Below, piece after piece: positions 1 through 45,932 of a DNA stretch of 45,932 nucleotides; position 1 is the first letter of the stretch; every line of letters starts with the position of its first letter. The notes under the pieces were generated by a model. That model was not told where the DNA came from. It searched no databases and saw only the letters and a program-made list of their open reading frames with translations. The stretch is from Candidatus Omnitrophota bacterium (GTDB lineage: Bacteria > Omnitrophota > Gorgyraeia > Zapsychrales > Fredricksoniimonadaceae), in NCBI GenBank assembly GCA_903944345.1, contig CAJARJ010000018.1, positions 1 to 45,932 on the forward strand, in the 5' to 3' direction. A program made the position numbers and the translations under genes.

Positions 1-3000
1 GGACGCGCTCAGTCGCACCACATCACTCCAGTTAACTCCGGCTTCCGTCAACGACCCCAAATCTGTCCAGTTAACGCCAAAAGCGGTCATCTGCCCAAGA
101 TCGTCCCAATTAACTCCCGCCGCGGTCAACGCCGAAATATCGTCCCAATTAACGACTGCAGTGGAAAGGGAATTAATCCCTGTCCAGTTCACACCGGCAG
201 TCGAGAAAGCCTGCAGATCGATCCAGTTGATCCCGGAATCAAAAACAGTTTCTACTGTATTCCAGTTTATGCCCGCTGAAGATAAGGACTGAATGTCCTG
301 CCAATTAATTCCAACCGAAGAGAGCTCGAGCACGTTAGTCCAATTGATGCCTTGCCCGGAAAGAGTTTGCAAATCGGTCCAGTTAACGCCTTGTTCCGAT
401 ATAGAAGCAATATCCGTCCAGTTAATGGCCGATTCACTTAAAACATTAACCGCTGTCCAATTGATTGAAGAGTAGCTTTGCGCTGCAAAATCGGTCCAGT
501 TAATACCCGACAAGGAAAGAGACTGCAGATCATTCCAGTTAATCCCCTGCTCGCTTATATGACCCAATTCAAGCCAGTTAATGCCACCAGCACTCAGGCT
601 GGCAAAATCGATCCAATTGATACCCGCATCAGTAAGCGCTCCCACATCAAGCCAGTTGATGCCGGCGGAACCAAACGAAACCAGGTCTGTCCAGTTTACA
701 GCGGACTCGCTTAAAGTTTGCAAAGCTGACCAGTTAATCCCTGTCCCGCTCAATGTCTGCAGGTCCTGCCAGTTTAATCCGGAAACAGAAAGACGCCCCA
801 CATCCGTCCAGTTAATCCCGGATGCCGTTAGGGCTGAAACATCCGACCAGTTGACGCCTGCCTCGAAGAAAGATCCAAGATCGATCCAGTTTATGCCGGC
901 AGAAGAAAAAGCATCCAGATCCTGCCAATTCATTCCGGTCAGTGTCATTTCTCCCAGGTCAATCCAGTTAACACCCGCCGCCGTCAAGGAAGAAACGTCC
1001 GTCCAGTTAACACCGGCCGCGGTTAAGCCGGAAACGCCTGTCCAGTTAATACCGGAGGAAGCAATAACCGAAAGGTCGCTCCAGTTAACACCGGCAGAAC
1101 TCAAATCGAGAATATCGGTCCAATTGATGCCTGAGGAAGATAAAAGCTGGACATCCGACCAATTAATACCGTTGGAGGAAAGCCGCTCGAGGTCTGTCCA
1201 GTTGAGACCCGAAACGCTAATAGTCTGCAGATCATTCCAGTTGATACCCTGTAAAGACAGCGCTTCTATATCCTGCCAGTTAACTCCGGCCTGGGTCAAA
1301 GAAGTAAAATCCTGCCAGTTCAAGCCGGCATCTGTCAATTCCGAAACATCTGTCCAGTTAATACCGGCGGCCGAAAACTCCTGAACGTCGGTCCAGTTAA
1401 TGCCGGATGAAGTTAAAGACAATAAATCCGTCCAGTTAATGTCGGCGTCAGCCAGAACCGCCAGCTCCGACCAATTTAATCCGGCATCGGTAATTGCGCC
1501 AACATCTTGCCAGTTCACCCCGGCAAGAGACAGTTCCGAAAAAGACATCCAGTTGATATTTTGTTGACTTAAAACCGCAATATCATTCCAGTTGACCAAA
1601 GCCCCCGTGATCACATCCAGATCAGTCCAGTTAACCCCGGCGGAGGCAAGCTCGCTTAATTCGGTCCAGTTGATGCCGGATTGAGCTAGACCTGCCAGAT
1701 CGGTCCAATTGATTGCTGTTGCGCTCAAACGTGAAAAATCTGTCCAGTTAATCCCTGCCTGGGAGAAAGTCTGGATATCATCCCAGTTAACTCCGGCCTG
1801 AGCCAGCGTGCTGATATCGTTCCAGTTGATCCCGGTCACGGAAAATCTTTCGACATCCGCCCAGTTAATTCCTGACTGTGAAAAAGACTGCAAGTCATCC
1901 CAGTTAAGAGCCGCGGTGGATAAAGAAGACACGTCATCCCAATTAACTCCCGCCAGCGAGAAACTCTGAATGTCTGTCCAGTTAACTCCGGCCAGGCTTA
2001 AAGCGCTGACAACATCCCAGTTGACGGCTGAATGCGTGAAAACACCAAGGTCACTCCAGTTGAGCGCGGCGACGGTTAATTCTCCCAGGTCTTCCCAATT
2101 GACACCGGAGAGAGAAAGTCGTTCAAAATCCTGCCAGTTAAGACCGCTGGCGGTAAAAGTTGCCACATCCGACCAGTTAAGACCACTGCGGCTCAATTCG
2201 CCAATGTCCTGCCAGTTGACCTGATTATCGGCCAGCGTCTGCAAATCGGTCCAGTTAATGCCTGTCGCGGACAAGCGGCCAATATCGGTCCAGTTAACCC
2301 CGGCGGCAGAAAAAGCTGCCAGATCAGACCAGTTAAGGGAAGCGGCCGTTAATTGCTGCAGATCGGTCCAATTAATGCCGACCCCGGTTAACGCTTCCAG
2401 GTCAGCCCAGTTAATCGAAGAAACCGTCAGTCCGGCAAGATCGGTCCAGTTAATATTATTAAGAGAAAGCGCTTCAATGTCCGTCCAGTTGATCCCGGCA
2501 ACTGTCAAGGACTCGAGCGCCACCCAGTTAACGCCACTGGCCGCAAGATGACCAACATCCTGCCAGTTCACTCCGGCTGAAGCCAGGGACCCGACATCGG
2601 TCCAGTTGATGCCTTCGTCCGAAAACCGGCCGACGTCCACCCAATTGATCCCTGCCGCCGATAAAGACTGGACATCCGTCCAGTTAACCGCCAGAGAAGA
2701 CAAGAAAGACATATCCTGCCAGTTAATCCCCGCCTGGGTCAAACCCAGCAAATCCTGCCAGTTAACGGCAAGCGTTGAGAGGGTCTCGAGATCTGTCCAA
2801 TTGATGCCGCTGGCGGAAAGAACAGCCACATCCTGCCAGTTAAGACCCTCGGCACTCATTGAGGCGAAACTGCTCCAGTTAATGCCGGCTGCGGAGAGTG
2901 CCACAAAATCCTGCCAGTTAAGACCAGAGGAGGAAAATGTTTCCAGATCCGCCCAATTAAGCCCCGCCTGGCTGAACTGCTGAATGTCGGTCCAGTTAAT

Positions 3001-4149
3001 GCCCTGAACTGTCAGCCTTTCAACATCAAGCCAGTTAATGCCATTATTGGCCAGCGTCCCTACGTCGGTCCAGTTAATACCGGCGGCTGACATATCGGAA
3101 AAATCTACCCAGTTAAGACCGGTAGAAGAAAGGGCGCCGATATCCTGCCAGTTGACACCTGCCAGAGACCACTGCGCCATATCAGTCCAGTTAACGCCGT
3201 TTTGCGAAAGCGCAGAAAAATCCTGCCAGTTAATGCCCGCCTCGGAGAAAGCCTGCAGATCAGTCCAGTTAACACCAGTTACTGAAAGCGCCTCGACATC
3301 CGACCAGTTGATGCGGCTGCTGCTCATGCGCTGCAAATCGGTCCAGTTAATGCCGGCGGCAAAAACAGCATCCAGATCAGTCCAGTTTAAACCGGCGTCC
3401 GACAGCTCGGCAACATCAGTCCAGTTAATGCCGGCGGCAGAAAAAGCCGAAATATCCGCCCAGTTGATCCCGGCGGAAGCCATGGCCTCCAGCGCGCCCC
3501 AGTTAATGCCGGCAAGGGTCAGTTCGCCGATGTCCGTCCAGTTAAGACCTTGCGCCGAAAGTACCCCCAGGTCTATCCAGTTAATCCCGGCCGAAGAAAG
3601 CTGGCCAAAATCAACCCAGTTAAGCCCACTGGCCGACAAAGAACCAAAATCGGTCCAGTTGATACCCGCCATGGTCAAAGCTTCAAGGTCGGTCCAGTTA
3701 AGACTGGCCTCGGACATGGCATTTAGATCATCCCAGTTAATGTTGGCGGTGGTCAGCACGGCCAGACTATCCCAGTTCACCCGATCCGGCCAATTAACAC
3801 CGGAACCGGTCATGATGGCAAAATCGTCCCAGTTGATGCCCGCCCCCGCGAGATAGTCGAGCTCCTGCCAGTTTATGCCAGTTGAGGCCAGTTCGGCGAT
3901 ATCGTTCCAGTTGATGCCCACGCCCGCCAGGGAACTGATGTCGTACCAGTTAATGGATAAATCGGTCATCAACCCCAAATCAGTCCAGTTAACGCCGCTG
4001 TCGGTCAGCAGTTCGACATCCGTCCAGTTGATGCCCGAGAGCGTCATGGAATAAATATCCTGCCAGTTGATGCCGGCCTGGGAGAGAACATCAATCTCCG
4101 CCCAGTTGACCGTGGCATTGCTCATATTATCAATACCCAGCCAGTTAAT
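1..4149 (-). repeat. Tandem array of 39-bp / 13-residue NW units (107 in this block)
   Basis: Read on the minus strand, the unit is [IVLM]-N-W-x-D-[LIVF]-x-x-[LMFI]-[ST]-x-x-G. The block holds 105 complete 13-residue units, one 6-residue stub (VNWPDR, near 3780-3797) and a last unit cut by the edge after 12 residues; these lengths sum exactly to 4149 bases. Trp is invariant, Asp occupies position 5 in about five units of six, and Gly occupies position 13 in about four of five. Upstream (4150-4317) lie three looser units of 15, 15 and 26 residues, one with DW instead of NW. Copies differ freely at third codon positions and at variable residues, so this is an old array held by selection and not a fresh slippage product. 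Confidence 0.95.
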
Positions 4150-5235
4150 ATCACTGCCCACAGCAGGAAGGACGGATTTAATATCCGCAACATTGCTGAC
4201 CAGCGTATCGATGTCGTTCCAGTCGATAGTGTCTGTCTGAGCCTCAATATCCGCAATGTCGGTCCAGTTAATAGCATCGGTTTTCGCTTTGATGGCCGCT
4301 ATGTCACTCCAGTTCACATCATCCAGAGAACTCAATGTGTGCTTAATTAGTTCAAGAGGGGCATAGGCAGAGAATCCCCGGGTGGAAAAATCGTAGATTG
4401 AGAAGTCTATAAAATAAGAACTGGACTTCTGAGCTGAACTTGGAGACCATCCCTCTGTTGGAGCACACCAATCTTTACTATCGTTTAAGGTAAAATGAAC
4501 TGTGTGTACAACTGCACCTGTTGAATCATATATGTACCCGTCTTCATCCCCTAAAAGCTCCTTAGCGCATTTGTCCGCTGTCTCTAGATCAACACGTTCG
4601 TCATCAGTTTGCAACCATGTGTAAATAAAATATTTTTCCTCTCCAGCATCCCACAACGCAGCAACCTTGGGGCCCGTGCCGGGGAAAACATCAAAGGGAT
4701 CAGATACTGCATAACCCAAAGAAGAGGTTTCGGCTTTGAGGGTATACGCTGAGCCGGCCCGGCCAATCTTGAGGCCTGAAAAGCTGGCCAGACCATTAAC
4801 CACCTGCAAAGCTGTAGTTCCTTCAAGCGTACCGGCACCAGGATTGTTCTGGATAGTCAAGGTGATGGTGGTGGAATTATCCGAGGTCACGATATTGTCG
4901 TTAGCATCAAGAATAGCCACTACCGGCTGACGGTCAAAAGCATTGATGTGCTTGACGCTGGAAGGCGATACGAGAAAAGCGATATGTGTGGCTTCTCCGT
5001 GCGCGAGCGAGGAGGCATCAGTTGAAGAACTGCCGGTGGAAGAGTTGGCACCGCCAGTGTAAATGTCGCTGCCGATCGTGGCTTCGGCACTGCCCGAACC
5101 AGAGCCGCCAGAGTACTGAGCCCAAGACGCGCCCGCACCCAAAACGGCAAGCATCATCGCTGCCACTACAAACAGTCTGGCTGCAACAAGGCTTAAGGGC
5201 ATAGAGAGTAGTTTTTTACAGTTATAATATGACAT
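1..5235 (-). CDS. Giant secreted 13-residue-repeat protein, 5' part; runs off the left edge
   Basis: The reading frame is open from ATG 5235 to the window edge (1745 codons, no stop), so the C-terminus is outside. Counting from ATG 5235, residues 1-39 form a signal peptide (basic KK, a hydrophobic core around LFVVAAMMLAVLG, cleavage after ASWA). Residues 40-82 are a Gly/Ser-rich linker. Residues about 85-185 resemble the Ig-like domains of bacterial surface proteins (ILDANDNIVTSDNST, VNGLASFSGLKIGRAG). Residues about 186-305 form an unrecognised domain with two Cys (DKCAK, DWCAP). From residue 307 on there are 110 NW motifs, almost all in strict 13-residue units of pattern [IVL]NWxD[LIV]xxL[ST]xxG. 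ATG 5202 is in frame, gives a compact 28-residue signal peptide, and is the alternative start; neither start has a clear Shine-Dalgarno site. A promoter lies just upstream. The next genes upstream are two secreted SUMF-fold proteins and a secretin. Secretion is well supported; function is unknown. Confidence 0.88.
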   Translation of the reverse strand, partial: MSYYNCKKLLSMPLSLVAARLFVVAAMMLAVLGAGASWAQYSGGSGSGSAEATIGSDIYTGGANSSTGSSSTDASSLAHGEATHIAFLVSPSSVKHINAFDRQPVVAILDANDNIVTSDNSTTITLTIQNNPGAGTLEGTTALQVVNGLASFSGLKIGRAGSAYTLKAETSSLGYAVSDPFDVFPGTGPKVAALWDAGEEKYFIYTWLQTDDERVDLETADKCAKELLGDEDGYIYDSTGAVVHTVHFTLNDSKDWCAPTEGWSPSSAQKSSSYFIDFSIYDFSTRGFSAYAPLELIKHTLSSLDDVNWSDIAAIKAKTDAINWTDIADIEAQTDTIDWNDIDTLVSNVADIKSVLPAVGSDINWLGIDNMSNATVNWAEIDVLSQAGINWQDIYSMTLSGINWTDVELLTDSGVNWTDLGLMTDLSINWYDISSLAGVGINWNDIAELASTGINWQELDYLAGAGINWDDFAIMTGSGVNWPDRVNWDSLAVLTTANINWDDLNAMSEASLNWTDLEALTMAGINWTDFGSLSASGLNWVDFGQLSSAGINWIDLGVLSAQGLNWTDIGELTLAGINWGALEAMASAGINWADISAFSAAGINWTDVAELSDAGLNWTDLDAVFAAGINWTDLQRMSSSRINWSDVEALSVTGVNWTDLQAFSEAGINWQDFSALSQNGVNWTDMAQWSLAGVNWQDIGALSSTGLNWVDFSDMSAAGINWTDVGTLANNGINWLDVERLTVQGINWTDIQQFSQAGLNWADLETFSSSGLNWQDFVALSAAGINWSSFASMSAEGLNWQDVAVLSASGINWTDLETLSTLAVNWQDLLGLTQAGINWQDMSFLSSLAVNWTDVQSLSAAGINWVDVGRFSDEGINWTDVGSLASAGVNWQDVGHLAASGVNWVALESLTVAGINWTDIEALSLNNINWTDLAGLTVSSINWADLEALTGVGINWTDLQQLTAASLNWSDLAAFSAAGVNWTDIGRLSATGINWTDLQTLADNQVNWQDIGELSRSGLNWSDVATFTASGLNWQDFERLSLSGVNWEDLGELTVAALNWSDLGVFTHSAVNWDVVSALSLAGVNWTDIQSFSLAGVNWDDVSSLSTAALNWDDLQSFSQSGINWADVERFSVTGINWNDISTLAQAGVNWDDIQTFSQAGINWTDFSRLSATAINWTDLAGLAQSGINWTELSELASAGVNWTDLDVITGALVNWNDIAVLSQQNINWMSFSELSLAGVNWQDVGAITDAGLNWSELAVLADADINWTDLLSLTSSGINWTDVQEFSAAGINWTDVSELTDAGLNWQDFTSLTQAGVNWQDIEALSLQGINWNDLQTISVSGLNWTDLERLSSNGINWSDVQLLSSSGINWTDILDLSSAGVNWSDLSVIASSGINWTGVSGLTAAGVNWTDVSSLTAAGVNWIDLGEMTLTGMNWQDLDAFSSAGINWIDLGSFFEAGVNWSDVSALTASGINWTDVGRLSVSGLNWQDLQTLSGTGINWSALQTLSESAVNWTDLVSFGSAGINWLDVGALTDAGINWIDFASLSAGGINWLELGHISEQGINWNDLQSLSLSGINWTDFAAQSYSSINWTAVNVLSESAINWTDIASISEQGVNWTDLQTLSGQGINWTNVLELSSVGINWQDIQSLSSAGINWNTVETVFDSGINWIDLQAFSTAGVNWTGINSLSTAVVNWDDISALTAAGVNWDDLGQMTAFGVNWTDLGSLTEAGVNWSDVVRLSAS

Positions 5236-5268
5236 TACCAGGAATCAACTGGTCGTACAAAAAAGAAC

Positions 5269-5296
5269 ATTATATTATTAATTTTATTAAGGGCAA
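5269..5296 (-). promoter_or_regulatory. Sigma-70-like promoter of the giant repeat gene
   Basis: On the minus strand TTGCCC (5291-5296, four of six matches to TTGACA) is followed by a 16-base AT-rich spacer and a perfect TATAAT (5269-5274). Transcription would start near 5262, about 27 bases before ATG 5235 and 60 before ATG 5202. This suggests the repeat gene can be transcribed separately from the SUMF genes upstream of it. Confidence 0.6.
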
Positions 5297-5378
5297 GTTC
5301 AACCGATTTTTATGAATTTTTTTTAACTTGACGAAACAAAACCAAGCCCTGCCAACTGTCGACGTCTCCGCAAGCCGC

Positions 5379-7007
5379 TTACATAGCGGTCCGGACAAAA
5401 CGGGCTCCGCAAACCACCCCGTAACCGGAGTCGAAACGGCGCAAATATCCTTGCGTATCAGGGTCTTTGGCCGCGAAAATACGGGACGAAACCTGGAAAT
5501 GCCGGACGCTGGCGGAAAGAAAATCGCCCCCACGGTAGCCAATGCCTTTGGTGGAGGTGACCCCACGACGGGCATCCTGCCCATCAATCCCGGGCCAGTC
5601 CACATTGCTAGCGTTTCCTTCAAAGCCGGAAACCATTGTTAACTCGCCGTCTCCGTGCGTTCCTAAAAACTGGCGGCCTTCTGCGCGCCCCAAAGTTACG
5701 GCCGGTTCGGCCACATTGCCGGAAAGCTCCATATTACCGTAATAACCGGCTCCGCTGGTGACCCGATTTGTCGAATTCTCGGCAAAGATACCCACACGTA
5801 ACGCACCTTTTTGCCCGGCTGCCGGGCCACCGGCACGGCCATCTCCGGAGGACCACCCCAAAGAGTTGCGGTTAAGGTTAGCTGTACCGTCAAAAATCGC
5901 TTCCTGACCGGACTCATCCTGATTGGGAGGATAGATCTCTCCGGCTTCAGCCGCTTTGTAAGTTGCACTACCCCAGGCAAATTCGTCTGCAACCGAAGGA
6001 ATATCCACTCCCCGGGCCGCTTTCTCATACTCAAGTTCGGTCATGGGACGCAAGGCAGCCCAATCGGCAAACGCGGCGGCATCCGGCCAGGAGATATACG
6101 TCATGGCGCGATCGGGACGCAGGCTGAGTGCCCGGGAAACCGGAACAGTCGAATCCCAGGCAAGAGTATTGCGGTCAATAATAGTGTCCGCGCCTTTACC
6201 CCCGTCGACAGAAGAGGTAATGTCCCGGCGCAATCGCGCGGCAAGGGGTAAAGTGTTGAAGAATCCGGCCCATTGGCCTTCGGTTAACTCGTATTTCATC
6301 ACATAAAAGGCACGGTGACCTTTGGGAAACGAATTGGACAAAAGAAAAATATCCCCTGAAGCGTTTTCACCGGCAGCACCAGTAGACACATAATATGCTC
6401 CGCCTGAGGCAGAAGCTGTTGTCGTAATGGCGTTTTCATTCGCGATATACCAGGGAGTTGAATCGGCGGAACCCTGCTGAAGACGAAAATCGGAAGAACT
6501 CTCCCCGTCACCGGCAAAAAAGCCGCCTTCGGGGATATAGACCATTTCAACCCCGTAAACCCTGGTGAGAGTGTTGGCGGCTGCGGCCGTCGCATCGGAA
6601 AGGCCATCCTGTCCGTAATTCCAGCGCAATTGCACAGCCTGAGCCGAAAAGTTTCCGGTACCCGATAAAGAACGGCGGAAAAAAAGACCTTTCATGTCGT
6701 CAGGAATAAGAATTTCAAAACCGGCAGGAGCGGAAAAACCGGCAGGATTGCTGCCCTTGCCCGCCCAGGTGGCATGACGCCAGGTTTGTCCGGCATCAGT
6801 CGAATATTTCATAAAAACCCATACCGCATCGTGCGATGTGTCGTTGCGCCAGGAATTGGACTGGGAAATATCCATTTGCAGGGTCATGGTATGTGTCGCA
6901 GGATCAATGGCCACAGCATCAAAACGCGTCAGCTGGAGATTATTGGCCCGAGCAGCAGAAGAAACAACAAGAAGCAAAACCAAGATAAAAAACACTTTTA
7001 TCCGCAT
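5379..7007 (-). CDS. Secreted SUMF1/FGE-fold protein, copy 1
   Basis: The 542-residue product has a signal peptide (residues 1-21, cleavage near ARA/NN) and an N-terminal beta-rich domain to about residue 150 (SWRNDTSHDAVWVFMKYS). A SUMF/formylglycine-generating-enzyme fold follows (VEMVYIPEGGFFAGDG, MKYELTEGQWAGFFN, RPMTELEYEKAARG, FAWGS, LSGNVAEPAV, YRGGDF). The copper-binding Cys pair that true formylglycine-generating enzymes carry after the GGS motif is absent; the only Cys is near the C-terminus (VVCGARF). It is therefore more likely a binding or structural member of this fold than a sulfatase activator. It is paralogous over its whole length to the gene at 7039-8619, 31 bases upstream. 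No clear ribosome binding site precedes ATG 7007. The location should be periplasm or cell surface. Confidence 0.85.
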   Translation of the reverse strand: MRIKVFFILVLLLVVSSAARANNLQLTRFDAVAIDPATHTMTLQMDISQSNSWRNDTSHDAVWVFMKYSTDAGQTWRHATWAGKGSNPAGFSAPAGFEILIPDDMKGLFFRRSLSGTGNFSAQAVQLRWNYGQDGLSDATAAAANTLTRVYGVEMVYIPEGGFFAGDGESSSDFRLQQGSADSTPWYIANENAITTTASASGGAYYVSTGAAGENASGDIFLLSNSFPKGHRAFYVMKYELTEGQWAGFFNTLPLAARLRRDITSSVDGGKGADTIIDRNTLAWDSTVPVSRALSLRPDRAMTYISWPDAAAFADWAALRPMTELEYEKAARGVDIPSVADEFAWGSATYKAAEAGEIYPPNQDESGQEAIFDGTANLNRNSLGWSSGDGRAGGPAAGQKGALRVGIFAENSTNRVTSGAGYYGNMELSGNVAEPAVTLGRAEGRQFLGTHGDGELTMVSGFEGNASNVDWPGIDGQDARRGVTSTKGIGYRGGDFLSASVRHFQVSSRIFAAKDPDTQGYLRRFDSGYGVVCGARFVRTAM

Positions 7008-7038
7008 ATTGTAACCATATTTTATAAAGGGTTAGACG

Positions 7039-8619
7039 TTATGATTCATCACCGGAACGCACACCGCGGCCACCGACGGACGATGTTGCAGAATCATCGG
7101 CGAGCGCCGCACGGGAACGATCGGAAACCGCAAGAAAAACAGCAGCATCGGCCCAGCTGCCGGCACGCAACCCGGAGCCAGCTGAAGAAACGACTCCCCT
7201 GGCGGCATCCTGGTCAAGGCCGGGCCAGGAGGTGGTATTGGCGTTACCTTCAAAACCCGACAGCGTGGTCAGCTGTCCGTCACCATGCAGTCCGTTAAAA
7301 TTCAGGCCCGCCGCATTGCCAATGGTAACCACGCGTTCGCTTACATTGCCGGACAAATCCATAACACCATAGGCACTGCCGCCGGAAAAAACCCGGTCGG
7401 AGGTGGCTGTGGCAAAAATACCGCCACGCATTGGCCCCTTGCGATGCTCGGCTCCCAGGGCTTCGTCTCCGCCGGAAAGAAGAACGGATGAAAAATGCGC
7501 ATTGGCCGCAGGCGTTAAAATAGTTTCTTCGCCGGATTCCTCGGTGGTGCCCGAAACAAGCTGGGCGGCAACCAGATCTGTATTTCCCCAGGCGTATTCG
7601 CCGGCTGAAGCCAGGAAAGGTCCGCGAGCCGCTTTTTCGAACTCCAGTTCGGTCATGGGGCGCAAGGCAGCCCAGTCAAGAAAAGCGCATAAATCCATCC
7701 AGGTCAAATAGGTCATGGCCCGGGCAGGCCGCGCGCTTGAACACGTCAAGGGCTGCCCCGAACAGGCCACTGTATTACGAAAAAGAACAGCGTCGGAATT
7801 TTTGTGCGCCGTATCCGTTACATCCCTGCGCCCACGAGCCGAGGAAGGCAGCGAATTTAAAAACTCGACCCACTGGCCCTCGTTAATTTCATACTTCATG
7901 CAATAAAAAGACCGGTAGCCTTTGGGATAAGCCTGGGGGATTGTAAAAGCAAAACTCGTGGCAAATTCGCCAGCATTGCCTGCGGAGACATAAAAATAGC
8001 CCCCAGAAACAGCCGCAGAAACACCAACAGGTGCTTCAGAGGTAATGCGCCATGACGAACTATCCGCCGAGCCCTGTCTAAAGGAAGCAGCAGAAATGCC
8101 GTCACCGGCATAAAATTCTCCCTGGGGAACAAGAACCATTTCCAGACCAAAAACAGAAACACTTATTTCGGAGGATTCCGTAAAACCAGCGGCGGCATAA
8201 TCGAGGGTCAGCATAATGTTTTTCGACGAAACAGCTGCCGGAGACGTATTAGCTGATCTGCGGATAAAAGCTCCGGCTTTGTCGGCGGGAACATAAACTT
8301 CGAGGTCTGTTCCGCTGCCCGTTCCGGATCCAGACGGATTTAACCCTGCCGCAGTTAAAGGAACCAGTGTTTTTGCAGATGCGGGATCTCCGGAATCGCT
8401 TAAACGAACGGTGAGCCAGACGGCATCATGATTAATCTTGTTGCGCCACGAATTATCCCAGGCAAGATCAAACAAAACGGAAACTGTCTTGGCCTTGGTA
8501 TCCCGCAGTCCAAGCCTGACATTGGAAACGGAAAGATTATTGGCAAAAAGAGCGCCGGGGAGAAAAAGAAAACCAAGAAATACAATACAAAGCGAAAAGG
8601 CAATTGCTCTTGTATTCAT
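7039..8619 (-). CDS. Secreted SUMF1/FGE-fold protein, copy 2
   Basis: The 526-residue product starts at ATG 8619, chosen because AAGGAG lies 6 bases before it and a clean signal peptide follows (hydrophobic core to ALFA/NN). It has the same layout as its neighbour: an N-terminal domain with SWRNKINHDAVWLTVRLS, then a SUMF fold from about residue 158 (LEMVLVPQGEFYAGDG, MKYEINEGQWVEFLN, RPMTELEFEKAARG, YAWGN, LSGNVSERVVTIG, LRAGSW). There is no Cys in the C-terminal third and the usual GFRC-type ending reads GGRGVRSGDES, so classical formylglycine-generating activity is unlikely. The pair looks like a tandem duplication. Co-transcription with the secretin genes upstream is likely because no promoter is visible in the 59-base gap. 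Confidence 0.86.
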   Translation of the reverse strand: MNTRAIAFSLCIVFLGFLFLPGALFANNLSVSNVRLGLRDTKAKTVSVLFDLAWDNSWRNKINHDAVWLTVRLSDSGDPASAKTLVPLTAAGLNPSGSGTGSGTDLEVYVPADKAGAFIRRSANTSPAAVSSKNIMLTLDYAAAGFTESSEISVSVFGLEMVLVPQGEFYAGDGISAASFRQGSADSSSWRITSEAPVGVSAAVSGGYFYVSAGNAGEFATSFAFTIPQAYPKGYRSFYCMKYEINEGQWVEFLNSLPSSARGRRDVTDTAHKNSDAVLFRNTVACSGQPLTCSSARPARAMTYLTWMDLCAFLDWAALRPMTELEFEKAARGPFLASAGEYAWGNTDLVAAQLVSGTTEESGEETILTPAANAHFSSVLLSGGDEALGAEHRKGPMRGGIFATATSDRVFSGGSAYGVMDLSGNVSERVVTIGNAAGLNFNGLHGDGQLTTLSGFEGNANTTSWPGLDQDAARGVVSSAGSGLRAGSWADAAVFLAVSDRSRAALADDSATSSVGGRGVRSGDES

Positions 8620-8678
8620 GCTGCTCCTTGAAACAGGTCGGAAATATAACGGAAATCTTATTCTTTTATGAAAGAAAA

Positions 8679-9497
8679 TCAACGGGCAATATTCTGGTGA
8701 CCCGTTTGCTCCGGCTTGTCAATTCTGGAATCCACCTTGCTTCTGGAGTGAAGTCTGGCCACAACCATCTTCTCCTCGACGAGCTTGCGATCCCTGGCAT
8801 CCGGCTTGAGATACAGATACCATTGATAATGCTTGAGCGCCGTGGACTGGTCTCCAAGAAATTCGCCGCTGACAAAAGCCAGATTGTAATGAGCATCCGG
8901 GTCATAGGGCAGCAAATCCACAGCCTGGTAATATTCAACAACCGCACGCTGATATTCGCCGCGCTCGAAGTAAACATTGCCCATGTTGTAATGTGCCCTG
9001 GCCAACTCTTCCTTGAACTTTTCGTCTTCAGGGTCCAAATCTCCACCCTTCATAAAGACTTCGTTGGCCCGCTTTTCGATTTCCATAAAAGAAGGAGCAT
9101 CTGTCTTGATCGCAGCATCCGGTGCTTGTGGAGCCTTGCGGGTAGACACCATATCAGTTTCCATTTTTTTAAGACGAGCCTCAAAGGAATCCTGCTGGGC
9201 CAAGAGCTGCGACCGGACAGACTCGATTTCTTTGGTGTACTTCTGGTTCAGATTTTCGACCCGGCGAATTTCTTTTACAAACTGTTCACGCTCCGCACGC
9301 ATTTCCTCAACGCGTTTGGCTTCAAAAGCTTTCTCGTCCTTGAGCCGCTCAATCTCTGCCTGCAGGGACTTGACATCGCCCTGTGCATCGGCAGACACGG
9401 CAGATTGCGCCTGGCAAACGCCAGCAAAGAAGAAAACCCCCGAGGCAAAAACACCGGACAGTGTTAGGGTCATGAGTGTCTTCAGGGAAATCTTCAT
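8679..9497 (-). CDS. Secreted coiled-coil/TPR protein
   Basis: The 272-residue product starts at ATG 9497, with GGAG 9 bases upstream; an in-frame ATG at 9530 would add 11 residues and touch the secretin stop. It has a signal peptide (MKISLKTLMTLTLSGVFAS..., cleavage near CQAQS). A long charged coiled coil follows at about residues 40-115 (AEIERLKDEKAFEAKRVEEM). Residues about 150-235 hold two or three TPR units (ARAHYNMGNVYFERGEYQRA, VEYYQAVDLLPYDPDAHYNL). Soluble coiled-coil/TPR proteins next to secretins often help assemble or stabilise the secretin; here that is inferred from position only. It lies between the secretin and the SUMF pair. Confidence 0.82.
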   Translation of the reverse strand: MKISLKTLMTLTLSGVFASGVFFFAGVCQAQSAVSADAQGDVKSLQAEIERLKDEKAFEAKRVEEMRAEREQFVKEIRRVENLNQKYTKEIESVRSQLLAQQDSFEARLKKMETDMVSTRKAPQAPDAAIKTDAPSFMEIEKRANEVFMKGGDLDPEDEKFKEELARAHYNMGNVYFERGEYQRAVVEYYQAVDLLPYDPDAHYNLAFVSGEFLGDQSTALKHYQWYLYLKPDARDRKLVEEKMVVARLHSRSKVDSRIDKPEQTGHQNIAR

Positions 9498-9529
9498 AAA
9501 AGGCATCTCCAGAAAGTTTGCGTTAAGCA

Positions 9530-11134
9530 TTAATTATAGGCTTTGGCCGGTTTAATCGTCCCGTCAGCAGCCTTGTAGTTTTCTTTTCCGGTCATGATAT
9601 GCGGAGTAATGAATATCACGATTTCCGAAGACGTCATGGTGTCACCCTCGGCGCTGAAGGCTTTACCGATAAAAGGCACATTCATAAGAAGAGGAAGACC
9701 TTTTTTGGTGCGAACCTTGTCGTCCTTGCGAAGTCCCGCCATAATAATAGTGGTGCCGTCCTCAACCACCAGCGCAGTTTCGACTTCAGTTTTATTAACC
9801 TGCGGAATACCTCCCGAATTCTCGGAGTTCAAGCGACCGACAACCGAAGATATCTCGGGACGCAGGCGCATGGTGACCATGCCGTCGTCGTTGATCGTTG
9901 GCATTACGTTCAGCTTTAAACCTACGTCAATAAAGCGGACATCTTCGCTGCGGATGGCATTATCTCCAGTTCCGGAAACAGTGGTAATGATATAGGGAAC
10001 AGTGTCGCCTATGTGAATCCTGGACTCCTCGTTATTGACCGCAAGTATCTGCGGATTGGACAGGATTTTTGTATCACTGACACCTTCCAGCGCCCGTAAT
10101 CCCAGGACAAAATCATCCACATTGACTTTTCCGACGGCAATCTCCCCGAACCCACTGTACAGGTTGTTGGAAGCCGTCAGACTGGATTTGTTCAGGTAGG
10201 TGTTGCTGACCCCGATCAATCCTTTTTCAGAATTGCTGTTATTGTTGGTCATGTAAGACCAGTCGATACCTGCATCGTAAGTCGGCTTGAGGATAACCTG
10301 CAAAATACGGGCTTCGATGAGAACTTCTTTGGTTGGCTCATCCATGTGACGGATAATCTTTTCGATTTCTTCCCTGCGGGCAGGAAAAACACGGACAATA
10401 AGCTGGTTGGAACGCTCGTCGGCAGTAATCGAGCCTACGGCCTTGGCATCAATGCGCATTCTTAACTTGTCGGCCAGAACATCCGCTTTGGCGTATTGCA
10501 AATTATAAACAATCGTTTCCAGAGGCTGTTCAATCTCGGCAATCACTTTTTTCATTTTCTCGATAGCTTCCGGGGTGTCGATCAGCACCACCGAGCCGGT
10601 GTCTTCGTCGATAACAATCTTGCCGATATTGCTTTTAACATTGTCCAGCGCGGCCAGAACATAACTCGGCTTGGAATACTGCAGGCGCAGCGTAACGGCC
10701 TGGGTCTTGTCGCCAAACTGCCTGCCGAAAGCCGCTTCGTACTCCGCCGCAGTCATGACCTGAACAATGTCGTTATGAATCTGATAGGCAAGCCGGTTAG
10801 AGATGACCACAATATCCAAAGCATCCTTGATGGCGACATTATCGAGCAGAACCGTTGATCTTCCCTCGATAAACGGGCTGATCACCACATTAAATTCACC
10901 CTTGGTGGCAAGAAATTTGACGATGTCCACAATGTTCATGTCGCGCACGTCCAGCGCGATCTTGCGCCCGAGCCGGTCAGCCATGCTTTCTTTCGGCTCG
11001 GTGAGCAGAATAGGTTTTGGCGACTGCCCCTGAGCCTGCGCAAAGACATGAGTCCCCGGTGCAAAACAGGACATCAGAAAAACAGTCAATAACATTCCGG
11101 CCGGTCTTGGGGAAGAAAATTTGTAGGGTATCAT
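9530..11134 (-). CDS. Outer-membrane secretin (GspD/PilQ family)
   Basis: The 534-residue product has a signal peptide (to about residue 34, HVFAQA). An STN/N0-type domain follows (about 58-130, KIALDVRDMNIVDIVKFLAT), then two small N1-like domains (about 145-200 and 205-272, ending EKIIRHMDEPTKEVLIEARI). The secretin barrel domain covers about 275-515 (SDTKILSNPQILAVNNEES, VETALVVEDGTTIIMAGL, LPLLMNVPFIGKAF, SSEIVIFITPHI). Secretins form large gated outer-membrane channels in type II secretion and type IV pilus machines. At 534 residues it is on the short side, with fewer N domains than a typical GspD. It overlaps the GspC-like gene by 4 bases (ATGA), so the two are translationally coupled. 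No ATPase, pilin or inner-membrane platform gene is in the window, so the system type is open. Confidence 0.92.
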   Translation of the reverse strand: MIPYKFSSPRPAGMLLTVFLMSCFAPGTHVFAQAQGQSPKPILLTEPKESMADRLGRKIALDVRDMNIVDIVKFLATKGEFNVVISPFIEGRSTVLLDNVAIKDALDIVVISNRLAYQIHNDIVQVMTAAEYEAAFGRQFGDKTQAVTLRLQYSKPSYVLAALDNVKSNIGKIVIDEDTGSVVLIDTPEAIEKMKKVIAEIEQPLETIVYNLQYAKADVLADKLRMRIDAKAVGSITADERSNQLIVRVFPARREEIEKIIRHMDEPTKEVLIEARILQVILKPTYDAGIDWSYMTNNNSNSEKGLIGVSNTYLNKSSLTASNNLYSGFGEIAVGKVNVDDFVLGLRALEGVSDTKILSNPQILAVNNEESRIHIGDTVPYIITTVSGTGDNAIRSEDVRFIDVGLKLNVMPTINDDGMVTMRLRPEISSVVGRLNSENSGGIPQVNKTEVETALVVEDGTTIIMAGLRKDDKVRTKKGLPLLMNVPFIGKAFSAEGDTMTSSEIVIFITPHIMTGKENYKAADGTIKPAKAYN

Positions 11135-11748
11135 AGCTTGATAACCATCTCCTCGTTTTCGTGACCAACAACGACCCTGTCAGTATAAATGGTCTTGATG
11201 GTCACATCCTCGATTTTGTCGCCTTCTTTCAGAAACCTGGTGACGCCGCTCGAAACTTCCTCGATCATAACCGTGGCTGATTCGGGAACATCCAGCCAGG
11301 CCACTCCGACGAGCTTGTAATTCTTCATCCGTTTGTCAAGCTCAGCTTTGGCATTGGTCTCGCCGTTTGCAGAAGCAGCGGTCTTTTCGTAAGGCCTGAA
11401 TATATTTCTTTGCGCAACTTTGCCGAGATAGTATTCGGAATCCCTGGACGGGGAAGATTTTAACCCGTTATCATTGGCACGAACCGCCGCCGCATCCTCA
11501 ATGTCGAGTTCTTCCCGCAGGAGAGAAACCCCGCTGACAATTTCCTGGCCGAGATAAACAAGACTGGCAATCACAGCCACAAGCATAACCAGATTAAGAT
11601 GTTTAAGACCCGGAACGAAACGCCGACCAGAAGGCTTGGGGGCCACCACCGGAGCTGCCGGAGCATTAGCCAAAGCTACGGCTTGAGCCTTTTTAGTGGT
11701 CTCAATAATCCTTAAAAGTTTTTGTTCGGCAGTTTCTTTGGCTGACAT
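11131..11748 (-). CDS. GspC/PilP-like inner-membrane secretion protein
   Basis: The 205-residue product has a cytoplasmic N-terminus with an Ala/Pro stretch (residues about 25-42) and a single membrane segment at about 52-72 (LVMLVAVIASLVYLGQEI). The periplasmic part carries a homology-region-like motif (YYLGKVAQRNIFRPY) and a small beta domain at the C-terminus (YKLVGVAWLDVPESATVMIE, FLKEGDKIEDVTIKTIYTDR). This is the layout of GspC/PulC, which links the inner-membrane platform to the secretin, and the downstream secretin overlaps it by 4 bases. The family assignment rests on layout and motif, and PilP is a possible alternative. The 93-base gap before it holds no convincing promoter. Confidence 0.75.
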   Translation of the reverse strand: MSAKETAEQKLLRIIETTKKAQAVALANAPAAPVVAPKPSGRRFVPGLKHLNLVMLVAVIASLVYLGQEIVSGVSLLREELDIEDAAAVRANDNGLKSSPSRDSEYYLGKVAQRNIFRPYEKTAASANGETNAKAELDKRMKNYKLVGVAWLDVPESATVMIEEVSSGVTRFLKEGDKIEDVTIKTIYTDRVVVGHENEEMVIKL

Positions 11749-11841
11749 GAATGGTTTTTTTATGATTAACTGCTTATCTAATAATCATTTGATTTCATGC
11801 TAACATACGCTGTTTGCACCGCAAGCAATTTTTGCTATTTT

Positions 11842-12810
11842 TCATCTCTTGCCGCAAGCCAGGGCCAACTTGATGCCTCCGGCAACAAAACCGGACGACC
11901 GGGCAAAAGCCCTTGCGAACATAACCGATCCGGCAAAGCCCCCTCCCCCCAGCGAACGCATCCCCCAAACTCCGAAAGCGGCCTCGAACAAAAACAAAAA
12001 CAAAGCCAAACCCAACCCCCAAAAAAGCCCTGGCCAGATAATGGCAACCCCAACCGTCCAGGTTGCCGGAACTTCGAACATATCTTTCCAGAACGTGTAA
12101 TTATCTCCTGTGGCCATCCGGGGATGGTCAAAATACATTTTAGCCCGCCAAACCCCGTGCCGAAACTGTTCCTGCAAGTACTTCCCCAGAGAAGTCTGGT
12201 GGTAATGATCCACCAAAGCGTCCCTGAGAAAATGAATGCGGCCGCGTGCAGCCAGAATCCGGTAGCCCAGATCATTGTCCTCTCCGCTGGCCCTGCGGTA
12301 ATCCTGGTTAAAACCTCCCAGCGCATGAAAGAAGTCCTTGCGAACCGCAAAGTTATAACTGCCCAGAACCTTCGGGAACTCGGGCATAAGAAAACGGTGC
12401 CGCAGAACAATCTCCGTATGAATTACATTGGCCAGCATATTCCGGGGATTGGCTATGCCATAACTGCCAGTCACTGCCGTGATGCTGTCGTCGGAGAATC
12501 CGGACAGCATCCGGCGGATCCAGTCAGGCCTGGGACAGCAGTCCGAATCAGTAAAAAGCAGAATGTCCCCGAGGGCATGGCGTGCGCCACAATTTCGGGC
12601 GGAGGCCGGACCGGCATTGGTCTGCCGGAAATAGCGGACATGCGGATATCCGGCAACAATCGCCGCCGTGTCATCTGTGGAGCCATCATCCACAATAATC
12701 ACTTCAAACGGCTGCCCGCAGTCCTGCCATCGCAAAGCCTCGAGAAGGGCGCGGACAGTCTGTCCGGCATTGTACGCCGGGACAACAATACTGGCTTTTA
12801 TCGGGCTCAT
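11842..12810 (-). CDS. Family 2 glycosyltransferase with C-terminal membrane segments
   Basis: The 322-residue product has a GT-A fold of family GT2: SIVVPAYNAGQTVRALLEAL, then IIVDDGSTDD for nucleotide binding, the DxD motif as FTDSD (residues about 88-92), and an acceptor-side GEDNDLGYR, followed by QFRHGVWRAK. The C-terminal 80 residues hold one or two hydrophobic stretches (ATWTVGVAIIWPGLFWGLGL), so it is probably anchored at the inner membrane. Such enzymes move sugars from nucleotide donors onto lipid or polysaccharide acceptors; the sugar cannot be told. It overlaps the DUF2304 gene by 4 bases and is last in a GT2-DUF2304-GT2 cluster. Confidence 0.88.
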   Translation of the reverse strand: MSPIKASIVVPAYNAGQTVRALLEALRWQDCGQPFEVIIVDDGSTDDTAAIVAGYPHVRYFRQTNAGPASARNCGARHALGDILLFTDSDCCPRPDWIRRMLSGFSDDSITAVTGSYGIANPRNMLANVIHTEIVLRHRFLMPEFPKVLGSYNFAVRKDFFHALGGFNQDYRRASGEDNDLGYRILAARGRIHFLRDALVDHYHQTSLGKYLQEQFRHGVWRAKMYFDHPRMATGDNYTFWKDMFEVPATWTVGVAIIWPGLFWGLGLALFLFLFEAAFGVWGMRSLGGGGFAGSVMFARAFARSSGFVAGGIKLALACGKR

Positions 12811-13169
12811 GATTTTGTGTTTCGCATGATTTCTTTCAGACGATCCAGTTCAAGACCGAGCAAGCCTATTTGCTGGGCCATACGGTCGTTGCGCCGGTTC
12901 TGCTGGCACAGAAAAACAGTAAGCAGAAGACAGACAAAAACAAAAGTCCCCAGAAGAACAAAGAAAATGAAATTGCTGGGCACCTCAAAACCGATCAGCC
13001 GGGAAACAAAAAACAACTGCTGGCTGAAAAGGCAGCAGCACATCCCCGAAACAGCCACAAAAAACCAGATAAACGCATACTTGAAAGAAAGTTTCTCCCG
13101 GCGCACAAGCTCAAGAACAAAAAGAAAAACGCCAGCAGACAAAATAAAGGCCAGAACTTTTATTCCCAT
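12807..13169 (-). CDS. DUF2304-type small membrane protein
   Basis: The 120-residue product has three membrane segments (about 3-20, 30-52 and 63-90) and a short polar C-terminal helix (NRRNDRMAQQIGLLGLELDR), with the pattern LSFKYAFIWFFVAVSGM typical of DUF2304. Members of this family nearly always sit beside a polyprenol-phosphate glycosyltransferase, and this one overlaps such a gene by 10 bases and another GT2 gene by 4. A role as membrane partner of the DPM1-like enzyme is inferred from that association. Confidence 0.82.
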   Translation of the reverse strand: MGIKVLAFILSAGVFLFVLELVRREKLSFKYAFIWFFVAVSGMCCCLFSQQLFFVSRLIGFEVPSNFIFFVLLGTFVFVCLLLTVFLCQQNRRNDRMAQQIGLLGLELDRLKEIMRNTKS

Positions 13170-13882
13170 GGGCCAAAAACCTTTCTGTCCTTGAACATAT
13201 CCAGCATGATCGCCGCCGTAACCTTAAGCATGTAATAAGGAGATTTGAGCTTACCAATCGAGCTGCGCCCGGCACTGCGGGCACGCATCAGAACCGGAAC
13301 CTCCCGCACCACAGCCCCGAGGCGGCGGGCAATCACAATAGCTTCCGGTTCAGGAAAATCATTGGGATAATGCGCGGCAAACAACCGGATAAGCCTGGGG
13401 CCGCAGCCACGAAAACCGGAGGTGGGATCAGTGCAGCGCAACCCGGTCAGCAACCGGATAAGCGTAACAAAAAAAAGTATCCCCACGCGACGGGAGAAAG
13501 AAGAACGGAAACCGCCTTTCTCGCCGGCAAAGCGGCTGCCGACAACCATATCCGCCTCCCCGCGCAACAACGGGGTCAGCATGGCGTCCAGAAAACGGGG
13601 GTCATGCTGGCCGTCACCGTCGATCTGGACAGCGATGTCATAACCATTACGCTCGGCCCAGCGATAACCGGTTTGAACCGCGCCTCCAATGCCGAGATTA
13701 AACGGAAGCCGAACCACCTGTGCTCCGGCACCTGACGCCCGCAAGGCGGTATCATCCAGAGAGCCGTCATCCACAACCAGAACCGAAACATCCTTTCTGG
13801 CGGCAAAAATTTCCCGAATCACTCCGGCAATGCTTCCCGACTCATTAAAGGCCGGAACAATAACCAGTACCCGCGCTTTCAT
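13160..13882 (-). CDS. DPM1-like polyprenol-phosphate glycosyltransferase (GT2)
   Basis: The 240-residue product starts at ATG 13882, chosen because AGGA lies 3-4 bases before it; a longer frame to 13915 would overlap the previous gene further. GT2 motifs are VLVIVPAFNESGSIAGVI, VLVVDDGSLDDTA, the loop FNLGIGGAVQTGYRWA and the metal-binding VQIDGDGQHDP (residues about 86-96), with VVGSRF after it. This pattern is typical of dolichyl/undecaprenyl-phosphate mannosyl- or glucosyltransferases that make lipid-linked sugar donors at the inner membrane. There is no C-terminal membrane domain, so the DUF2304 partner may supply the membrane part. It overlaps the delta-like gene upstream by 4 bases (ATGA). 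Confidence 0.9.
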   Translation of the reverse strand: MKARVLVIVPAFNESGSIAGVIREIFAARKDVSVLVVDDGSLDDTALRASGAGAQVVRLPFNLGIGGAVQTGYRWAERNGYDIAVQIDGDGQHDPRFLDAMLTPLLRGEADMVVGSRFAGEKGGFRSSFSRRVGILFFVTLIRLLTGLRCTDPTSGFRGCGPRLIRLFAAHYPNDFPEPEAIVIARRLGAVVREVPVLMRARSAGRSSIGKLKSPYYMLKVTAAIMLDMFKDRKVFGPWE

Positions 13883-14241
13883 GCTTCCTCCCTGCCTTGA
13901 AGCCGCCGGAACCAAAGCGCCAGGCTATGATCCAGAACCACCGCCCCGGCCTGCAATATAACGCCACCGCCCAGCTCCCTGTTCTCGAGGAAATTTACCG
14001 GGACACTCCCAAACCTTTGTCGGACGGCCTGAGTCCAGGACTCCTTTTGCCGCAGAGAAAGCCGGGAGGCTGTAACGATATTGACCTGATCAACCTGATC
14101 CTGCCCGGGGGCAAGGCGCAGTTCGGCAAACTTTTCCAGCGCCACAGACAAGAGTTCCTTCTGCAAAACAATCCACAGCAAGAAGAAGACCGGGACCACG
14201 AGCAACGCCTGCAACAAAAGCACTTTGACCATGACGTCCAT
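13879..14241 (-). CDS. Small membrane protein with ATP synthase delta (OSCP)-like domain
   Basis: The 120-residue product starts with one membrane segment (residues about 5-26, KVLLLQALLVVPVFFLLWIV) and a short linker. Residues about 50-115 match the C-terminal half of ATP synthase delta/AtpH: NIVTASRLSLRQKESW corresponds to the family's V-x-SA-x-xLSxxQ, and GGGVILQAGAVVLDHSLALW to the GGV-x-x-x-xG-x-xV-x-DxS signature. The helical N-terminal domain of delta, which binds the F1 alpha subunits, is missing and a membrane anchor takes its place, somewhat like a minimal subunit b-delta fusion. No other ATP synthase gene is in the window; the neighbours are an S41 peptidase homologue and glycosyltransferases. 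The gene is 4 bases from the S41 stop and overlaps the next gene by 4. Function is unproven. Confidence 0.68.
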   Translation of the reverse strand: MDVMVKVLLLQALLVVPVFFLLWIVLQKELLSVALEKFAELRLAPGQDQVDQVNIVTASRLSLRQKESWTQAVRQRFGSVPVNFLENRELGGGVILQAGAVVLDHSLALWFRRLQGREEA

Positions 14242-14245
14242 AATT

Positions 14246-15523
14246 CTATTGCCCTTTTAACAAAAGGTAACGGGCCGCCAGAAACACAGCCTTGTCCTTG
14301 TGCTCGGGCCCCATCTCCTCGTCGGGATGGACGCCGTCAAAAGGAAAAGGCCTGCCGTTGGGGAAATGTCCCCGGGCCACCACCATGGCCAGAGTCGAGC
14401 CATCGGAAAGATCAAACAGGCTCTTGAGCAAAACCTGTCCAGCGGTTGCTTCGCCAAGAACCACAGCCCTGCGACGGTCCTGCATAACCCCGGAGAAAAG
14501 TTCGGACGCGCTTCCGGTCATCTTGTCCACCAGGATGACCAAAGGCCAGTCGAAATGAAAGGCTTGCGGGATAGCCGGAATATCCAGATCCGCCCTGGGG
14601 CGATTCTTGCCGGCAAAATAGACCAAAGGCTCTCCGTTGGGAAGAAAAAAAGCGGAGATAGCCCGGGCCGCCAGAGGCGGACCTCCGGGATTTCCGCGAA
14701 GATCCAGCACCAGACCCTTGGGCTGGGACCCGGCCAGCTGCGAAAGAAAATGCAGCATATCGTCGGGCGTTCCCTGGTTAAACTTCTCGATCTGCAGACA
14801 ATAAATATCGGCAACACCTGTCGGCCGCTGAAAGACAGTTTGCTTGAAATACTCGCGGCTCTCCACAACAATTTCAAAAGGCCTGCGGCTGACAGCCTGG
14901 ATAAAGGACAATCTGGTCTTTTCTCCCACCAGCGGATTAAGCCGGTCAAGCACTTCTTCCTGCGTCATGGTGTCAATCTCTTTCTCGTCGATACGCAACA
15001 AAAAGTCGCGCTCCCGCAGGCCCTGGCCATACGCATCGGAACGCGGCTCGACAAAATCTACCGCAAAGCCGGGTCCCTCACGATGCCCCTCGATGCCAAG
15101 ATCAATCTTCTGCCCGTAAACTTCTTTGGCAAATTCTTCGGCGGGCTTGGGAGGAAGAAAGCGGGAAAAAAAATCATCCGGCTGTTTCAGAAAATCCACC
15201 AGATAGGCGCTACTGCGCCAACGAACATAATCGACACTTTTTTGTTCCAGCAAAAGATTCGGATATATTTTTTGTTCAAACGCCTGGAGAAACCGCTCGA
15301 AATCGCGCTGCTCGATATCGAAGTAATAATGCTCGGACATGAGCTGAAAAACTTCCCTGAAATAGGCAACATACCGGGCATAATTTTCCGCATCACCCGA
15401 GGCTGAAAGAGCCGAGGAAGACTGCGCCCCTGCAGATTCCCGAGGGGGGAAAGAACATAAACACGCCCCGATCAGCACGATAAAAATAAAATTCTGCATT
15501 CCTGCAGCTCTCTCAGAGATCAT
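14246..15523 (-). CDS. S41 (C-terminal processing) peptidase homologue lacking the catalytic Lys
   Basis: The 425-residue product starts at ATG 15523, with GAGGA 7 bases upstream; ATG 15499 (MQNF) is a possible later start. A hydrophobic export signal (NFIFIVLIGACLC) may be a signal peptide or a weak lipobox. A PDZ-like domain follows at about residues 145-235 (GLRERDFLLRIDEKEIDTMT). The S41 domain comes after it (GLVLDLRGNPGG, FDWPLVILVDKMTGSASE, MQDRRRAVVLGEATAG). In Prc/CtpA the nucleophile Ser is followed 11 residues later by Asp and 25 residues later by Lys. Here Ser and Asp are kept, but the Lys position (codon 14435-14437) is Gln. It may be an inactive chaperone-like member, or use another Lys such as the one four residues on. 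It ends 4 bases before the delta-like gene. Confidence 0.85.
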   Translation of the reverse strand: MISERAAGMQNFIFIVLIGACLCSFPPRESAGAQSSSALSASGDAENYARYVAYFREVFQLMSEHYYFDIEQRDFERFLQAFEQKIYPNLLLEQKSVDYVRWRSSAYLVDFLKQPDDFFSRFLPPKPAEEFAKEVYGQKIDLGIEGHREGPGFAVDFVEPRSDAYGQGLRERDFLLRIDEKEIDTMTQEEVLDRLNPLVGEKTRLSFIQAVSRRPFEIVVESREYFKQTVFQRPTGVADIYCLQIEKFNQGTPDDMLHFLSQLAGSQPKGLVLDLRGNPGGPPLAARAISAFFLPNGEPLVYFAGKNRPRADLDIPAIPQAFHFDWPLVILVDKMTGSASELFSGVMQDRRRAVVLGEATAGQVLLKSLFDLSDGSTLAMVVARGHFPNGRPFPFDGVHPDEEMGPEHKDKAVFLAARYLLLKGQ

Positions 15524-15533
15524 CAGAATGTCC

Positions 15534-16208
15534 TCAAAAGTCCTGTTGCACTCCGGCCTGCTGCCCCCCGGATACCCGGGAAAAAGTCCCACTCACAGCC
15601 TCGATAATTTCCAACCGGCTCACAGGAATATTGACCACAAAATCGGCATGCGAACGACTTTTTCTGTATTCGGGCATCCTGGCCGGCATTTTCAGATAAC
15701 GCGTAACAAGAGACAAATCAAAATTATAAAGAATGGTGCCGTGATGCAGCAGAAAAACCCTCCCGCGACGCTGGGCATTCCCGGAAAACTTGCGCTCGGT
15801 TCCGGCCAGCACCAGATCACAAACCGGACGGAATTCAGCCGGTATCTGCAAGGATTGCAACGCCGCCAGAATCTGGTCAAGAATATACCGGTAAGAACGA
15901 TTGATGAGTGACAACTCAGGACGCAAATTCCTGGAAAGCACCAACGCAAAATTAAGGCAGCCCGGCCCCTGCACCACCGTTCCTCCGCCGGAAGAACGCC
16001 GCAGGACAGGAACCCCGTCCGCTTGTGCCGTGTTAACATCGACATCCTGATCCATTTCACCGGACCGGCCCATAACCACAAACACTGACGGCGACTCCCA
16101 GAAACGCAGGACTTCCCCCGCCTGGCCGCTTTCGGCCGCACAAAGCATCTGATCGTCCTGCTGCAAATTGGTTAACGGATCATCAAAAGAAATGTCCCGT
16201 ATTATCAT
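15534..16208 (-). CDS. lplA: Lipoate-protein ligase A family
   Basis: The 224-residue product belongs to the biotin/lipoate ligase fold: PVLRRSSGGGTVVQGPGCLN is the lipoate-binding loop and ERKFSGNAQRRGR carries the conserved Lys. These are followed by HHGTILYNFDLSLVTRYLKM and the PEYRKSRSH segment. LplA-type enzymes attach lipoate (or, for LipM-like members, octanoate) to the Lys of GcvH and the 2-oxoacid dehydrogenase E2 proteins. It overlaps the stop of gcvPB by 4 bases (ATGA) and so belongs to the glycine cleavage operon, with GcvH three genes upstream as its probable substrate. At 224 residues it lacks the C-terminal accessory domain of E. coli LplA, so it may need a partner or use octanoyl-ACP. 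Confidence 0.87.
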   Translation of the reverse strand: MIIRDISFDDPLTNLQQDDQMLCAAESGQAGEVLRFWESPSVFVVMGRSGEMDQDVDVNTAQADGVPVLRRSSGGGTVVQGPGCLNFALVLSRNLRPELSLINRSYRYILDQILAALQSLQIPAEFRPVCDLVLAGTERKFSGNAQRRGRVFLLHHGTILYNFDLSLVTRYLKMPARMPEYRKSRSHADFVVNIPVSRLEIIEAVSGTFSRVSGGQQAGVQQDF

Positions 16209-17668
16209 GCTTTGGATTCGCCGGAAAAATAATTGACCTTCAGCTCGCGGGCGGCCTTAACCTCATCCGGACGGGAGATCGGCATTGTCCTGGGCAGGGA
16301 CTTGAAAGATGAGGGATCAATCCGGGAAAGCCGGTCAGCCTCAAGCATGACATCCACAAAACCATCCATGGTAGCTTTGCTCTCGGTTTCGGTGGGCTCG
16401 ATCATGACCGCTTCCTTGACCGTCAGCGGGAAATACACCGTCGGCGGATGAATCTTGCGATCAATCAGGAACTTGGCAATATCAATCGCATGCACCCCGC
16501 GCTGTGCCTGTCGGGACGCCGAAAAAAGACATTCGTGCATGCAGACCCGGTCAAACGGCAGATAATACGCCTCTTTCAGACGAGAACGTAAATAATTCGC
16601 ATTCAGGACAGCGTGAGCGGAGGTCTGTTTGAGCCCGTCGCCTCCCAGCATTAACATGTAAGCATACGCCCGGATAACAATTCCGAAAGCTCCGTAAAAT
16701 GAGGCGACATAACCTATGGAGTCAGGATAATTATAATTCAGTGCATAGGTTCCATCGGAGCAACGAACAACCCTGGAAACAGGTAGAAAAGGTTCCAGCC
16801 TGGCACTGACCCCGACCGGACCGGCACCAGGACCGCCGCCCCCGTGAGGTGTGGCAAAAGTTTTGTGCAGATTAATGTGCACCACATCAAAACCAAGATC
16901 ACCCGGACGGCAACGACCGAGAATGGCATTAAGATTGGCACCATCATAATACATAATACCGTCCACCGCATGCACCATGCGCGATATCTCGTCGATACGG
17001 GAATTAAAAACGCCGTGCGTGTCCGGAGAAGTCATCATAAGCCCGGCACACTCCGGTGTCAGAACCTCAGCGAGCTTTTCGATATCCATGACTCCGTTAC
17101 GGTCAGACGGTACCGAAACAATATCGTAGCCGGCAATCGCGGCGCTGGCCGGATTAGTGCCGTGCGCCGAATCGGGAATAATAATAAATTTTTTGCGATT
17201 GCCCTTGGCCTTGTGATACGCCGCCATAAGCATGACCCCGGTCAGCTCGCCATGCGCCCCGGCGAGCGGCTGCAAGGTGAAGGCTTTCATGCCCGCAATC
17301 TCGCACAGCCAGCGTTCGCTCTCAAACAGAACCTCAAGTGCCCCCTGAACATAGCGTTCTCCGCCCTTAAGCTGAGGCAGAAGAGGATGCAAATCACTGA
17401 ACCCCGGCATGCCCGCAACACGCTCGGTGAACCTGGGATTGTATTTCATGGTGCAGGAGCCCAGAGGATAAAAGTTGGCATCGACCGAGAAATTAAGCTG
17501 GGATAAACGTGTATAATGACGAACCACATCCAGTTCGGAAACCTCGGGCAAATCTGCCGGCGTTTCGCGCAGGTAACGGGATGGCAAAGACGCCTTAACC
17601 GGAACATCCGATATCGGCAGTCCGAACCCCTGCCGAGAAGTTACACTTTGTTCGAATATCAGATCCAT
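16205..17668 (-). CDS. gcvPB: Glycine dehydrogenase (decarboxylating) subunit 2
   Basis: The 487-residue product starts at ATG 17668, with GGAAAG 8 bases upstream; a longer open frame to 17857 would run into gcvPA and is not used. It is the PLP-bearing half of the split P-protein: FYPLGSCTMKYNPR, the PLP Lys in HINLHKTFATPHGGGGPGAG, SAHGTNPASA and the C-terminal MIEPTETESKATMDGF. With GcvPA it decarboxylates glycine and transfers the aminomethyl group to lipoyl-GcvH. It starts 2 bases after the gcvPA stop. The PLP Lys and glycine-rich loop are intact. Confidence 0.97.
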   Translation of the reverse strand: MDLIFEQSVTSRQGFGLPISDVPVKASLPSRYLRETPADLPEVSELDVVRHYTRLSQLNFSVDANFYPLGSCTMKYNPRFTERVAGMPGFSDLHPLLPQLKGGERYVQGALEVLFESERWLCEIAGMKAFTLQPLAGAHGELTGVMLMAAYHKAKGNRKKFIIIPDSAHGTNPASAAIAGYDIVSVPSDRNGVMDIEKLAEVLTPECAGLMMTSPDTHGVFNSRIDEISRMVHAVDGIMYYDGANLNAILGRCRPGDLGFDVVHINLHKTFATPHGGGGPGAGPVGVSARLEPFLPVSRVVRCSDGTYALNYNYPDSIGYVASFYGAFGIVIRAYAYMLMLGGDGLKQTSAHAVLNANYLRSRLKEAYYLPFDRVCMHECLFSASRQAQRGVHAIDIAKFLIDRKIHPPTVYFPLTVKEAVMIEPTETESKATMDGFVDVMLEADRLSRIDPSSFKSLPRTMPISRPDEVKAARELKVNYFSGESKA

Positions 17669-17670
17669 AA

Positions 17671-19011
17671 CTAGCTTTCCAGCACCGTTTTTAAAGCCCT
17701 GGCGTACGCTTCGATTTCTTCGCGCGAACGTTTTTCGGTCACCGCAACCAGCAGATAACGTTCCATCCCCGGATAATAGCGCCCGAGAGGAAAGCCGGCA
17801 GCAAAGCCGTGAGCGATCATGGCCTCGGCCACATCTCCGGCATCTTTGGGGAGACAAACAGCAAATTCGTTAAAAACCGGAGCACTGCGCTTAACCTCGA
17901 CTCCAGGAATACGGCCTATTTCCTGGCGGGCGAACTCCGCCTTGTCCAGATTTAACTGGGCCATGCGAACCAACCCGTTTTTACCAATTAAAGACATAAA
18001 GATGGCTGCCTGGACAGCGCACAAAGCCACATTGGTGCAAATATTGGAAGTGGCCTTTTCCCGGCGAATATGCTGTTCCCGCGCCTGAAGAGTGTTAACA
18101 AAACATCTGCGCCCCTCAGTGTCAATCGTCTGGCCGACAATCCGCCCCGGCAGTTGACGAATATATTTTCTGCGGGCAGCAATAAAGCCCAGATACGGCC
18201 CGCCAAATGACAACGGCAGCCCCAAAGACTGGCCTTCACCCGTCACAATATCAGCCCCCATGGCGCCAGGAGTTTTGAGCAAACCCAGAGAAATCGGATA
18301 AACACTTTCGATCAGCAAGGCCCCGGCGCTGTGCGCCAGATCCGCAATGGCGGCATGGTCGTCGATAGCTCCAAAAAAATTGGGGTTCTGCAAAATCACC
18401 GCAGCCGTGGACTGATCGATCAGACGACTTAACGCGGCAACATCCGCTTGGCCATGCGCCACCGGAGACTCAACAAACTCAAAATCCAGATTGTGGGTAT
18501 ACGACTTGATGATCTTGCGGTAAATCGGACTGACCCCGCCGTCGATCACCACGCGCCTGCGCCCGGTGATCCTGATAGCCATCATCATCGCTTCATACAG
18601 GGCCGTACCGCCCTCATAAAGCGAAGCGTTCGCCACATCCATACCTGTCAGAGTGCATATCATGCTCTGGAATTCAAAAAGCGCCTGAAGGGTTCCCTGC
18701 GAACATTCCGGCTGATAAGGCGTATAGGCCGTAAAGAATTCCCCTCTCGAAATCAGGGCTGGACAAGCCGCCGGCACATAATGGTCGTAATATCCCCCGC
18801 CGATAAATGGCACCAGCCCCTGGGAGTTCTTCCCGGCAAGAGCCGTAAAGCGGCGCATCACTTCGTATTCGGAAAGACCGGGAGGAAGATCAAAAGAAAC
18901 CGGAGCATGCCGGGGCGCTATGTCGACAAAGAGATCCTCGATAGAGGAAACCCCGATGGTCGCCAGCATGGAAGCAACGTCCTGCTCTGTATTTGGAATA
19001 TACGGATTCAA
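17671..19011 (-). CDS. gcvPA: Glycine dehydrogenase (decarboxylating) subunit 1
   Basis: The 446-residue product has the N-terminal half of the split P-protein: SMLATIGVSSIEDLF at the start, FIGGGYYDHYVPA, YTPYQPECSQGTLQALFEFQ, ASLYEGGTALYEA and SFGGPYLGFIAARR. Its length equals that of other GcvPA proteins. It forms a heterotetramer with GcvPB and does not itself carry the PLP Lys. It lies 27 bases after gcvH and 2 before gcvPB. The ribosome binding site is weak (AGGGA about 13 bases from ATG 19011), which fits translation coupled to gcvH. Confidence 0.97.
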   Translation of the reverse strand: MNPYIPNTEQDVASMLATIGVSSIEDLFVDIAPRHAPVSFDLPPGLSEYEVMRRFTALAGKNSQGLVPFIGGGYYDHYVPAACPALISRGEFFTAYTPYQPECSQGTLQALFEFQSMICTLTGMDVANASLYEGGTALYEAMMMAIRITGRRRVVIDGGVSPIYRKIIKSYTHNLDFEFVESPVAHGQADVAALSRLIDQSTAAVILQNPNFFGAIDDHAAIADLAHSAGALLIESVYPISLGLLKTPGAMGADIVTGEGQSLGLPLSFGGPYLGFIAARRKYIRQLPGRIVGQTIDTEGRRCFVNTLQAREQHIRREKATSNICTNVALCAVQAAIFMSLIGKNGLVRMAQLNLDKAEFARQEIGRIPGVEVKRSAPVFNEFAVCLPKDAGDVAEAMIAHGFAAGFPLGRYYPGMERYLLVAVTEKRSREEIEAYARALKTVLES

Positions 19012-19038
19012 GAAAAAATTCCCTGCTATGATCCAGCG

Positions 19039-19455
19039 TTATTCGTCGGACGACTCACCCGGATCATTCCTGTCCAGGCTTTCGAGGTAGCTTCTGTATT
19101 CATCGGCTGTCAGCAGATTGGAAGTCTCGTCGTCATCGGAAATAAGGATACGGGCTATCCAGCCTTTTTCGTAACAATCCCGGTTGATCAGCGCGGGATC
19201 TTCCCTTAATTCCTCATTGACTTCCTCGATCTTGCCGGAGATCGGAGAAAAAATGTCGCTGGCCGACTTGACCGATTCTATCGACGTCAGCTGCTCGAAC
19301 TGTTCGACATCCGTGCCGTCTGTCGGAAGCTCGACATAAGTAATGTCGCCGAGAGCAGACTGGGCGTAGTCGGTGATGCCGACCGTTCCGATCTTGCCGT
19401 CAATATCAATCCATTCGTGTTCTTTGGTGTAAAGATAATGCTCAATAATATCCAT
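19039..19455 (-). CDS. gcvH: Glycine cleavage system H protein
   Basis: The 138-residue product is the lipoyl carrier: YTKEHEWIDIDGKIGTVGIT at the N-terminus, YVELPTDGTDV, and the lipoylation site Lys63 in IESVKSASDIFSP. GGAG lies 6 bases before ATG 19455. It shuttles the aminomethyl group from GcvPA/PB to GcvT. It is about ten residues longer than usual because of an acidic C-terminal tail (SLDRNDPGESSDE), which has no obvious role. It sits between gcvT and gcvPA; the lipoate ligase in the same operon is its likely modifying enzyme. Confidence 0.97.
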   Translation of the reverse strand: MDIIEHYLYTKEHEWIDIDGKIGTVGITDYAQSALGDITYVELPTDGTDVEQFEQLTSIESVKSASDIFSPISGKIEEVNEELREDPALINRDCYEKGWIARILISDDDETSNLLTADEYRSYLESLDRNDPGESSDE

Positions 19456-19476
19456 ACCTTGCTCCTGCGATTAGTT

Positions 19477-20562
19477 TCATGCCTTTAAAGAACCGCGGCG
19501 GTAAAAAGGACGCGCAGTGACAACCGCGCTCTCCCGTCCGGCAGCTTCACCAAATATAATGTTTTTGCCAATCTCCGTAAACTCTTTTTTTACAAATCCT
19601 ATTCCGATGCCGGCATTGAGTGCCGGAGAGAATGTGCCGCTGACCACCTCGCCGACAAATTCTGCTTCCGTGCTGAAAATTTTGTGCCCCTGCCGGGGAG
19701 AGCGCCGTGAGGCGGAAACAAAATGAACAATCCGGCGCCGGTCGCTGCGCTGACGCTCCTGCAGCGCCTCGCGCCCGATAAATTCCTTGTTCCAATCCAC
19801 AAAAGCAAGAAGGCCGGCCTCGACGGGAGAAATCTCCCCGGTCAACTCGTGCCCGTAAAGCGGATAAGCCATCTCGATACGCAAAACATCCCTGACCGCA
19901 AGCCCCGTCGGGCGAACTCTGGAGTCCGTCAGGAATTCATCCCAGAGCGCCTGCACCTTGCCGGCAGGATAATAAAGCTCGAAACCCAGCTCCCCGGTAT
20001 ACCCGGTCCGGCTGATGAGCGCCCGCTCGCCAAGCAAGGAAAATTCGCCGCAGGTATAATACGCCAGCTGCCCGGCTTCCGGCACCAGACGAACCAGTAC
20101 CTCACGGGACAATGGCCCCTGCAGATCAAGTTTGGCCGTCGTTTCACTGACATCCTCGAAACAGGTTCCGGAAGAAAGATTGGCCAAAAAATGCTGGCGA
20201 TCCGAAGTAATATTGGCCGCATTGACCACGACCATCCATTTCTCCTTGCCCAAGCGATAAACAATCAGGTCATCCAGCGTTCCCCCCGAAGGATTCAAAG
20301 CCATGCCATAACGGCAGGAAAACAGCGGCATTGCAACAATGGCCTGCGTTACAATCCGGTCAAGACCACAGGCGACGGGATCACCCTCGATGAGGAACTC
20401 CCCCATATGGGAACAGTCAAACAAGGAACAACCCTGACGGTTAACCTGATGCTCCTTAAGAACCCCGTCACGATACTGAAGAGGCATCTGCCATCCGGCA
20501 AATTCGACCATTTTGGCCCCGAGGGCAACATGTGAACGAAACAGCGGTGTTTGTAACGCCAT
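19477..20562 (-). CDS. gcvT: Aminomethyltransferase (glycine cleavage T protein)
   Basis: The 361-residue product has the GcvT fold: TPLFRSHVALGAKMVEFAGW, CSLFDCSHMGEFLIEG, the folate-site NPSGGTLDDLIVYR with its conserved Asp, SRTGYTGELGFELY, GLAVRDVLRIEMAYPLYGHE and GTFSPALNAGIGIGFV. It releases ammonia from the aminomethyl-lipoyl arm of GcvH and makes methylene-tetrahydrofolate. AAAGGA precedes ATG 20562. It is the first glycine cleavage gene and follows the phosphorylase-like gene by only 8 bases, so a shared transcript is likely. Confidence 0.97.
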   Translation of the reverse strand: MALQTPLFRSHVALGAKMVEFAGWQMPLQYRDGVLKEHQVNRQGCSLFDCSHMGEFLIEGDPVACGLDRIVTQAIVAMPLFSCRYGMALNPSGGTLDDLIVYRLGKEKWMVVVNAANITSDRQHFLANLSSGTCFEDVSETTAKLDLQGPLSREVLVRLVPEAGQLAYYTCGEFSLLGERALISRTGYTGELGFELYYPAGKVQALWDEFLTDSRVRPTGLAVRDVLRIEMAYPLYGHELTGEISPVEAGLLAFVDWNKEFIGREALQERQRSDRRRIVHFVSASRRSPRQGHKIFSTEAEFVGEVVSGTFSPALNAGIGIGFVKKEFTEIGKNIIFGEAAGRESAVVTARPFYRRGSLKA

Positions 20563-20570
20563 AGAATCCT

Positions 20571-23500
20571 TTATCCTAAATACACGTCCAGACGCTCGAT
20601 CTTCCCGTTACGAATATCCTCCGCATAAGGAGCCCCGACGAAATCACCATCAATCCTGACTGGCGATTCACCGGAGGAAGGCGTCAACTGCATCCCCGTA
20701 ACCTTCACCGCACGTTCACCAAAAGTATTCCGGCGCGCCGGGTTGTGATATACCACCAGCATCCGTCCCATCAACAGGAACATATAGTTGCCCGCACTGT
20801 AGGAGACTGCGCGAGTCTTTCCATCCCAGGCAAGATACGAGGTCTGACCGGCGGTCTTCGTAAAAAAGCCTCCCGGCAAAGCCGGGCGCAAGCGGAAAGC
20901 AAGTCCCTGACCATCGGCAAAAACAAACGGATCCGGTCCGGCATTCATCAACATCCACATATGAACAAATTCAGCCGTACTGCCCGAAAGGCGGGCTACA
21001 TTGCCCTGTCCGTGCAAACGCTTGTCCGGATGCGCGCTCGAAACAATAAACGACGAATTTTCGAGAATACTGCGACCATAACGTTCCGGCGGCATAAAAG
21101 CCACACAGGCCGTGGCGAAGTCACGATAGAACTCTTCAAAAAGCCCGCCACGCAAAAGTTCCAGAAGATACTTGTACTCCATGTGCAGCCAGATAGATTC
21201 GTTCTCCAGCCAGCCGCGCGGAAACACCCGGGTGCGCCCGATCTCGCCGCTTTCACAGGAAATATCCGCATTAAGCTTGTACATTTTCAATTTGCTGTCA
21301 AACAGGTCACTACCGCGAACCCTGGCATGCAGCTGTGCCGCCTTGCGAGAATCCGGCTCACTGCGCAAGGCATGCACAAAGCCTTCCAGAAAAAGCGGTA
21401 AATCATGACGTTTAAATTCCAACGGACGAACATGCGCTCCCGGTTTCCCGGCGCAGGCTTCATCAACCCATTCATAACGGGTCACGCTGTAACAAAAATA
21501 AGTCGGGAAAAGGCCTTCACGACGACAGACTGAGGCAACCCCGCGGTCAACCTTGGCGATCACACCCTCAAGAAAACGCCGGACACAAGAAACAGAAACA
21601 ATTTCTTCCTGTCCGTCAATGCCCTCGCGAACCGCCTGGCGGTAAACTTCCTTCAGGGTGTTGGACTCTCTCCAGTATTTCAGCGAATCAGAAGCGGAAT
21701 CATTCTCCAACAAAACAGAAAGACCCAACATGAAAACCGACAACTCGGAAAAAACCCTGATCCCGGACTGCTCGTCAGGAGTAATCCGGTCCAAAGCCCC
21801 GAGCAAAAACCGGGCAAATCGTTTCAATTCGAATGTTTCGGCAATGGAAGAACCCAAAAGGCCGGGCAAACCATTGAGCGAGTCGTACCATCCGGGCTTG
21901 TTGGCCTCCATCTCGATACCAATACCCTGCGGATCAAAAGTCGCCGCCTTGGCGGTCAACAGGCACAGCAGCTTGCCAATCAGGGTGGTCTGATAAACGT
22001 CACCCCGGCCATTGTGAACCCTCATTTTATGCCCGGCAGACTTGTCTTCCCGGCCTTCATGCAGGGAGGCATACTGACGAACACCCGCGGGAGTCACAAT
22101 AAAGCGCTGATCCCGCGGCAAGACATAAACAGAATTCTGGTAGAAAGAAAAGTCCTTGTTTTCAAGCAGGATATAACGCAACTTTTCCGGATAAAGTGCA
22201 AGGTAACTCTCGATAATATCCAGATTATATGTCCAGTGATCAACCCAGAAACCTTCCCCGTGCTGGGCGGTTTCCTGCTTCTGGCAAACCCCCAGAACGG
22301 CCGCCAGAAATTCAGCCGAAGAAATTCTGAGACCAATTCCGTTATCCGTAATAAACCTGAAAAGATCTCCAGGCATAAACCCTTTAGCCAGAAAATCCCG
22401 CAGGGCCTCGCGACGATCCCCCTTGACATAACGATCCAGCAAAGCCGCCAGGCGACCCTGATCAGCCGCGACAAACATCATGCCGCACACAACCAAAGGG
22501 TTATAGCCGTCCGCCTGTATCAGGCTGAGAAAGTTGACCACCGCCGTTTCCTTGACATCCTGGTTAAACCAGACGTCATTACGGCGATTCTGATTGACGT
22601 CGCGATAATTGCCGTTACCCTGTGACAAATAGGTCGGCGCCAGACGAAAGGCATTGTAATCACGCTCCGGGTCTCCGTGCTTGCGGCTATAGACGTTAAA
22701 AACAGCCGGTCCTTCATTGGTGGGCAGGCTGATCGGCAACCCTCCACGCATAACATTATCAAGAAACGTTTGTCCGCAATACGCATTAAATTCCGGCGAA
22801 GCACTAAGAGTAAAAACCCTGGATTTAATGCCCTCCACCAGCTCAAGATTCCTGCGCTGCATAAGATCGACATAACCCCTGGCCGTAACTTTCTCCACAA
22901 TGCCCTTGAGCTCGTCAACACTGGTGGCATAACCGGTAAGACTGACAAGCTCTCGCGCTGCTCCGGCTTTGAGCTGCGTGCGCATGGCCCCCATAGCACA
23001 AGGAGTCCGGTTATCGGTATACTGCCGGGATGTAGCAGGGAATGATTCCAGAAAACCTTCCGCCACAGAAAAATCGGTAGCCTGCCCGAATACCAGCGCC
23101 GCCTCAACAACAGGATCCAGCAGACTGCCAGGACGCGCGGCGGGGTCGAAAGCAAAATAGAAATTTCCTTCCTTGATATGCTTGACCTGGGGGACATCCG
23201 CCGCCTCGACATCAAGCTGGAAATACGGCGCTTTGGCCTCCAGATTCCGGACCTTGTACCAGGCCTCGATCGTGCGACACATATTCTTCATGACCCAGTC
23301 ATTCTGGCCATAAGGTAAAATAGCGGGCAAGCCGTCGATCATCTGAATCTTCAGATCCGACCTGGAATTATTGCGCACACAAACCTTGCGCACCAGACCG
23401 GAAAAAGATTCCTCAGGAACAGTAAAATAATTAACAGTGACAGTCAATCCCAGAGAAAGATTAACCTCCTCGATAGTAAGATCATATGAGGTCATCCTCA

Positions 23501-23840
23501 TGGACTGACGAACACGAAACGGGCTGGCAGACACAGCACGAAAAGGTTCGTAGTACTTTTCGGCCGAGCCTTTGACGACCTTCAAAAAGGTACGAAAACC
23601 ATGCGATGACACCAGACGGTAAGCTTTATTGGCCGGCTGAAACTCCATAATAGCCTTGTCTTTGGATTCGATACCGAAAGAAGCTATGCCCTGCCCCCGG
23701 TTAACGTAGAAAACCCACATGGGAATACCCCATATACCGGCTATACCCGGAAAGAAATTTGAGAAAGGGCTGGCCGCATGATAGTTTTCGATAATAAATG
23801 AACCATCAGACTCCAGACGATAGACCGGTTTGTTCTTCAT
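20571..23840 (-). CDS. Large carbohydrate phosphorylase-like protein (GH94/GH149/GH161 type)
   Basis: The 1089-residue product has no signal peptide, so it is probably cytoplasmic. The N-terminal part is a beta-sandwich-like region (NFFPGIAGIWGIPMWVFYVN, GIASFGIESKDKAIMEF) and the middle looks like an (alpha/alpha)6 barrel (RNDVWFNQDVKETAVVNFLS, EANKPGWYDSLNGLPGLLGS, GWLENESIWLHMEYKYLLEL). Proteins of this size and start are usually labelled cellobiose phosphorylase; they split beta-glucosides with phosphate to yield a sugar 1-phosphate. I could not place the catalytic Asp with certainty, so the substrate and exact GH family are open. AGGGG precedes ATG 23840. A polysaccharide deacetylase gene lies 31 bases upstream and gcvT 8 bases downstream. 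Confidence 0.6.
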   Translation of the reverse strand: MKNKPVYRLESDGSFIIENYHAASPFSNFFPGIAGIWGIPMWVFYVNRGQGIASFGIESKDKAIMEFQPANKAYRLVSSHGFRTFLKVVKGSAEKYYEPFRAVSASPFRVRQSMRMTSYDLTIEEVNLSLGLTVTVNYFTVPEESFSGLVRKVCVRNNSRSDLKIQMIDGLPAILPYGQNDWVMKNMCRTIEAWYKVRNLEAKAPYFQLDVEAADVPQVKHIKEGNFYFAFDPAARPGSLLDPVVEAALVFGQATDFSVAEGFLESFPATSRQYTDNRTPCAMGAMRTQLKAGAARELVSLTGYATSVDELKGIVEKVTARGYVDLMQRRNLELVEGIKSRVFTLSASPEFNAYCGQTFLDNVMRGGLPISLPTNEGPAVFNVYSRKHGDPERDYNAFRLAPTYLSQGNGNYRDVNQNRRNDVWFNQDVKETAVVNFLSLIQADGYNPLVVCGMMFVAADQGRLAALLDRYVKGDRREALRDFLAKGFMPGDLFRFITDNGIGLRISSAEFLAAVLGVCQKQETAQHGEGFWVDHWTYNLDIIESYLALYPEKLRYILLENKDFSFYQNSVYVLPRDQRFIVTPAGVRQYASLHEGREDKSAGHKMRVHNGRGDVYQTTLIGKLLCLLTAKAATFDPQGIGIEMEANKPGWYDSLNGLPGLLGSSIAETFELKRFARFLLGALDRITPDEQSGIRVFSELSVFMLGLSVLLENDSASDSLKYWRESNTLKEVYRQAVREGIDGQEEIVSVSCVRRFLEGVIAKVDRGVASVCRREGLFPTYFCYSVTRYEWVDEACAGKPGAHVRPLEFKRHDLPLFLEGFVHALRSEPDSRKAAQLHARVRGSDLFDSKLKMYKLNADISCESGEIGRTRVFPRGWLENESIWLHMEYKYLLELLRGGLFEEFYRDFATACVAFMPPERYGRSILENSSFIVSSAHPDKRLHGQGNVARLSGSTAEFVHMWMLMNAGPDPFVFADGQGLAFRLRPALPGGFFTKTAGQTSYLAWDGKTRAVSYSAGNYMFLLMGRMLVVYHNPARRNTFGERAVKVTGMQLTPSSGESPVRIDGDFVGAPYAEDIRNGKIERLDVYLG

Positions 23841-23871
23841 AATTCCCCTCTGTTATTTTGAGAAACCCCAT

Positions 23872-24639
23872 TCAGAACGGCGCTTTAACCGAACGGAACA
23901 GATCATAATACCCCGAAGTCTTGAGCATCATTGCCCATGGCCCGTCTGTATCCTTGACCCGAATCCGGCGTAAAGCAAAGATGTCCACCCCGCGGCTGAA
24001 TCCCCGGTTGGTGGTAAAAGCCGCCCGATAACCCGCATTCCTGGCCGCTGACTGGGCTTCGTGGGTAAAACCGCCAACGGGATAAGAAAGGTATTCTACC
24101 GGAAGGGCCAATTCCCGCTCGATCAGCCGCTTGCTTTCTTCCAGCGCCCAAACCAGCTTATCGCCTTGCAAACTTGGAAGATAGGTCTCTCCCATAACAT
24201 GACTGCCAATCGTAATTCCATTGGCCGCCATCTGGCGAATCTGATCCCAGGTCAAATAGCCACGGGTTCCTATGTGATCAGGAGCCAGAAATAGGACCGC
24301 AGGGAAACCATAGGCACGCAAGACCGGAAGAGCTGACGTATAATTATCGTCATAGCCGTCATCGAAAGTGATCACAACCGTCTTGTGCGCAAAACGACGC
24401 CCGGCTTGCATTCCTTCTGCAAACTCCTTGATCGAAATCACGTTACAACCCTGTTGACGCAAAGCCGCCATTTGACGGGAGAATGTCTGCGGCGTAACAT
24501 TATTTAACGGCTCGTGCGAAGTATGATCTATCGAATGATACATAAGCACGGGCACCGCATAGCGTGACGGCAGCCATAACAACAGCCCGCCAAAAACAAG
24601 CAAAAGAACAACCAGTACCCCGAATATTTTCTTCTTCAT
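23872..24639 (-). CDS. Membrane-anchored polysaccharide deacetylase (NodB/CE4)
   Basis: The 255-residue product has one N-terminal membrane segment (residues about 5-22, FGVLVVLLLVFGGLLLWL) and a NodB domain: VPVLMYHSID at the start, motif 1 VVITFDDGYDDNY (catalytic and metal Asp), motif 2 GSHVMGETYL, and EYLSYPVGGFTHEA. The domain would face the periplasm and act on acetylated glycans such as peptidoglycan or exopolysaccharide. In motif 2 the usual His-x-x-x-His reads His147-x-x-x-Glu151, so one metal ligand is changed; a Glu might still bind metal. It lies 17 bases after the YqeY gene and 31 before the phosphorylase-like gene. Confidence 0.9.
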   Translation of the reverse strand: MKKKIFGVLVVLLLVFGGLLLWLPSRYAVPVLMYHSIDHTSHEPLNNVTPQTFSRQMAALRQQGCNVISIKEFAEGMQAGRRFAHKTVVITFDDGYDDNYTSALPVLRAYGFPAVLFLAPDHIGTRGYLTWDQIRQMAANGITIGSHVMGETYLPSLQGDKLVWALEESKRLIERELALPVEYLSYPVGGFTHEAQSAARNAGYRAAFTTNRGFSRGVDIFALRRIRVKDTDGPWAMMLKTSGYYDLFRSVKAPF

Positions 24640-24656
24640 AAGAACCTAAAAAAACT

Positions 24657-25109
24657 TCAACGTCCGGACAATTTTTCTTTAACCAGATCGCTGAGCAGTC
24701 GCCCGTCAGCCGAAGGGCCGGCTTTCTCACGTGCCAGCTTTATAACCGCACCCATGTCTTTAATAGTAACAGCGCCCAGCTCTGCCAGCGCGGCATCGAT
24801 CAGCCTGCCAATATCTTCGGCTGACATGGCTGCCGGCAAATAAGCTGTCATGACATCAAGTTCTGCACGCTCTTTTGCAACCAGATCGGTGCGGCCGCCT
24901 TTCTCGAACTGCTCAATAGAATCCTGGCGCTGCTTGATCTGCTTGCGAATGACCGAAACAACCTCGGCATCATCCAGCTGTTCCAGTCTTTTGTCGACCT
25001 TAACCTGTTTAATCATCGCACGTAAGTAATTTACAGCAGACGACTTCTGGGTATTGCGCTCTTTCATCGCCTGGATATAATCTTTGTTGATTCTTTCTTC
25101 CAAAGACAT
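24657..25109 (-). CDS. GatB/YqeY domain protein
   Basis: The 150-residue product is a stand-alone YqeY domain: SLEERINKDYIQAMKERNTQ, QRQDSIEQFEKGGRTDLVAK, AELDVMTAYLPAAMSAEDI and the C-terminal KAGPSADGRLLSDLVKEKL. This helical domain is the tRNA-binding tail of GatB; the free form is common in bacteria and its role is not settled. GGGGGA lies 3 bases before ATG 25109. The aspartyl-tRNA synthetase in this window looks non-discriminating, so a GatCAB pathway probably exists, but no link to this gene can be shown. Confidence 0.95.
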   Translation of the reverse strand: MSLEERINKDYIQAMKERNTQKSSAVNYLRAMIKQVKVDKRLEQLDDAEVVSVIRKQIKQRQDSIEQFEKGGRTDLVAKERAELDVMTAYLPAAMSAEDIGRLIDAALAELGAVTIKDMGAVIKLAREKAGPSADGRLLSDLVKEKLSGR

Positions 25110-25140
25110 GTGTCCCCCTTGTTATCAGCAATCATCCTTT

Positions 25141-25161
25141 AACCCGCCAAGCAAAGCGGGC
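25141..25161. repeat. Inverted repeat between the DUF167 and YqeY genes
   Basis: On the minus strand AGCCCGC, an 8-base loop and GCGGGTT can pair over 5 strong bases plus a wobble and an A-T pair. It lies in the 61-base gap. No T-run follows on either strand, so a rho-independent terminator is not supported; it may be a transcript-processing or stability hairpin. Confidence 0.4.
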
Positions 25162-25170
25162 TAGGCACAA

Positions 25171-25392
25171 TCAAATGGTCTCTATACTAATTATTTTATC
25201 CCGCGATTTCAACCCCTTTATAATGCTTATTGCAGATCGGCGCACAGAGAAATGCCGTGCGAGAACCTCGATCAGCGCATCATTGGCTCTGCCATCCAGA
25301 GGCGGGGCCGTCAGATAAACCTTGAGAAATTCTCCCTGCCCGTTGACCTCAACCCGTCGAGATCCGGCAAAAACCCTGACCTGGACTTTCAT
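25171..25392 (-). CDS. DUF167 (YggU) family protein
   Basis: The 73-residue product starts at ATG 25392, which gives the usual DUF167 length and begins with the typical strand (MKVQVRVFAGSRR). The frame is open to 25554 but the extra part overlaps the metallopeptidase gene. Family motifs are FLKVYLTAPPLDGRANDALI and VRRSAISIIKGLKSRDK. A possible ribosome site (AAGGG) lies about 12 bases upstream. DUF167 proteins are small cytosolic alpha/beta proteins of unknown function. Confidence 0.9.
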   Translation of the reverse strand: MKVQVRVFAGSRRVEVNGQGEFLKVYLTAPPLDGRANDALIEVLARHFSVRRSAISIIKGLKSRDKIISIETI

Positions 25393-25430
25393 AAATTTTA
25401 TTACCCTTACAAATGTCAGACCCTCTGCTT

Positions 25431-26165
25431 TCAAGGAAGAAAGTAGCCGGGAGATTCTGTCTTCAACCAGCTGCGATATTTGCGCCAGTCCGGACACCAG
25501 CGAGCGACTTCCCGCCAAAAAGCAGCAGAATGAGCAGGAACTGTCAAATGACACAATTCATGAACAACAACATAATCGATCACATCCGAAGGAAAAGCAA
25601 ACAGAGCCCGGTTAAACGAAAGACTTCTTCGACGAAAATTACAACTCCCCCACAGGCGGCGTTGACGACGTATGGTTAGCAACGGCGGACGCAACCCCAT
25701 ACGCAGGCACCAGAGATCCACCCGGCCGGCAAGATAATCCCGGACAGAACGATCCACCCAAAGAGCTAATGCCTGTCTCGCGGCGACTTCACAGCGGGAA
25801 GAGTCATACGCCCGGGGAACCAGCAAACGCCATTCATCTGGCCCGTCCTCGAAATATGGACTTTCACGGTCAGAGGCAATAATGCGCAAATATTTCTTGT
25901 GACCCTGAACATAAAAGAAAGCCCCGTCATTGCAGTCAAATGAAACAGGCCTGCCCGACTGAAGCAGCCTGTTCCTAACCCGCACGATCCAGTCAGATTT
26001 CTTATTGATTATATCCTGCAGAAAAACATTGGCAGCCGATAAAGGAGCCCGTAGAACAACCTGTCCGCCCGAGGACACCGATAATTGAACAGTCCTGCGC
26101 GCAGAACGCACAACCGCGAGGCTGATAAGGCCGTGAGCAGTCGGCACTTCCCATAATATATTCAT
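25431..26165 (-). CDS. YgjP-like (M48-related, DUF45) metallopeptidase
   Basis: The 244-residue product has an N-terminal beta region (ARRTVQLSVSSGGQVVLRAP) and a C-terminal zinc-protease core. RRLWGSC precedes the zinc helix VVVHELCHLTVPAHSAAFW, where HELCH gives two His ligands and the later His the third; WCPDWRKYRSWL follows. This is the pattern of YgjP/DUF45 proteins, cytosolic zinc peptidases of uncertain substrate that are related to SprT/Wss1-like enzymes. No export signal is seen. It lies 38 bases upstream of DUF167 and 21 bases after the coiled-coil gene. Confidence 0.9.
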   Translation of the reverse strand: MNILWEVPTAHGLISLAVVRSARRTVQLSVSSGGQVVLRAPLSAANVFLQDIINKKSDWIVRVRNRLLQSGRPVSFDCNDGAFFYVQGHKKYLRIIASDRESPYFEDGPDEWRLLVPRAYDSSRCEVAARQALALWVDRSVRDYLAGRVDLWCLRMGLRPPLLTIRRQRRLWGSCNFRRRSLSFNRALFAFPSDVIDYVVVHELCHLTVPAHSAAFWREVARWCPDWRKYRSWLKTESPGYFLP

Positions 26166-26186
26166 AAAACCGTGACAAACAGGGTC

Positions 26187-26888
26187 TTAATTGACAAACT
26201 TTACGTCTATCGCAACATTCCGCTGGCCAGAAATATTCATGGACACATTCTCACCGTTCTTAACCATGTAACCGCCATTACCATATAAAGATTCCAGCCG
26301 ATCACGCTCTTTCTGCGCACCAGCCCTGACGTCTGCAGCTTTACGCCGCAATGAAGACATGTTCCTGCGAACACCTCTGATACGATCCTTGAAAAGAAGA
26401 ACTTTGGAACGCCCCTCATCCAGATCGGAAATGTCCGGCTGCAATTTAGCCAACTCCTGACGTACCGACTTGAGTTCACTCTCAATTTCTTTATTCTTGC
26501 GACGAAAGGCATTTATCATCGACTCGAGGGCTTCCCCTTTGGCCACCGCGGCTGACTTATAACGTTCCAAGGCAGCAATACCGTCCTTAAGATCATTGTT
26601 GACGCCCTGAATAAAAGACAACTCACCGCTGATGCTGACCAATTCCTGACGAGCCTGATCAAGCTCCTCTGTCATATTTTTGACTTGGGCTGAAAGATTC
26701 TTGTTTTCTTTGAAATAATACTGAAAGTTACGGGAAGTCTTTACAGCCGACTGCTCGTTCATATGATTAATTTCCAGTAAAGTACGGTAATTAACAATCA
26801 ATAACCAGAAAGAAAAAATGGCCAAGCCGACCGCAACGATTACAAGCAGTTTATTAATCAAAGAACTGTTGGCAAATTGATCACCCAT
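26187..26888 (-). CDS. Membrane-anchored coiled-coil protein
   Basis: The 233-residue product has a short cytoplasmic tail and one membrane segment (residues about 12-32, LLVIVAVGLAIFSFWLLIV). A long heptad-rich coiled coil runs over about 45-205 (NKNLSAQVKNMTEELDQARQ, KNKEIESELKSVRQELAKLQ). A short C-terminal beta tail follows (NVSMNISGQRNVAIDVKFVN). AGAGGA lies 7 bases before ATG 26888. I recognise no family. It is probably an envelope structural protein, like its neighbours at 27500-28303 and 28422-32888. Confidence 0.8.
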   Translation of the reverse strand: MGDQFANSSLINKLLVIVAVGLAIFSFWLLIVNYRTLLEINHMNEQSAVKTSRNFQYYFKENKNLSAQVKNMTEELDQARQELVSISGELSFIQGVNNDLKDGIAALERYKSAAVAKGEALESMINAFRRKNKEIESELKSVRQELAKLQPDISDLDEGRSKVLLFKDRIRGVRRNMSSLRRKAADVRAGAQKERDRLESLYGNGGYMVKNGENVSMNISGQRNVAIDVKFVN

Positions 26889-26930
26889 AACGATATCCTC
26901 TTTTTCAACATACTGAATTGACCGTAACTA

Positions 26931-27338
26931 TTAATCCGAATAACCCCGAAGGGTCCGGTTAAGAATATTAATATTGACTCCTTCAGACATTTTGGCCAGC
27001 CACGAGTCGACACGTCCGGAAATATTCTGAACCGTTTCTGGCGACGGCTCTACAAACTCCATCCCGCATAAATATTTTCCTGAAGACGCCCCCGTAGCCC
27101 GCCGCCAAACCAGGCGAACCTTGTTGGGCAAGAAAGAACCATCACCGGAATCTTGAGGAAAAACGAAAAACAGCTCATCCCGCGAGGGAGGCTCGGGTAT
27201 ATCCAGCACGGCCAACGCACCCGACACACTTAAATCCCGTACAAAGCCGCTGCCAGCCAGGCGATAGTCCTGCGAACACCAGCGAATGGAAATATCTTCT
27301 TTAATCCTGACATGCCTGCGATTTTCTTCAGTCAACAT
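26931..27338 (-). CDS. PilZ domain protein
   Basis: The 135-residue product is a single PilZ domain. RRHVRIKED supplies the arginine motif and VRDLSVSGALAVLD the D-x-S-x-x-G motif, the two elements that bind cyclic di-GMP; the end of the barrel reads YLCGMEFVEPSPETV. Both motifs are complete, so binding is likely. It could link cyclic di-GMP levels to the pilus- or secretion-type and envelope genes in this region. A TATAAT box stands just upstream, and no ribosome site is evident before ATG 27338. Confidence 0.88.
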   Translation of the reverse strand: MLTEENRRHVRIKEDISIRWCSQDYRLAGSGFVRDLSVSGALAVLDIPEPPSRDELFFVFPQDSGDGSFLPNKVRLVWRRATGASSGKYLCGMEFVEPSPETVQNISGRVDSWLAKMSEGVNINILNRTLRGYSD

Positions 27339-27359
27339 AATTATTTTATCCAGGAAGTT

Positions 27360-27365
27360 ATTATA
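27360..27365 (-). promoter_or_regulatory. Candidate -10 box before the PilZ gene
   Basis: A perfect TATAAT on the minus strand lies 21 bases before ATG 27338, in a 161-base gap. No good -35 box stands 16-18 bases upstream, and the leader would be only about 15 bases, so this is a weak candidate. Confidence 0.35.
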
Positions 27366-27499
27366 AGCAGAGGTTGTGCCCGATGCAGCCTGTTGAACCC
27401 ATCTGCCCGCACAAGAATACTTATATCCAGCTGCATAGAATCATACTATGTAACACAAAAAACTTCCAGCAACAAATATCCGGCACAAAAAATCCGAAC

Positions 27500-28303
27500 T
27501 TATCTTTTGTCACGCATCCTTTGCATACGCTCGCGCATCATTTCCTGCTGCTGACGATTTCGCTCGGCCTGACGTTCCCGCGCATCATCGGCCGCAGTCG
27601 AAGCGGGTGCCAAACGGGACTGGGAACGCTCACGCTGTGACTGAATCTGTTCCCGCTGACGCTCAAGTGCGGAACGCTGTTTCTCCTGCTCCAGTTCCGA
27701 GCGGACACTGGCTGCAGACAACAACTCCTGAATCTGAAAATTCTTTCTTGCCAGTGCGTCAGACAAAGATTCGCTGTCTGTTTGCGACTTCCGCAAGCGC
27801 TGAAGGATTTTATGAACATCATCCCGATAAGCTCTGCCTGCTTCCTGAGACAACACTCCAACTCTGGTGTCAAGCTCTTCGATCCCGGAAAGCACTTGGG
27901 CGTATTGCCGATCTGTGCTTTTTGACTTTTCGGTCTTCCAGGCAGAAAGGGTCGTTTGCCATAAATTGTCCATGCGGGATAATTCCCGGGCAACGACCGG
28001 ATCTGCATTACTCGCAGAAAAAAACGAGCGCACACTGGACATGTCTTCAAGCATTTTTGCTACCGCTTCATCCACGTCGAATTCCATACGCCTGGTGATT
28101 TCGTCCCGAAGTCGATCCAGCTCATCTCTCTCGCCCTGCAAAGTGTGCACGCCTCCACGTCTGTCTGCCTTATCGGCTGCGGAATGACGAACCATAATTT
28201 CCAGCCCGGAAATAACATGACGCCCGAAATTTCCATTAAAAAGAAAAGAAATAACACCAAAGAATACTGCCAAGCCAAACATCAGATAAAAAAGTAGTGC
28301 CAT
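27500..28303 (-). CDS. Membrane-anchored, Gln/Arg-rich coiled-coil protein
   Basis: The 267-residue product starts at ATG 28303, chosen because GGAG lies 5 bases before it; a longer frame to 28477 would overlap the end of the TPR gene. One membrane segment (residues about 2-22, LLFYLMFGLAVFFGVISFLF) is followed by a predicted coiled-coil region. The C-terminal 70 residues are very rich in Gln, Arg and Glu (EREQ-type low complexity). No family is recognised. It resembles the 26187-26888 gene in layout and follows the large TPR gene, so a shared role at the envelope is plausible. Confidence 0.78.
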   Translation of the reverse strand: MALLFYLMFGLAVFFGVISFLFNGNFGRHVISGLEIMVRHSAADKADRRGGVHTLQGERDELDRLRDEITRRMEFDVDEAVAKMLEDMSSVRSFFSASNADPVVARELSRMDNLWQTTLSAWKTEKSKSTDRQYAQVLSGIEELDTRVGVLSQEAGRAYRDDVHKILQRLRKSQTDSESLSDALARKNFQIQELLSAASVRSELEQEKQRSALERQREQIQSQRERSQSRLAPASTAADDARERQAERNRQQQEMMRERMQRMRDKR

Positions 28304-28421
28304 CATTTCTCCCGTAACAATATTGGCGACCGGCTTTAAGAATATCAGGACAAACTGGAAAGGAAGGAAAACTTTTAGACGGCAAAAAACCTGAAGGACA
28401 AACAAACCGCCGGGGATTCTC

Positions 28422-31400
28422 TTACTTGGAAGACTTGATAAGGCCTGACGGCGATGCTGTTTTAAGCTTTGAATCAATCCGGGTCAGATAATCCCGAGTC
28501 TTTTTATACCCGCTAATCACCGCATCAACTTCCTGAAAGGCAACGCGCGCCTGTTCAAACAAATCTCTCTGATAAAGACTGAGCGCATCCTGGTACATCC
28601 GCTCAACCCCTGACTCAAGATCCTTACGAATCGCACGGCGCTGATCCTCCAGTTTGCGATTATCATATTCAGACCGGACAGAGGCACTCCTGGAGTAAAA
28701 TCCTGACCGAGTCGAAGGAGAAAAAGACCTGTCAAGTAAAGGATCATATTCCAGGGAACGCTTTATTTTTTCGTACTTGCGGCGCTCTTCAGCCTGCAAC
28801 TGCCTCGCTTTTTCCTCTTCTTTCCTTTGTCTGACAAGGTACTTTTCGCGTTCCCGGCGGTTCTCTTCCTCAATCCGGCGCAGATCTTTTTTGCTTTGAA
28901 TAGCCTGGGCTCGATCAAGGGCAACTTTTGCATCTACGTTACGATCCCCGGCTTCGACTTCCCCCAGGGCTGGTGCAACCGCCGGATTTTGCAACACAAC
29001 AGCCTCTCGATTTGATTCCAGCAATACTTCTTCTTTCTCTGCGGCCTGCAGCCTGCTTTGCTCGTAGTCACGCTTGGCTAAGATACGGTCGATCCGATCA
29101 ATATACGACCTTGGAGCCAGAAATGCCGGATCAGCCTGGGAGGCCTCCTGAAATTTGGCCTTTGCCTCGGCAAACCTCTGGGCACTATAATGCTGCTGTC
29201 CCTCCCGATAAAGAATCCGGGATTTCTCTACCAGCGCCTCTTCGGCCTGAAGTTCTGCTTTCTTGATTTCCTTAACCGTTTTAACTCCGGAACGGCGACT
29301 GATAATCCCGGCCTTGACCTTTTCCATCCCGGCAAGAACACTCTCAAGTTCGGTAAATTTTTGCTGAACCGATTGGTAGTCGCCACGACGACTCAAAAGA
29401 TAAGCATCCTGATTCAGCTGATCCGCTTGCACAGCCAAAACGGCTATTTTCTTGCGATCAAACGCTTCTATGACCTGCAGTTTGGCTTCTTTTTGCTGTT
29501 GCTCGACATTCAATAACATCCTGTCAACATTCCTGTACTTTGGATCAAGCCGGCTCACCTCAATAAATTTTTTGCGGGCAACGCCATAATCCCCGGCTTT
29601 TAGAGCATTCGCTCCCTGCTGAAAGAAATCTTCTGTCAAATTCTCAATCGGAATGCTCTGCTTGCCGGACAAAGCCAGAGCCTCACGCACCAGTGAGTCA
29701 TTTTTAATCTCCGGACGTTCACGCTGCACCAGGTTTGCAATCCGGCGTTGCTCAGCCTTGATGTCTGCAAGAATCCGGTCAACTCGGGAAAGAGTCTTGT
29801 CCGCGGATACTGCCGTAGTATCCTGCGACAACAAATCCGCCTGCTGATGAATTTTCCGGGGACGATCAAGCTGCACTGCCCGCTTGGGTTCCGGCTTGGG
29901 ATCATCTTTCTTAATCAAGATTTCCTTGTTTCTGGCCTGAAGCTTTGCATCCGCCAAAGCCTGTATCCGGCGTTGAGCCTGATCGCGTATGGCAAGATTC
30001 TGGTCAATCCGGGCAAGATAAGATACGGGCGCCCGGAATGACGGATCAGCTTTAGAAGCCTCGAGAAACTTGGCCCTCGCTTCAGCAAACCTTTGGGCGG
30101 CATAGTGCTGCTGACCCTCCCTATACAAAATCCGGGATTTTTCTACAAGCATTTTCTGGGCTTGAAGTTTAACTGTCTTGATATCTTTGGCAGCCTTGAC
30201 CCCGGAACGACGATTAATAATCCCGCCTTTAACTTTCTCCATCCCCGCCAGGACAGCTTCAAGTTCCGTAAATTTTTGCTGCACCGCCGGATAATCTCCC
30301 CGACGACTTAAAAGATAGGAATCCTGATTCAACTGATCCGCCCGCAAAGCCAAAGCTGAAATCTTTTGGCGATCAAAATCTTCAATCACCTGCAGTTTGG
30401 CTTCTTTTTGCTGCTGGTCAACAGTCAACAACATCTTGTCGAGATTTTTGTAGTCTGGGTTTAACCTGCGGACTTCAATAAATTTGTTGCGGGCCAGCTC
30501 GTAATTCCCAACTTTTAAAGCATTGGAACCCTGCTGAAAGAAATCTTCTGCCGGATTCTGCAACGTGACACTTTGCTTGCTCGGCAAAACCTGAGTCTGA
30601 GGAACCTTGAAATCTTTCTTTATTTCATCAGGGCGCTCACGTTGCACCAGGGACGCAATCCGGCGTTGTTCGGCCTTGATATCAGCAAGAATCCGATCAA
30701 CGCGTGACAGAGTTTTGTCGGCAGATGCTGCCTTTGCTTCCCTCGACAACAAATCCACCTGCTGATGAATCTTTCGGGGCTGGTTAAGCTGTAACACGCG
30801 CTTGGGATCCGGCTTGGGCTTTTCATTTTTGATCAGGATTTCTTTCTTCTCGACCTTAATCTCTTTCTTGATGTCGGCTACGGGCTTAACGGGCGGCCGC
30901 TTTTCTGTTACCACTATTTGTTTCTTCCGCGGTGACTTGATGACAACCGGATGAACAATTTTTTTCTGTTGTGGCACCTCAACTCTTTTAACCTGAGCAG
31001 GCTTGACCACCGGGGCCATTTTCTCGGCCTTTATTTCTTTCTTGACTTCTTTTTTGACTTCTTTTTTGACTTCTTTTTTGACTTCTGGTTTTCGTTCCTT
31101 CTTAACCTCAACCACAGGAACAATCGACTGAACAATTTCTTTCTTTTCCTGCAAAACAGGAGCTGCCTGCGCCTGACGTATTATCTTTATATACTCCTGT
31201 GTCGACCGATATCCCAGATACTCTTTTTCAATCCGTTCAAATTTAGCTAATGCAGAAACAAGATCGCCGGCTTTATAAAGCTGAACCGCCTCTTTATAAA
31301 GAGAGTAAACATCCTGAACCTGCGCATCTTTCGGGAGTTTATTTTTTCCAGCCGCTTCAAGAGCAAGAGCATCATCGGTACGCTTCAGGTAAAGTTCAGC

Positions 31401-32888
31401 TTGTTTATAACCAGGAACCCTGGCTAAGGTTTCTTCAAACGCGGAGCGGGCTTTCTCCCACCTTCTTGAATTGAATGCCTGCAAGCCATCCTGATAGGAT
31501 ATTTCTGCGCTGGCATAAATTCTTTTAATGGCCAACTGCTTCTCTCTTTCCTCTTTGGAAAGTTTCTCTTTCTCACGAGACTTCATTAGCTCATCGACAT
31601 CCTGGTCAATGCGCAAAATATGCTCCCGTGTTGATTTGAATCCGGAAACACGGCTATTGACAAAAAGCAGCTTTTCTCTGGCCTCAATTAACTTTCCTTC
31701 TTTATACAAACCAATCGCTTCCTGGTAGACAGGCTCAACCTCTGATTCCAGACGCGACTGCAGATCTTTCTGCGCCTGCTTTCTTGCTTTTTCTTCTGCC
31801 AGAAAACGTGTTTGAGCATCAATTTTCTGCTGTTCGGCGTCCTGTTTGGACTTGTCTTGCAAGAGACGCTCGATTTTAAAAAGATAATTTTTTGTCTGTT
31901 TGTACCCCGGACTCAGTTTTTCAGTCTCGGCAAACTTCTCCTGAGCAAGAACGTAAAGGTTTTTGTCAAAAAAACCAATCGCTTCTTTATAGGAAGACTC
32001 TACGGCATCTCGCTCGGCCTTCAAGGCCTCAAGACGAAGTTTTTCTTCCTCACGACGACGATTTTGTGCGGAATTCAGCTTTTCAGCTTCTAAGGCGCGA
32101 GCAATGCGCTTGACATAAGAACGGGTTGCTTTGTAGTCCGGAACAACCGTCTCCAACTCCTGAAATTTCTCTCTGGCCTCAAGGTAGTGTCCGCTCTCAA
32201 AACTGTCTGACGCTTCTTTATAAAGCTGCTCGGCCTTGCGATCTATCTGCTGTTTGCGCTCTTCTTCCCTGGCTTTTGTTTCCTGGGACTCTTTCTCCTT
32301 GAGTTCAATCTCGGTCTTTTGCTGCACTATCGCCCCCTCGTCAATGCGGGCAGTCTCAAGCTCGATCAGGTGCAAATAACTGCGAACAGCTTTAAAATCG
32401 GGTTTAATTTCCTCGACAGAGGAAAAAGCGGCCTTGGCTTCCTTGAACTTTTTCTGTTCATAAAGCACTGCAGCCTCATCATAAATCTGGTTGGCTTCCT
32501 TGACCGGAGCCTTGGTCCAGACAGCTGTTGCCTCAACAGACTCTTTCATCTCAGGATGTTCGAGAATATTGATCGCTTTTTCGTAATAGACCCGTGCTTC
32601 ATCCGTACGTCCCTTGGCTGACAAGTCCTGAGCCTTGTGGTAGTACTCTTTAGACTTTTCTTCCCGCTTGTGATTGCGTCTGATAATATCCTGGTTTCTG
32701 ATCTTGTCATTGAGGCTCTGGATATTCTCGTGCGACTTTTTGATCAAAAGCTTGAGATTATAAGGCTGGACAGAATCGGCAGAAACCTCGGATGGTTCCA
32801 GAACAGAAGACAACTGGGCCCGTGAATCAGCCGTCTGCAGGCAAATGGTCAAGAAGACAAACGCTATTCTGAAATATGTCTGTTTCAT
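28422..32888 (-). CDS. Large secreted TPR/coiled-coil protein with internal duplication
   Basis: The 1488-residue product starts at ATG 32888, which gives a signal peptide (MKQTYFRIAFVFLTICL, cleavage near SRAQ); the frame stays open to 33047 without a signal. The N-terminal half carries about seven TPR-like units spaced by coiled coil, each with the pattern YxEAxxxYxxGxxxEAxxKFxExExxxPxYKxTRxYLxRI (for example FESGHYLEAREKFQELE). A Lys/Glu/Val/Pro-rich hinge follows (VKKEVKKEVKKEVKKEIK), then two copies of a segment of about 295 residues starting KEILIK, a charged coiled coil and a last TPR unit. The ribosome site is weak (CGGA). It is probably a periplasmic scaffold, with function unknown. 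An extended -10 promoter lies 116 bases upstream. Confidence 0.85.
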   Translation of the reverse strand: MKQTYFRIAFVFLTICLQTADSRAQLSSVLEPSEVSADSVQPYNLKLLIKKSHENIQSLNDKIRNQDIIRRNHKREEKSKEYYHKAQDLSAKGRTDEARVYYEKAINILEHPEMKESVEATAVWTKAPVKEANQIYDEAAVLYEQKKFKEAKAAFSSVEEIKPDFKAVRSYLHLIELETARIDEGAIVQQKTEIELKEKESQETKAREEERKQQIDRKAEQLYKEASDSFESGHYLEAREKFQELETVVPDYKATRSYVKRIARALEAEKLNSAQNRRREEEKLRLEALKAERDAVESSYKEAIGFFDKNLYVLAQEKFAETEKLSPGYKQTKNYLFKIERLLQDKSKQDAEQQKIDAQTRFLAEEKARKQAQKDLQSRLESEVEPVYQEAIGLYKEGKLIEAREKLLFVNSRVSGFKSTREHILRIDQDVDELMKSREKEKLSKEEREKQLAIKRIYASAEISYQDGLQAFNSRRWEKARSAFEETLARVPGYKQAELYLKRTDDALALEAAGKNKLPKDAQVQDVYSLYKEAVQLYKAGDLVSALAKFERIEKEYLGYRSTQEYIKIIRQAQAAPVLQEKKEIVQSIVPVVEVKKERKPEVKKEVKKEVKKEVKKEIKAEKMAPVVKPAQVKRVEVPQQKKIVHPVVIKSPRKKQIVVTEKRPPVKPVADIKKEIKVEKKEILIKNEKPKPDPKRVLQLNQPRKIHQQVDLLSREAKAASADKTLSRVDRILADIKAEQRRIASLVQRERPDEIKKDFKVPQTQVLPSKQSVTLQNPAEDFFQQGSNALKVGNYELARNKFIEVRRLNPDYKNLDKMLLTVDQQQKEAKLQVIEDFDRQKISALALRADQLNQDSYLLSRRGDYPAVQQKFTELEAVLAGMEKVKGGIINRRSGVKAAKDIKTVKLQAQKMLVEKSRILYREGQQHYAAQRFAEARAKFLEASKADPSFRAPVSYLARIDQNLAIRDQAQRRIQALADAKLQARNKEILIKKDDPKPEPKRAVQLDRPRKIHQQADLLSQDTTAVSADKTLSRVDRILADIKAEQRRIANLVQRERPEIKNDSLVREALALSGKQSIPIENLTEDFFQQGANALKAGDYGVARKKFIEVSRLDPKYRNVDRMLLNVEQQQKEAKLQVIEAFDRKKIAVLAVQADQLNQDAYLLSRRGDYQSVQQKFTELESVLAGMEKVKAGIISRRSGVKTVKEIKKAELQAEEALVEKSRILYREGQQHYSAQRFAEAKAKFQEASQADPAFLAPRSYIDRIDRILAKRDYEQSRLQAAEKEEVLLESNREAVVLQNPAVAPALGEVEAGDRNVDAKVALDRAQAIQSKKDLRRIEEENRREREKYLVRQRKEEEKARQLQAEERRKYEKIKRSLEYDPLLDRSFSPSTRSGFYSRSASVRSEYDNRKLEDQRRAIRKDLESGVERMYQDALSLYQRDLFEQARVAFQEVDAVISGYKKTRDYLTRIDSKLKTASPSGLIKSSK
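29043..30845 (-). repeat. Near-tandem internal duplication in the TPR gene
   Basis: Copy 1 covers 30845-29958 and copy 2 covers 29927-29043, offset by 915-918 bases. Shared landmarks are KEILIK at the start, KTLSRVDRILADIKAEQRRI, EDFFQQG, YLLSRRGDY, the QQKFTELE segment, VEKSRILYREGQQHY and a closing TPR unit. Protein identity is high while many third positions differ, so the duplication is not recent. Confidence 0.9.
31040..31086 (-). repeat. 12-bp microrepeat coding for KKEV units
   Basis: About four copies of a 12-base unit (gacttctttttt on the plus strand) encode consecutive VKKE tetrapeptides within the hinge of the TPR protein. The copies are nearly identical in DNA, which makes this a likely site of slippage and in-frame length change. 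Confidence 0.85.
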
Positions 32889-33003
32889 TGTTCCGCGGGT
32901 AACATGTTGTTTTTCCAGAAAACGAAAGAATATCCCGGTACAAGAAATAAGCGAACGGAAATGATGACCAGGCGCATACTTGAATGCCGTCGAAAGCGGA
33001 TGT

Positions 33004-33009
33004 ATTCTA
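33004..33009 (-). promoter_or_regulatory. Extended -10 promoter candidate for the TPR gene
   Basis: On the minus strand TGC directly precedes TAGAAT (five of six matches to TATAAT), an extended -10 element. The start would be near 32997, giving a leader of about 108 bases before ATG 32888. No good -35 box is seen. It lies in the largest gap of the window. Confidence 0.45.
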
Positions 33010-33106
33010 GCACAGCACCCAAAACATCTTCTACAATTTTCTGCCATATTTTATCCCGGATCATTCTTTAGGAAAATAAAGTCCGGTCACGCAGATCCTG
33101 GTCGCG

Positions 33107-33853
33107 TCAAGAAAGATATTTCGCCGAACGAATATTCTTTTCCAGATGGAAAACAAGAAAACTATTCAGGACGCGCCTTAATTCCTGCCGGATGACTGGC
33201 GGGATTTTTAATTTCAGACAGCCCGCCCATTGCTCACGCTCGATATAAAGCAAAGTTGCCAGCATACCGGCAGAAACTGGCCAAAGGTCAAAATCCCTGC
33301 CCTGACACCGCCGGCAAACCAGTCCGCCTTTTTTCATACTGAATCCGGCCCGTTCGGTTCTGCCGGAAATTTCTTTTCCGCAAGTGACACAGGAATCAAT
33401 ATGCGGGCGAAAACCCGACAGGGCCAAAAACTTGATCTGAAACATGTGCACCAGCCGGTCAATATCCCGGTCAACACACAGCGCCCGGAAATATTCGACC
33501 AGCAAGTCGTAAACCGCCGGATTAGGATCTTCGGCAACAGCAATCCTGTTCACCAGCTCGGCCGCATACTCAGCGGCAATAATTCGCCGGGCGTGGCCGC
33601 GGAACGCACTGAAACACTCGCGCATATCACACTGACTGACCAGATGAACATCGCTGTTGCGATACTCATAATAGACAATATCGTTTACAGAAAATTTCTC
33701 CAGGCCAGAGCCGAACTTGCGCGGGGATTTGCGTATGCCTTTGAGCACTCCGGTGACTTTACCCCGCCGACGGGTAAAAAAGAAAGCCAGCTTGCTTGTC
33801 TCTCTGTGATCCATCGAACGCAAAACAATGGCCGGGGTCGAAATAATAGCCAT
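33107..33853 (-). CDS. recO: DNA repair protein RecO
   Basis: The 248-residue product has an N-terminal OB fold (STPAIVLRSMDHRETSKLAF, RRRGKVTGVLKGIRK) and a helical C-terminal domain with a zinc finger made by SCVTCGKE and LVCRRCQGRDF. RecO acts with RecR to load RecA on SSB-coated DNA in the RecF pathway. It starts 1 base after the ybeY stop and is the last gene of the HU-to-recO run. Length and both CxxC motifs are normal. Confidence 0.95.
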   Translation of the reverse strand: MAIISTPAIVLRSMDHRETSKLAFFFTRRRGKVTGVLKGIRKSPRKFGSGLEKFSVNDIVYYEYRNSDVHLVSQCDMRECFSAFRGHARRIIAAEYAAELVNRIAVAEDPNPAVYDLLVEYFRALCVDRDIDRLVHMFQIKFLALSGFRPHIDSCVTCGKEISGRTERAGFSMKKGGLVCRRCQGRDFDLWPVSAGMLATLLYIEREQWAGCLKLKIPPVIRQELRRVLNSFLVFHLEKNIRSAKYLS

Positions 33854-33854
33854 A

Positions 33855-34334
33855 CTACCTCAGCAGAAAGTTTTCGCTCTCGTGCATTCTGGCCCGCTGG
33901 GCAGGCGTCGCATCGTCATGCCCTAAAAGATGCAGGATCCCGTGCGCCACACAGCGCAGAATTTCCCGACGGTATGGCTCAAGGTAAAAGCGTGCGTTAC
34001 GCCGGACTTCCTCGGGGCAAATATAAATCTCGCCCTCCAGAAAAGCTTTGCATCCGGCTTCTGAACGCCGGGTTTTTACCGGCGGCTGCGGCGTTGTCCC
34101 CAGATCGAAGGTGATCACATCTGTCTGCCCGCGGTGAGCCAACACACGAAAATTAAGCCTGGCCATAGCCGCACCGGAAAGAAAAACCACCGACAAGCGG
34201 ATTCGCCGGACTCCGGCCTTGTCGAGTATACCGGAAATCCGGGCACGCAAAACCGCAAGCGAGATACCGCACTTGCCCTCCAGCAGGATGTCCCGGCCAA
34301 CCATATCCGGTCCAGTCAACGTCCTAGGAGGCAT
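33855..34334 (-). CDS. ybeY: Endoribonuclease YbeY
   Basis: The 159-residue product contains the zinc motif HGILHLLGHDD, preceded by the family's DVITFDLG and EGEIYICPEEVRRNA. YbeY acts in 16S rRNA maturation and ribosome quality control. The start at 34334 overlaps the HD-protein stop by 11 bases; an in-frame ATG at 34304 with a GGA site is an alternative. The order phoH, HD protein, ybeY is a common bacterial cluster and supports the call. Confidence 0.96.
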   Translation of the reverse strand: MPPRTLTGPDMVGRDILLEGKCGISLAVLRARISGILDKAGVRRIRLSVVFLSGAAMARLNFRVLAHRGQTDVITFDLGTTPQPPVKTRRSEAGCKAFLEGEIYICPEEVRRNARFYLEPYRREILRCVAHGILHLLGHDDATPAQRARMHESENFLLR

Positions 34335-35664
34335 TTTTTCTTTCAGGATATTTTATCCGCACATGATACATGGCGCTGAGCGTCCGGGTGAAGGACTCAC
34401 AAATCAGTTCACATTCCCGAAGGGTCAACGGGCACTCGTCCAACTGTCCATCGATAAACTTGTTGTTGACAATCTTTCTGGCCACAGCGCTGATCCGCGT
34501 GGGAGTATGATCTTCGATCGCCCGCGTTGCCCCCTCAACAGCATCCGCCAGCATGACCAGTGCGGTTTCCCTGGTCTGGGGTTTGGGGCCAGGATACCTG
34601 TAATTCTGTTCCTGAACAGAATCAATATCCCCTTCCTCAAGAGCTTTTTGATAAAAATAATAGATCAGGCTTGTGCCATGGTGCTGCTCGATAAAGTCAA
34701 TAATCCGCTGATTGAGCTTGCTTTGTCTGGCTAGTTCTACTCCGTCACGAACATGATTAAGAATAACCAAGCGGCTCATGGACGGTTCAAGATTCTCGTG
34801 ACGATTGGGCGACAAGGAATGATTTTCGACAAAAAAATCCGGTTTTCCGATCTTGCCAATATCGTGATAGTAGGCTCCGACCCGGGTCAAAAGTGAATTG
34901 GCGCCAATGGTATCCGCCGCTTCGCCTGCAAGATTGCTGACCACCAGGCTGTGATGGTATGTCCCGGGAGCCTCGAAAGCCATCCTGCGCAGTAAAGGCT
35001 GATTTAATGCATCGGACAGTTCCAGCAGACTGAAGTTGGTGACTTCTCCAAAGAAAGACTCAAAAACCTTGAGCGTCGCCAGAACAACCAGTCCCGAAAC
35101 AAAACCGCCAATCAGCAGAGGCCGCAGGACGTGCAGGGTCGAATCCAGAGAAAGCCGCGGGTCAGAAAGAAAAAATGCCGCCGCCTGAGCCGCTCCGGAG
35201 AGAAGTCCGGCTACAAGAAGCGTCCCGCGGGTACGCGCATCACGCACCGCGTAAGCTCCGGTCAAGCCGCCGATAAAAAAGGCCAGCATACAGTGAAAAC
35301 CTGCACCGGTCAGCAAGGCCACGATTGATGCTGACAGAAACGCCATGGCAAAGGCCAATTGCAAATCATTGAAAAGCAACATGGTCAGCATAGGCGCCGC
35401 GGCGACAGGAATAAAATAGAAAGAGAAATCCGATGAAAATGTCATGGCATGGGCGCTGGCGGCCAGCAGTGCCAGAAGAAAGCCCAGGCGCAAAAAACAA
35501 CGGCTGGCAATTCCTCTCTGGACAGAAAGATAGAAAGCACAAATCAGTAATAAAAGGGGCATCAACAACGAAAGGCCGGAAAGCAGGCAATAACCTGTTA
35601 GCAGGAGAAAGACCGAACTCGCGGCAAAAAAGTTACTTTTCTCTGTCTTTATTTTCCCGATCAT
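34324..35664 (-). CDS. PgpH-like membrane HD-domain phosphohydrolase, shortened
   Basis: The 446-residue product starts at ATG 35664 (a TTG three codons upstream is possible) and overlaps phoH by about 32 bases. Residues 10-205 are a multi-pass membrane region. The rest is an HD domain with GTYHHSLVVSNLAGEAADTI, AYYHDIGKIGKPDFFVEN, HVRDGVELA and DAVEGATRA. In Firmicutes, PgpH with this HD domain hydrolyses cyclic di-AMP. Those proteins are about 700 residues with a large extracytoplasmic 7TMR-HDED domain before the membrane part; that domain is missing here, so the sensor input is lost or supplied by another protein. The HD ligands appear intact. Confidence 0.88.
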   Translation of the reverse strand: MIGKIKTEKSNFFAASSVFLLLTGYCLLSGLSLLMPLLLLICAFYLSVQRGIASRCFLRLGFLLALLAASAHAMTFSSDFSFYFIPVAAAPMLTMLLFNDLQLAFAMAFLSASIVALLTGAGFHCMLAFFIGGLTGAYAVRDARTRGTLLVAGLLSGAAQAAAFFLSDPRLSLDSTLHVLRPLLIGGFVSGLVVLATLKVFESFFGEVTNFSLLELSDALNQPLLRRMAFEAPGTYHHSLVVSNLAGEAADTIGANSLLTRVGAYYHDIGKIGKPDFFVENHSLSPNRHENLEPSMSRLVILNHVRDGVELARQSKLNQRIIDFIEQHHGTSLIYYFYQKALEEGDIDSVQEQNYRYPGPKPQTRETALVMLADAVEGATRAIEDHTPTRISAVARKIVNNKFIDGQLDECPLTLRECELICESFTRTLSAMYHVRIKYPERKNAS

Positions 35665-36601
35665 AAGCCTCAATGATTTTCTGCACCAGTTCGTGACGCA
35701 CCGTATCTTCTTTTGTCAGGTGCACAAATTTAATTTCTTCTACATGACCAAGCACCCGTTCGGCGTCAATCAGACCTATAGTCTGTCCGTTGGGCAAATC
35801 ACTCTGGGTCACGTCTCCGGTCACCACTGTCTTGGAATCAAAACCCAGTCGGGTTAAAAACATTTTCATCTGTTCGGGAGTGGAGTTCTGGGCTTCATCC
35901 AGAATAACAAAAGACTCGTTAAAAGTCCGTCCGCGCATATAAGCCAGCGGAGCCACTTCGACAATACCCTGCTGGGCATACTGTTCGACCATCTCCGCTT
36001 CCAGCATCTCATAAAGAGCATCATAAAGAGGGCGCAAATACGGCATGACTTTCTGCTCAAGTTCTCCGGGCAAAAAGCCGAGATTTTCTCCCGCCTCGAC
36101 TGCAGGCCGGGTCAGAATGATACGCCGCACCAGCCCCTTTTTTAAAGCGTTAACCGCCATGGCCATAGCCAGGTAGGTTTTACCGGTTCCCGCCGGGCCG
36201 ATACCAAAAACAATATCATGCTGCTTGATCGCCTCGACGTATTCGATCTGCCCCCTGGTCTTGGGAGTGACCAGTCCGCCCTTGACGGGCAGCTCGATTC
36301 TTTCCCGGGCCAGGCGTTTGAGACCGCCTTCTTTTTCATCGGCCGCCAGACGATTGGCATAAACGATATCCCGTTTTTTGACCACCCGTCCGCTTCTGGC
36401 AATCCCCAAAAGATAATCAAAAAGCTCGTTAACCTGCCGGGTCTGTTCTTCACTGCCATCGATGCGCAAACCATCCTGGGTCCGATAAATCCGGACGGAA
36501 AACTCGCGCTCAATGGTCTTCAGGTTCTCGTCGTAACGACCGAACAGCGACTGAATATCGCGATTGTCAGTAAACTGCAGATTCAGTATCATGCATTCCA
36601 T
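35633..36601 (-). CDS. phoH: PhoH-like ATPase
   Basis: The 322-residue product has a small N-terminal KH-like region (to about 100) and a PhoH P-loop domain: KQHDIVFGIGPAGTGKTYLA (Walker A GPAGTGKT), RRIILTRPAVEAGENLGFLP, RGRTFNESFVILDEAQNSTP (Walker B) and TRLGFDSKTVVTGD. It is a cytosolic ATPase often linked to RNA metabolism through its YbeY neighbourhood. ATG 36601 and ATG 36592 are both possible starts; a GGA lies near the first. It follows aspS by 24 bases. Confidence 0.95.
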   Translation of the reverse strand: MECMILNLQFTDNRDIQSLFGRYDENLKTIEREFSVRIYRTQDGLRIDGSEEQTRQVNELFDYLLGIARSGRVVKKRDIVYANRLAADEKEGGLKRLARERIELPVKGGLVTPKTRGQIEYVEAIKQHDIVFGIGPAGTGKTYLAMAMAVNALKKGLVRRIILTRPAVEAGENLGFLPGELEQKVMPYLRPLYDALYEMLEAEMVEQYAQQGIVEVAPLAYMRGRTFNESFVILDEAQNSTPEQMKMFLTRLGFDSKTVVTGDVTQSDLPNGQTIGLIDAERVLGHVEEIKFVHLTKEDTVRHELVQKIIEAYDRENKDREK

Positions 36602-36625
36602 CCGTCCTGCGACGAGCTTAACGAC

Positions 36626-38029
36626 TTACGCCGTTTTCTTGGACAGGGGCACAAGCCCAAGCTCGGCCAGCTGTTTAGGGTCGACCAAAGAAGGCGCATC
36701 AGCCAACTGACAGGCTCCACGCTGGGTCTTCGGGAAAGCGATTGTATCCCGAATGGAATCCAGCCCGGACAAAATGGCCACCAGACGATCGAGCCCGTAG
36801 GCCACCCCCGCGTGCGGCGGCGCGCCATATTCGAAGGCACGTAAAAGAAATCCGAAACGGCTCTCGATCTCTTCTGCGGATATCCCAAGAATTTCAAAAA
36901 TACGTTTTTGCACTTCACGCTGGTGAATACGGATAGAGCCTGAACCGATCTCGTTTCCGTTGAGCACCAGATCATACGCCCGAGAGCGGATATTGTTCAG
37001 ATCCGTTCCCTCCAGACGGGCAACATCTTCGGGATGAACAGCTGTAAAAGGATGGTGCTCGCTGTCCCAGCGCTTCTCCTGCGCGTTCCATTTGAAAAGC
37101 GGGAATTCTGTAACCCACAAGAACGCAAACTCGCTTTTATCCTCGCGGTTTTTGCGAATATCTGGCTTGTCGCATTTGTATTCTGCCATCGCCTGCGCGT
37201 GTGTCATCCGCGGAAACGGTATAGGCAAATCGATTCCTCTGGTTTCTTTCAGGACTTTCTGAAACATCCGCTCGGTAAGACTAAAAACGTCTTCCTCATC
37301 CACAAAAGAAAGTTCCATATCGATCTGGGTGAACTCCGGCTGGCGGTCCGCACGTAAATCCTCGTCACGAAAGCATTTGACAATCTGATAGTAACGATCC
37401 ATGCCCGACACCATCAGAAGCTGCTTAAACAGCTGCGGCGACTGCGGCAAAGCATAGAACTGTCCGGCATTAAGACGTGAAGGCACAAGAAAATCCCTGG
37501 CGCCTTCGGGAGTAGACTTGGTCAGAACAGGCGTCTCAATCTCGCAAAACTGCTCTTCGTTAAGAAACAACCTGACGGTATTGGCCAATTTGTGGCGCAA
37601 CATCAGGGATTCGCGCATTTTATCACGACGAATATCCAGATAACGGTAGGTCAGACGAATCTCTTCGGTCACATCAACGTCCCCGTCAATTTCAAAGACC
37701 GGAACCCGGCTGGTATTAAGAATCTCCAGTTCCTTGGCCAGCAACTCCACCCCGCCAGTTGGCAGATCAGCATTAACATTTTTAGGCGGACGAACACTAA
37801 CCGATCCTTTCAGACGAATAACGTATTCCGGACCAAGAGTTTGCGCCAACTGATGCGCCTCTCTGGCTACCGAAGGAACAAACACCACCTGGGTGACTCC
37901 ATAACGATCACGAATATCTATAAATATCAGTTTGCCATGATCACGACGGCGGTGCACCCATCCGCATAAAACGACATCCTGATCCTTGTGCCCGGGCCTT
38001 AATTCTCCGCATGTATGTGTCCGCAACAT
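36626..38029 (-). CDS. aspS: Aspartyl-tRNA synthetase, bacterial type without GAD insertion
   Basis: The 467-residue product has an N-terminal OB anticodon-binding domain and a class II core: TPEGARDFLVPSR, YALPQSPQLFKQLLMVSGMD, motif 2 FRDEDLRADRQPEFTQIDME and motif 3 AYGLDRLVAIL. Bacterial AspRS is normally about 590 residues because a GAD domain sits inside the core. Here YKCDKPDIR (around residue 290) runs directly into FAFLWVTEFPLFKWN, so that domain is absent while the sequence is otherwise bacterial. Residue 31 is His (RRRDHG), a feature of non-discriminating AspRS that also charges tRNA-Asn; discriminating enzymes such as E. coli's have Leu there. It lies 39 bases after hisS. Confidence 0.95.
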   Translation of the reverse strand: MLRTHTCGELRPGHKDQDVVLCGWVHRRRDHGKLIFIDIRDRYGVTQVVFVPSVAREAHQLAQTLGPEYVIRLKGSVSVRPPKNVNADLPTGGVELLAKELEILNTSRVPVFEIDGDVDVTEEIRLTYRYLDIRRDKMRESLMLRHKLANTVRLFLNEEQFCEIETPVLTKSTPEGARDFLVPSRLNAGQFYALPQSPQLFKQLLMVSGMDRYYQIVKCFRDEDLRADRQPEFTQIDMELSFVDEEDVFSLTERMFQKVLKETRGIDLPIPFPRMTHAQAMAEYKCDKPDIRKNREDKSEFAFLWVTEFPLFKWNAQEKRWDSEHHPFTAVHPEDVARLEGTDLNNIRSRAYDLVLNGNEIGSGSIRIHQREVQKRIFEILGISAEEIESRFGFLLRAFEYGAPPHAGVAYGLDRLVAILSGLDSIRDTIAFPKTQRGACQLADAPSLVDPKQLAELGLVPLSKKTA

Positions 38030-38068
38030 CTCTCAACGACCTTTCCTGTAAGAACCTGTTTCCTGTGT

Positions 38069-39400
38069 TCAATTTTTGAGGCACAAGCGCTGCACTTCAT
38101 CAACCACGCTATCACGCGATACAGAGCGCTGTTCGCGGGTGCTCATATCTTTAAGCCCGACCATAGACCGGCTGGCTTCATCCGTCCCATAAATAATGAC
38201 AAACTTCGCCGACTGGCGGTCCGCCTGCTCGAATTGCTTCTTGAGCGGACGCCCGCGGCCAAAATCCATTTGCGCGCCAACCCCGGCCATCCGCAATTCG
38301 TTAACCAGCCCAAAAACCTGCGGCTCAAGCTCTTCCTGTCCGCAAACAACAAAAACATCCGTCGCAACCGCGGGCAACGACAACTGCGTCTGGCTTGCCA
38401 GCGCCAGCATAACGCGTTCCATCCCTAAAGCAAAACCGATAGCGCCAAGAAGACCGGACTGCCTGCGATCTCCTCCGCCCAACTGCTCGATCAATCCATT
38501 ATAACGCCCACCAGCCCCGATAGCGTCCTGCGATCCAAGACCGGAAGATGTGATTTCAAAAACAGTATGCGTATAGTAATCAAGTCCGCGAACCAGGCGC
38601 GGAGCAATCTCATAAGGAACACCGGCCGCATCAAGGGCAGAACAAACCTCACGGAAATATTGTGCCCCGCCAGAGGAAAGATGCTCTCCCGCAATATTGA
38701 GCTCCCGGATCATGGCCTGACAATCCGGATCTTTGGAGTCAAGCAAACGAAAGACATTTCTTTCATACTGCACCCGGCACTCTTCATTGAGTGATAAAAT
38801 TTTATCCTTGAGCTTTTCGCGCAGCCAAAGAGCAAAGCGAGCCTTGTCCTGTGATGTTCCTAAGCTATTGATATAGACCTTGAAATCTTTTAAACCCAGA
38901 ACTTTAAGAATATGGGTTGCAAGAACAATCATTTCCGCATCCAGCAGCGGATGATCCGCCCCGCGGCCAATAGCCTCGGCCCCAATCTGATGGAACTGGC
39001 GCAACCGGCCTTTCTGGGGACGCTCGCCGCGAAACATGGGGCCAATATAAAAAAGTTTGGACAAAAACTCCTCGCGCCCCATATCGTACTGATTATAGGC
39101 CCGCACAACAGAAGCCGTGCCTTCAGGACGCAAAGAAAAGGCCGGAGCCTCTTTCCCATTCTCGTTCCCCGCTTCAGCGCGGCCGGAAACAAGCCCAAGC
39201 AGCTGCTTGTTGACCACCTCTGCGGTCTCACCCAGAGAACGCTTGAAAAGAAAAGTGTCTTCGAACAAAGGCGTACGGATTTCCTGATATCCGTACCGCT
39301 GAAAAAGAACACGGGAGGTGTTCTCCAATAAATTCCATAACGGTATTTCGGAAGGAAGAATATCGGCAGTGCCGCGGGGATTGCTGAACTTGACGGACAT
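38069..39400 (-). CDS. hisS: Histidyl-tRNA synthetase
   Basis: The 443-residue product shows class II motif 2 (GPMFRGERPQKGRLRQFHQI), the histidine-specific LVRGLDYYTHTVFEI, motif 3 (LLGAIGFALGMERVMLAL) and a C-terminal anticodon-binding domain (VCGQEELEPQVFGLVNELRM). Length and motifs are normal. It charges tRNA-His with histidine in the cytosol. It starts 11 bases after the HU-like gene and is followed by aspS, an order common in bacteria. Confidence 0.97.
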   Translation of the reverse strand: MSVKFSNPRGTADILPSEIPLWNLLENTSRVLFQRYGYQEIRTPLFEDTFLFKRSLGETAEVVNKQLLGLVSGRAEAGNENGKEAPAFSLRPEGTASVVRAYNQYDMGREEFLSKLFYIGPMFRGERPQKGRLRQFHQIGAEAIGRGADHPLLDAEMIVLATHILKVLGLKDFKVYINSLGTSQDKARFALWLREKLKDKILSLNEECRVQYERNVFRLLDSKDPDCQAMIRELNIAGEHLSSGGAQYFREVCSALDAAGVPYEIAPRLVRGLDYYTHTVFEITSSGLGSQDAIGAGGRYNGLIEQLGGGDRRQSGLLGAIGFALGMERVMLALASQTQLSLPAVATDVFVVCGQEELEPQVFGLVNELRMAGVGAQMDFGRGRPLKKQFEQADRQSAKFVIIYGTDEASRSMVGLKDMSTREQRSVSRDSVVDEVQRLCLKN

Positions 39401-39411
39401 CTGACCTTGCG

Positions 39412-39684
39412 TTACTTGATCTTCTGTTTCATTTCCAACCCAGGCTTGAATACAACCACCCGGCGAGGAGGAACCGGAACCCCCACACCTGTTCTGGGAT
39501 TGCGTCCCAGGCGAGCCCGGCGTTCCTTGATCTTGAACACACCAAAATTGCGCAGTTCAACCTTTTCATTCTGGTTTAAAGAATCCACGATCACATCAAA
39601 GGTCTTCTGAACAATGCGTTTAACATCAACCTGCTTGATCCCGGTTACATCCGTGATCTTGAGAACAATATCCTTCTTGGTCAT
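39412..39684 (-). CDS. HU/IHF family DNA-binding protein
   Basis: The 90-residue product is a full HU/IHF monomer: MTKKDIVLKITDVTGIKQVD, VELRNFGVFKIKERRARLGR and the arm region NPRTGVGVPVPPRRVVVFKP. It bends DNA as a dimer and is the first gene after a strong promoter. GGAGG lies 9 bases before ATG 39684. The PVPPRRVVVFKPG arm resembles IHF and HU equally, so I do not choose between them. Confidence 0.95.
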   Translation of the reverse strand: MTKKDIVLKITDVTGIKQVDVKRIVQKTFDVIVDSLNQNEKVELRNFGVFKIKERRARLGRNPRTGVGVPVPPRRVVVFKPGLEMKQKIK

Positions 39685-39725
39685 AACTCCATTCCTCCAG
39701 TCTGTTTCATAAAAGAATCATAAGC

Positions 39726-39754
39726 ATCGTATCAACATGGCTTTATGATGTCAA
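39726..39754 (-). promoter_or_regulatory. Sigma-70 promoter of the HU-hisS-aspS run
   Basis: On the minus strand a perfect TTGACA (39749-39754), a 17-base spacer and TACGAT (39726-39731, four of six) form a standard promoter, with a start near 39719 and a leader of about 35 bases to the HU gene. It probably drives HU, hisS, aspS, phoH, the HD gene, ybeY and recO. Confidence 0.75.
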
Positions 39755-39775
39755 GCACAATCCCGCAGGAACCTC

Positions 39776-39961
39776 TCAGAGCTGGGGTTGATCCGGTGTG
39801 ATCAGCCAGAGCACGATGTAAGCAAGCAAGCCGAAACCCCAGAAACCGCATATCACAAAACCCAGACGCACAAAGGTCGGATCAATATTGAAATACTCGG
39901 CAATACCTCCGCATACCCCGAAGAGCATCCGGCTGGAACGTGAACGGGTCAATTTTTTCAT
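39776..39961 (-). CDS. PspC domain membrane protein
   Basis: The 61-residue product is a bare PspC domain: RSSRMLFGVCGGIAEYFNID, TFVRLGFVICGFWGFGLLAY and LWLITPD, with one to two membrane segments at about 28-55. GGAGG stands 6 bases before ATG 39961. PspC domains sit in the inner membrane and belong to envelope stress systems, but this short form has no linked PspA or PspB here. It starts 12 bases after the dnaE stop. Confidence 0.92.
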   Translation of the reverse strand: MKKLTRSRSSRMLFGVCGGIAEYFNIDPTFVRLGFVICGFWGFGLLAYIVLWLITPDQPQL

Positions 39962-39973
39962 AAGCCCTCCGTT

Positions 39974-42900
39974 TCAAATAACAACCTTGAACGATTCATG
40001 TCCGACGATCGTCTTGATCTCGCCCAAAAGAACCTCACTGGGAGCGACATAAAGATCCCGCCCGACCTTGATTTCAACACTCTTGTAATTGCGTGTGTCT
40101 ATCTGCAAATGAACCGGAACCTTGCCCGGGAAATAAGCCAGCTTGCTGCGAATCAGGGCCAGCTTGTCCGGGCCTGCCTTGGTCATGTCGATCCTGATTA
40201 GCTTGACCAGCTGATAAATCTGGTTAACATCCACTAGGCTTTCAACCTCGATACTGGCGCCCGTTTCACGCAAACGCAGAACCCCTTTAAGAACCACAAC
40301 CGCTCCCGTCTTGATAAACGGTTCCGCCGCTTTACAGGCTTCGGGAAAAATAACAGCTTCAACCTTACCCTCAAGATCTTCCAGACGCAGGATCGCCATG
40401 CGTTTGCCCTCGCGTTTGGTGACGGTAAAACGAACATCACAGATCATTCCGATAAAAACAAGCGCCTTTTTGTCTGACATTCGTGCCAGCGCACCACTGG
40501 TCGCGTTGGCAAACGTCCGCACCTCAACCTTATAGCGATCCAGAGGATGCCCGCTTAAATAAAAGCCAAGCAATTCCTTCTCGAACGACAAAAGCTGGGC
40601 CTGTGGCAATTCCGGAATATCCGCCAGAGTTTCTTTCTCCTGCGCAAAACCTCCAGATGCCTCGCCCAGCGAAAAGAATGACATTTGCCCCACCGCCACT
40701 TCTTTCTGGCGGTTCATACCAAGATTCAACGCCTGGTCAAGCACCGCCAGCATCTGGGAACGAAAGGCCCGCAGGGAATCAAATGCCCCACACCTGATCA
40801 ACGATTCAATCACCTTGCGATTATTGGTTCGAAGATCCACCCGGCGACAAAGATCAAAGATGGAGACAAATGCGCTGCCCCGTTCCCGTTCCTCAATCAG
40901 GGAACGGATCGCTCCCTCCCCGACGTTCTTGATCCCGAGCAGACCATAACGAATGGATCGTTCCCCCGTGACCCAAAACCTGGCCACACTCTCGTTAACG
41001 TCCGGAGGAAGAACCCGGATTCCCATGCGCTCGGCCTCTTTCACATACTCGACGATCTTGTCGGTATTGTCTTTTTCGTTGGTCAAAAGAGCACACATGT
41101 ACTGGGTCGGGAAATTGGCCTTGAGCCAGGCCGTCTGATAGGTAATAACCGCATAAGCGGCGGAATGCGAGCGGTTAAATCCATACCCGGCAAACTTGTC
41201 AATAAGGTCAAAAAGTTCATTGGCACGCGGCGCAGGAATATCGTTGACTTTAGCCGCCCCCTCAACAAATGCCGCCCGCATTTTCTGCATCTCGGTAACC
41301 TGCTTCTTTGACATCGCGCGGCGCAGGTCATCGGCGGCAGCCATGGAAAAACCGGCCAGGATACTGGCCATCTGCATGACCTGCTCCTGATAAATAGCTA
41401 CGCCATAACTGTTTTTCAGAACCGGCTCCAGCTTGGGATGAGGATAAACCACCGGAGCTTCGCCTTTTTTTCGACGAACAAAATCGTCAAGCATGCCACT
41501 GCCCATAGGGCCAGGCCGATAAAGCGCCAGAAGCGAAATAATGTCCTCAAATTCCGCGGGCTTGCTGCGAATGAGCAGATTGCGCATCCCGTCGCTTTCT
41601 ACCTGGAAGACTCCGGCACTTTCGCCACGGCTGAGCAGGTCAAAAGTTTTTTTATCATCAAAGGGGATGGTCGAAATATCTATATCCTGGCCTGCCGTGC
41701 TTTTGATAATCCGCAAAGCATCATCGATCAGCGTCAGAGTCTTCAGACCAAGAAAGTCCATCTTCAGCAACCCGATTTTCTCCACCCCTTTCATTGTGAA
41801 AGCGGTAGTAATCTGGTCTTCGGCCTTGTACAGAGGACAGTATTCGATAAGAGGCTTGTCGGAAATAACCACACCCGCCGCGTGAACGGAGGCATGCCGG
41901 CTCAGGCCCTCCAGAACTCGGGCAATTTCAACCAGCTTGCGAGCAGAGGCATCCTGGGCCAGCAATTCTTTCAGCTGGGGTTCATTCTCGATCGCCAGGT
42001 CAATGGTGATGTGCCTCGGCTCCCCTTTCTCGTCCACCAGCCGATCAGGAATCAGCTTGGCAATCCGGTCAACATCGGCATAAGGCAGGCCGAAGGCCCG
42101 CCCGACATCACGGACAACCGCCTTGGACTGCATGGTGCCAAAAGTAATAATCTGCGCCACATTCTCGCGGCCATAATGGCGCGTGACGTAATCCACCACT
42201 TCCCCGCGGCGCTCGAAACAGAAGTCAATATCAATATCCGGCATGCTTTTACGGTTGGGGTTCAAAAAACGCTCAAAAAAAAGCGAATATTTGATCGGAT
42301 CAAGATCGGTGATCCCCAGCAGGTAACTAACCAGACTGCCGGCCGCTGATCCACGGCCGGGACCAACAGGAATACGCTGACTTTTGGCATAATGCACAAA
42401 GTCCCAGACTATCAGAAAATAGCCGACAAAACCCAGATCGGCAATGACCTTCAATTCGAAATCCAGCTGAGCCAACACATTATCGGGAACAGTCGCCCCG
42501 TAACGCCGCTTGGCGCCTTCCAGACAAAGATGACGCAAGTACTCCTGTTTACCTTCTCCGGACGGGGTAGGATAATCCGGCACATGGTATTCACCGAACT
42601 TGAGTTTGATATCGCATTTCTCGGCGATATGCAGGGTATTGGTGATTGCCTCCGGAGCCCAGGAAAAATTACGAGCCATTTCTTCAGGGCTTTTAAAATA
42701 AAACTGATCGGAATTCATCTTCATCCGTTTGGGATCGGCCAGTGTCGTCTGGGTCTGAATACATAATAAAAGCTCATGCGCTTCATAATGAGCAGCCGAA
42801 AGATAATGCACATCATTGGTTGCCACCAAAGGAATCCCTGTTTCTTTGGAAAGACGCAACAATCCTTCATTAACTCCTCGCTGCTGGACAATCCCATGCT

Positions 42901-43423
42901 CCATGACTTCCAGGTAGAAATCTCCGGGCGCGAAAATCTGACGATACTCCTCCGCCAGCGCCAGCGCTTCTTCATATTTCCCGGCAAGCAACTTCATCGG
43001 GATCTCCCCTTTAAGACAGGCAGAAAGCCCTATCAGTCCTCCGGCATGCCGGGCGAGAAGTTCCTTGTCAATACGTGGCTTGTAATAAAATCCTTCCAGA
43101 AAGCCGGATGAAACCAGCTTCATCAGATTCCCGTAACCTTCATTGTTCTTTGCTAAAAGCACCAGGTGGGCGGTATTGCGCTGATCAGCAGAACGATCAA
43201 AGCGGGTGGTCGGTGAAACATATATCTCGCATCCAATGATAGGCTTGATATTGTTGACTTTACAAGCGTCGTAGAAGTCCAGCGCCGCAAACATATTTCC
43301 ATGGTCGGTCATGGCAACCGCAGGCATTCCCCACTCCGCAGCTTTACGTGCCAGATCCTTGACCTTGCACGCACCGTCTAGAAGGCTGAATTGCGTATGA
43401 ACATGAAGATGGACAAATGACAT
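39974..43423 (-). CDS. dnaE: DNA polymerase III alpha subunit
   Basis: The 1149-residue product is of the DnaE1 type: an N-terminal PHP domain (FVHLHVHTQFSLLDGACKVK, MTDHGNMFAALDFY), the catalytic palm (GPGRGSAAGSLVSYLLGITD, MPDIDIDFCFERR, LLKMDFLGLKTLTLIDD), a fingers region (FNRSHSAAYAVITYQTAWLK), helix-hairpin-helix and a C-terminal OB fold. The PHP residues that bind metal in proofreading-capable forms (HVH, DH, E of GCEIY, H of TAHL, C of SACL, DVH) all appear present, unlike the degenerate E. coli domain. It makes the bulk of the chromosome. It follows a terminator after guaA and precedes pspC by 12 bases. Confidence 0.97.
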   Translation of the reverse strand: MSFVHLHVHTQFSLLDGACKVKDLARKAAEWGMPAVAMTDHGNMFAALDFYDACKVNNIKPIIGCEIYVSPTTRFDRSADQRNTAHLVLLAKNNEGYGNLMKLVSSGFLEGFYYKPRIDKELLARHAGGLIGLSACLKGEIPMKLLAGKYEEALALAEEYRQIFAPGDFYLEVMEHGIVQQRGVNEGLLRLSKETGIPLVATNDVHYLSAAHYEAHELLLCIQTQTTLADPKRMKMNSDQFYFKSPEEMARNFSWAPEAITNTLHIAEKCDIKLKFGEYHVPDYPTPSGEGKQEYLRHLCLEGAKRRYGATVPDNVLAQLDFELKVIADLGFVGYFLIVWDFVHYAKSQRIPVGPGRGSAAGSLVSYLLGITDLDPIKYSLFFERFLNPNRKSMPDIDIDFCFERRGEVVDYVTRHYGRENVAQIITFGTMQSKAVVRDVGRAFGLPYADVDRIAKLIPDRLVDEKGEPRHITIDLAIENEPQLKELLAQDASARKLVEIARVLEGLSRHASVHAAGVVISDKPLIEYCPLYKAEDQITTAFTMKGVEKIGLLKMDFLGLKTLTLIDDALRIIKSTAGQDIDISTIPFDDKKTFDLLSRGESAGVFQVESDGMRNLLIRSKPAEFEDIISLLALYRPGPMGSGMLDDFVRRKKGEAPVVYPHPKLEPVLKNSYGVAIYQEQVMQMASILAGFSMAAADDLRRAMSKKQVTEMQKMRAAFVEGAAKVNDIPAPRANELFDLIDKFAGYGFNRSHSAAYAVITYQTAWLKANFPTQYMCALLTNEKDNTDKIVEYVKEAERMGIRVLPPDVNESVARFWVTGERSIRYGLLGIKNVGEGAIRSLIEERERGSAFVSIFDLCRRVDLRTNNRKVIESLIRCGAFDSLRAFRSQMLAVLDQALNLGMNRQKEVAVGQMSFFSLGEASGGFAQEKETLADIPELPQAQLLSFEKELLGFYLSGHPLDRYKVEVRTFANATSGALARMSDKKALVFIGMICDVRFTVTKREGKRMAILRLEDLEGKVEAVIFPEACKAAEPFIKTGAVVVLKGVLRLRETGASIEVESLVDVNQIYQLVKLIRIDMTKAGPDKLALIRSKLAYFPGKVPVHLQIDTRNYKSVEIKVGRDLYVAPSEVLLGEIKTIVGHESFKVVI

Positions 43424-43437
43424 AGAGAAGATTTACC

Positions 43438-43487
43438 AAAAAAAACCGCATCATCTGCCTGCTCGAAAAACAGCACAAATGATGCGG
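43438..43487 (-). terminator. Rho-independent terminator after guaA
   Basis: On the minus strand a perfect 10-base stem (ACCGCATCAT with ATGATGCGGT), whose loop can itself pair GCTG with CAG, is followed directly by a run of T. It begins 13 bases after the guaA stop and ends 14 before the dnaE start, so it ends the guaB3-guaA transcript. Confidence 0.93.
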
Positions 43488-43500
43488 TGCAACAGGTCTG

Positions 43501-45207
43501 TTATTCCCACTCGATGGTTGCCGGGGGCTTGGAGCTGATATCGTAAACCACCCGGTTAACGCCGCGAACCTCATTGATGATCCGATTGGAAATCTTTGCG
43601 AGCACCTCATAGGGGATATGGGACCAATCCGCCGTCATACCGTCAATGCTGTTAACACAACGAACCGCAATAGTATATTCGTATGTACGCTGATCGCCCA
43701 TAACGCCGACACTCTTAACCGGCAAAAGAACGGCAAAAGACTGCCATGTTTGCTCATAAAGGCCTGCCTTCTTGATTTCTTCCAGAACCCGCTCATCGGC
43801 TTCCCGCAACATGATCAGGCGATCTTCGGTGATCTCTCCGAGAATACGAATCGCAAGACCAGGACCGGGGAAAGGCTGACGCTTGAGAATATTGTCGGGC
43901 ATGGCCAAAACTTTTCCGATCGCCCGAACTTCGTCTTTGAACAAATCCCGCAAAGGCTCAAGTAGCTGCAAGTGCAACGATTTGGGCAAGCCGCCAACAT
44001 TATGGTGGCTCTTGATAACAGCCGAAGGACCTCCGGTCGGAGAAATAGACTCGATCACATCCGGATAAAGGGTACCTTGAGCCAGAAACTCGACACCACT
44101 CAGCTTCTTGGCATTTTCCTGAAAAACTTCAACAAAAACGCGCCCGATAATCTTGCGTTTTTCCTCAGGATCAGTCACACCTTTGAGCTCATCCAAAAAA
44201 CGCTTTTCGGCATTGGCTACCGTCAGATTCATCTTGAAGTTGCCCTTAAAGGTATTATAAACAACTTTAGATTCATTCTTGCGCAACAAACCGTTGTCGA
44301 CAAAAATACAATGCAGATTACTGCCAATCGCACGCTGGAGAAGAACGGCTACCACTGAAGAATCAACACCACCGGAAAGACCCAGCACCACTTTCTTTTT
44401 GCCGACGGTTTCCTGAATCTTTTTGACCGAAGCCTCAATAAAGCGATCCATGGTCCAGCGCGGCATACATCCGCAAATACCAATCACAAAGTTCTGAAGG
44501 ATTTGCAAACCACGCTGGGTGTGAACAACCTCAGGGTGAAACTGCACTGCATAAATCTTTTTGGTACGATGCGCCATAGCCGCACAACCATTGTTAATGG
44601 TATGCGCCAACTTCTCGAAACCGGCAGGCATCTGGGTAATCTCGTCGCCATGACTCATCCAGCAAGTCAGATTGGTGGCCAGGTTAAGAAAAAGATCCCG
44701 ATTGGAGTCCACAAAAAGCTCGGCTCGTCCGAACTCGCGATCCTTGCACTTGGTGACCTTGCCACCCAAAAGATGCGTTATCACCTGCATGCCGTAACAG
44801 ACCCCAAGAATCGGCAGACCCAATTTGAAAAGTTCCTTGTCAGGCTGAGGAGCCGACTTGTCGTGGACACTCATGGGGCCACCGGAAAAAACCAGACCCT
44901 TGGCTCCCATCTCAAGTACCTTTTCCGGAGAAATATCAAAAGGAACAATCTGGCTAAAAACCTTGCACTCCCTGATACGCCGGGCAATAAGCTGGGTGTA
45001 CTGGGAACCGAAGTCCAGCACTAGAATGACATCCCTGACCTTGGATTGCTTCTTGATCGTCACGTTCGAGAACGTGGCGCCCTTGAGAGACATCAGGCGA
45101 GTTTCCATTGACTTGGACTTGCGCTGAAACATGGAACGTTTGAACATGCCAGGCTTCTTGGCAGCAACTTTGCCTTTTTCATTGTTCGGCTGAGGCTTCG
45201 CCATCAT
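43501..45207 (-). CDS. guaA: GMP synthase (glutamine-hydrolysing) with basic N-terminal extension
   Basis: The 568-residue product has a glutamine amidotransferase domain ([20 protein letters not shown], catalytic Cys in [17 protein letters not shown]), an ATP-pyrophosphatase domain ([20 protein letters not shown]) and the C-terminal dimer domain ending ATIEWE. It aminates XMP to GMP. The fold starts only at about residue 60; before it is a Lys/Arg/Met-rich extension ([17 protein letters not shown]). The extension looks translated because GGGAG lies just before ATG 45207/45204 and no better start is seen near residue 55. It lies 25 bases after the guaB3 stop. Confidence 0.96.
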
Positions 45208-45232
45208 TGTCTCCCTTGCGTTCTAAAACAGC

Positions 45233-45932
45233 TTACTTGCCCATGCCAACTTTCTGGCTCATCTGGAATACTTTTCCTTCGCTCTGAAAAGAGTGGGCAA
45301 TAATAATCTCGACATCATGCATTTCCTTGATATTCGCCGCACCCAAAGACCCCATGGAGGTTTTTAGGGCGCCTACCAGATTCTGTGATCCATCGTCAAC
45401 CTTGGCTGGTCCAAGAAGAATTTCCTTAAGCGTTCCGGCCTGCCCGACCTTGACCCGTGTTCCTCTGGGCAGATTAGCATTGGACGTTGCCATCCCCCAG
45501 TGATACCCGCGTCCCGGGGCCTCGAACGCCTTGGCAAAAGCGGAACCAACCATGCAGGCATCGGCTCCCGCCGCTACTGCCTTGCAAATCTCTCCACCAA
45601 TACGCATGCCGCCATCGGTAATAATCGGAACATAACGGCCTTTGCGCTTAAAAAAGTGATCGCGCGCAGCTGCACAATCGACAGTAGCTGTGATCTGGGG
45701 AACGCCAATACCCAAAACCCCGCGACTGGTACAAGCCGCTCCGGGGCCAACCCCAACCAGAATCGCTGATGCCCCAATTTCCATCAACTCAAGGGTGACA
45801 TCATAAGTAACAGTGTTTCCGATCATTATCGGAACTCGGGAATCTTTACAGAACTTTTCAATATCCAGAATTTTATACTCACTGGAGAGATGCCTGACCG
45901 TGGCCACTGTTGACTGAACAATAAAAAGATCA
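45233..45932 (-). CDS. GuaB3-type IMP dehydrogenase family protein, C-terminal part
   Basis: The frame is open to the right window edge (N-terminus outside) and 232 residues are visible. The active loop reads [20 protein letters not shown] and the later part [60 protein letters not shown] and [10 protein letters not shown]. These are hallmarks of the GuaB3 subfamily, as in actinobacteria and cyanobacteria, and differ from canonical GuaB (GSICTTR loop). The substrate Cys (GAACTSR) is present. Its place directly before guaA suggests it supplies XMP, but the reaction of GuaB3 proteins is less firmly fixed than that of GuaB. Confidence 0.88.

Follow-up and report, generated by a model that had tools for sequence, protein, structure and literature searches.

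Gene clusters that join F-type ATPase genes to type 4a pilus genes are known in the Omnitrophota as "symbiotic" loci and are widespread and patchy in the phylum, as far as the accessible part of the describing paper shows (Seymour et al. 2023, PMC10066038). In that part, the loci are tied to symbiosis, the Omnitrophota alpha subunits are claimed to cluster with the Mycoplasma type 2/3 F1-like ATPases, and the giant open reading frames of the phylum are handled apart from the ATPase/pilus loci and described as poorly conserved. In Mycoplasma, the gliding machinery of M. mobile combines Gli349/Gli521 with a type 2 F1-like ATPase, and the MIB-MIP system has a type 3 F1-like X0 ATPase (PMC7052211, PMC12994834).

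The window, meaning the whole stretch of DNA that was analyzed (45,932 nucleotides from a Candidatus Omnitrophota bacterium), begins inside a gene for a giant repeat protein (Table 1). A preliminary description, made from the sequence alone, had stated that the repeat array does not end in the window. This proved correct: the minus-strand reading frame is still open where the window begins, base 1 of the window is base 1 of contig C18, and the stop codon lies on another contig, C9. Contig C9 ends within the same 13-residue array as C18 and carries the remaining half of the gene, with a second array, a 230-residue helical tail and the stop codon. Thus, the array is unfinished in the window because the window starts at a contig end and the gene resumes on C9, and the two halves together give a giant of at least 3,516 residues in this genome. 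In a relative (G011), the gene is uninterrupted on one contig and encodes ∼10,960 residues with ∼800 units, the repeat register being held over the full length. The contigs of relatives mostly break within the array, and such breaks are part of the reason that the giants have been called poorly conserved and obscure.

Export of the protein, also proposed in the preliminary description, is supported by a signal peptide that is plausible by eye and by the N termini of the relatives' giants, which are of a similar signal peptide-like type. Its surface location is an inference. There is no experimental evidence for the giant on the surface or touching the ATPase. The Ig-like domain suggested to precede the array fared less clearly: the region has no Pfam match at E < 1, but part of it resembles a module in a giant of another genome (G127; 35% identity, E 3e-5), and it is kept in the N-terminal halves of relatives. 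The suggested fit to the Omnitrophota holds, as the related loci belong to Candidatus Omnitrophota/Omnitrophica metagenome-assembled genomes (MAGs).

Table 1. Features of the giant gene and its neighbors (window coordinates unless a contig is named)
Feature	Position	Strand	Remarks
Giant gene, N-terminal half (1745 aa)	1..5235	-	ATG start, cut by contig end
Giant gene, C-terminal half (1771 aa to stop)	L009:10126-15441 (contig C9)	-	
Array of 110 Trp-anchored units, consensus [IV]NWxD[LIVF]xx[LM][ST]xxG	1..4317	-	
Second N-terminal domain, GTGPKxAAxWD..., preceding array	4318..4665	-	Conserved in relatives
Probable beta-sandwich (Ig-like) domain, after Gly/Ser-rich linker	4666..4998	-	
Probable Sec signal peptide (MSYYNCKK...AVLGAGASWAQ)	5116..5235	-	Judged by eye from sequence
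FGE-sulfatase-domain protein 1, directly upstream of giant	5379..7007	-	PF03781; position conserved
FGE-sulfatase-domain protein 2	7039..8682	-	PF03781; conserved
TPR/coiled-coil protein	8679..9530	-	Conserved in relatives
Outer-membrane secretin (PilQ/GspD type)	9530..11134	-	PF00263 E 6e-44
GspC-like inner-membrane protein	11131..11748	-	PF11356 24.2 bits; NF041515 30 bits
GT2 glycosyltransferase	13160..13915	-	Conserved neighbor, upstream of GspC in relatives
S41 C-terminal processing peptidase	14246..15592	-	Conserved neighbor in relatives

The array runs from residue 307 (window position 4317) to the contig end. Recounting the 110 motifs reported earlier, with Trp always present and Asn in all but one, returned 109 NW anchors and one DW (Trp in 110/110), while shuffling of the residues gave a mean of 9.5 NW (maximum, 20) and at most one 13-residue spacing. 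The unit length of 13 residues holds for all but a few units, the exceptions lying near the array start: anchor spacings are 13 residues in 105 cases, 15 in two, 26 in one and 6 in one. The earlier statement that unit lengths sum exactly to the array length conceals these four irregular spacings. No two of the 105 regular units are identical in DNA or in protein, their Ser10 is encoded by all six Ser codons, and differences between units are highest at codon position 3 and lowest at codon position 2. This divergence and codon-position pattern rule out both stutter in the assembly and a recent expansion of the array. Pooled units (n = 5,726) contain no Cys and only 2 Pro, with N and W near 100%, D5 at 83% and G13 at 83%.

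Is this a known repeat? Searches of Pfam, NCBIfam and the PDB matched the array to no known repeat family or solved structure, and with no credible Pfam match and no PDB relative the unit does look undescribed, as had been suspected. Pfam matches to 2-Hacid_dh, Ntox33, Pentapeptide, Lysostaphin_N and others were rejected because these unrelated families differ from array to array; the PDB matches, of which the best were myc-tag runs and others were weak LDL-receptor matches, were rejected as well. We found no description of the 13-residue repeat, or of its tie to the cluster, in the literature, and the NW repeat does not appear in the accessible part of PMC10066038. AF2 placed one helix in each unit with low confidence (mean pLDDT of 46), and a fibre is therefore not demonstrated.

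In the loci examined, the gene order is GspC-like, secretin, TPR, usually two FGE-sulfatase-domain genes, giant, D442, F1-ATPase genes, GspE and GspF. Here, on C9, GspG and GspK-like genes come after GspF, PilM/PilN-like genes lie past GspG, and a GspM-like gene is among the type II secretion system (T2SS) genes. D442 follows the giant in 25 of 25 C-terminal loci, and within the reach of the contigs the next genes are those for the F1 subunits, GspE/PilB and GspF/PilC, always in that sequence. GspC, secretin and TPR precede the giant in 10 of the 11 N-terminal contigs with flanks; the eleventh (G006) starts inside the FGE gene. The secretin block and the F1/GspE block thus flank the giant gene on opposite sides, and in G011 the complete gene sits between both. 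The structure of the gene, its conservation and its place in the cluster are direct observations, and we regard cluster membership as firm. With F1 alpha/beta genes near pilus-family ATPase, platform and secretin genes, the locus meets the criterion for an Omnitrophota F-type ATPase/type 4a pilus locus, a cluster type that is already published, judging from the portion available (Seymour et al. 2023, PMC10066038).

Assignment of the secretion genes varied in strength. GspG scored over its cut-off (TIGR01710, 144 bits versus 88.85), and the GspK-like protein scored 70 bits against an NCBIfam cut-off of 130 and exceeded that of Pfam T2SSK_1st. The GspC-like protein is slightly below the PF11356 cut-off of 27, and the secretin is under both curated cut-offs (242 bits as PilQ; 216 bits as GspD, cut-off 351). 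No PilT retraction ATPase is present in the cluster; the only one in the genome over the cut-off is on contig C16.

The F1 module of the cluster includes a c-like subunit, and its beta subunit retains the Walker A and GERIRE motifs. The a-subunit (PF00119) is absent from the giant's cluster; the genome has three F1 clusters and a single a-subunit gene, on contig C5. Alpha and beta exceed the curated cut-offs of ordinary atpA and atpD (519 versus 484 and 526 versus 463 bits, respectively). Against the Mycoplasma families (MMOB1660/1670 and MSC_0618/0619), both fall well under the cut-offs (alpha, 386 versus 600 and 286 versus 520 bits; beta, 411 versus 850 and 380 versus 570 bits), and in the PDB the F1 subunits are closest to ordinary ATP synthases, with the Mycoplasma motors not singled out. 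Given the scores for both kinds of family, a motor role has only the absent a-subunit and the gene neighborhood in its favor.

NW arrays are patchy, occurring in 55 of 384 Omnitrophota genomes, and strong D442 matches occur in 52. The two are found together in 45 genomes and neither in 322 (Fisher p 3e-41, although the genomes are not independent); the ten genomes with NW arrays without strong D442 and the seven with the reverse are partly due to broken contigs. The conserved C-terminal tail (...VVKTWFESEE) was present in 27 of the 55 genomes searched, this genome included. Outside the phylum, arrays were sought solely in plasmid, phage and viral collections. The phage collection and the viral contigs, the latter searched with exact peptide patterns only, gave no match, and a weak match to Mesomycoplasma hyorhinis in the plasmid collection (13.6% identity) was rejected.

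D442 is predicted to consist of two beta-sandwich/helical-hairpin halves and a C-terminal transmembrane (TM) segment. A fold search returned nothing credible, and a periplasmic linker anchored in the inner membrane is the best explanation of this protein. We also observed paralogous and fused versions of the giant. The paralogous C1 cluster encodes a giant of 4,926 aa that carries Kelch and lectin-like (Laminin_G_3) domains, and an alignment of NW and non-NW tails matches them at the very C-terminal end (E 3e-5). Ten other genomes encode a giant that is fused to D442 (∼2,800 to 6,600 aa or more). G127, a single contig of 1.97 Mb, encodes giants of 3,245 and 4,552 aa that have a VVQTW-type tail and no NW array, beside D442-like genes; their lengths rule out identity with the published 39,678-aa open reading frame.

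What could the giant do in such a cluster? We propose, with confidence and doubt in about equal measure, that it is the tethered exported fibre of a T2SS/type 4 pilus (T4P)-like machine with an F1-type ATPase, used for attachment or surface movement. In this view, an envelope machine of the Omnitrophota has the giant as its own dedicated large component, and the other parts of the machine may comprise the GspC-like protein, secretin, GspE, GspF, GspG, GspK-like and PilM/N-like proteins, the F1 module and D442. Sec would most likely export the giant. Each 13-mer would most likely form one short alpha-helix that Asn2 caps at its N terminus and Gly13 at its C terminus, with Asp5 completing the capping box and Ile1/Trp3/Leu6/Leu9 making up the apolar face, and hundreds of such helices in strict register would make a long thin fibre. 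The conserved tail would hold this fibre at the cell through D442, the fibre would pass outward through the secretin, and as an attachment or "leg" filament it might make contact with a surface or a partner cell, while the F1 module would supply force or power the extension. All of this is inference: the shape of the fibre, its export route, its tethering and passage through the secretin, the coupling to a motor and the role in attachment. The bolder version, for now tentative and on balance doubtful, is a new class of bacterial envelope motor. In it, a T2SS/T4P-type machine would incorporate an F1-type rotary ATPase that lacks the proton-conducting a-subunit, and this ATPase, acting via D442, would move or reel a tethered filament of up to ∼800 Trp-bearing helices for host/prey contact or gliding in the Omnitrophota.

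One potential alternative, unlikely in our judgment and still a serious contender, is that the giant is a secreted surface coat or S-layer-like glycoprotein exported by a T2SS-type machine, with F1 powering secretion and uncoupled from any fibre. The T2SS markers in the cluster, the GT2 glycosyltransferases and STT3-type oligosaccharyltransferase close by, and the several Ser/Thr residues in each of the pooled units are all compatible with this explanation. However, it leaves the F1 genes largely unexplained, and the fusion of the giant to TM-anchored D442 in other families suggests a fixed inner-membrane link rather than free secretion. We consider it improbable that the array instead remains in the periplasm or spans the envelope, as a scaffold, spring or ruler that mechanically couples the secretin and pseudopilus to the F1/D442 module. 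Although the predicted architecture of D442, the strict regularity of the units and a signal peptide without a recognized outer-membrane anchor in the giant would suit such a role, we infer that ∼800 units likely span at least hundreds of nanometers, which exceeds the periplasm unless coiled, and the lectin-like domains of the paralogous giant typify outward-facing adhesins. An assembly artefact or untranslated repeat expansion can practically be set aside: the array is where contigs usually break, but the regular units of the window half are all distinct in DNA, their codon-position bias fits protein-level selection, and the gene is found in many independent genomes, once complete on a single contig.

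One family of giants can now be recognized by its 13-residue unit and its conserved tail, and its place in an F1-ATPase/T2SS-like cluster is fixed; other Omnitrophota carry paralogous and fused versions. The role of giants in small, probably host-dependent bacteria thereby becomes a concrete question about one testable machine, and the unit offers structural work a new short, putatively helical repeat.

Compared with known systems, the giant resembles the giant open reading frames of V. archaeovorus (39,678 aa) and other Omnitrophota in size class, phylum and supposed surface location. The Mycoplasma systems likewise have an F1-type ATPase module cooperating with large surface proteins, and their MMOB1650/MMCAP2_0577 proteins, with a signal peptide and C-terminal TM segments, are comparable to D442; they differ in that pilus or T2SS genes are not described there and in that the published Gli349 repeats are ∼100 aa long, versus 13 here. 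With the T2SS, the cluster shares secretin, GspE, GspF, GspG, GspK-like, GspC-like and GspM-like genes. It departs from that system in the interposed F1 module, D442 and giant, in a secretin that is slightly better as PilQ than as GspD, and in a PilM/PilN-like protein. The loci of Seymour et al. are likewise from the Omnitrophota, with F1-type ATPase genes beside pilus/secretion genes and giant open reading frames in the phylum. What distinguishes the present locus from them is the presence of T2SS markers (GspG over its cut-off and a GspK-like gene) and of a giant gene that keeps a constant position in the cluster.

Leftwards from position 4317 of the window, the giant open reading frame (ORF) carries 110 Trp-anchored units (109 NW and one DW), in agreement with the preliminary description, which had counted 110 motifs with Trp throughout and Asn in all except one. 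Its unit length of 13 residues held for 105 anchor spacings and failed for four (15, 15, 26, and 6), all close to the array start. As also claimed, the array does not end in the window: the ORF runs off the contig, and its inferred stop lies on contig C9 of the same genome. Shuffling of the residues left a mean of 9.5 NW and at most one spacing of 13. Can the array be a product of assembly stutter? All 105 regular units are unique, both as DNA and as protein, all six Ser codons are used at position 10 of the unit, and differences among units peak at the third codon position and are fewest at the second. Such a pattern fits old, protein-level selection and argues against assembly stutter.

Nominally significant Pfam matches on window positions 1-4317 (2-Hacid_dh and Ntox33, "Bacterial toxin 33") were spurious; given the latter, automatic annotation could misname NW-array proteins as toxins. 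Elsewhere in the window, two further large ORFs adjoin recO and the glycine cleavage genes (gcvT and a two-part gcvP), respectively; the latter ORF had no Pfam match.

Locations of the features discussed
Feature	Location	Strand	Remarks
Giant ORF, N-terminal part	window 1..5235	minus	ATG start, 1745 residues
1541-aa TPR-array protein	window 28422-33047	minus	
1089-aa protein	window 20571-23840	minus	
76-residue two-helix membrane protein	L009 (C9):6513-6743	minus	between c-like and b-delta genes
F1 a-subunit gene	L142, C5:62147-62758		
Paralogous cluster	G000:C1:47823-75499 (L145-L147)		secretin/F1-ATPase/GspE/GspF and giant
C1 giant	C1 56489-71269	minus	4,926 residues, ending NNKPVTQVWYEYKE
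STT3-type oligosaccharyltransferase gene	L058:9757-12258	plus	near cluster

The window begins at base 1 of contig C18. A DNA search of the genome located the repeat outside C18 only on C9, which terminates in an NW array of the same direction. The C9 part spans 1,771 residues with 118 anchors, followed by a helical tail, whose last residues before the stop are VVIKTWFESEE. In a related genome (G011), the entire gene lies on a single 104-kb contig as an open frame of 10,972 residues (∼10,958 if counted from the first Met), in which 789 spacings measure exactly 13; it is flanked on one side as in the window and on the opposite side as on C9. We infer from sequence that C18 and C9 each carry one half of a single gene, at least 3,516 residues long. 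Assemblies mostly break within the array; among the loci read, only G011 spanned it.

Pooled units (n = 5,726) gave the profile [IV]-N-W-x-D-[ILVF]-x-x-[LM]-[ST]-x-[ATS]-G. Their ∼74,000 residues include no Cys and 2 Pro and are strongly acidic (9,566 D+E versus 1,866 K+R). As inferred from the known rules of helix capping, the unit fits a short helix with an Asn2...Asp5 N-cap box, an Ile1-Leu6 hydrophobic staple, and a Gly C-cap. AF2 predicted one helix per unit, but at low confidence (mean pLDDT, 46), which leaves the superhelix unresolved. For D442, the inner-membrane-anchored protein encoded after the giant, a relative's copy was predicted (mean pLDDT, 81) as two beta-sandwich plus helical-hairpin halves with long C-terminal helices, including a presumed transmembrane (TM) segment; a fold search with this model returned no convincing structural relative.

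The 25 C-terminal loci share the order giant, D442, F1 alpha, OSCP/b-delta, gamma, beta, GspE/PilB, GspF/PilC, interrupted solely at contig ends. In front of the giant, N-terminal contigs encode an S41 peptidase, GT2, a GspC-like protein, a secretin, TPR, and usually two FGE-sulfatase-domain proteins; the G039 contig had no FGE match, that of G006 starts inside FGE, and that of G053 is array only. The C9 side adds GspG, which scores above its curated cut-off, together with an N-methyl pseudopilin and GspK-like, PilM/PilN-like, and GspM-like genes. An STT3-type gene lies near the cluster, and glycosylation of the giant is possible.

Named relatives are all Omnitrophota metagenome-assembled genomes. 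Of 384 genomes taken from the phylum, 55 matched the array profile (35 of the same order, 6 more within the class, 14 in other classes). Array and strong D442 matches co-occurred in 45 genomes, with array only in 10, D442 only in 7, and neither in 322. Strong D442 matches were those with E below 1e-24, counted by hand at a threshold chosen after the list was seen, and neither cluster nor co-occurrence counts are phylogenetically independent.

The stretch from F1 alpha to gamma contains epsilon-like (PF02823) and c-like (PF00137) genes, the gene for a 76-residue membrane protein that matched no Pfam family and is possibly an extra Fo-like part, and a b-delta fusion. Beta retains the Walker A motif and GERIRE, and both alpha and beta exceed ordinary atpA/atpD cut-offs; neither passes those of the Mycoplasma gliding or F1-like X0 families. 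The genome (95.5% complete) has three F1 alpha/beta clusters (C9, C1, and C5) and a single a-subunit gene, on C5. Because of these features, the module looks catalytically competent and, as encoded, looks unable to conduct protons alone unless the C5 a-subunit is borrowed.

The paralogous cluster on C1 encodes GspC-like, secretin, TPR, giant, half-length D442, F1, GspE, and GspF proteins, with a GspG gene nearby; its lectin-domain giant matches Laminin_G_3, Kelch, and Ig-like domains. Ten other genomes (G040, G094, G099, G122, G183, G185, G187, G199, G264, and G387) encode a giant, measuring about 2,800 to 6,600 residues or more in the stretch fetched, that is fused to a C-terminal part resembling D442 and containing a TM segment. 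F1 genes are visible in nine of these stretches; that of G099 ends too early to judge. In the latter (L101, G099:C27), the D442-like segment lies within an open frame whose reported length is 11,907 aa. NW and non-NW giant tails align at their extreme C termini (hhalign E 3e-5; probability, 73%), over about 70 residues. Based on the C1 cluster, the fusions, and the aligned tails, we read these as one putative machine type whose giant varies in the middle and retains its attachment end.

That the giant sits at the cell surface is an inference resting on its signal peptide, its gene neighbourhood, and the domains of the paralogous giant. The best reading, with no experiment behind it, is that the giant may be exported and tethered and serve as the attachment fibre of a T2SS/T4P-like machine that includes an F1 module. 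In the parts of Seymour et al. 2023 (PMC10066038) consulted, attachment and motility roles are proposed for Omnitrophota ATPase/pilus loci and giant ORFs are described; the two are not linked there, and the 13-residue Trp repeat does not appear. Our literature scope was open-licence PMC papers, excluding preprints. The attachment-fibre reading draws support by analogy, because Mycoplasma type 2 F1-like motors act together with giant surface proteins; a type 3 cluster includes a protein with a signal peptide and a C-terminal TM segment, and MIB-MIP function requires its ATPase activity (PMC7052211, PMC12994834).
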